From assembly GCA_900315105.1 (NCBI GenBank), contig OMXX01000031.1:1-35125 (forward strand): 35,125 nt of DNA, in the 5' to 3' direction. How positions within the stretch are numbered: the stretch's first letter is position 1; each line of letters begins with the position of its first letter. The DNA is from an uncultured Prevotellaceae bacterium (GTDB lineage Bacteria > Bacteroidota > Bacteroidia > Bacteroidales > Bacteroidaceae). The position numbers and the translations under genes were made by a program. Of the stretch, positions 1 to 35,125 are shown in pieces. The notes under the pieces were generated by a model, which was not told the origin of the DNA, did not search any database, and saw nothing but the letters and a program-made list of their open reading frames with translations.

Positions 1-99
1 CCTAACGGACTGCCCTATTAGGTATCGCTCCTTCAGAGCTCTTTCAACCACATGATAGTCAACAATATACAACTGAATAAATTCGTCGAACTCACGTTA
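1..99. repeat. Left copies of two dispersed repeats, inverted relative to the right end
   Basis: Bases 1-23 are the reverse complement of 35074-35096, and bases 80-99 are the reverse complement of 35027-35046. Both pairs are perfect, and the order of the two motifs is mirrored at the two ends. The 80-99 motif has the core TTCGTCGAA and recurs imperfectly at 18127, 26743, 26841 and 31109. No gene or promoter was recognised in bases 1-124. Confidence 0.7.
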
Positions 100-124
100 T
101 TATAATTTTTCCCCAAAAGCACTT

Positions 125-1804
125 ATGCTAAGAACCCTTTTCTTTATACTCGCGATATTGACATTCTGCCCATCGCCCTCCAGCTCCCTCTCTACGGGAG
201 AGGGCGGGGGGAGAGGCCGTAGTGCTGAGGCCTTGGGCCTCCACCCCTGGCAAGGCAAGCGCGTAGCCTATTTCGGCGACTCAATCACCGACCCACGCAA
301 CAAGGCATCGAAGAAGAAATACTGGACCTTCCTTCAGGAATGGCTCGGCATAACGCCATACGTCTATGCCCGTAGCGGACGTATGTGGGATGATATTCCG
401 CGTCAGGCTGAGGAGTGCATGAAAGAGCATGGCGATTCCGTGGATGCAATCATTATCTTCATGGGCACTAACGACTATAACAACGGCGTGAAGATAGGCG
501 AATGGTACACGGAGAAAGAGGAGGAGGTAATGTACGGTCACGGACAGCCCAAGACGATGACCAAGCGTAAGCGCCAGTATATGTGCATGGATAAGGACAC
601 GTATCGCGGACGTATCAATATCGCTCTCGACAAGGTGAAGCGAATGTACCCCGACAAGCAGATTGTGCTCCTCACGCCTATACACCGCCAGAATTTCCAT
701 GCCAACGACAAGAACTGGCAATGCTCCGAGGACTATACCAACCAATGCGGCATCTATCTCAAGGAATATGTTGATGCCGTCAAGGAGGCTTCAAACATCT
801 GGGCTGTGCCTGTCATTGATATGAATGCCCTGTGCGGCCTCTACCCTATGGCTGACGAATATGCCAAGTTCTTCAAGGATGCCGAAACCGACCGTCTTCA
901 TCCTAACGACCTCGGTCATGAGCGAATGGCAAAGACCTTGATGCAGCAGTTGCTTGTCCTTCCCGTCTTCGATGCTCCCAAGAAGGCATCTGTCTTTGGC
1001 AAGATATACCATAACCGAATGGACGACCTCACATGGGAAAACGAGTGGTGCGCCTATCGCATGTATGGTCCTGCCGTACAGAAATCAGGACAGAAACTGT
1101 TCGGATATGATATCTGGGTAAAGAACACACACGATACTATCGTTGACCTCCGCTACCGTCTTCACATGCCACCAAAGGGCGTGAAGATGAAGTCTTTCCA
1201 CGAGGACTGGGGCAACGGTATGGACTGCTATGCCGTAGGTGCAAGTCTTGGCTGTTGCACACCTGCCTTGCTTGATACCGACGGAAAGATTATCTTCCCT
1301 TGGAGTTGGGAGAAATGCGAGTTTATGGAGCAGACACCAGAGCGCCTGAAGATGCACGTCACCCTAAAGCCTGTTGGCTACAAGCTTCAGAATGGCGATT
1401 CCATTCATTATACAGAGCATAGGATAATATCAGTGGAAAAAGGCAAGCGATTCAATACGTGCGAGGTATGGTATGAAGGTCTCGACCGCAAGATGCAGAT
1501 TGCCGTGGGCATCGTTGTGCACAAGGAGAACCCCAAAGTCTATGCTGACAAGAAATACCACTACATAGCCTACGAGGACTATCAAGACCCCACTATGGTG
1601 AAGAAAGACGGCTCAGATGGCATTATCTACATAGGAGCAAGATGTCCTGAGGCAACAAAGTTCAAGCATGAGCAGGATCATCTCCTTGCTATCGCCACCC
1701 TTAATCCCGGTCAGCATTACACCTATCAGTTTGCAGCTGCTTGGAGTAAATTCGATGTGCATAGCTTTGAAGAGTGGAAGGCTATTCTTGAGAAACAAGA
1801 CTAA
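125..1804 (+). CDS. Secreted SGNH/GDSL hydrolase with C-terminal DUF4861-like domain
   Basis: A 559-residue secreted protein. Residues 1-22 form a signal peptide. Residues about 45-280 are an SGNH hydrolase domain with block I YFGDSITD, a GTNDY block and the catalytic D-x-x-H in DRLHPNDLGH. Residues about 290-559 resemble DUF4861 (ENEWCAYRMYGPA, GYDIWVK, GNGMDCYAVG), a domain found in Bacteroidetes polysaccharide-degrading contexts. I infer a carbohydrate esterase removing acetyl or similar groups; the substrate cannot be read. Residues about 17-39 (PSPSSSLSTGEGGGRGR...) are encoded by a GC-rich dispersed palindrome at 173-218, inserted in frame between the signal peptide and the catalytic domain. 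The stop codon overlaps that of the convergent next gene. No promoter was found in the 124 bases upstream. Confidence 0.85.
   Translation: MLRTLFFILAILTFCPSPSSSLSTGEGGGRGRSAEALGLHPWQGKRVAYFGDSITDPRNKASKKKYWTFLQEWLGITPYVYARSGRMWDDIPRQAEECMKEHGDSVDAIIIFMGTNDYNNGVKIGEWYTEKEEEVMYGHGQPKTMTKRKRQYMCMDKDTYRGRINIALDKVKRMYPDKQIVLLTPIHRQNFHANDKNWQCSEDYTNQCGIYLKEYVDAVKEASNIWAVPVIDMNALCGLYPMADEYAKFFKDAETDRLHPNDLGHERMAKTLMQQLLVLPVFDAPKKASVFGKIYHNRMDDLTWENEWCAYRMYGPAVQKSGQKLFGYDIWVKNTHDTIVDLRYRLHMPPKGVKMKSFHEDWGNGMDCYAVGASLGCCTPALLDTDGKIIFPWSWEKCEFMEQTPERLKMHVTLKPVGYKLQNGDSIHYTEHRIISVEKGKRFNTCEVWYEGLDRKMQIAVGIVVHKENPKVYADKKYHYIAYEDYQDPTMVKKDGSDGIIYIGARCPEATKFKHEQDHLLAIATLNPGQHYTYQFAAAWSKFDVHSFEEWKAILEKQD
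173..218 (+). repeat. GC-rich palindromic dispersed element, copy 1 (inside coding sequence)
   Basis: The core CCCTCTC-TACGG-GAGAGGG forms a hairpin and is followed by CGGGGGGAGAGGCC. Related copies lie at 20371-20410 (opposite orientation), 20464-20546 (interrupted) and 25433-25483. This copy is translated in frame as part of the SGNH hydrolase N-terminus. Confidence 0.8.
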
Positions 1805-2286
1805 TACTCATCATATTTCGGTTCAGGAAATAATTTGCGTATGTAGTCTTCAAATTTATCAGACAGACGATATAATATATCTTTGGTAGAATTCCAAACA
1901 ATACCATTGCTGAAATAAATGATTTCACATTTGGAATTACCATAGTCAAGAATGATTTTTCCGCGTACATCAATCTTTGGATATCTTTCTATTCGCATTT
2001 TCTCTCCTTTCGAAGTTATTTTTATTGTATCAGGAAGATGCGGTTGAGATATCGTATCACAAAGAGTTGATATAATGCCATTAAGAACTGCCAAGGAGTC
2101 GCTATCATCAATCCTTATATTATTGTACTTTCCATAATAGGATTCATCATACCACTTAGGTTTTATACTCGCTACGGTCATTATATCAAAATCATAATAA
2201 TCGACTTCTGCCGATTTAGGAATCTGGCTAAATGCCACAGAATGCCATAATAGGCATAAAACAAAAATTAATAGCCTCATAATCAT
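1801..2286 (-). CDS. Small exported protein of unknown function
   Basis: A 161-residue protein with an N-terminal signal peptide (MIMRLLIFVLCLLWHSVAFSQ) and a mature part of about 140 residues rich in D, Y and I. I do not recognise a family. A strong Bacteroidetes-type promoter lies just upstream (2301-2332), which supports a real gene. The stop TAG at 1801-1803 shares two bases with the TAA of the convergent SGNH gene (1802-1804), so the two genes have no intergenic space and no terminator between them. The region is AT-rich compared with the housekeeping block and is typical of an accessory gene. Confidence 0.65.
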   Translation of the reverse strand: MIMRLLIFVLCLLWHSVAFSQIPKSAEVDYYDFDIMTVASIKPKWYDESYYGKYNNIRIDDSDSLAVLNGIISTLCDTISQPHLPDTIKITSKGEKMRIERYPKIDVRGKIILDYGNSKCEIIYFSNGIVWNSTKDILYRLSDKFEDYIRKLFPEPKYDEY

Positions 2287-2300
2287 TGATTATTTTACGG

Positions 2301-2332
2301 CAAAAGTAAACAAAAAAAGCTAATACAACAAA
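2301..2332 (-). promoter_or_regulatory. Bacteroidetes-type promoter for the 161-aa exported protein
   Basis: On the minus strand there is TTTG (2332-2329), a 20-nt spacer and TACTTTTG (2308-2301). This fits the -33 TTTG / -7 TAnnTTTG consensus known for Bacteroidetes. The start codon at 2286 follows closely, giving a short leader. Confidence 0.8.
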
Positions 2333-2349
2333 GGAAAACACGAGAAAAA

Positions 2350-3081
2350 TCATTTCATTACGTTAAGCATATTCTGTAAAATACTATCATCAGCCTTGAA
2401 AGTGAAAGAAATTGAACTCTGGGGCATCTCACAGTCATCCATCTCTACCTTTACTTTATTGCCTTTACAAAGATGTAACCAAACAAATGAATAAGAAATA
2501 CTGTTGATTGTGATATCATTGCCTTTTTCTAAAAACATACTGATATCCCGACAAACCTCCTTCTGTTCAAAATCGTACAAAAAGAACGACTTGTTTACTT
2601 CCATTTGGCTATCTTTATAATTAAGTCGGAAATCTGTATAACCACTCTGTTCCCCAGTCTTTATAATATTGAATTTCGGGAAAGAACAAACAGTATAGAT
2701 TGTTTCATCTATACCAGCATCCACGATTTGGATATTCTCCAACTGATAAGTAGAAAACGTGAAACATGCCTTACATGAATATGTTTCAGAAGAAACATTT
2801 ATGCAGCACACAATATACGGACTTTTTTCATCCAACGAAAGAGACAATGAGCATTTTTTGTTATCTGTTTCCCATAGTATTCCCTTAACATTCCCATTCA
2901 CACATTCTTTGATTTGCTTCTTCAAGCATTCTATCTCATTGTTAGTCAATAAGATTTTATCATGAAAAAGAAACAGATCCTTTTCTATGTAAATATGCAC
3001 AACACAATCATCGTTCTTTGATTCATAGATAAAAGAAACGTGACCTTTCTGATTTATATCTTCTAACAAAATCTTTTTCAT
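2350..3081 (-). CDS. Hypothetical cytoplasmic protein
   Basis: A 243-residue protein without signal peptide or membrane segment. It consists of alternating beta-like stretches (HVSFIYES, CVVHIYIEKDLFLFHDKI) with a short helical segment LTNNEIECLKKQIKECVNG near residue 50. I do not recognise a family. The overall style (soluble, beta-rich, AT-rich orphan) resembles small immunity-like proteins of polymorphic toxin loci, but that is only a resemblance. A possible -7 box lies at 3130-3123. It is followed by the 161-aa exported protein on the same strand after 63 nt, which has its own promoter. Confidence 0.6.
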   Translation of the reverse strand: MKKILLEDINQKGHVSFIYESKNDDCVVHIYIEKDLFLFHDKILLTNNEIECLKKQIKECVNGNVKGILWETDNKKCSLSLSLDEKSPYIVCCINVSSETYSCKACFTFSTYQLENIQIVDAGIDETIYTVCSFPKFNIIKTGEQSGYTDFRLNYKDSQMEVNKSFFLYDFEQKEVCRDISMFLEKGNDITINSISYSFVWLHLCKGNKVKVEMDDCEMPQSSISFTFKADDSILQNMLNVMK

Positions 3082-3122
3082 TGGAGGATATTAAGTATTC
3101 TACTATTTATTATTTAAGACCA

Positions 3123-3130
3123 CAAATATA
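3123..3130 (-). promoter_or_regulatory. Possible -7 box upstream of the 243-aa protein
   Basis: TATATTTG on the minus strand matches TAnnTTTG and lies about 40 nt before the start codon. No clear TTTG is found at the expected -33 distance (only TTGG at 3150-3147), so this is weaker than the other promoters here. Confidence 0.4.
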
Positions 3131-3286
3131 CAACTTTTCTACGAAACCAACTCATTCGTAAGTAAAAAAAGCGCAGAAATCAGAATATTATGCCGTATTT
3201 GTTCTATTTGACGAATAAAATAACAGAAATATACTACTTTTAAGAACCCTCTTGCAATTAAATTACTATCTTAATCTCCCTACGAG

Positions 3287-3358
3287 GGTGTGTGTAAAAA
3301 ATGTTTGACTATTTGACCATTTGACCTAAAAAGGCTCTCGCTTCACAATGAAGAGCCT
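3287..3358 (-). repeat. Hairpin plus 8-nt repeat element, left copy
   Basis: Read on the minus strand, a 7-bp hairpin (arms 3352-3358 and 3332-3338) is followed by TTTTT and then by GGTCAAAT-type 8-nt repeats (about 3326-3287). The part after the T-run is nearly identical, inverted, to 5441-5485, which also follows a hairpin with a different stem sequence. The hairpin plus T-run resembles a rho-independent terminator. The element sits upstream of the 243-aa gene and reads towards it. Confidence 0.6.
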
Positions 3359-3622
3359 CAATCTCAAGATACAGAAAAAAGTCAATCACAACCTTAACGC
3401 TAGCGGTTTTATTGTTTTTGTCTTATTTATAGCTTACCAATATTCTAATTTTCGATGGAAAGTAAGTTATATTGATTTACGGGCAGTAATAATTCCTGAT
3501 AAATCCAAATTTCCACATGACTTTTTCTCGTTCATTTTCAAAGGCTAACCAGAATAATTAATAGTCCCACCCAACAGAGCATATCCAGACGGGGGTACTA
3601 TGTCTGAAATGAGATACTCTAA

Positions 3623-4205
3623 CACAAAAATCCTTATTGTTACCCGTTACTGCTAGGTTAGAAATGCCGTTGTACTTTCGTTCTGCCTTCGCTATGCCTT
3701 CGTTCTGCCTTCGCTTTTAGGGTTAATTGATGAACGGACTTGAAACGGACCTGAAACGGACCTGGAACGGACTTACAACGGAACTACATCGGAGGGAGTT
3801 GAAAGCTCACGCAGAATCTCGTTGAAGCCTGTATTTAGTTTTGGGGATGGCTTTGGAATGTTTTTCACATTTTTACATTGCTTTTCAAGCATACTGAATA
3901 AGCAGAATCAGCCAGAAATTTATGCTTATTGTTATGTTATTGAGACTATCAGCTGCCCATATTTTGCTCTCTAATTTTGTATAACAGCCTCATTATCTTT
4001 ACCTTACAAAGATCAATGGCACGCTCAACAAGCAAGCAAAATCCCGATCGATAACGGGTAACGGGTAACAATAAGGATTTTAGTGTATGGCCAAATTTTA
4101 CTGAATTATTCTAAGGAGTTTATATACCTTATTATATATAGAAATAATAAATATGGGCAGCAGCTTACACTATTTTTCTTATTGTTACCCGTTACCTGTT
4201 ATCGA
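3623..4205. repeat. Three copies of a TTATTGTTACCCGTTAC repeat in alternating orientation
   Basis: The 28-nt stretch 3623-3650 is the near-perfect reverse complement of 4058-4085. The stretch 4178-4205 is the reverse complement of 4048-4075 with one mismatch. The inner part has a 7-nt period (TAACGGG TAACGGG TAACAAT). The 3082-4467 gap is otherwise without a credible gene; the short frames in it show no recognisable protein features. Confidence 0.75.
3677..3798 (+). repeat. Two adjacent 11-nt-period repeat arrays
   Basis: Bases 3677-3720 are four exact-length units of 11 nt (TTCGTTCTGCC, TTCGCTATGCC, TTCGTTCTGCC, TTCGCTTTTAG). Bases 3733-3798 are six 11-nt units beginning AACGGA or ATCGGA (for example AACGGACTTGA, AACGGACCTGA). 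Related words recur at 27181-27224, 27239-27282 and 31197-31218. Confidence 0.85.
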
Positions 4206-4467
4206 CACGTTTTCAGGGATTATGTTGGCACAACAGATTCTATTAGGGGCAACCCATATCTGCCATAATCCACTCTCCTGATTTGAAAGCATTTTTCATT
4301 TTCGTTTATTTGCCTCCATTGTAGATCCATTTCAAGTCCGTTCCCTACGCCCCTTCCAACTCCCCAGAAAGGGAGGGATTAAAGATCGTACTATAGGCTA
4401 TTGAACAATCAAAAGGGCAAGGTAAAGGAATTCAAACTTATGATTTATTCACTTCATTATCAACAAT

Positions 4468-4665
4468 TTAAAACCAGGAATCACCAACGCGACCAAATGA
4501 GGGGTTAATATAAAACATCAGGTCACATACTCCGATGTTATCAACATCCGATAACCCATTGGGGAAGGCTGGGTTGGGCTCCCACCTTCGGCGTGACAAG
4601 TTGTTTAGGTGCATAAAAAAGAAAAGTATAATTAGCATTATGCCAATCATACTTTTACTTTCCAA
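4468..4665 (-). other. Repeat-derived open frame, probably not a gene
   Basis: A 65-codon frame whose second half (RRRWEPNPAFPNGLSDVDNI...) lies over a mosaic of repeat-like DNA. It includes the imperfect palindrome TCCGATGTT-ATC-AACATC (4531-4546) that also occurs, as a perfect palindrome, at 20500-20520 inside another repeat. The first 20 codons are hydrophobic and could look like a membrane anchor. I regard the frame as a by-product of the repeat, with a small chance of a short expressed peptide. Confidence 0.35.
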
Positions 4666-4686
4666 AATTTCATAACACCGGACACA

Positions 4687-5193
4687 TCATCCATGTCTTA
4701 GTCTTTTTCCGAATATTTCACATACCAACTTTCTCTCGCCATCACTATAAAGTCTTACGTTTTCCCAATGGAAACTATCGGTTGTGATATCTGAGAAAAT
4801 CCAATATGCGTTTTCTTCAGAAAGTACCTTCCCAACTAGTTTGTCGCCCTGTTTGGTGAAACACAGTCTTTTCATAGAATGGTCGCAGGTATATACGACA
4901 TCATAATATCCTTCTGCTTTGTTGAACATTCTGAATGATGATCCATATTCGCCGTCAGGTTGCGGCTCAATCTCTTTGGTGGCTCTTGATGGGAAAATGA
5001 ATATGTCTTGAATTCCTGCTCCTTCCAATATCCTACGGAAAAGCCATTCTCCCTTAACATGGCGTTTATGACCTTCAGAAGGCTCATCGAAATAATCACA
5101 ATCCCAGTCGCCTAAAAGCGGAGCAAACCAGTCGTATTCGTCTGGTATCCTGTCAGTTTTTTTGCTTAATAATGCTTCTGTAAAACTATCCAT
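4687..5193 (-). CDS. DUF1579/lipocalin-like hypothetical protein
   Basis: A 168-residue soluble protein. The pattern LLGDWDCDYFDEPSEG near residue 28, followed by GEWLFRRILEGAGIQDIFIFPSR, YGSSFRMF and a closing ITTDSFHWENVRLYSDGERK, resembles the beta-barrel DUF1579/lipocalin-like proteins that bind small molecules or have no known role. The assignment is by motif rhythm only. No signal peptide is seen. A good minus-strand promoter is at 5406-5376, leaving a leader of about 175 nt before the start codon. There is no gene partner on the same strand within 1.6 kb downstream. Confidence 0.6.
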   Translation of the reverse strand: MDSFTEALLSKKTDRIPDEYDWFAPLLGDWDCDYFDEPSEGHKRHVKGEWLFRRILEGAGIQDIFIFPSRATKEIEPQPDGEYGSSFRMFNKAEGYYDVVYTCDHSMKRLCFTKQGDKLVGKVLSEENAYWIFSDITTDSFHWENVRLYSDGERKLVCEIFGKRLRHG

Positions 5194-5375
5194 AATATAT
5201 AAATTGTTGATTATCTAAGATATGTTATTTTTATTGATGGCAGATTTTAGTATCTGTATTTTTATAATTGGTTTCATATCTTCTGTTATATTGTTTGGGC
5301 TACTAGTTACTAATCAGTTGAATTGTATTTCTACATCATTTGCTGATATAATGATTCGTTTTTCGACTTCGAATG

Positions 5376-5406
5376 CAAAAGTAGTGATTTTTCTCTACAT
5401 CTCAAA
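5376..5406 (-). promoter_or_regulatory. Promoter reading towards the DUF1579-like gene
   Basis: On the minus strand: TTTG (5406-5403), a 19-nt spacer and TACTTTTG (5383-5376). It faces away from the plus-strand promoter at 5509-5540, so the 5194-5582 gap is a divergent promoter region with the hairpin/8-nt repeat element between the two promoters. Confidence 0.75.
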
Positions 5407-5410
5407 ATAA

Positions 5411-5485
5411 TCTCCCGTGTTTCTGCTTGACACGAGAGTTTTTGGGGTCAAATGGTCAAATAATCAAACATTTTTTAAAGACACC
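5411..5485 (+). repeat. Hairpin plus 8-nt repeat element, right copy
   Basis: A hairpin with arms CTC-C-CGTGT and ACACG-A-GAG (5412-5438) is followed by TTTTT and then GGTCAAAT GGTCAAAT AATCAAAC ATTTTTTA (5446-5477). The segment after the T-run matches the inverse of 3287-3326 with few changes. The element ends about 25 nt before the -33 box of the next gene. Confidence 0.65.
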
Positions 5486-5508
5486 ATTTTGAATTTTTTG
5501 CTCATAAA

Positions 5509-5540
5509 TTTGGCTGAATGGGAGTTTTTTACTACTTTTG
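5509..5540 (+). promoter_or_regulatory. Bacteroidetes-type promoter for the GNAT-like gene
   Basis: TTTG (5509-5512), a 20-nt spacer and TACTTTTG (5533-5540), then CAC. The ATG at 5583 follows after about 42 nt. Confidence 0.85.
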
Positions 5541-5582
5541 CACAATATATAATTAAAAAGTCAAAAATCTGCCTATATAACA

Positions 5583-6728
5583 ATGTCGAATATTGTAATT
5601 AAAACTGTTAGCAATAACAAAGAACTCAAGGAGTTCATCAGATTCCATACCGAACTTTACAAGGATTCTCCAACCGATATCCCATATCTCGAAATGGGTG
5701 AGATGGACACGTTGAGAAGCGACAAGAACCCTGCTTTCGCTTTCTGCGAGGCGGAGTATTATATCGCTTATCGTGACGGGAAGCCTGTGGGACGTATTGC
5801 TGCTATCATCAATAAGCGTGCTAACGAGACATGGGGTCTGAAGGCTGTGCGCTTCGGATGGTTTGACTTCATTGACGACATTGAGGTTTCTACTGCCCTC
5901 ATCAATAAGGTGAAGGAGTATGGCAGGGCTCGCGGATTGGAGAATATTATCGGTCCGCTCGGCTTTACCGATATGGACCGTGAGGGACTTCAGGTAAGCG
6001 GATTTGACTATATGGCTTCTATGCACTCTAACCATAACTTCGCATACTATCAGGAGCACATGGAGAAGATGGGCGGGTTCACGAAGGAGAACGACTGGGT
6101 GCAGCTGGAGATTAAGGTGCCTGATGAGGTTCCTGAGAAATTCGCCAAGGTGGCAGCCATGATTGAGAAGCGCTATAACCTCCGTGCTCGCAAGATGACG
6201 AAGAAGGAGCTTGTTAGCGGTGGTATGGGCAAGAAGTTCTTCGACATCCTGAACACTTGCTATAGCCACCTGTATAACTACTCTCGTCTTGACGATGCGC
6301 AGGTTGACGACCTTATAAAGAACTATATATCACTTGCCGACCTGAACCTCATCACTATCGTGGTTGATGATAACAGGGATGGTGAGATGGTGGGATTCGG
6401 TGTCAGCTTCCCTTCTTTCTCTGAGGCATTGAAGAAGACGAAGAACGGCAAGCTGCTGCCTTTCGGATGGTATCATCTGCTGAAGGCTCTGAAGTTCCAC
6501 GACACGAAGACCGTTGACCTTCTGCTTTGCGGCGTGCTTCCGGAATACAGGGCAAAGGGTGCCAATGCCCTCATCTTCAACGACCTCATACAATGGTATC
6601 AGAAGTATGGTTTCGAGAAGGCTCTCGCCCTGCCGATGATGGAGACAAACGAAGGTGTGCTCGGACAATGGCAGTACCTCGACTCAAGAGAGGTTATGAG
6701 GCTGAGGAGCTATACTTCAAAGTTGTAG
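5583..6728 (+). CDS. GNAT-fold N-acyltransferase-like protein
   Basis: A 381-residue cytoplasmic protein. The N-terminal part contains CEAEYYIAYRDGKPVGRIAAIIN, the typical GNAT beta-strand pair, and GLENIIGPLGFTDMDREGL. The C-terminal part has LLLCGVLPEYRAKGANALIFNDLIQW, which looks like the acetyl-CoA-binding V-x-P-x-x-R/K-x-x-G segment of a second GNAT fold. This suggests a tandem-GNAT protein of a family widespread in Bacteroidetes and usually called hypothetical; the substrate is unknown. It has its own strong promoter. The stop TAG is the first triplet of a 7-nt repeat array (6726-6802) that fills the gap to parE. Confidence 0.75.
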   Translation: MSNIVIKTVSNNKELKEFIRFHTELYKDSPTDIPYLEMGEMDTLRSDKNPAFAFCEAEYYIAYRDGKPVGRIAAIINKRANETWGLKAVRFGWFDFIDDIEVSTALINKVKEYGRARGLENIIGPLGFTDMDREGLQVSGFDYMASMHSNHNFAYYQEHMEKMGGFTKENDWVQLEIKVPDEVPEKFAKVAAMIEKRYNLRARKMTKKELVSGGMGKKFFDILNTCYSHLYNYSRLDDAQVDDLIKNYISLADLNLITIVVDDNRDGEMVGFGVSFPSFSEALKKTKNGKLLPFGWYHLLKALKFHDTKTVDLLLCGVLPEYRAKGANALIFNDLIQWYQKYGFEKALALPMMETNEGVLGQWQYLDSREVMRLRSYTSKL

Positions 6729-6802
6729 GTTAGAGGTTAGAGGTTAGAGGTTAGGGTTTAGAGGTTAGAGGTTAGAGTTTAGAGGTTAGAGTTTAGGGTT
6801 TA
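6726..6802 (+). repeat. 7-nt tandem repeat, 11 units, between the GNAT-like gene and parE
   Basis: Eleven contiguous 7-nt units of the form GAGGTTA / GAGTTTA / GGGTTTA. The first unit (TAGGTTA) contains the stop codon of the upstream gene. The array ends 17 nt before the parE start. A six-unit array of the same word follows parE. Confidence 0.9.
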
Positions 6803-6819
6803 GAGAAAAATAGAAAACT

Positions 6820-8790
6820 ATGAGCGAAGAAATCATAGATAAAAAACAGATAGAGGAGACTGTACAGTACAACGACGATAACATCACCCATCTGAGTGAC
6901 GTTGACCATATCCGTACCCGTCCGGGTATGTATATCGGACGTCTCGGTGACGGTTCTCACACAGAGGATGGTATCTACGTTCTTCTCAAGGAGGCTATCG
7001 ACAACTCTATTGACGAGTTCCGTATGAATGCGGGCAAGCGCATCGAGGTGGATATCACCGATAACAAATGCGTGAGCTTGCGCGACTATGGCCGTGGCAT
7101 TCCGCAGGGTAAGATGATTGAGGCTGTGAGCCAGTTGAATACCGGCGGTAAGTACGACTCAAAGGCTTTCAAGAAGTCGGTCGGCATGAACGGCGTGGGT
7201 ATAAAGGCTGTCAACTTCCTCAGTACCCACTTCGAGGTTCGCTCATATCGTGACGGAATGGTGAGGACGGCAAAGTTCGAGAGGGGTAAGCTCGTTGACG
7301 ACACCACCGTTCCTACAGAGGACGAGAACGGCACATACATATACTTTGAGCCGGACGATACCCTGTTCCACAACTACAGCTTCCATGACGACATCATAGA
7401 GACCATGCTCAGGAACTACACGTATCTGAACACGGGGCTCACGATTATGTATAACGGCAGGAGGATTATCTCACGCAACGGACTTGAGGATCTTCTGAAA
7501 GACAATATGACAAGCGATGCCCTCTACCCTATCATTCACATCAAGGGCGAGGACATAGAGATTGCGTTTACCCACACCAACCAGTATGGTGAGGAGTACC
7601 ATTCATTCGTTAACGGACAGCATACCACACAGGGAGGTACTCACCAGAGTGCCTTCAAGGAGCATATCGCAAAGACCATCAAGGAGTTCTCAAACAAGAA
7701 CTTTGAGTATGGCGACATCCGTACAGGTCTTGTGGCTGCCATTGCCGTGAACGTAGAGGAGCCGATGTTCGAGTCACAGACAAAGATCAAACTCGGTTCG
7801 CTGAATATGTCGCCTGACGGCGTTTCCGTGAATAAATATGTAGGTGATTTCATCAAGCAGGAGGTTGACAACTATCTGCACCGTAATCCTGACATTGCGG
7901 AAATCATCATACAGAAGATTACCGAGAGTGAGAAAGAGCGCAAGGCTATGGCTGGCGTTACAAAGCTTGCACGTGAACGTGCGAAGAAGGCTAATCTGCA
8001 TAACCGTAAGCTGCGCGACTGCCGTATCCATTATTCTGACGTGAAGAACGACCGCAAGGAAGAGTCAAGCATATTCATCACAGAGGGTGACTCTGCGAGC
8101 GGAAGTATCACAAAGAGCCGTGACGTGAACACACAGGCTGTGTTCTCCCTTCGCGGTAAGCCACTCAACTGCTACGGCTTGACAAAGAAGGTGGTATATG
8201 AGAATGAGGAGTTCAATCTTCTTCAGGCAGCTCTCGACATAGAGGACGGTCTCGACGGCCTTAGATATAATAAGGTGATAGTGGCTACCGATGCCGATGT
8301 GGACGGTATGCACATCCGACTCCTTATTATAACGTTCTTCCTTCAGTTCTTCCCCGACCTTATAAAGAAAGGTCACGTGTATGTATTGCAGACACCATTG
8401 TTCCGTGTGCGCAACAAGCGTGCGAAGATAAAGAACAAGAAGGTGATTGCCGCTGAGGACGAGAAGCTCAAGGCAAGAGGTGAGAAGCAGAAGGACTATA
8501 TCACACGCTACTGCTATAGCGATGAGGAAAGAATACAGGCTATACAAGAGTTGGGACCAGACCCTGAGATTACACGATTCAAGGGACTTGGCGAGATATC
8601 TCCAGACGAGTTTGCGGGTTTCATAGGTCCGGACATACGTCTTGAGCAGGTAACTCTGCACAAGGGCGATGAGGTGGAGAAGCTCCTTGCATACTACATG
8701 GGCAAGAACACGATGGAGCGTCAGAACTTCATTATTGACAACCTTGTCATAGAAGAAGACATTCCGGAGGAAGAAGAGATATACGATTAA
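6820..8790 (+). CDS. parE: DNA topoisomerase IV subunit B (ParE)
   Basis: A 656-residue ATPase subunit of type II topoisomerase, which partners ParC to decatenate chromosomes. The GHKL ATPase domain comes first ([27 protein letters not shown] near residues 55-120). It is followed by the transducer domain, the TOPRIM domain ([10 protein letters not shown], then [14 protein letters not shown]) and the closing [10 protein letters not shown] motif. The TOPRIM sequence [14 protein letters not shown] and the [11 protein letters not shown] motif fit ParE of Bacteroidetes rather than GyrB (which has GDSAGGSAKQGRD). No parC lies in the window. The gene is bracketed by two 7-nt repeat arrays of the same GGTTAGA word; no separate promoter is visible, so it is probably read through from the gene before it. 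Confidence 0.92.
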
Positions 8791-8828
8791 AGTTTAGAGG
8801 TTAGGGGTTAGAGTTTAGCCTTTAGCCA
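8787..8828 (+). repeat. 7-nt tandem repeat, 6 units, after parE
   Basis: Units TTAAAGT, TTAGAGG, TTAGGGG, TTAGAGT, TTAGCCT, TTAGCCA. The parE stop codon lies inside the first unit and the next ATG (8837) follows after 8 nt. Confidence 0.85.
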
Positions 8829-8836
8829 AATGAAAT

Positions 8837-10474
8837 ATGAAGAGAATAGCAATAATTGTAATAACAATATTGTCGGTATTGAGCCTGAACGCCCAGACAC
8901 GGCAGAATGCTGATGCCAACAGGGCGAACATGCTTCAGTTCTTTCAGTACCTTCAAGGCATCAAGGACAAGGAAGCCATACTGAAATATATCACGGCAAT
9001 GGCATACATCGAAAATCTGTATGTTGATTCCGTGGATACTCAGAAGATGACGGAGGCAGGTTTGAGAGGCATGCTTGAGAAGCTGGACCCTCATTCCACC
9101 TACGCTACGCCAAAGGAGGTACAGGCATTCAATGAACCATTACAGGGAGAATTCGAGGGTATTGGCGTGTCGTTCAATATCCTTGAGGACACACTTGTGG
9201 TCATACAACCTATTATAAACGGTCCGTCAGAGAAGGTGGGTATCATTGCAGGCGACCGCATCATCACGGTCAACGATACAGCTATCGCAGGCGTGAAGAT
9301 GTCGCAGGAGGAAATAATGAAGCGCCTTCGCGGTCCTAAGGGCACAACCGTGAAGCTCGGCATTGTGAGAAGCGACATCAAGGATGTGCTGACTTTCACG
9401 GTGAAAAGAGACAAGATACCTGTAAAGAGCGTTGACGCGGTGTATATGATACGTCCGCATATAGGCTACATACGTATTGGTAAGTTCGGTGCCACGACCT
9501 ATGCAGAGTTCGTAGAAGGAATGAAGGAACTCAAGAAGCAGGGAATGCGCGACATCATCATCGACCTTGAGGATAACGGCGGAGGCTATCTGCAGGCAGC
9601 CGTTGACATCGCCAACGAGTTCCTCGCAGCCGACGAGCTGATTGTATATACCAAAGGCAGGGTTATACCGCGTCAGGAGTTCAGGGCAAAAGGCAATGGA
9701 ATGATGAAGGAAGGCAAGGTCGTCGTTCTTACAAATGAGTTCACGGCATCAGCAGCGGAAATTGTCAGCGGAGCCATTCAGGATCATGACAGAGGTATTA
9801 TCGTAGGTCGTAGGACATTCGGCAAGGGACTCGTGCAGAAGCCTGTGGATCTCCCGGACGGCAGTATGATACGCCTTACTATCGCCCATTACTATACGCC
9901 TTCAGGACGCTGTATCCAGAAGCCATATAAAAAAGGTGAAAAGGAGGCATACGCCCACGATCTTGACGACCGTTTCAAACGCGGTGAGTTCACCAATGCC
10001 GATAGCATACACTTTGCCGACTCACTCAAGTTCGAGACTCTGAAGAAGCATCGCGTAGTATATGGTGGCGGTGGTATCATGCCAGACTATTTCGTTCCTC
10101 TGGACACTACACGCTACACGGACTTCCATAGGCAGTTGGCTGCCAAGCAGATTATCGTTAATGCGAGTCTGAAATATATGGACAAGAACCGTGCACAGCT
10201 GAAGAAGCAGTATAAGACATTCGATGACTTCAAAGCCAAGTATCAGGTTCCGGAGAGTTACATCAAGACTATCTTTGAGGAAGGAAAGAAAAAGAAGATA
10301 GAACCGAAGGACGAGGCAGAGAAGGAGAAAACCCTTGCATACCTCCGTCTGCAACTCAAGTCGCTCGTAGCAAGAGACCTATGGGACCTCACGGAGTACT
10401 TCCATGTATGGAACGAGAGCAGCGATATAATAAAGAAAGCCTTGGAAGTTTTGGAAACCGACACGGCAAAATAA
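8837..10474 (+). CDS. S41 family C-terminal processing peptidase
   Basis: A 545-residue exported CtpA/Prc-type serine protease. Residues 1-19 are a signal peptide ending LSLNAQ. A PDZ domain spans about 105-195 (EGIGVSF, AGDRIITVND). The S41 catalytic domain spans about 205-350, with GYIRIGKF, DLEDNGGGYL, the nucleophile Ser305 in EFTASAAEIVSG and the general base Lys330 in TFGKGLVQ. The last 150 residues form a helical, Lys-rich C-terminal part common in Bacteroidetes homologues. It likely trims or degrades periplasmic proteins. It follows parE by 46 nt, within the same transcription unit. In several Bacteroidales genomes I recall coaD between these two genes; it is absent here. Confidence 0.9.
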   Translation: MKRIAIIVITILSVLSLNAQTRQNADANRANMLQFFQYLQGIKDKEAILKYITAMAYIENLYVDSVDTQKMTEAGLRGMLEKLDPHSTYATPKEVQAFNEPLQGEFEGIGVSFNILEDTLVVIQPIINGPSEKVGIIAGDRIITVNDTAIAGVKMSQEEIMKRLRGPKGTTVKLGIVRSDIKDVLTFTVKRDKIPVKSVDAVYMIRPHIGYIRIGKFGATTYAEFVEGMKELKKQGMRDIIIDLEDNGGGYLQAAVDIANEFLAADELIVYTKGRVIPRQEFRAKGNGMMKEGKVVVLTNEFTASAAEIVSGAIQDHDRGIIVGRRTFGKGLVQKPVDLPDGSMIRLTIAHYYTPSGRCIQKPYKKGEKEAYAHDLDDRFKRGEFTNADSIHFADSLKFETLKKHRVVYGGGGIMPDYFVPLDTTRYTDFHRQLAAKQIIVNASLKYMDKNRAQLKKQYKTFDDFKAKYQVPESYIKTIFEEGKKKKIEPKDEAEKEKTLAYLRLQLKSLVARDLWDLTEYFHVWNESSDIIKKALEVLETDTAK

Positions 10475-10586
10475 AAAAAGCATTGTTTTGGAACAAGAAA
10501 AAAAGTAAAAAATGCCCTATTTTGAGCAAAAATTTGCACACAATATAGGTATTTGAGCAATAAAAGGCACTTTTTTTCCAAAAATA

Positions 10587-10618
10587 TTTGCTTATGTGCA
10601 GAAAAGTTTGTTACTTTG
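10587..10618 (+). promoter_or_regulatory. Promoter of the acpP-fabF-rnc block
   Basis: TTTG (10587-10590), a 20-nt spacer and TTACTTTG (10611-10618), followed by CACTCGC. The same CACTCG start region follows the promoters at 22796 and 26396. The acpP leader would be about 110 nt. The rest of 10475-10737 is AT-rich with weak dyads (10530-10570) and no gene. Confidence 0.75.
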
Positions 10619-10737
10619 CACTCGCAAATTGAAAACGTGCGCCTGTTTTTACGAACGAGCACGTAGTTTTGCCCCCAAATAAAGAAAGAAGTAATATACT
10701 AGAATAGAATAATTTATTAACAAACATTTTTACAATT

Positions 10738-10974
10738 ATGTCAGAAATTAAAGAAAAGGTTGTTGCCATCATCGTTGATAAGCTTGGTGTAGATGCAGCA
10801 GAAGTTAAGGACGAGGCATCATTCACAAATGACCTCGGTGCAGATTCTCTCGATACAGTAGAGCTCATCATGGAGCTGGAGAAGGAGTTCGGTGTAACTA
10901 TTCCTGATTCAGACGCTGAGAAGATTCAGACTGTAGGCGACGCTATCGCATACATCGAGAACGCAGGTAAGTAA
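10738..10974 (+). CDS. acpP: Acyl carrier protein
   Basis: A 78-residue acidic carrier protein of type II fatty acid synthesis. The DSL motif ([12 protein letters not shown]) places the phosphopantetheine attachment at Ser37. The length and the helix pattern ([21 protein letters not shown]) are canonical. It has its own promoter with a long leader. It precedes fabF, the condensing enzyme that uses its acyl chains, and a strong terminator-like hairpin lies between the two genes, which would allow acpP to be expressed in excess over fabF. Confidence 0.97.
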
Positions 10975-11025
10975 TCCTTCACAGATTACTATCTTTGTTC
11001 AAGATTGCATGATAGAACAACGGGT

Positions 11026-11073
11026 GATGGTTGGTCGATAAAATCTTATCGCCCAATCATCATTCTTTTTTTT
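11026..11073 (+). terminator. Strong hairpin plus T-run between acpP and fabF
   Basis: A 16-bp stem (left arm 11026-11041, loop AATC, right arm 11046-11061; two G-T pairs) is followed by ATTC and nine Ts. This is a textbook rho-independent terminator placed inside the acpP-fabF gap of 123 nt. Partial read-through would set the ratio of AcpP to FabF. Confidence 0.85.
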
Positions 11074-11097
11074 AATACAACACACAAAGGTATAAAA

Positions 11098-12357
11098 ATG
11101 GAATTGAAAAGAGTAGTAGTAACTGGCCTTGGTGCCATTACACCACTTGGACTTTCAGCAGAGGAGACATGGAAGAACATGCTTGCCGGCGTTAGCGGTG
11201 CTGACACAATCAAGCAGTTTGACGCTTCTCGCTATAAGACCAACTTCGCTTGCGAGGTAAAGGACTTTGACGCATCAAAGTGGATTGACCGCAAGGAAGC
11301 TCGTAAGATGGATAAGTTCTGTCAGTTTGCAATGTCAGCAGCAGCTATGGCTATTGAGGACTCACAGATGGATCTTGAGACTATCGACAAGAACCGTATC
11401 GGCGTAGTATATGGCGTAGGTATCGGTGGTCTTAAAACAATGCAGGAAGAGCTCGAGTACTTCTCTGAGCATAAAGATACTCCAAAGTTCGGTCCTTTCT
11501 TCATCCCAAAGATGATTGCCGACATCGCACCTGGTCAGATTTCAATCAAGTACGGTTTCCACGGACCTAACTATGCAACAACATCTGCATGTGCTTCTTC
11601 AAGCAACGCTCTTGCTGATGCTTTCAACCTCATCCGTCTGGGTAAGGCCAACATCATCGTTAGCGGTGGTGCCGAGGCAGTAATCACAGATCCAGGTCTT
11701 GGTGGTTTCACATCTATGCACGCTCTCTCTACCCGTAATGACGAGCCTCAGAAGGCAAGCCGTCCATTCTCAGCAAGCCGTGACGGATTCGTAATGGGTG
11801 AAGGTTCTGCATGCCTTATCCTTGAGGAACTGGAGCACGCAAAGGCTCGCGGTGCGAAGATCTACTGCGAGATGGTAGGTGCAGGTATGTCAGCAGACGC
11901 TTATCACATCACAGCTTCTCACCCAGAAGGTCTCGGTGCTAAGATCGTAATGTCAGAGGCATTGGCAGACGCTGAGTTGAAGCCAGAGGATATCGACTAT
12001 ATCAACGTTCACGGTACATCTACTCCTGTAGGTGACATCTCTGAGGCAAAGGCTATCAAGGATCTCTTCGGAGACTGGGCATACAAGCTTAACATCTCTT
12101 CTACAAAGTCAATGACAGGTCACCTTCTCGGTGCTGCCGGTGCTGTAGAGGCTATGGTATGCGTTAAGGCTGTACAGGAAGACATCATTCCTCCAACAAT
12201 CAACCACGAGGATGGTGACGAGGATCCAGAGATTGACTACAAGATGAACTTCACCTTCAACAAGGCACAGAAGCGTGAGGTGCGTGCTGCACTTAGCAAC
12301 ACATTCGGATTCGGAGGTCACAACGCTTGCGTTATATTCAAGAAGTATGCTGAATAA
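11098..12357 (+). CDS. fabF: 3-oxoacyl-ACP synthase II (FabF)
   Basis: A 419-residue beta-ketoacyl-ACP synthase that elongates acyl-ACP with malonyl-ACP. The catalytic triad is Cys165 (TTSACASSSN), His305 (VHGTSTPVGD) and His342 (TGHLLGAAGAVEA). The start at 11098 is chosen because homologues begin with RVVVTGLGAITPLG within a few residues; an earlier in-frame ATG at 11005 would run through the terminator hairpin and adds 31 unrelated residues. The rnc start overlaps the end of this gene by 11 nt, which implies translational coupling. Confidence 0.96.
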   Translation: MELKRVVVTGLGAITPLGLSAEETWKNMLAGVSGADTIKQFDASRYKTNFACEVKDFDASKWIDRKEARKMDKFCQFAMSAAAMAIEDSQMDLETIDKNRIGVVYGVGIGGLKTMQEELEYFSEHKDTPKFGPFFIPKMIADIAPGQISIKYGFHGPNYATTSACASSSNALADAFNLIRLGKANIIVSGGAEAVITDPGLGGFTSMHALSTRNDEPQKASRPFSASRDGFVMGEGSACLILEELEHAKARGAKIYCEMVGAGMSADAYHITASHPEGLGAKIVMSEALADAELKPEDIDYINVHGTSTPVGDISEAKAIKDLFGDWAYKLNISSTKSMTGHLLGAAGAVEAMVCVKAVQEDIIPPTINHEDGDEDPEIDYKMNFTFNKAQKREVRAALSNTFGFGGHNACVIFKKYAE

Positions 12358-13429
12358 TATAATCGACAGGATAAAGCTCCCATTCCGCAAGGATAAGGAG
12401 CTTTATCTTGCTTTAGAAGAAATCATCGGTTTCCTGCCTCATAACATTGCCTATTACAAGCTCGCTCTCATGCACAAGAGCATTGGACACCGCGGTCCTA
12501 TCGAGCCGGTAAAGGACTCGAAGAAGAGCAAGGGCAAGAAAGGTAAAGGCGACCAGCCAAAGGGCAAGAAACTGAATAACGAGCGACTCGAATTCCTTGG
12601 TGACGCAATTCTCGATGCTGTAGTCGGAGATATCGTCTATACTCATTTCCCGGGTAAGCCTGAAGGATTCCTTACAAATACACGTTCCAAGCTTGTTCAG
12701 CGCGAGACTCTCGGCAAACTTGCACAGGAAGTAGGTCTTAGCCGTCTCATCCTCTCATCCGGACGCTCTGCCAGTCATAACAGCTATATGGGTGGCAATG
12801 CTTTCGAAGCCCTTGTAGGAGCCATGTATCTCGACCGTGGCTACGATGCATGCATGAAATTCATGCAGGAACGCATCCTCGGCCGATATATAAATATCGA
12901 CAAAATGGCATACAAGGAAGTAAACTTCAAGTCGAAACTCATTGAATGGACGCAGAAGAATCGCATCCAGATGACGTTCCGCCTCGAAGACCAGTCAAAG
13001 GATCAGAACGGATCTCCTACCTTCAAATACACAGTGGTGCTTGAGACAATCGACGGTTCAACAGGTATAGGATTCAGTAAGAAGGAAAGCCAACAGCATG
13101 CCTGCGAGGAGACGCTAAAACGACTGAAAAAAGACTCTGCCTATCTTGACAGTATCTTTGCAGCAAAGACAGAGCGCACTAAGATGGAAGAGGAACCTGT
13201 GCTCAATGTGCCTGACACAGAGGAAAAGAAGGACGATTTCATTGTAATAAACGAATCACAGGAATCGTCTGATGAACAGATAGAACAACTCGAGGCTACA
13301 ATCGACGAGGAAATGGATCTCTCCGATGTTACGGCAGAGCCAAAGGAGATGAGCCGAGAGGATATCATTGCTGCTGCGGAAGCGGAAGCATATGAGGAAA
13401 ACAACGTTATAGAGCAAAACGAGAATTAA
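12347..13429 (+). CDS. rnc: Ribonuclease III with extended acidic tail
   Basis: A 360-residue double-strand-specific endoribonuclease for rRNA and mRNA processing. The RNase III domain carries the signature NERLEFLGDAILD (residues 78-90) and EALVGAMYLD (154-163). A dsRNA-binding domain follows (about 193-263). Two additions stand out: a Lys/Gly-rich insert at about 57-75 (SKKSKGKKGKGDQPKGKK), and a C-terminal tail of about 90 residues that is strongly acidic (EEEPVLNVPDTEEKKDD, SSDEQIEQLEATIDEE). E. coli RNase III has 226 residues. The start at 12347 overlaps fabF by 11 nt; an earlier start would lie deep within fabF and lacks homology. dapB follows after 3 nt. Confidence 0.93.
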   Translation: MLNNIIDRIKLPFRKDKELYLALEEIIGFLPHNIAYYKLALMHKSIGHRGPIEPVKDSKKSKGKKGKGDQPKGKKLNNERLEFLGDAILDAVVGDIVYTHFPGKPEGFLTNTRSKLVQRETLGKLAQEVGLSRLILSSGRSASHNSYMGGNAFEALVGAMYLDRGYDACMKFMQERILGRYINIDKMAYKEVNFKSKLIEWTQKNRIQMTFRLEDQSKDQNGSPTFKYTVVLETIDGSTGIGFSKKESQQHACEETLKRLKKDSAYLDSIFAAKTERTKMEEEPVLNVPDTEEKKDDFIVINESQESSDEQIEQLEATIDEEMDLSDVTAEPKEMSREDIIAAAEAEAYEENNVIEQNEN

Positions 13430-13432
13430 GTT

Positions 13433-14149
13433 ATGAAAATAGCATTGATAGGATACGGCAAGATGGGTAAGATGATTGAACAGATTGCCCTCAGCCGTGG
13501 TCACGAGATAGTAAGCATCATTGATATAGACAATCTTCAGGATTTCGAAAGCCCAGCCTTCGCATCTGCAGATGTTGCAATCGAGTTCACCAACCCGGCA
13601 GTTGCATACGAAAACTACCTCAAGGCTTGGAAAGCAGGCGTAAAGGTAGTCAGCGGAACAACAGCATGGCTCAAAGATCATGGTGACGACGTTCGCAAAG
13701 CATGTTCAGAAGATGGCAAGACACTTTTCTGGGCATCAAACTTCAGCGTAGGCGTTGCCATTTTCTCTGCTGTGAACAAGTATCTTGCAAAGATTATGAA
13801 TGATTTCCCACAGTATGACGTAAACATGGTGGAGACACATCACATTCATAAGCTCGATGCTCCAAGCGGTACAGCTATCACACTTGCAGAGCAGATTGTT
13901 GAGCGTATTGACCGCAAGAACAGGTGGGCTCTTCACGAGACCGCACCAGACGTTCTCCGTATAGATGACGTTCGCCGTGGTGAGGTTCCGGGAATCCATA
14001 GCATCAGCTACGATTCTCCTGCTGATGTCATCACCATCACTCACGATGCCCATTCCCGTCAGGGCTTTGCCCTCGGTGCCGTTCTCGCTGCGGAATACAC
14101 AGCAAAGCATCAGGGTTTGCTGACTATAGATGATATGTTCAAGTTCTAA
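13433..14149 (+). CDS. dapB: 4-hydroxy-tetrahydrodipicolinate reductase
   Basis: A 238-residue NAD(P)H-dependent reductase of the diaminopimelate/lysine pathway, which supplies DAP for peptidoglycan. The nucleotide-binding motif GYGKMG is at residues 7-12. The catalytic signature is ETHHIHKLDAPSGTA, with the His-His and the Lys needed for hydride transfer and substrate binding. It starts 3 nt after rnc. The stop lies in the first unit of a 9-nt repeat array that runs exactly to the lepB start. With lepB and dacB downstream, it forms a cell-envelope group. Confidence 0.95.
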   Translation: MKIALIGYGKMGKMIEQIALSRGHEIVSIIDIDNLQDFESPAFASADVAIEFTNPAVAYENYLKAWKAGVKVVSGTTAWLKDHGDDVRKACSEDGKTLFWASNFSVGVAIFSAVNKYLAKIMNDFPQYDVNMVETHHIHKLDAPSGTAITLAEQIVERIDRKNRWALHETAPDVLRIDDVRRGEVPGIHSISYDSPADVITITHDAHSRQGFALGAVLAAEYTAKHQGLLTIDDMFKF

Positions 14150-14197
14150 CTAGAAATACTGGAATGTCTAGAGAATCTAGAAAATCTAGAGAATAAA
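14144..14197 (+). repeat. 9-nt tandem repeat filling the dapB-lepB gap exactly
   Basis: Six contiguous 9-nt units: TTCTAACTA, GAAATACTG, GAATGTCTA, GAGAATCTA, GAAAATCTA, GAGAATAAA. The dapB stop codon lies in unit 1, and the lepB ATG starts at the base after unit 6. The same TCTAGA word forms an in-frame array in the helicase gene at 24257-24301. Confidence 0.85.
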
Positions 14198-15700
14198 ATG
14201 AAAAAGAAACAAGAAAATATGAAGCTCCAGTGGACGAAGTTCATTGTCGTGCTGGTGCTTTATCTCCTCTTTCTGTTCTGGCTCAAAAGCTGGCTTGGAC
14301 TGATTGTTATACCATTCATCTATGATGCATATATCACAAAGAAGATAAACTGGCAATGGTGGAAGGATGCAGAAGCTCCAGTAAGATTCATCATGTCATG
14401 GGTTGATGCTCTCGTATTTGCCCTTGTAGCGGTATATTTCATCAATCTATTCTTCTTCCAGAACTATGTGATTCCTTCAAGCTCACTTGAGAAGTCATTG
14501 CTTACAGGCGACTACCTCTTCGTGAGCAAGGCAAGCTATGGTCCACGTATTCCCCAGACACCACTCACAATGCCTCTTACACAGCACACCATGCCTGTGC
14601 TTGGTTGCAAGTCATACATAGAGTGGCCTCAATGGGATTATCGCAGGGCACCAGGTCTTGGTAAGGTAGAACTGAATGATATCGTAGTATTCAACTACCC
14701 TGCCGGCGACTCCATCATTACTGAAGAGGCGTACCAGACCTACTACTATGAGTTCTGCTACAAGTACGGTGCATTGGCATATCTGGCATCAAAGGGTTAT
14801 GAAATCAGCGACCCAGAGCAGATGATATACTTCACTGATTTCTATAGCACCTTCGAGAATTCAGCAAAACTCGATTCCTTATCAGATCTTGAGCGTTACA
14901 AACTGTATTCAGACATCTACAAAAAAGGACGCAGCTATGTCGCATCAATGGTCAATAAGTTTGGCAAAATAGACTCTCGCCCTACTGACAGACGCGAGAA
15001 CTACGTAAAGAGATGCGTTGGTCTCCCAGGTCAGACTCTTCAGATAAAGAACCATATCATCTATCTGGATGGCAAGCCTAATAAAGAGCCGGAGAACGTT
15101 CAATACTCCTATGTTGTAAAACTGAATGTAACTCTCATTCCTGACGAATTGCTTAAGGAACTCGGCATAAGCGGCGAGGACCAAGCACAGCTTAGCCGAT
15201 TAGGTTATATGCCTCTTACCAAACATGCCTACGAAGTTCTCAAGAGCCGAAAGGATATCGTTGCATCAATAGCTCCATACACAGAGGACAAAAGGGATTT
15301 CCTTTATCCTCTCAACGGTCACTATGGCTGGACACGCGACAACTATGGTCCTATCTGGATTCCGAAGAAGGGTGAGAGCGTGAAGCTAACTCTCAAGAAC
15401 CTCCCTATCTACGAGCGCCCAATCAAGGTATATGAGGGCAATGACCTTCAGGTTAATGACAAGGGGCAGATTCTTATCAATGGTAAGGTGGCTACATCCT
15501 ATACCTTCAAACTGGATTACTACTGGATGCAAGGCGATAACCGCCATAATTCAGCCGACTCACGCTATTGGGGCTTCGTGCCAGAAGACCATATAGTGGG
15601 TAAGCCAATATTCATCTGGTGGTCAAGCGACCCTGACCGAAGAGGATTCGGCGGAATCAGATGGAGCAGACTTTTCACATTCGTAGAGAACTATAACTAA
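14198..15700 (+). CDS. lepB: Signal peptidase I
   Basis: A 500-residue inner-membrane leader peptidase. Two hydrophobic segments (about 14-42 and 66-90) precede the catalytic domain. The nucleophile is Ser96 in IPSSSLEKSLLTGDYLFVSK and the general base is Lys271 in YVKRCVGLPGQ. The conserved box E is MQGDNRHNSADSRYWG. It is much longer than E. coli LepB (324 residues) because of an insert of about 150 residues between the Ser and Lys motifs and another before box E, as is usual in Bacteroidetes. An internal start at residue 8 (14219) is possible. It would cleave exported proteins such as those encoded nearby. Confidence 0.93.
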   Translation: MKKKQENMKLQWTKFIVVLVLYLLFLFWLKSWLGLIVIPFIYDAYITKKINWQWWKDAEAPVRFIMSWVDALVFALVAVYFINLFFFQNYVIPSSSLEKSLLTGDYLFVSKASYGPRIPQTPLTMPLTQHTMPVLGCKSYIEWPQWDYRRAPGLGKVELNDIVVFNYPAGDSIITEEAYQTYYYEFCYKYGALAYLASKGYEISDPEQMIYFTDFYSTFENSAKLDSLSDLERYKLYSDIYKKGRSYVASMVNKFGKIDSRPTDRRENYVKRCVGLPGQTLQIKNHIIYLDGKPNKEPENVQYSYVVKLNVTLIPDELLKELGISGEDQAQLSRLGYMPLTKHAYEVLKSRKDIVASIAPYTEDKRDFLYPLNGHYGWTRDNYGPIWIPKKGESVKLTLKNLPIYERPIKVYEGNDLQVNDKGQILINGKVATSYTFKLDYYWMQGDNRHNSADSRYWGFVPEDHIVGKPIFIWWSSDPDRRGFGGIRWSRLFTFVENYN

Positions 15701-15705
15701 GAACA

Positions 15706-17103
15706 TTGGCAAAGAAATATAAACTTAGATATGGACGTATAGCCGCAGCACTTGGTGTGCTCGCGGCTATCATCATAATCTTATATTTGGGTATCAGTTG
15801 GCTATTCAACTGGATTTACACTTCATGGGGGGATAAGGATGAAGCAATAGAACCCAAGGCGATTATAACTCCCGAGATGAGAGCCTGCGACACGATTATG
15901 GCACGACGTCTCGACAGTCTGATGAACATACCACAGAATCTCGACACCTCACTCATCGCCATCAGCGTATATGATGCGACAACCGAGTCACAGGTATATG
16001 AATTTCATGCAGACAAGAGTATGGCGCCAGCCTCTTGCATGAAGGTAGCTACAGCAGTCGCAGCCCTCAAAACTCTCGGAATGAACTACAAATATAACGT
16101 ATCACTCCAGATAAGAGGAGAGATGAAACGCGACACCCTCGTCGGCACCCTCCTCCTTGTAGCAGACGACGACCCGTTATTCGACGACTTCACACCTCTC
16201 ATCAATCAGATGAAGAGAAAGGGATTCTGCAACTTCAGGGGCAACGTAATCCTCAACCTTGCAAGAGAAGATACCCTAAAAGCGCATCCTACAGGCAAGA
16301 CATGGGATATTCCCTATCACAAGGCCCCTCTCCTCATGAAAGGCAGAGAACGCATCACAAAGCAGTTTATGGCGGCTCTTTCAGCTAACGGTGTATCCTT
16401 CAAGAAAGACAATAGCGTGAATTCCGCCAAGGCAAAGGGCAAATATGGCGATGGTAGATATCACTATGTGGCAAGGATTTCCCACGACATAAAGGAAGTC
16501 GTCACTCCTATGCTCATACATAGCAGCAATGTCAAAGCCGATGCCCTTTTCTATCATCTCGACTGGAAAAAGGGTATTCTTCCCCAAAGGGAGATGGTAT
16601 GGGATAAGATGCACTATACCGAGAAATTCTGGAACGAGATTCTCTCCCCAGAGGATACTACGAAGTGCCTTTTCCCACGTTCTGTAAAGCCTCGGCTTGC
16701 CTATAAGGACGGCTCTGGTCTTTCTCCTGACAACCTTCTCACCGCCAATACGCTCGTTGATATGCTCCGCTATGTCTATAACGATGAGATGCTGAAGAAC
16801 TACTTCATCAACGAGGCACTCGCCTCTCCTGCAAGTGCAAGAAGCGGTTCACTACTCACGAGAATGGCAAGACCGGAATATAGGGACAGGATCTTCGTGA
16901 AGACAGGTACTCTCGTCACAAAGGGCGGCTCGTCACTCTCAGGCTACCTTCAGGGGCGTGACGGCCATTGGTATATATTCTCTATCATCCATGAGGATTC
17001 TCCTGTGGCAGATGCCAGAATATTCCAAGACAGGCTCTGCAAGATGATGATGGGAAATAAAAGGGTACAGAGTAAAGTAGAAGGAGTAAAGAGTAAAGAA
17101 TAA
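15706..17103 (+). CDS. dacB: PBP4-type D-alanyl-D-alanine carboxypeptidase/endopeptidase
   Basis: A 465-residue penicillin-binding protein of the S13 family, which trims peptidoglycan peptides. An N-terminal membrane anchor (about 10-37) follows a basic start. The S-x-x-K motif is SCMK (Ser110, Lys113), the second motif lies in DGSGLSPDN, and K-T-G is at 399-401. The start is a TTG at 15706, 5 nt after lepB, because no ATG lies before the anchor. The final residues (about QSKVEGVKSKE) are encoded by a 7-nt repeat array that carries the stop codon and continues to the next gene, so a change in unit number would alter this tail. Confidence 0.9.
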   Translation: MAKKYKLRYGRIAAALGVLAAIIIILYLGISWLFNWIYTSWGDKDEAIEPKAIITPEMRACDTIMARRLDSLMNIPQNLDTSLIAISVYDATTESQVYEFHADKSMAPASCMKVATAVAALKTLGMNYKYNVSLQIRGEMKRDTLVGTLLLVADDDPLFDDFTPLINQMKRKGFCNFRGNVILNLAREDTLKAHPTGKTWDIPYHKAPLLMKGRERITKQFMAALSANGVSFKKDNSVNSAKAKGKYGDGRYHYVARISHDIKEVVTPMLIHSSNVKADALFYHLDWKKGILPQREMVWDKMHYTEKFWNEILSPEDTTKCLFPRSVKPRLAYKDGSGLSPDNLLTANTLVDMLRYVYNDEMLKNYFINEALASPASARSGSLLTRMARPEYRDRIFVKTGTLVTKGGSSLSGYLQGRDGHWYIFSIIHEDSPVADARIFQDRLCKMMMGNKRVQSKVEGVKSKE

Positions 17104-17153
17104 AGTGTAATGAGTAAAGAGTAAAGTAGAAAGAATAAAGAGTAAAGAAAAAA
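17063..17153 (+). repeat. 7-nt tandem repeat, 13 units, spanning the dacB 3' end
   Basis: Contiguous 7-nt units, most of them GAGTAAA, GAATAAA or GTAGAAA. The first five encode the last residues of DacB, the stop TAA is in the unit at 17098-17104, and the array ends 2 nt before the ATG of the lipoprotein gene. Confidence 0.9.
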
Positions 17154-17155
17154 AT

Positions 17156-18100
17156 ATGAAAACAAAACTATTATTTCTAATAACAGCAGTTTCTCTTTCT
17201 TTTGCCTCTTGCGGCAATAAGAATGCGGAGACAGCAGAACTCGAGAATGCTTTTGCATATCCTCTTGAGATGGAGGACTACGCTTTCGCTGATTCAAGTA
17301 AGTTTGCAAACATAGAGATCAAGGCTGTATTGCCGGTGGCAAAGGATAGTGTGTCGCAGGTTATTCGCGATTCCCTTGTCAATCTTGTCGGCAACAGCAT
17401 CCGCAGCTATCAAGGTGTGCAGATGGAGGACACCAAGCCGTTGATTGCAAAATATAATGGTGATGAAAAAGATGCCAAGAGCATGCTTGACTATTACTGT
17501 AAGGAAGTATCCAAGATGGTGAACTCTCAGGCAAAATATGAGTATGACGAAAAAGTAAAGTGTTGGGAAGAAGACACAACCCGCACCGATGAGCAGCGTA
17601 AAGAGTACAAGGAAGAAATAGCTCCTTGGGACTATACAATGAATGTAAGCAAAACATTTGAGGACTCTACATACGTTGTATTCTATGGCTCAGAATACGC
17701 ATTTAACGGTGGTGCTCATGGCGGTGTATTTGGTTTTGGAGGCATTACTTTCCGTTTCTCTGACGGAAGCATAGTTAAAGGTTTCCTAAAGGATAATGTC
17801 CTCAAGGACATGCAACCATTGCTCAAGAAAGGTCTCAAGGAGTATTTCAACGAGAATGCTGATGAGAAAATCAAAACCGATCAGCAACTCATGGAACAGC
17901 TCATGCTTCCTGAAGAAAGCAAAGGACTCATCCCATTACCTGCATGGATGCCTTGCCCAGACGAGAAAGGAAAAGGTCTTGTATTCACATATCAGCAATA
18001 CGAAATTGCTTGCTATGCCGTTGGTATGCCTTCATTCGTGCTTACTTGGGAAGAGCTCAAGCCATTCCTCAAGGAGGACATCCTTGAAGACATAAAATAA
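17156..18100 (+). CDS. DUF3298 (RsiV-like) lipoprotein
   Basis: A 314-residue lipoprotein. The signal sequence ends in the lipobox FASC, with Cys19 as the lipid attachment site. The body fits the DUF4163/DUF3298 pair: an N-terminal part with many charged residues, then VVFYGSEYAFNGGAHGG and FRFSDGSIVKGFLKD, and near the end FTYQQYEIACYAVGMPSF. DUF3298 is known from the lysozyme-sensing anti-sigma factor RsiV; whether this protein binds lysozyme is not known. It closes the plus-strand block that begins at acpP and shares the dacB array as its 5' region. Confidence 0.85.
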   Translation: MKTKLLFLITAVSLSFASCGNKNAETAELENAFAYPLEMEDYAFADSSKFANIEIKAVLPVAKDSVSQVIRDSLVNLVGNSIRSYQGVQMEDTKPLIAKYNGDEKDAKSMLDYYCKEVSKMVNSQAKYEYDEKVKCWEEDTTRTDEQRKEYKEEIAPWDYTMNVSKTFEDSTYVVFYGSEYAFNGGAHGGVFGFGGITFRFSDGSIVKGFLKDNVLKDMQPLLKKGLKEYFNENADEKIKTDQQLMEQLMLPEESKGLIPLPAWMPCPDEKGKGLVFTYQQYEIACYAVGMPSFVLTWEELKPFLKEDILEDIK

Positions 18101-18219
18101 AATCCACGCCACGTTTGCCTTATAAATAACGTGAATTCGATGACATGCGTAGCTTGGTGAGCCTTGCGAACAATTTTATATAAAACTGATTTCTTAATAA
18201 TTATACTGAGAAATAATAA

Positions 18220-18307
18220 GGGAAACGGATTTATATGATTTATCTGATAGCTGGCGCAGTAATATTTACTCAATTTTTTTCAGATAAATCAGATAAATCC
18301 GCTTCCC
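18220..18307. repeat. 28-bp imperfect inverted repeat, 32-nt loop
   Basis: Arms 18220-18247 and 18280-18307 pair over 28 bp with about three mismatches. The right arm contains two 9-nt units (CAGATAAAT twice). The loop holds a small dyad AGTAA-TAT-TTACT and a T-run. Bases 18312-18336 also resemble the inverse of 18208-18231, so alternative pairings exist. It lies between convergent genes. Nearby, 18152-18169 carries two 9-nt units (GCTTGGTGA, GCCTTGCGA) related to those at 32856-32909. Confidence 0.75.
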
Positions 18308-18341
18308 TCTTTAATCCGTTTCTTATCCATTATTTCCTCAC

Positions 18342-18420
18342 TATTTGTCCAGTAGTTGTCCAGTCGAGACTGGACAACTACTGGACAAATACTGGACAAG
18401 TACAGGACAGATAGTGTACA
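18342..18420. repeat. Perfect 24-bp palindrome made of an 11-nt repeat array
   Basis: Arms 18342-18365 and 18368-18391 pair perfectly over 24 bp with a 2-nt loop. The same stretch is seven 11-nt units (18344-18420): two in TTGTCCAGT orientation, then five in ACTGGACA orientation (the last two degenerate). The palindrome results from the change of orientation between units 2 and 3. No T-run follows. Confidence 0.9.
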
Positions 18421-18476
18421 AATATAGGAGGTTTCGTTAAGTTACAACCAATGTCAAACAAAGTTTGTGTAGATTC

Positions 18477-18947
18477 TCATTTTGTAAAGAAACCTCTTTT
18501 GTTTATAAACAAAACAAATGATATTGCGACAATATTCATTAATTGCATGAACAAACAAGGAATAAACACTTTTGCTGCCCCACCGTAACCGCAAATCAAA
18601 TGCATATTCTCCTCATACAAATCATATACAGGCAATTTGAATTGAGATACTATAGCAAATATGCAACAAGATATGATTTCAAACAAATAGAGTTTTTTGT
18701 TACGAACCTTATTTCTAAAGAATACATAGAATATAGCAAATGTTATGGCCGTTTCCAGACATAACTTTGATAGCATATAGATGAAATCACACGCATTGAA
18801 ACTATAAAGTATTAATCCGAGAAAGGTCATAGGATTAAAATTACTGTCCAATGTCCTGGAGCATAGCCAAACATTTAACAATGACAATAATGCTGCAAGA
18901 ATAAACTTTATGTATCGCATAATCATAGTGCTTTTTGCTAATTTCAT
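18477..18947 (-). CDS. Small polytopic membrane protein, unknown
   Basis: A 156-residue protein with four hydrophobic segments: about 10-30, 40-60, 62-82 (with 88-105 partly hydrophobic) and 128-150. Charged loops such as FRNKVRNKKLY lie between them. No family is recognised. Its start codon overlaps the stop of the preceding small lipoprotein gene as ATGA (18944-18947), so the two are translationally coupled and probably act together. A second in-frame ATG at residue 10 is possible. Confidence 0.65.
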   Translation of the reverse strand: MKLAKSTMIMRYIKFILAALLSLLNVWLCSRTLDSNFNPMTFLGLILYSFNACDFIYMLSKLCLETAITFAIFYVFFRNKVRNKKLYLFEIISCCIFAIVSQFKLPVYDLYEENMHLICGYGGAAKVFIPCLFMQLMNIVAISFVLFINKRGFFTK

Positions 18948-19333
18948 ATATTATCGCTCTTGAACACAAGAGAATCCAAAATATCTGTGAGATTCGGCCA
19001 CAAATATAGACAGCTCTCATCTTGTGTTAAGAGATTGCCTCTCATATGGTATTTTATAGAATCTCCTTTGGAAAATAAAGTGATATCTCCGCAGCATGCT
19101 GGGACTTTGACGAAATCGTCATGTTCGTATCTTACTGTGTGCTTTAAGCCATTACTAACAATATTGAGAATTACGGAATCTTTTACCATTACCATGATTT
19201 TTTCCTCTTTCTTGTCACTTCTGTAGTTTAAAAAGAGTGAGTCAATTGTACCTAACTCATCAAATTCATTTTCATGTTGTGTGCAACAACATAATATGAG
19301 CAATGGTAATATAAAATAAAGAATCCTTTTCAT
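18944..19333 (-). CDS. Small lipoprotein, unknown function
   Basis: A 129-residue lipoprotein. The start at 19333 is chosen because it begins directly with the signal sequence MKRILYFILPLLILCCC; the longer frame from 19360 only adds nine residues. The Cys cluster at 15-17 contains the lipidation site. The mature part includes DDFVKVPACCGDITLF, with a second Cys pair. No family is recognised. It lies 30 nt after glsB on the same strand and overlaps the next gene by 4 nt, so it may be cotranscribed with the glycine-lipid genes. Confidence 0.65.
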   Translation of the reverse strand: MKRILYFILPLLILCCCTQHENEFDELGTIDSLFLNYRSDKKEEKIMVMVKDSVILNIVSNGLKHTVRYEHDDFVKVPACCGDITLFSKGDSIKYHMRGNLLTQDESCLYLWPNLTDILDSLVFKSDNI

Positions 19334-19363
19334 ATACATAGATTTATGAATTAAGGACAAAAC

Positions 19364-20365
19364 CTAACAGGTCTTGTCCTTATATACTACTTTGCTCGCT
19401 CCACTTGTAATCCACATAGCCTCAGGATGTTCCTTTACGAATGATTCTATGTGGCGAACGCGCTTGCTTTCCAATATCTCATCAACCGCAATAAGGATGC
19501 CGGTTTCCTCAACATCACCAAAGCCGTAGTTGATAGCTGTTCCGAAGAGCTTCATCGTTGGGCTTAGGTTCATATAGGCATTTACCAATGGCGGAATGTT
19601 GAAACCTAGGGCACGGATTCCTCCGTTAAGGATTCGGTAGTCTTCCTTGAAATCACGTCCGCAGAACACCTGTGCAAGCTCATTCTCAGGAGTCTCAAGT
19701 TCGAGAGGCTTGATAGGAGTGATGAGACCTTCTTTGTCGTCGAAATGCTTCTTGAGGAAGTATAATATAAGGTCACGACCAAATCGGATGTAGTTAGGGT
19801 ACATCGTCATTTTGCCGAAATAATATTTCATATTCGGATTGATGACGGTGAGTGCGCCAAGACCGTCCCAGAGGTTGTCGAGGGCAAAGAGGCTCTTAGC
19901 ACCCATCTTTGAGCTCTGGTACTCGACCGTTACCCATGAACGGCCAAGTTCAATGGTTTTCGGAGCATATTCCTTGATGAATTTCTCAGAGAAATGGAAC
20001 ATGTGGCTTGTAGCGAGGATAGGCTGCCCGTTCTCATCGTACTGCCATTGGTCACCCATGAGGTATCTGTAGCCGCCGATGATTTCCTGATTGTCAGGAT
20101 TCCACACGATGAGCTGCTTGTAGCAATTCTCGCATGTGTCGAACTCATCGATATCAACGCTCTTGCCAGTACCACCACCGGCAGTACGGAAAGCGATTTC
20201 TCTGAGACGACCTATCTCCTGCATTACATTAGGAGAGTCGTGAGCCGTAACGATAAAAATCTGGTTATTGCTCTTATTGGTCATGCGGAGCTGCTTCTCA
20301 GGAGTAAGTTCGCTGATAAGCAACTCTTTAGGAATTGGTTGTATTATTTCTTCTTCCTTCATCAT
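19364..20365 (-). CDS. glsB: GlsB-like glycine N-acyltransferase (GNAT/hemolysin-type)
   Basis: A protein of about 333 residues related to the OlsB/hemolysin-type N-acyltransferases. The pattern includes REIAFRTAGGGTG, VWNPDNQEIIGGYRYLMG, ELGRSWVTVEYQ and a long C-terminal half with FGRDLILYFLKKHF and GFNIPPLVNAYMNLSP. In Bacteroides, GlsB transfers a 3-hydroxyacyl group from ACP to glycine (making commendamide) and GlsA then adds a second acyl chain. The adjacent GlsA-like gene supports this. The start is placed at 20365 (or 20362): the in-frame extension back to a TTG at 20530 is encoded by GC-rich repeat DNA and is not protein-like. Confidence 0.85.
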   Translation of the reverse strand: MMKEEEIIQPIPKELLISELTPEKQLRMTNKSNNQIFIVTAHDSPNVMQEIGRLREIAFRTAGGGTGKSVDIDEFDTCENCYKQLIVWNPDNQEIIGGYRYLMGDQWQYDENGQPILATSHMFHFSEKFIKEYAPKTIELGRSWVTVEYQSSKMGAKSLFALDNLWDGLGALTVINPNMKYYFGKMTMYPNYIRFGRDLILYFLKKHFDDKEGLITPIKPLELETPENELAQVFCGRDFKEDYRILNGGIRALGFNIPPLVNAYMNLSPTMKLFGTAINYGFGDVEETGILIAVDEILESKRVRHIESFVKEHPEAMWITSGASKVVYKDKTC

Positions 20366-20370
20366 AACTC

Positions 20371-20546
20371 GGCCTCTCCCCCCGCCCTCCCCCGTAGGGA
20401 GGGAGCCGGAGCACCATAGAGGCATATTAATATATGAAACATTTATGTTTAATAGTAGAATGACCTTTCGCCTTCCGGCTCCCTCCCTACGGAGGGAAGT
20501 CCGATGTTGATAACATCGGAGTATGTGCAAAGCGGGGGGAGAGGCC
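20371..20546. repeat. Inverted pair of GC-rich palindromic elements in the glsA-glsB gap
   Basis: A copy at 20371-20410 reads GGCCTCTCCCCCC...GGAGCCGG. A second copy at 20464-20546 lies in the opposite orientation and is interrupted by a 34-nt segment (about 20499-20533) that contains the perfect palindrome TCCGATGTT-GAT-AACATCGGA (20500-20520). That inner palindrome occurs, slightly altered, at 4531-4551. The 191-nt gap contains no gene. Confidence 0.85.
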
Positions 20547-20556
20547 GCATTCTTAT

Positions 20557-21393
20557 TTATTTTCCAAGTTCGTATACCTGCTTTCTAACCCATTGAGCCC
20601 ACTCCTTTGGCTTTCGGCTCTTGTCGAATGTCTGCCAAGGGATAGGCTTCCCGATCTTCACAGAGAACGTATTATGCCTGTTCTTTATCATCTCATCAGG
20701 GAGATAAAGCATTGCCACATTCACTTTCAGATGGAGTTTCTTGCAGATATTTGCTATACGATAGAATTTATCAGAATTCTGTCCGCTGAAATGGATAGGC
20801 ACGATATCACGCTGAGCCTCTACGCTCTTTGTGATAAATGTCTTCTTCCATTCCAAATCCTGAATCTTACCGTTAATCTTTCGTGAACACAATCCAGCAG
20901 GAAACAATAGCAGGTTATGTTCGCTTGCAAATCCAGTTTCCAGCATAGCGGTTAAAGCCCTTTCCCTCTTGCTCGTGGTGTTATTCACAGGGATGCAGAG
21001 AGGGGCTAGTCCCGGAAGATTCATAAGGATATCATTGACAATCAATCTGAAATCATTGCCGTATTTTCTGCCAAGGATAGCACCAAGGGCAACACCGTCA
21101 CCACCACCAAGAGGATGGTTGCTGACAAAGGTATAGCGTTTAGCGTCATCCTTGTCGGGAAGGTTCTCAAAGCCCTCGACATTAAGATTCATGTCAAGGA
21201 ATTTAACACATTCCTCTAACCATTCGGCACCTTCTTGATTCCTACTTTTCCAGATGAATTCGTTCAACTCCTCCTGATGGACTGTCCTTTTAAGCCAGTT
21301 CACAAGGCTCTTAGGGATAAACTTCATCTTATCGCCCACTTTTGAGGCGAGAATCTTTTCGATGTCGATTGTATGTTCTGTGACTACGGCCAT
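20557..21393 (-). CDS. glsA: GlsA-like lysophospholipid-type O-acyltransferase
   Basis: A 278-residue acyltransferase of the PlsC-like fold. The catalytic motif is SNHPLGGGDG (His93 and Asp99, spaced H-x5-D instead of the usual H-x4-D), followed by a FPAGLCSRK motif that binds the phosphate or carboxylate of the substrate. In Bacteroides, GlsA adds an acyl chain to the 3-hydroxyl of the N-acyl-glycine made by GlsB. The AcpP supplying the acyl groups is encoded 10 kb away. A -7 box at 21418-21411 suggests a very short leader. glsB follows after 191 nt filled with repeats. Confidence 0.87.
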   Translation of the reverse strand: MAVVTEHTIDIEKILASKVGDKMKFIPKSLVNWLKRTVHQEELNEFIWKSRNQEGAEWLEECVKFLDMNLNVEGFENLPDKDDAKRYTFVSNHPLGGGDGVALGAILGRKYGNDFRLIVNDILMNLPGLAPLCIPVNNTTSKRERALTAMLETGFASEHNLLLFPAGLCSRKINGKIQDLEWKKTFITKSVEAQRDIVPIHFSGQNSDKFYRIANICKKLHLKVNVAMLYLPDEMIKNRHNTFSVKIGKPIPWQTFDKSRKPKEWAQWVRKQVYELGK

Positions 21394-21410
21394 TTGAATG
21401 CAAAATTAAC

Positions 21411-21418
21411 AATAAATT
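21411..21418 (-). promoter_or_regulatory. Probable -7 box of the glsA-glsB unit
   Basis: TAATTTTG on the minus strand, 17 nt before the glsA ATG, with only ATTG (21443-21440) at the -33 distance. The leader would be about 10 nt. Confidence 0.5.
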
Positions 21419-21466
21419 CTGAAATAAACTCTTTTTATCCCAATTATTTAGCAATAACGGTTATTT

Positions 21467-22717
21467 TTAACTAAAAACAAGAGTAAAGAGTCTGTCTTCT
21501 TTCAGTATCTCATTTGCCAACTGATAGATGTCCTCCACCTTGACGGCATCAATTCTCTCGTATAACTTGTCAATGCTTTTTAGAGTACCTCTGTGCAGGA
21601 ATTGCTTTGCCATTGAAATTGCATAGTTTTCCCTATTCTCAGATGCGAGGGCTATCTGTCCCTTTATCTGCCGCTTGGCATTTGAGAGGGCTACTGACGA
21701 GAGAGGGGCATTACAAAGTTTTGACAACTGACTCTTCACAAGTCTGATACAGCGATTCACATCATGCTGGTCACAACCGAAATAAACTGTCCAGAGAATA
21801 GAGTCCTTATAGCTTGTCATAATGCTTTCCACCGTATATACAAGACCTCTTTTCTCGCGAAGCTCAAGATTAAGGCGCGAGTTCATGCTCGGGCCTCCAA
21901 GGATATTGTTTGTAAGATAAAGAGGAATACGCCATTTCTCAAGATCCTTTCCGAAGGCCGTGCCTATCATCACATGAGCCTGATGAGTCTGTTGCTCATC
22001 GTCGTTAGCTCTCTTACCAGAAAGTTCCTCCTTCAGTCCTTCAAAACTCTTGTCACAGCGTATTATCTCCCCGTCCTTTTTCTTGTCAGAAAGCATTTCC
22101 AGTTTCTTTACCAACTGCTTGAAATCTATATCGCCATAGACATAGAAAACGGCATTATCTGGACGATAGAGCCTTTGTGTGAAGCGTTTACAATCCTCTG
22201 ACTTGAATCTTCTCACCGTATCCTTGTCGCCCAATACGTTATGACCGAGAGGATGCCCGTTGAAGATGCGGTTCTCAAACTCGTCATAGATTAGTTCTGC
22301 TGGAGAATCACGATAGCTTTCAATCTCATCGCATACCACCTCCATTTCCTTGTCAATCTCATGCTGTGGATAGGTGCTGTTGAAAACAATATCGGTGAGA
22401 AGCTTTACGGCTTTGCCAAAATGCTGACGAAGGATAGCTGCATAGTAGAACGTCTCTTCCTTGCTTGTGAAAGCATTAAGTTCGCCTCCTACCCTCTCCA
22501 AAGTGTTGATGACCTGAATAGAAGTAAGGTGGTCGGTTCCCTTGAAAGTCATGTGTTCACAGAAATGAGCCAGGCCCTCTTCGCCTGCAAGTTCATCGCT
22601 TGTTCCTGCGGCTACTGCATAACCGCAATAAACCACCTCTCCTTGGTAGGGAAGGTGGATTATTCTTAGTCCATTATCTAAAGTAAAAGTATTGTAGTTC
22701 ATTGAAAAATACGGCAT
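21467..22717 (-). CDS. M16 family zinc metallopeptidase
   Basis: A 416-residue protein with the inverted zinc motif H-x-x-E-H (HFCEH, His51, Glu54, His55) and the distal EVVCDEIESYRDSP region that supplies the third ligand. The C-terminal half contains NNILGGPSMNSRLNLELREKRGLVYTV, the typical substrate-binding domain motif. The length is that of a single M16 subunit. No signal peptide is evident, so it is probably cytoplasmic. A start at residue 6 (22702) is an alternative. It has a strong divergent promoter shared with the helicase gene, and glsA follows after 73 nt. Confidence 0.9.
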   Translation of the reverse strand: MPYFSMNYNTFTLDNGLRIIHLPYQGEVVYCGYAVAAGTSDELAGEEGLAHFCEHMTFKGTDHLTSIQVINTLERVGGELNAFTSKEETFYYAAILRQHFGKAVKLLTDIVFNSTYPQHEIDKEMEVVCDEIESYRDSPAELIYDEFENRIFNGHPLGHNVLGDKDTVRRFKSEDCKRFTQRLYRPDNAVFYVYGDIDFKQLVKKLEMLSDKKKDGEIIRCDKSFEGLKEELSGKRANDDEQQTHQAHVMIGTAFGKDLEKWRIPLYLTNNILGGPSMNSRLNLELREKRGLVYTVESIMTSYKDSILWTVYFGCDQHDVNRCIRLVKSQLSKLCNAPLSSVALSNAKRQIKGQIALASENRENYAISMAKQFLHRGTLKSIDKLYERIDAVKVEDIYQLANEILKEDRLFTLVFS

Positions 22718-22745
22718 TTGCCTCCATGTAATGGAATTATTAGTG

Positions 22746-22777
22746 CAAAAGTATGGAAAAAATCCGAAATTGACAAA
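22746..22777 (-). promoter_or_regulatory. Promoter of the M16 peptidase gene
   Basis: On the minus strand: TTTG (22777-22774), a 20-nt spacer and TACTTTTG (22753-22746). It is divergent from, and close to, the helicase promoter, whose -35 region overlaps it. Confidence 0.85.
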
Positions 22778-22795
22778 TTTTCCACCTATTTTTAT

Positions 22796-22803
22796 TAACT
22801 TTG
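22796..22803 (+). promoter_or_regulatory. -7 box of the DEAD-box helicase promoter
   Basis: TAACTTTG followed by CACTCGC. The -33 position has only an AAATTTT stretch (22775-22781). Since the -33 box of the divergent promoter falls here, RNA polymerase binding at the two promoters is likely mutually exclusive. Confidence 0.65.
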
Positions 22804-22814
22804 CACTCGCAAAT

Positions 22815-22849
22815 GGGTGTTGGGTGTTAGGTGATAGGTCTTAGTGGTC
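22815..22849 (+). repeat. 7-nt tandem repeat, 5 units, in the helicase leader
   Basis: Units GGGTGTT, GGGTGTT, AGGTGAT, AGGTCTT, AGTGGTC. Unlike the other 7-nt arrays it lies after a promoter and not after a stop codon. Confidence 0.7.
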
Positions 22850-22903
22850 AGCAAACACTCCTCCCCAAAGCGTGTACTCGTAAAAATAAAAACAGAAAAA
22901 TCA

Positions 22904-24850
22904 TTGAAGACATTCGAAGAACTTGGCGTTAGTGAGGAAATCCGTCGCGCCATTGAAGAACTCGGTTTTGCACAGCCAATGCCTGTGCAGGAGCAAACCA
23001 TCCCTTTCCTTTTGGAAAGCCAGAACTCTGATCTTATTGCCCTTGCCCAGACAGGTACAGGTAAGACCGCAGCTTTCGGTATTCCGCTTATTCAGAGTAT
23101 AGACCTGTCAAGCCGTGATACTCAGGCTATTGTCGTTGCTCCTACACGTGAGCTTTGCTTGCAGATAGCCGACGACATGAAGGATTTCGCAAAATACGTC
23201 AAGGGACTGCATATCAGCGCGGTCTATGGCGGAACATCCATCGAGAACCAGCGCCACGAGCTAAAACATGGTGCTCAGATTATCGTGGCTACCCCTGGCC
23301 GACTTATTGACTTGAAGAATCGTGGATATGCCAAGCTGGAGAATGTCCGTAAGATTGTGCTTGACGAGGCTGACGAGATGCTCAACATGGGCTTCTCAGA
23401 AAGTATCAACGAGATATTCGAGTCTATCCCAGAAGAGCACACCACCCTTCTTTTCTCGGCTACTATGTCACGAGAGGTTGAACGTGTGGCAAAGCAATAT
23501 CTGCGCGACTATCAGGAAATCGTAGTAGGTTCACGAAATGAGGGTGCAGAGAACGTAAACCACATCTACTATCTCGTAAATGCCAAGGACAAGTATCTTG
23601 CACTCAAGCGTATTGTAGATTACTACCCTCGCATCTATGCTATCATTTTCTGCCGTACAAAGGCAGAGACGCAGGAGGTGGCAGACCATCTTATTCGTGA
23701 CGGCTATAATGCAGAATCACTTCATGGCGACCTCAGCCAGCAACAGCGTGACCTCACGATGCAGAAGTTCCGCAACCACCTTACCCAGCTTCTTGTAGCT
23801 ACTGATGTGGCCGCCCGCGGACTTGATGTTGATGACCTTACCCATGTTATCAACTATGCTATGCCTGATGATATAGCTTCTTACACTCATCGTTCCGGCC
23901 GTACTGGCCGTGCAGGCAAGAAGGGCACATCTATCGCCATTATCCACACTCGTGAGAAGCATAAGATACGTGCTGTTGAAAAGCAGATAGGCAAGGAATT
24001 CGTGGATGGCACCTTGCCAACTCCACAGGAAATCTGTACAAAACAGCTTTTCCGTGCTATTGACGAGATAGAGAAGGTTGACGTAATCGAGGAGCAGATT
24101 GAGCCTTTCATGGCAGAGGTTCGCCGTCATTTCGAGTATGTTGACAAGGAAGATATTCTGAAGAAGATGGTTAGCCGCGAATTCGGACGTTTCCTCTCCT
24201 ATTATGCTGATGCTCCAGAGATTGAAAAGCCTGTCAGCAAGAAGGAGCGTGGAGAGTCTAGAGGTTCAAGGGATTCTAGAAATGCTAGAGCATCTAGAGA
24301 GCCAAGGGCCGTTCAGCAAGGCTACAAGCGACTTTTCGTCAATCTCGGAAAAGATCACGGCTTCTACCCGGGAGAGGTTATGCAATTCGTAAACCGTCAT
24401 GTTCAAGGACGACAGGAGGTCGGCCATATCGAACTTATGGCAGGATTCTCTTTCATAGAGGTACCAGAGCGTGATGCCAAGAAAGTGATGAAAGCCCTTG
24501 ACGGTACATTCTACAAAGGCCGTCAGGTAAGGTGTAATGAAGACCATCCTGACGGAAAGCCAGCTACTGGAGGTCGCGGAAGAGGCCGCAAGAGCGAATC
24601 TGAAGGTCGCAGTCGTTCAGGTCGTGGTCGCAAGGAAGATGCCGATTTCTCTCGTTTTGAAAAGAAGAGCAAGCGCAATAACTCCCGTAAGGATTTCGAT
24701 TCTGATGTAGCAGGTATGCCTGAGACGGGCGATTGGCGTCAGTTCTTCAAGAAGAACGATGACCAGAGTCGCAGACGTGGCAAGAAGAATACCGAAGAGC
24801 CTGATTTCTCAGAAGAGGGCTGGGCACGCAGAAAGCCAAAGAAGAAGTAA
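22904..24850 (+). CDS. DEAD-box ATP-dependent RNA helicase with DbpA-type RNA-binding domain
   Basis: A protein of about 648 residues that unwinds RNA, probably in ribosome assembly or cold adaptation. The helicase motifs are complete: Q motif, AQTGTGKT (I), PTRELCLQ (Ia), DEAD (II), SATM (III), ATDVAARGLDVD (V) and HRSGRTGRAGK (VI). A DbpA/CsdA-like RNA-binding domain follows (KRLFVNLGKDHGFYPGEVM...), then an Arg/Gly/Lys-rich tail. I place the start at the TTG at 22904, because homologues begin with KTFEELGVS. A GTG start at 22844 would add 20 residues encoded by leader repeat DNA. The linker ESRGSRDSRNARASRE is encoded by a 9-nt repeat array. Confidence 0.9.
   Translation: MKTFEELGVSEEIRRAIEELGFAQPMPVQEQTIPFLLESQNSDLIALAQTGTGKTAAFGIPLIQSIDLSSRDTQAIVVAPTRELCLQIADDMKDFAKYVKGLHISAVYGGTSIENQRHELKHGAQIIVATPGRLIDLKNRGYAKLENVRKIVLDEADEMLNMGFSESINEIFESIPEEHTTLLFSATMSREVERVAKQYLRDYQEIVVGSRNEGAENVNHIYYLVNAKDKYLALKRIVDYYPRIYAIIFCRTKAETQEVADHLIRDGYNAESLHGDLSQQQRDLTMQKFRNHLTQLLVATDVAARGLDVDDLTHVINYAMPDDIASYTHRSGRTGRAGKKGTSIAIIHTREKHKIRAVEKQIGKEFVDGTLPTPQEICTKQLFRAIDEIEKVDVIEEQIEPFMAEVRRHFEYVDKEDILKKMVSREFGRFLSYYADAPEIEKPVSKKERGESRGSRDSRNARASREPRAVQQGYKRLFVNLGKDHGFYPGEVMQFVNRHVQGRQEVGHIELMAGFSFIEVPERDAKKVMKALDGTFYKGRQVRCNEDHPDGKPATGGRGRGRKSESEGRSRSGRGRKEDADFSRFEKKSKRNNSRKDFDSDVAGMPETGDWRQFFKKNDDQSRRRGKKNTEEPDFSEEGWARRKPKKK
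24257..24301 (+). repeat. In-frame 9-nt repeat array inside the helicase gene
   Basis: Five 9-nt units: TCTAGAGGT, TCAAGGGAT, TCTAGAAAT, GCTAGAGCA, TCTAGAGAG. They are translated as Ser-Arg-x triplets in the linker between helicase core and RNA-binding domain. The word matches the dapB-lepB array. Because the period is a multiple of three, the frame is kept. Confidence 0.85.
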
Positions 24851-24864
24851 ATCGTAAGTAAAAA

Positions 24865-25422
24865 ATGGTTTTGCCAACATCGTTCTTCGGTCCAGTTTCG
24901 TGGTACGAGCAAATCGCTCGTGCCTCAGAGCCTATCTATATAGAGGCTCACGAGAATTTCCAGAAGCAGACTCTACGCACCCGATGCCGAATAGCAACGG
25001 CAAACGGCGTACAGACGCTTACCGTTCCTGTGTCCGGCTCTGGTTCTATCAAGGATATAAAAATATCCGACCATAACAACTGGAGGCATCTTCATTGGCA
25101 AGCCTTGGCATCTGCATACGGTTCTTCGCCTTTCTTTGAGTATTATGCCGATGATATTGCACCTTTCTTTGAAAAGAAATGGGACTTCCTCTTTGACTAC
25201 AACCTTGAGATTACCCATAAGATGTGCGAGTTACTCGATATACGCACAGAAATACGCTTGACGGACGAATACCAAGGCTGTTCCTTCAATCTGCATAATG
25301 ACAGCAAGCCCTATTATCAGGTTTTTCAATCACGTCATGGTTTCATTCCCGACCTCAGCATCCTCGATCTCCTTTTTAATATGGGACCAGAGGCGATTTT
25401 ACAATTAACAATTAATAATTAA
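24865..25422 (+). CDS. WbqC-like family protein
   Basis: A 185-residue protein matching the WbqC-like family: MVLPTSFFGPVSWYEQIARA at the start, IEAHENFQKQTLRTRCRI, TLTVPVSG, then WRHLHWQALASAYGSSPFFEYY. Members occur in O-antigen and cell-surface loci, and their activity is not established. It starts 14 nt after the helicase. The last residues (about LQLTINN) and the stop are encoded by a 7-nt CAATTAA array that continues 8 nt past the stop, so the tail is repeat-derived. Confidence 0.85.
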   Translation: MVLPTSFFGPVSWYEQIARASEPIYIEAHENFQKQTLRTRCRIATANGVQTLTVPVSGSGSIKDIKISDHNNWRHLHWQALASAYGSSPFFEYYADDIAPFFEKKWDFLFDYNLEITHKMCELLDIRTEIRLTDEYQGCSFNLHNDSKPYYQVFQSRHGFIPDLSILDLLFNMGPEAILQLTINN

Positions 25423-25429
25423 CAATTAA
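25402..25429 (+). repeat. 7-nt tandem repeat, 4 units, spanning the WbqC gene 3' end
   Basis: Units CAATTAA, CAATTAA, TAATTAA, CAATTAA. The stop codon of the WbqC-like gene (25420-25422) lies in unit 3. An ATG follows 1 nt after the array. Confidence 0.85.
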
Positions 25430-25550
25430 CATGCCTTTCGCGTTCTGGCTTCCTCTCTACGGGAGAGGGCGGGAAGAGAGGCCGAATTTTATTAACATGC
25501 CTTTCGCAATAAATACTATCAAAAAACGCCCCCTTGGGGGGATGGGGGTC
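25425..25550 (+). repeat. Repeat-bounded GC-rich palindrome and a second G/C palindrome at the SGNH gene start
   Basis: Bases 25425-25441 and 25491-25507 are an identical 17-nt direct repeat flanking 49 nt that contain the GC-rich palindromic element (CCTCTCTACGGGAGAGG core, 25433-25483). Further on, 25527-25550 holds CCCCC-TT-GGGGGG followed by ATGGGGG, which resembles another dispersed Bacteroidetes repeat and is translated as the start of the signal peptide. Confidence 0.75.
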
Positions 25551-26249
25551 TTTCTCACCCTATTCTTTGTCCTTATTTCTCTTTGCGCCAATGCGCAAAG
25601 CGATTCTCTCCGCATCTCTATCCTTGGCGACAGCTACTCAACCTTCTACGGATGTGTTGTTCCTGATACCAATGCCATCTGGTATTTCCCTGACGGCAAC
25701 AAAAACGTCCAAAGAGGTAATGATGTCAGAAAAGTAGAGCAAACCTGGTGGTATCAAGTCATCAAGCGTCTTGGTGCAAAGCTTGAGCGCAACAATGCCT
25801 ATTCTGGCGCTACGATATGCTATACGGGCTATCGTCCGAAAAAAGACTTGCCTCATGCCGACTATTCCGATCGTGCTTTTATCACCCGAAGCAACTGGCT
25901 TGGCAATCCTGACGTAATACTCGTTTGTGGTGCCACGAATGACAGTTGGTGTGATGCCCCTATCGGAGATTATGTCTTCGGAAACTGGACAGACAAGCAG
26001 CTTTATTCTTTCCGTCCTGCTATGGCGAAGCTATTGTATGACCTTAAAGGCAATTATCCCATGGCTCGTATCGTCTTTATTCTCAATAGCGAACTGAAAG
26101 ACGAAATCAACGAGTCGGTTCATACTATCTGCAAACATTACAACGTGCCTTGTCTTGATCTTCACAATATCGACAAGCAATGGGGACATCCTTCTGTTGC
26201 AGGAATGAAGGCTTTTGCCGATCAGGTTGTGGAGTTCCTAAAGAAGTAG
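25497..26249 (+). CDS. Secreted SGNH/GDSL hydrolase
   Basis: A protein of about 250 residues. The SGNH motifs are SILGDSYSTF (nucleophile Ser), the VCGATNDSW block and WGHPSVAGM with the catalytic His. Preceding them is a signal peptide, FLTLFFVLISLCANAQ. I place the start at the ATG at 25497; an in-frame ATG at 25431 adds 22 residues made only of repeat DNA, and an ATG closer to the hydrophobic core (within RPLGGMGVF) is also possible. It is probably a periplasmic or surface esterase; the substrate is unknown. Like the first SGNH gene at 125, its N-terminus overlaps dispersed repeats. Confidence 0.8.
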   Translation: MPFAINTIKKRPLGGMGVFLTLFFVLISLCANAQSDSLRISILGDSYSTFYGCVVPDTNAIWYFPDGNKNVQRGNDVRKVEQTWWYQVIKRLGAKLERNNAYSGATICYTGYRPKKDLPHADYSDRAFITRSNWLGNPDVILVCGATNDSWCDAPIGDYVFGNWTDKQLYSFRPAMAKLLYDLKGNYPMARIVFILNSELKDEINESVHTICKHYNVPCLDLHNIDKQWGHPSVAGMKAFADQVVEFLKK

Positions 26250-26371
26250 ATTGTGCACAAGAAACCAATTCTTAAAACTCCTTAAAATTTATGTTTTTCT
26301 GTTTGTGCGCGGGCACAACGCTTGATTTATATCAAGCAAAAGCACAATTATTAATAAAAAACGTAAAATTG

Positions 26372-26403
26372 TTTGCGCACACAGAAAAAACTTACTATCT
26401 TTG
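26372..26403 (+). promoter_or_regulatory. Promoter of the non-coding RNA
   Basis: TTTG (26372-26375), a 20-nt spacer and TATCTTTG (26396-26403), followed by CACTCGG. This is among the best consensus matches in the window, yet no protein gene follows for 1.2 kb on this strand. Confidence 0.85.
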
Positions 26404-26409
26404 CACTCG

Positions 26410-26720
26410 GAAATAAAAAACAAGCGCTGGCTTACAGCCAACCCACTTGATTTCCATCGTGCGAGGTGCTTTGCACGTTGCATCGTCAAAAGGAAAAAAG
26501 GAGTGCGCTCCCGGAAACATTCCTGAATGACATTAAGAACAAGAATTGTTTAGGTTAGTAGAATAATAGATTTAGGTTTTAGTTATTAGGTTAAAGATTG
26601 TTTGACTCTTGGATAACATAAGAATGATCGCGAGATTGTTCTTTGAATTTAGAAAAGGATTTTAGTTAAACATATTTTTCAACACGCTACAGCTCGCGAA
26701 GAGTAGTAGCGTGTTTTTTT
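26410..26720 (+). ncRNA. Probable structured small RNA of about 310 nt
   Basis: The stretch runs from a consensus promoter to a strong intrinsic terminator and contains no substantial reading frame. It has several local hairpins: GGCT-TAC-AGCC near 26429, GTGCGAGGTGCTTTGCAC near 26459 and GGAG-TGCG-CTCC near 26507. The 3' half is A/T-rich with repeated TTTAGGTT. I find no RNase P, tmRNA or SRP RNA core motifs. A 6S-type RNA or a Bacteroidales-specific family (such as the Bacteroidales-1 motif) is possible but I could not establish it. An 8-codon frame MTLRTRIV near 26527, preceded by a GGAG (26507-26510), might be a leader peptide, but this is weak. The 5' end is inferred from promoter spacing. 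Confidence 0.7.
26681..26720 (+). terminator. Rho-independent terminator of the non-coding RNA
   Basis: A perfect 10-bp stem AACACGCTAC / GTAGCGTGTT (26681-26690, 26706-26715) with a 15-nt loop, ending in seven Ts (26714-26720). Confidence 0.9.
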
Positions 26721-26742
26721 ATTCTTATTTTTTCAAGTAACA

Positions 26743-26860
26743 TAACGTCAGTTCGACGAATTCAATGTAAACGCATCTACGATGCTGAACTGACAATAAT
26801 TACCAATCTACGCAATCTTTTTACATAAATATCCATTTTTAATTCATCGAACTCACATTA
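26743..26860. repeat. Inverted pair of TTCGACGAA-type dispersed motifs
   Basis: 26743-26762 (TAACGTCAGTTCGACGAATT) and 26841-26860 (AATTCATCGAACTCACATTA) are inverted copies of the motif at both window ends. A second dyad, GTCAGTTC / GAACTGAC, pairs within the interval. Confidence 0.7.
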
Positions 26861-26865
26861 ACATA

Positions 26866-27160
26866 GGTGTAATGGTTGGTGTAATACTATTTTTCAAAAA
26901 GTTTTCAAAGCCGAGTATTACATCTTTGCAGGTTTGAGCATATCAAATAATTGTATATCAATTCGTTTACCTTGGTGTAATACTCTCGAAAGTATTACAC
27001 CAGTATTACATCGAATTGCCCAAAATGGTGTAATACTTTCAAGGGTATTACACCGTATCTAACGCTCTGATACTCAAGCAAAATATCACCCATTACAACA
27101 AAAGGTGTAATACTTCCTCTAAAAACTTTTTGATTTTTTTCTTTTCAAGGGTATTACACC
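26866..27160. repeat. Cluster of GGTGTAATAC sites in both orientations
   Basis: The decamer GGTGTAATAC or its complement occurs perfectly at 26878, 26974, 26992, 27027, 27045, 27104 and 27151. Partial copies lie at 26866, 26915 and 27003. Two pairs form hairpins: 26974-27001 (11-bp arms, 6-nt loop) and 27027-27054 (10-bp arms, 8-nt loop). The copies at 26991 and 27002 are spaced exactly 11 nt apart. Confidence 0.9.
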
Positions 27161-27180
27161 AATATATTGCATCCGTCATG

Positions 27181-27282
27181 CCTTCGCTCTCCCTTCGCTA
27201 TGCTTTCGCTTCAGGTTCGCTTCCCTCGATGGAGCAAGAACGGACTTACAACGGACCTATAACGGTATTAGAACGGACTTAC
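27181..27282 (+). repeat. Two 11-nt-period arrays
   Basis: 27181-27224 is four 11-nt units of a TTCGCT word (CCTTCGCTCTC, CCTTCGCTATG, CTTTCGCTTCA, GGTTCGCTTCC). 27239-27282 is four 11-nt units of AACGGAC type. This is the same pair of words, in the same order, as at 3677-3798. Confidence 0.85.
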
Positions 27283-27314
27283 TGTTATGGCATAAACAGA
27301 CAACAAGTGAACTT

Positions 27315-27592
27315 TTTTTTAGAATTAAACGACAAACATATACATGGGGCGAAATGCACATGATAACATATTGTGTATCAGTTTTTTGTATGCATGTATG
27401 TGTTTGCTTAACACGTACATAAGTCGTACATAACACATACATGTTTGGGGGTTCAATTAAAAAGTATGACGACTTATGTATATGTTATGTATGTGTTAGA
27501 CAAACACGTACATGCTCTTAACTTATTCTTTATCAGTATATTTACTGCTGATTTTAGCCCCCATGTACGTGTTTGTCGTTTAATTCTAAAAA
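27315..27592. mobile_element. MITE-like inverted-repeat element of about 280 nt
   Basis: Arms 27315-27350 and about 27557-27592 are inverted copies of about 36 nt (core TTAGAATTAAACGACAAACA) with few mismatches. The interior, about 205 nt, holds two further 11-nt arrays (27410-27442 AACACGTACAT type, 27474-27506 TTATGTATGTG type) that are roughly inverse to each other. It has no coding capacity. The right arm ends just before the stop codon of the BspA-like gene. No flanking target duplication was clearly seen, so mobility is an inference. Confidence 0.55.
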
Positions 27593-27595
27593 ATT

Positions 27596-30500
27596 TTATT
27601 TCACTAATATCTTCTTTCCATTTATGATATTCACGCCTTTCTTGGTCATATTGAGCCGTTGACCAGAGATTGAGAATATCTTATCTGCTGAAATCGTTGG
27701 AGTTCCCTTAACTGCATCAATACCTGTTGTTGCATCTTCTACGATAGTGAAATTCTTCCATTCATCAGCAACCTCGTATTTAGCCTTACAGCCAGGAAGT
27801 ACATGAAGCGTACCATATTTCGAGAATGTCCATCCGCTTAATTTTTGTGGAGTTGTGGTAAGATTAGTGACAGAGGTGAGACCTGAGCAAGCAACGAAAG
27901 CCCGATCTCCAATACTCGTCACAGAGTTGGGTATAGTGACAGAGGTTAGGCCTTTGCAACCAGAGAAAGCCCGTTCTCCTATACTCGTCACAGATTCAGG
28001 AATAGTGATTGAAGTTAGACCAGAGCAGTTTTTGAAAGCCAGATCTCCAATACTCGTCACACCATCAAGAATAGTTATAGAAGTAATATTAGAACAACCA
28101 TTGAATTGTTGGCTAACATTTGTTATTACCTTACCTATAGCGATAGAGGTGAGACCAGAACAACCATCGAAAGCTTTATCTCCAATACTCGTCACAGAGT
28201 TAGGGATGGTGATTGAGGTGAGACCTGTACAACCATAGAAAGCTTCACTTCCAATACTCGTCACAGAGTTAGGAATAAAAGCGTTTTTACATCCTATAAT
28301 CAAAGTATTAGATTCTGTTTCTATAATTGCGTTACAATCGTTTCTACTATCATAGTTTTTATTCCCTTGTTCTACAATTATAGAGTTAAGACCTGTACAG
28401 CCAAAGAAAGCAGAACCTCCAATACTTGTCACAGAATTAGGGATAGTGATGGAGATGAGACCAGAACAACCACGGAAAGCTTTATCTCCAATACTCGTTA
28501 CGGAGTTAGGGATTGTGATTGAGGTGAGACCTGAGCAACCATTGAAAGCTTCACTTCCAATACTCGTTACAGAGTTTGGGATAGTGATGGAGGTGAGACC
28601 TTTGCAACCAGAGAAAGCCTCATATCCAATACTCGTCACTCCATCAAGAATAGTTACAGAAGTAATATTAGAACAATCACTGAATAGTCGACTGGAATTT
28701 GTTATTGCCTTACCTATAGCGATAGAGGTGAGTCCTGAGCACTTCTGGAAAGCAGAACTTCCAATACTCGTTACGGAGTTTGGGATTGTGATTGAGGTGA
28801 GAGCTGAGCAAGCAGAGAAAGCAGAACTTCCAATACTCGTTACGGAGTTTGGGATTGTGATTGAGGTGAGACCTGTGCAACCTGAGAAAGCTGATCCTGC
28901 AATGCTCTTTGTTCCATCCTTTATAACAATCTTTGTGTTTTTTGGCATAGTTCCTTTGTATTTATAAAGAATCTGACCTATATAGATTATGCCATCTGGT
29001 TGGTTGTTATACCAACTCGTTCCATCAAAAGCAGAACCACTAATACTCGTCAAAGACTCTGGGATAGTAATAGAGGTAAGACTTGAACAACCTTTGAAAG
29101 TCTCGTATCCAATACTCGTCACAGAGTTTGGGATAGCAATAGAGGTGAGAGTTGAGCAGTCATAGAAAGCATAATCTCCAATGTACGTTACAGATTCTGG
29201 TATAGTGATAGAAGTGAGACCTGAGCAATTATAGAAAGCATAATCTCCAATCCCCCTCACAGAGTTTGGGATAGCAATAGAGGTGAGACCTGAGCAACCA
29301 GAGAAAGCTGCATTTCCAATCCTCGTCACAGAGTTTGGGATAGCAATAGAGGTGAGACCTGAGCAACCATAGAAAGCTGCATTTCCAATCCACGTCACAG
29401 AGTTTGGGATAGCAATAGAAGTGAGACCGGAGCAATACTGGAAAGCATAATCTCTAATAATCGTCACGGAGTTGGGAATTGTGATTGAGGTGAGGCCTGA
29501 GCATACATTAAAAGCATAATCTCCAATACTCGTCACGGAGTTGGGAATTGTGATTGAGGTGAGACCAGAACAACCAGAGAAAGCAGAACTTCCAATACTC
29601 GTCACGGAGTTAGGGATGGTGACAGAGGTGAGACCAGAGCAACCAGAGAAAGCTCCACCTCCAATACTCGTCACAGATTTAGGGATAGTGATTGAGGTAA
29701 GACCGGAGCAACCTCTGAAAGCTTCATTTCCAATACTCGTTACAGAGTTTGGGATAGTGATGGATGTAAGACCAGAGCAACCTGAGAAAGCACTATTTCC
29801 AATACTCGTCACAGAGTTAGGAATTGTAATGGATGTAAGACCTTTGCAACCCTCGAAAGCCAAACTTTCAATACTTGTCACTCCATCAAGAATAGTTACA
29901 GTAATATTAGAACAATTACGGAATGATTTGCCAATATTTGTTATAACCTTACCTATAGTGATTGAGGTGAGGCCAGAGCAACCCTCGAAAGCGTTACTTC
30001 CAATACTCGTCACAGATTTTGGGATAGTGATTGAGGTGAGACCAGAGCAACCCTCGAAAGCCAAACCTTTAATACTCGTCACAGAGTTAGGGATTGTGAT
30101 TGAGGTAAGACCTGAGCAACCAAAGAAAGTCCAACCTCCAATACTCGTTACACCATCAAGAATAGTTACAGAAGTAATATTAGGACAATTAGGGAATTGT
30201 CGGCTGACATTTGTTATTGCCTTACCTATAGCGATAGAGGTGAGACCTGAGCAACCAAAGAAAGCCATCTCTCCAATACTCGTCACAGAGTTAGGGATTG
30301 TGATTGAGGTGAGACCTGAGCAACCATCGAAAGCATGATTTCCAATACTCGCTACGGAGTTAGGGATGGTGATGGATGTGAGGCCAGAGCAACCAGAGAA
30401 AGCGCTACTTCCAATACTCGTCACAGACTCAGGAATAGTGATTGAAGTGAGTCCTGAGCAATCATAGAAAGTTTCATCCTCGATACTCGTCACGGAATTA

Positions 30501-30820
30501 GGGATAGTTATTGAGGTGAGACTTGAGCAACCAAAGAAAGCATCATCTCCAATACTCGTCACAGAGTTAGGGATAGTGATTGAGGTGAGACCTGTGCAAC
30601 CTGAGAAAGCAAAACGTCCAATACTCGTCACTCCATTCTTAATTACTACATTCTTGATTTTTTCTCGTTGTGTATACCATGGCGAAAAATTATCAAAATA
30701 TGGCATATCCGTACCTGATATGGTCAATGTACCATCATCAGATAGATTCCAAGTGATTTCTGCATGAATTGCATTAAAGGTAATCATGCTTAATAAAATA
30801 AGTGTAAAAATCTTTTTCAT
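27596..30820 (-). CDS. BspA-like leucine-rich-repeat surface protein
   Basis: A protein of 1074 residues. A signal peptide ([20 protein letters not shown]) leads into the typical [19 protein letters not shown] opening. About 38 LRR_5/BspA-type units of 23 residues follow (consensus [23 protein letters not shown]). Four units are a GKxITN variant (around IGKAITN), and two loops interrupt the array (about 47 and 33 residues). A C-terminal module ([22 protein letters not shown]) resembles the type IX secretion sorting tails of Bacteroidetes. Such proteins bind host proteins or other cells. The start at 30820 is chosen because it begins with the signal peptide; an upstream in-frame start adds 13 residues. 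The repeats also make long spurious frames on the other strand. Confidence 0.93.
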
Positions 30821-31008
30821 AGTCGGAAATAAATGTTCATGGCAGACTCCTAAAGCCATACAATCGGTTATGTCTCTATTTTTATCTCATATAATGAAAA
30901 ACGTGGGGAGTCAACAATACATCAAATTGTCATGGAAATAAATGTAAGTCAACGTTTTCAATATACGAGAGTGGATGTTTCCACTATTACCTTTTGTTAT
31001 TATGTTTG

Positions 31009-31040
31009 CAAAAGTAGTAAAAATGAACAAAAAATCCAAA
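31009..31040 (-). promoter_or_regulatory. Promoter of the BspA-like gene
   Basis: On the minus strand: TTTG (31040-31037), a 20-nt spacer and TACTTTTG (31016-31009). It implies a leader of about 180 nt before the start at 30820. Confidence 0.75.
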
Positions 31041-31108
31041 TTCTTCGCCTACTTTTTTATGGAGGAACTCCATTTTTAACATTGTGCACGAACACACAAC
31101 AAACAACT

Positions 31109-31218
31109 TCAGTTCGACGAAAATTAAACTCCTTGCAAGTCCTAAGCAATTCCCTACCAAATCCTATGCAAATCCCATTTTTCGCCTATTCATAGGAACG
31201 GACTTATAACGGACCTAC
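31109..31218 (+). repeat. TTCGACGAA motif followed by 11-nt-period arrays
   Basis: A TTCAGTTCGACGAA copy (31109-31122) precedes four 11-nt units (31135-31178: GCAAGTCCTAA, GCAATTCCCTA, CCAAATCCTAT, GCAAATCCCAT) and two AACGGAC units (31197-31218). The gap 30821-31356 otherwise holds only promoters and the 12-nt palindrome TTGACGCGTCAA at 31256-31267. Confidence 0.8.
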
Positions 31219-31285
31219 CTTGGAACGAGATAGAATCTTTATCAACACGTCTTTCTTGACGCGTCAAACTTTTTCCCAAATTTTC

Positions 31286-31316
31286 TTTGTCGTATTAGTT
31301 TTTTTGTTTATTTTTG
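31286..31316 (+). promoter_or_regulatory. Promoter of the 206-aa orphan gene
   Basis: TTTG (31286-31289), a 19-nt spacer and TATTTTTG (31309-31316), then CCCTCG. It resembles the promoters at 32070-32111 and 33182-33213 in the surrounding TTTCTTTG and TTTTTGCC context. Confidence 0.8.
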
Positions 31317-31356
31317 CCCTCGAAATGAGCAATATCCGAAAATCATCATCGATAAA

Positions 31357-31977
31357 ATGAAGCAGAATAACGAAATAAAAATTGGCGAATGGTTCTGTGC
31401 CAACGAAGGAATAGCTATTGCAGAAAGAGTTCATGATTTTTATTATGAAGAGTATAATCATATTCCTGAAGGGAAGAATGTTGGAGATTATAACTTTTCC
31501 ATGCTGGAATATAAGCTGTTTTGCGATTATGAAGGCAAGCCAATAAGGCGCAACAGATTCAAGGAATTCAATAAAGATTATTGTTCCCCTTTTAATAAAA
31601 AATGGGAAAAGGTTCTAAACAACAGCATCAAGAATCATCCAAAAGAATATGAGTCTTTTAAGAAATTTCTAAAAGAGACCAAGCATACATATAGCGATAA
31701 AATGGTTTTTTACGAAGTACCTGAGGACAAGAAACTTCAAGTAGCTCAAGATATGGAAAGAATACAGAAGTCTCTTCCTGAGAAATTTACGTTTGAAGAT
31801 TTTATAAAAAAGGGAGAAGAATTCCAATGTTCCGTTAATCTGAAAACACATTTAGGATATGGAAGGTACGCTCCTATATATCTACGAGTAATGATGGGGT
31901 ACACGTATGGGGATTTTGCAGGGAAAAGGATTTTGTTTGACCAATTAGTATACAAGATATGCGATATGCAGAAATAA
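31357..31977 (+). CDS. Orphan soluble protein in a small-gene cluster
   Basis: A 206-residue soluble protein rich in Lys, Glu and aromatic residues (FCANEGIAIAERVHDFYYEEY near the start, FKEFNKDYCSPFNKKWEKV around residue 70). It has no signal peptide and I recognise no family. It is AT-rich, has its own promoter and stands first in a run of small plus-strand genes that includes an Imm26-like protein. An immunity-type function is an inference from that context only. Confidence 0.65.
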   Translation: MKQNNEIKIGEWFCANEGIAIAERVHDFYYEEYNHIPEGKNVGDYNFSMLEYKLFCDYEGKPIRRNRFKEFNKDYCSPFNKKWEKVLNNSIKNHPKEYESFKKFLKETKHTYSDKMVFYEVPEDKKLQVAQDMERIQKSLPEKFTFEDFIKKGEEFQCSVNLKTHLGYGRYAPIYLRVMMGYTYGDFAGKRILFDQLVYKICDMQK

Positions 31978-32001
31978 TGTATGTAATTGTGAAACAAGAG
32001 A

Positions 32002-32113
32002 ACTGATGGACAAGCGATAGAGTATCTTCATAGTTTCAAAGGAGGAACTTGTTTGTATCTCACTTTTTCTTTGGAATAATTGCTTGTCTTGAAAAATTTT
32101 TAGTATTTTTGCC
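32002..32113 (+). promoter_or_regulatory. Upstream region of the 197-aa membrane protein, duplicated at 33115
   Basis: Bases 32002-32052 match 33115-33165 with about 8 differences. The similarity continues through TTTCTTTGG...TTTTTAGT...TTTTGCC to the -7 box (TATTTTTG at 32104-32111). Here the TTTG (32070-32073) is 30 nt from the -7 box, because about 10 nt are inserted compared with the copy at 33182-33213, where the spacer is 20 nt. A GCTTG at 32081-32085 might serve as a substitute -33 element. Confidence 0.75.
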
Positions 32114-32131
32114 TTCGAAAAAAAAAATAAG

Positions 32132-32725
32132 ATGAGCGAAAGTAAATGGATATATATACTTGGTTTTGATATTATTGTAGGCATATTCTGCTTCTTCATC
32201 AACCATTTTTATGACTTAACCTTTGTATTTGTCACATTGTTGACAATGATACTGTCAGGTTTTGTCGGATTAGTATTCGTGTTTTTCGAAGAACACAGAT
32301 CAGCAGGAAGTTCCTTGCTTATTAATGTGATAATAATTCCAATCCTATTTAGTATCATGAGTGGTATTGGACGTTTAATGGACCGAAACAATATGACAAC
32401 TCAATATCTTAGCGTAGACTATAAAAACAAGCGTTTCAGTTTGGTGTTAGATGGAGAAGAACATTATCGATCAAGGCAAGATCTTATAAATGACAAGAGT
32501 TATCATCTTTTTAGAATCTCCCTGATAGATTATGATACTAATTACAAACTAGAAGGATATTACGAGAAAACAAGTGACAATAAATATCTCTTAATCGTAG
32601 ACCCAAGTAACAAACCAACCATAAATATCGATGGTTGGGATTATATTTGCAAAGACACTATGATTATGTCGAAAGGTAAATTATATGGCTTTGTAGATAC
32701 TCCTCTTAGCGTGAAGAGCAAATAG
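32132..32725 (+). CDS. Small membrane protein, unknown
   Basis: A 197-residue protein. The N-terminal half has three hydrophobic segments: about 5-25, 28-50 and 60-78. The C-terminal half is soluble and beta-rich (FSLVLDGEEHYRSRQDL, YKLEGYYEKTSDNKYLLIVDP). No family is recognised. The start follows the -7 box at 32104-32111 by about 20 nt. Its upstream region is a duplicate of that of the Imm26-like gene, so the two may be expressed together. Confidence 0.7.
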   Translation: MSESKWIYILGFDIIVGIFCFFINHFYDLTFVFVTLLTMILSGFVGLVFVFFEEHRSAGSSLLINVIIIPILFSIMSGIGRLMDRNNMTTQYLSVDYKNKRFSLVLDGEEHYRSRQDLINDKSYHLFRISLIDYDTNYKLEGYYEKTSDNKYLLIVDPSNKPTINIDGWDYICKDTMIMSKGKLYGFVDTPLSVKSK

Positions 32726-32784
32726 TTGAATTGAGAGTCTTCCAATCCTCAACAGCTGGTATGATGCCGAGAGAGACAATCTCA

Positions 32785-32909
32785 TTCCCACACCTCCATC
32801 AATTCCTCGTGAATTCCTTGGAGGTGTGGGAAACTTTATTTCGGCGACCGAAGGGACTTGCGAAGCTTGATGAGCATTGCGACTTGCTTCAGCTTGTTGA
32901 GCCTTAGCG
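32785..32909. repeat. 14-bp perfect hairpin followed by a 9-nt-period array
   Basis: Arms 32785-32798 and 32819-32832 (TTCCCACACCTCCA and its complement) pair perfectly around a 20-nt loop. Bases 32856-32909 are six 9-nt units (ACTTGCGAA, GCTTGATGA, GCATTGCGA, CTTGCTTCA, GCTTGTTGA, GCCTTAGCG); the word also occurs twice at 18152-18169. The gap 32726-33244 has no credible gene. The hairpin could end the transcript of the membrane-protein gene, but no T-run follows. Confidence 0.75.
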
Positions 32910-33009
32910 AAAAATAAAGCCAATTTCAGGCCCACTAAATCCCTCTTATATGGGGACATCAAAAAGCGCAGAGATTAAGAGAACAGAGGATATATACCTC
33001 AAGAAACTC

Positions 33010-33138
33010 CGCTGTTTTACCGCTGTTTTACCGTTATTCCTCCGTAGATGCTCCATCGATACTCCATCGATACTCCATCGATGGTCCATCGTTTCGATGG
33101 AGGATCGATGGAGGACTGATGGACTATCGATGGAGTAT
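33010..33138. repeat. 11-nt-period array with orientation switch forming a long hairpin
   Basis: From 33010 there are two identical units CGCTGTTTTAC, then transition units. From 33051 there are eight units of 11 nt: four of CTCCATCGATA type and then four of CGATGGAGGAT type. The switch at 33094/33095 makes a dyad with a 6-bp core (CCATCG-TTT-CGATGG) and 15-bp perfect outer arms (33058-33072 and 33125-33139). The last two units also belong to the region duplicated at 32002. Confidence 0.9.
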
Positions 33139-33181
33139 CTTAAGAGTTTCAAAGGAAGAACTTACTTTTCCATACAATTTC

Positions 33182-33213
33182 TTTGGCATTATTGATTTTT
33201 TTAGTTACTTTTG
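33182..33213 (+). promoter_or_regulatory. Promoter of the Imm26-like gene
   Basis: TTTG (33182-33185), a 20-nt spacer and TACTTTTG (33206-33213), then CCGTC. The ATG at 33245 follows after 31 nt, which decides the start over an upstream frame that would begin inside the repeat array. Confidence 0.85.
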
Positions 33214-33244
33214 CCGTCAGAACCCACACTATTTACTCCTGAAA

Positions 33245-33691
33245 ATGAAACGACAAAGAATAACTATAGGCTCAATCCTTCAAATTCCCGTTGAAGATTA
33301 TTATTGCTATGCTCAAATCTTGGGCAAAGGGAGTTATGCCTTTTTTGATTACAAAAGTTCAAAACCTCTATCATTTTTTGACGTCCTCATAAATACCCCT
33401 GTTCTTTTTATAATTGCGGTTTATAATGATGTGGTAACTACTGGGGTTTGGGAAAAAGTCGGTAAACTACCGGTAAGGGAAGACCTAAAAATCTTACCAA
33501 ATCAATTTATACATCATAAGAATGAAAATCCTGAATATGAATTGTATAACACAGAAACTGGAGAAATCACCCCTTCTTCAAAAGAGGAAGTCAAAGGATT
33601 GGAATGTTGTGCCGTCTGGGACTCTCATCATGTAGTTGACAGAATAAGATGCCATTATAATGGCGAGCCTTGTATTTGGCTAAACGATTAG
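33245..33691 (+). CDS. Imm26-like immunity protein
   Basis: A 148-residue soluble protein. The opening RQRITIGSILQIPVEDYYCYAQILGKGSYAFFDY matches the Imm26 pattern (a hydrophobic G-D/S-I-x-x-IP strand, then Y-x-Y-A/G-x-I and a F-F/Y-D strand). The rest (FIIAVYNDVVTTGVWEKVGKLP, VDRIRCHYNGEPC) also fits. Imm26 proteins protect against toxins of polymorphic toxin systems; no toxin gene is found in the window, so this would be an orphan immunity gene. The start at 33245 is supported by the promoter. The next gene begins 13 nt after the stop and is likely cotranscribed. Confidence 0.7.
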   Translation: MKRQRITIGSILQIPVEDYYCYAQILGKGSYAFFDYKSSKPLSFFDVLINTPVLFIIAVYNDVVTTGVWEKVGKLPVREDLKILPNQFIHHKNENPEYELYNTETGEITPSSKEEVKGLECCAVWDSHHVVDRIRCHYNGEPCIWLND

Positions 33692-33704
33692 AGAGTTATT
33701 TATT

Positions 33705-34265
33705 ATGAAATATAGGTTTATAATCATATCATTTTCGTTGATAGCACATATTATGGCATACTGCCAGATTAATCAAGGGGTTTTAATAGGAAACCAATTA
33801 TCGACTTATAAGACGTCAGAAGATAGTTGCAGTAATGTTATTATCAGTCGGAAAGACATCAATAATGATACAGAATTGCTCGTTGATTCTGCATCAAATG
33901 CGTTTTATATTGTAGATATTATAGGGTCTAGTAATAATCGCTTTCTCGTGAATATCATGTCATCTGACACGGATTCCCAACCCTTATCTATGGACTCTGT
34001 GTGGATATCAAAGGGTAATGTTGGTGTTGGATTGACTACTACAAGAATTAATAATGAGCCAAAAATTCCATTATATAACAAACCATCTTATAGTTCAAGT
34101 TATAGCATACTACCAACGGATGCAGCTTATAATATTGCCCAAGTCTTGGAATGTGATGGTAAATGGTTGAAAATACGATTTTGCAATAAGGGAAAAGAGA
34201 TGATAGGCTGGATAGCTCCAGAAAACCAATGTATAAACATGTACTCTATGTGTAGCGGTAATTAA
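33705..34265 (+). CDS. Exported SH3b-like domain protein
   Basis: A 186-residue protein with a signal peptide (MKYRFIIISFSLIAHIMAYCQ). The N-terminal mature half is unrecognised. The last about 70 residues have the bacterial SH3 (SH3b) pattern: IPLYNKPSYSSS, ... VLECDGKWLKIRF ... GWIAPENQ, ending in a Cys-containing CSG tail as in many short Bacteroidetes SH3 proteins. Such domains bind peptidoglycan or peptides. It lies 13 nt after the Imm26-like gene on the same strand. Confidence 0.65.
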   Translation: MKYRFIIISFSLIAHIMAYCQINQGVLIGNQLSTYKTSEDSCSNVIISRKDINNDTELLVDSASNAFYIVDIIGSSNNRFLVNIMSSDTDSQPLSMDSVWISKGNVGVGLTTTRINNEPKIPLYNKPSYSSSYSILPTDAAYNIAQVLECDGKWLKIRFCNKGKEMIGWIAPENQCINMYSMCSGN

Positions 34266-34387
34266 TTCCTACTCATTTTCACCTTATGGATAGATACTCA
34301 TTACGGCAATTTAGTAAAGAGAAATAAAGAGAGAATGTACTATACACAAGATATTAACGGCATCTATAAGAGACAGAAATAGACAAA

Positions 34388-34999
34388 ATGAGAAAACTAT
34401 TATTTATATGCTTTTTCTGTGTATCATATGCTATCGCTAATACACAGAAGGCATCGACATATTCAAAAAGAACGCACATTGTACTACCCAACAAAATCGG
34501 GAATGATTGTATCATCTCTGATGATGCTGATTATAACGACAGCATATATATAGATGAGGTTCTTTATTACAAAGAAACAGATGATTCCTTGCGTGTAATG
34601 GGCAATATAATGGGCGGCAAGAGTTCGTTGTTCGTTATCTTAGACAAGAAAAAGAATTCTATTGTATTCCGCAAGCAATCAGCTAAGATTGATAGTATTC
34701 AATGCTTTTCTTGTGATGGACATGAATTCATGACAGTAAACACAAGTTATCAAGATATGTGTTCACGGCAGATTTATTGTTCTTTGTATTTACTAACCAA
34801 GGATTCACTAAAAGAATGCTTTGGTGATTATAAAAAGAATGAATATATAGGAGCAGAAAGCTATTGTTCTGATTATTTTGTTTCATATAATCAGGATTTC
34901 TCTTTTGATATTTATAGAGATACATTAATAGTGAATGTACATAAAATAGATGAAAACAAAAAAGCAGACACTAAGAAATTTCTTGTTGATTTGAAATAG
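34388..34999 (+). CDS. Exported protein, unknown
   Basis: A 203-residue protein with a signal peptide (MRKLLFICFFCVSYAIANTQ). The mature part alternates short beta-like stretches with many Ser, Asp and Lys (IDSIQCFSCDGHEFMTVNTSYQ). No family is recognised. It is AT-rich, and the 122-nt gap before it shows no clear promoter, so it may be read from the Imm26 promoter. Confidence 0.6.
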   Translation: MRKLLFICFFCVSYAIANTQKASTYSKRTHIVLPNKIGNDCIISDDADYNDSIYIDEVLYYKETDDSLRVMGNIMGGKSSLFVILDKKKNSIVFRKQSAKIDSIQCFSCDGHEFMTVNTSYQDMCSRQIYCSLYLLTKDSLKECFGDYKKNEYIGAESYCSDYFVSYNQDFSFDIYRDTLIVNVHKIDENKKADTKKFLVDLK

Positions 35000-35026
35000 T
35001 ATCAAGCATACAGACTCCATTTAAGT

Positions 35027-35096
35027 TAACGTGAGTTCGACGAATTCAAGACCGCGAGGGCTGAAAGCCCGACACCTAATAGGGCAGTCCGTTAGG
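35027..35096. repeat. Right copies of the two terminal dispersed repeats
   Basis: 35027-35046 and 35074-35096 are perfect inverse copies of 80-99 and 1-23. Between them is a small hairpin GGGCT-GAA-AGCCC. No gene is seen after 34999. Confidence 0.75.
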
Positions 35097-35125
35097 GCTG
35101 TTATTCGGTAGATGCGTGATTAAAG

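Follow-up and report, generated by a model that had tools for sequence, protein, structure and literature searches.

An intergenic array of 11-nt units with a perfect 24-bp dyad was analyzed in the window, that is, in the whole 35,125-nucleotide stretch of DNA from an uncultured Prevotellaceae bacterium. The array and its relatives have a defined period, constant spacing, units split into core and spacer, inverted arms, species-specific words, a preferred position relative to genes and dispersed copies. We interpret the feature as a DNA-level array of phased sites for a putative DNA-binding protein, which would act as a roadblock or boundary at gene 3' ends, and put the probability of this reading at roughly 0.45. 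The many intergenic arrays of Prevotellaceae, in which a word recurs about once per helical turn and differs by species, hint at a DNA-binding system rather than at an ordinary terminator.

The focal array, its neighborhood and its dispersed copies

The features of the focal region were as follows (strand is given for the two flanking genes).

17156..18100, + strand: left flanking gene, DUF3298 with a PdaC-like stretch
18304..18366: TCC arm (lag-11 segment), degenerate outer units kept in the 11-nt register
18305..18458: segment orthologous to L048 19186-19033 (89% identity), partly similar to dispersed copies in genome G218
18342..18365: left arm of the perfect 24-bp dyad
18344..18420: seven 11-nt units, core TGTCCAG (left two units) or CTGGACA (right units)
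18366..18367: 2-nt loop of the dyad, GA (TG in the orthologue L048, which is G218:C2)
18368..18391: right arm of the perfect 24-bp dyad
18369..18424: GGA arm, about five units
18477..18947, - strand: right flanking ORF, convergent, without a Pfam match

The seven 11-nt units at 18344-18420 and the perfect 24-bp stem with a 2-nt loop (18342-18391), both reported in a preliminary description of this DNA, were confirmed. The same description had the array dividing into units without remainder. The units themselves stood, but the flip from TCC to GGA at the center is a step of 13 nt and not 11, so that this division is partly a matter of framing. The phased stretch reaches beyond the seven units, from about 18304 to 18424. 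The dyad is the longest perfect palindrome in the window when loops of up to 11 nt are allowed, the runner-up having 12 bp. L048 likewise carries a perfect stem of 24 bp; it has T-A where the window has G-C at one pair, and its loop is different. Named by its word, the array is the ACTGGACA array.

For REARRANGEMENT, the neighborhood is kept in relatives at 78-99% protein identity. The block 19364-26249 is inverted in L048 relative to the window, L045, L046 and L049, and L047 is inverted over at least 20557-26249, up to the end of the available sequence. In the window both ends of this block fall in array-bearing gaps. Inversion breakpoints inside arrays were considered and rejected: the break between L046 and L047 lies ~450-570 bp past the nearest array. 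Because many gaps carry arrays and the break is hundreds of bases off, an association of arrays with breakpoints does not count as a finding, and arrays are not claimed as the cause. Misassembly of one MAG at repeats is a possible origin of the block inversion. Gap contents also shift: positions 10937-11580 of L049, in the gap downstream of the DUF3298 gene, match window 3604-4226 (82%), a non-orthologous gap.

Two further dispersed repeats were observed near the focal array. The stretch 18215-18316 is an element of ~100 bp whose halves are imperfect inverted copies of each other and which includes a 9-nt repeat; it adjoins the array in the window and lies ~900 bp away from it in L048, and at least 12 similar places exist in G001, the nearest genome used for genome-wide counts (40 of 83 candidates scored). 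The second repeat (18122-18176, ~55 bp) has around a dozen matches in G001.

Elsewhere in the window, the following 11-nt arrays were listed.

3668..3793: inverted 11-nt array, TTCGTTCTGCC arm then AACGGACCTGA arm
27168..27281: inverted 11-nt array, CCTTCGCT arm then AACGGACTTAC arm
27405..27442: short 11-nt array
31135..31178: short 11-nt array in TCC phase, then a GGA run
33009..33139: inverted 11-nt array, CTCCATCGATA arm then TCGATGGAGGA arm

Tandem arrays of 7 nt lie between codirectional genes at 6727-6805 and 17060-17148, and 27596-30859 encodes a BspA-type leucine-rich-repeat protein (LRR_5) with 69-nt repeats in the gene.

The focal array was matched in three of 100 genomes of the genus (G082, G083 and G084), and G001 had no match. 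Among 398 genomes searched, two perfect cores per arm with free spacers were found at four loci in two genomes (one in G083, three in G218). Spacer complementarity between the arms is seen in these four loci, a sample selected for perfect cores, as well as in the window, the variable base being G in the window and T, T, G and C in the others. Fifteen loci with the window's word were then chosen without regard to stems, leaving out C3 and C10 of G218, which carry another word, and further G218 places with two mismatches. Six of them have stems of 20-24 bp and nine have stems of at most 8 bp; one of the six long stems is the window's orthologue, so that five are independent by locus. At six of the 15 loci both arms have the same inner 18-mer, as compared with 6.4% between loci (p 2e-4) and with 13.6% inside a locus (p 0.01). 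For G218:C35 the second unit on the right, with one core mismatch, is misassigned, which touches this identity and not the stem length. The perfect stems fit either selection acting on the dyad or a process that copies one arm onto the other.

Four G218 copies (C2, C28, C35 and C83) have pairwise 203-280 bp in common, array plus flanks, and partly also with the window; in a second group C25 has 175 bp in common with C99 and 243 bp with C34. Since these loci have common flanks, these subfamilies have spread. Neither clean terminal repeats nor a target duplication could be seen by eye in the G218 alignment. In 400 kb of G001, 34 array loci have for the most part unique flanks, with 15 matching flank pairs of which some lie within one neighborhood, and a single MITE family was therefore rejected.

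Arrays in related genomes

G001 has 23% of sampled 31-mers in common with the window. Intergenic DNA was taken as DNA outside ORFs of at least 100 aa, not from annotation. The lag-11 excess in many gaps that the preliminary description had named as support was found: 400 kb of G001 contained 45 intergenic lag-11 arrays and the window nine, against 1.0 and 0.0, respectively, in shuffles that preserve only first-order Markov composition. The E. coli control yielded no arrays at any period within its only 9,246 intergenic bases.

GGA was the most phased of the 64 trinucleotides at 11 nt in the window and near relatives (104, the mean at other lags being 11.4). In G001, a pattern of four GGA spaced by 11 nt had 185 matches on one strand and 148 on the other; the reversed control had 12 and 17, and four GGA spaced by 10 nt had none. 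At least one match to the 11-nt pattern was present in 60 of 100 genomes searched; genomes rich in it are few among these 100 (e.g., G050, G064, G071, G072, and G028), and GGA at 10 nt has many matches in G009, G050, G064, G098 and others. Several array words can occur within a single genome. In 400 kb of G001 there are six perfect stems of at least 14 bp, all of them outside arrays, so that a perfect dyad is not a general feature.

The spacing of the cores was nearly invariant. Exactly 11 nt separated 173 of 183 consecutive core pairs (pairs 7-15 nt apart), with two pairs at 10 nt and two at 12 nt, in a count based on eleven hand-picked words in which a few loci are counted twice through the overlap of L048 and L324. 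GGA was phased in 48 of 66 arrays, the core being constant and positions 7, 8, 10 and 11 variable. Identity between adjacent units was 0.51-0.66 at these four positions and 0.78-0.94 at the others in a profile phased on GGA, which favors positions 4-6; with a motif-blind phase, divergence was still uneven across the eleven positions (z 11.6, 40 arrays). The TCC arm precedes the GGA arm in 14 of 15 run pairs, and in seven of eight in another count. A universal center spacing was rejected: it is 14 nt in six of 14 run pairs and ranges from 13 to 72 in the rest.

Periods and words were compared across 30 sampled species of the genus, after loci picked near pattern hits (L093, L095-L101, L104, L105, L108, L109, L145, L147, L166, L169, and L176) and loci under 5 kb had been dropped. 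A total of 151 arrays had periods of 10, 11 or 20-23 nt, where shuffles gave 3.0; 128 of the 151 were arrays of 11 or 22 nt, and 23 of the 30 species had at least one array of such helical period. Periods of 12-19 and 24-30 nt gave 30 arrays against 7.4, and periods of 5-9 nt gave 129 against 6.4. Arrays of 7 nt alone numbered 85 against 1.0; this class being as abundant, repeats in these genomes also form outside the helical periods. Some of the 13 arrays of 21 nt may represent 3 x 7 nt.

Eight of these genomes (G017, G011, G025, G046, G062, G076, G085, and G077) contained 49 arrays of 22 nt and one each of 21, 23 and 24 nt. The 22-nt units are dyads (at least 6/7 pairs) in 51% of the 49 arrays, as compared with 12.9% of shuffled units. 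The top intergenic words were species-specific across the ten species compared; TCGCCCAA occurs 17.0 times per 10 kb of intergenic DNA in G062 and at most 3.7 times in nine other species. In 17 other genomes of the order (16 from other families and one from another genus of the same family), 11 arrays of helical period were found against 0.6 in shuffles, distributed over six of the 17. G105, a further genome that was picked by its GGA hits and therefore lies outside the 17-genome count, likewise has the inverted form of 11 nt, with ACTGGAGTTGT as its word. At L097 1272-1354, L100 7333-7406 and L114 6481-6566, 22-nt arrays consist of near-perfect palindromes plus a short spacer, with a separate word in each of the three species.

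Relative to genes, 11-nt arrays occupy 16 of 39 convergent, 19 of 168 codirectional and 6 of 42 divergent gaps (window, L045-L049 and G001 sample) and favor convergent gaps (16/39 vs 25/210 others, p 4.7e-5), in counts that include homologous loci (L046, L047, and L049) and are not fully independent. Arrays of 22 nt, in 13 of 68 convergent, 25 of 192 codirectional and 5 of 74 divergent gaps, follow the same trend without significance (13/68 vs 30/266, p 0.10).

Interpretation and alternative explanations

A short core, here CTGGACA and in the clade mostly built around GGA/TCC, recurs once per helical turn, with spacers free in sequence and fixed in length and with two oppositely oriented arms. 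In the proposed mechanism, a putative DNA-binding protein would read the species-specific word and align on one face of the DNA, and the aligned protein may form a nucleoprotein block. Because 11-nt arrays favor convergent gaps, such a block would most likely act at gene 3' ends as a roadblock, supercoil boundary or domain boundary. Comparable roles at 3' ends are thought to be played by REP/BIME clusters. In the window, G218 and G083, the two innermost units of each arm can be perfectly matched, and the resulting central dyad of 20-24 bp could also extrude as a cruciform.

The fixed length of a spacer of free sequence, the helical periods, the species-specific words and the dyads fit sites of a protein that binds one face of the DNA. 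The preliminary description had suggested that a protein would always meet the word on the same DNA face. The dominance of helical periods and a spacing that is almost always 11 nt while the spacer letters vary are consistent with this part of the suggestion, the protein itself being putative. Periods of 10, 21 or 23 nt, or of the 7-nt class, are found in some species. The 7-nt class counts against phased protein sites in general, as do the non-significant convergent enrichment of 22-nt arrays, the restriction of strong GGA phasing at 11 nt to few species, the rarity of the focal array (3/100 genomes) and the fact that the perfect dyad is not general. On a wider scale, Prevotellaceae and some other Bacteroidales might carry fast-evolving intergenic arrays with a species word per one to two helical turns, read by a co-evolving DNA-binding system that forms phased filaments; we advance this as a tentative and somewhat doubtful generalization.

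The arrays could instead form the core minisatellite of a repeat resembling a MITE, a non-autonomous mobile element without a host role that a transposase would have spread, similar to BrickBuilt. This explanation is unlikely in our view but is to be taken seriously. In its favor are the flanks common to the two groups of G218 copies, the shifting gap contents exemplified by L049, and the inversion of the gene block adjoining the array in L047 and L048. It agrees poorly with the mostly unique flanks in G001 and with the G218 alignment, and it does not by itself explain a strict spacing of 11 or 22 nt with unrelated words. A mutational by-product, in which slippage and template switching at hairpins would copy arms and multiply units whose function is unselected, appears distinctly improbable: slippage alone would not be expected to yield uneven divergence over the unit positions, so few spacings of 10 or 12 nt (4/183) or a preference for helical-turn periods over 12-19 nt. 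It would nevertheless account for the bimodal stems of the fifteen loci, which look as if arms were homogenized in bursts, for the raised identity of the inner 18-mers and for the coexisting 7-nt class.

An element acting at the RNA level, namely a hairpin in a transcript with a role in termination, in 3'-end protection or as an RNase III substrate, is very unlikely. The 3'-biased placement, the strong stem at the focal site and folding z values below -3 at nine of 52 array loci would agree with it. However, the median z over the 52 loci was -0.9 and that of the focal array -2.2, and of 26 arrays located between codirectional genes, only 12 had a sense strand that folded better than the antisense strand. 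The RNase III role put forward in the preliminary description is thus unsupported, because no RNA strand asymmetry was found. The 2-nt loop of the focal stem also argues against an RNA role: such a loop is unable to close in RNA, so that a hairpin formed there would be reduced to 23 bp around a loop of 4 nt. Forms of 10 and 23 nt, moreover, misfit an A-form turn of 11 bp, and a search of the window against Rfam at the gathering threshold gave no match. An intrinsic terminator, in which a T run comes after a GC-rich stem, was rejected since neither strand shows, by eye, a T run behind the focal stem.

Should the arrays prove to be phased binding sites, a common family of bacteria would possess an undescribed chromosome-wide DNA-binding system whose word changes between species. 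It could then be tested how word and reader co-evolve, what separates convergent Bacteroidales genes and why array-carrying gaps differ so much among close relatives. Even if the arrays are selfish or mutational, their strict quantum of 11 or 22 nt in unrelated words calls for a mechanism, and to our knowledge none has been described.

Comparison with described repeats

A CRISPR array consists of identical repeats with unrelated spacers of ~30 nt and was rejected, the present units having 11 nt and few variable positions drawn from a small pool. A phage origin of the word was rejected as well. Three CTGGACA at 11-nt spacing matched 98 viral stretches; all 81 matches in the 80 stretches examined lie inside ORFs of at least 80 aa and therefore look like coding coincidences, and 63 of the 81 represent two strings.

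As far as text of the open-licence literature was accessible, it contained no account of Prevotella arrays of 11 or 22 nt. The closest known systems are the BrickBuilt minisatellite-MITE and REP/BIME, and neither fits fully. According to the available part of its description, BrickBuilt is a minisatellite within a MITE of Porphyromonas gingivalis with 19 copies in one strain, built of a spacerless tandem unit of 23 nt with leader and tail subunits and small inverted-repeat ends (PMC4596501). As far as that text goes, the present arrays resemble it in occurring in Bacteroidales, between genes, as spacerless tandem units with conserved and non-conserved sites, in dispersed multiple copies per genome and with a limited host range. 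Flanks common to both sides of the array in some G218 copies are a further likeness. As regards a leader and tail with small inverted-repeat ends around the array, four G218 loci have common flanks, and most of the 34 loci in 400 kb of G001 have none. In contrast to the 23-nt unit of BrickBuilt, the present unit has 11 nt in the focal clade or 22 nt, and the arrays are inverted about a center or built of dyads, with several words in one genome.

Like the present arrays, REPs have species-specific words, mosaic inverted units and 3' placement. In the part of the literature on REP/BIME that was accessible, these elements, linked to RAYT (Y1 transposases), are intergenic palindromic repeats (PMC3733652), and this the present arrays have in common with them. 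By the same partial account, the REP unit is a palindrome of 20-40 bp, whereas the present unit has 11 nt, or 22 nt (half of them dyads) in other species, and helical phasing, which marks the present arrays, is not among the features described there. A REP/RAYT system was rejected: Y1_Tnp was found in seven of 12 array-bearing genomes and not in the other five, among them G085, G025 and G064 (each 99% complete), and no array stands consistently beside Y1. At L133 2134-2276, an 11-nt array lies ~300 bp downstream of the sole Y1 transposase-like match of G001.

Direct repeats of the heptamer TAACTGA are reported from Beggiatoaceae, Cyanobacteria and five Bacteroidetes in the accessible sections of one study (PMC4679880). 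Like the present arrays, they are abundant short tandem words between genes, and a regulatory role was proposed for them; they differ, as described in those sections, in having 7 nt, in being direct and in lying, in the main genome, for the most part immediately before start codons, and are nearer to the 7-nt class of the present genomes. Finally, the available text of two reports describes genome-wide sequence periodicity near 11 bp, which in E. coli is concentrated between genes (PMC516772, PMC7537859). As presented there, it is a dinucleotide periodicity of ApA/TpT, whereas the present arrays are discrete and have GC-bearing cores; a period near the helical repeat is common to both.
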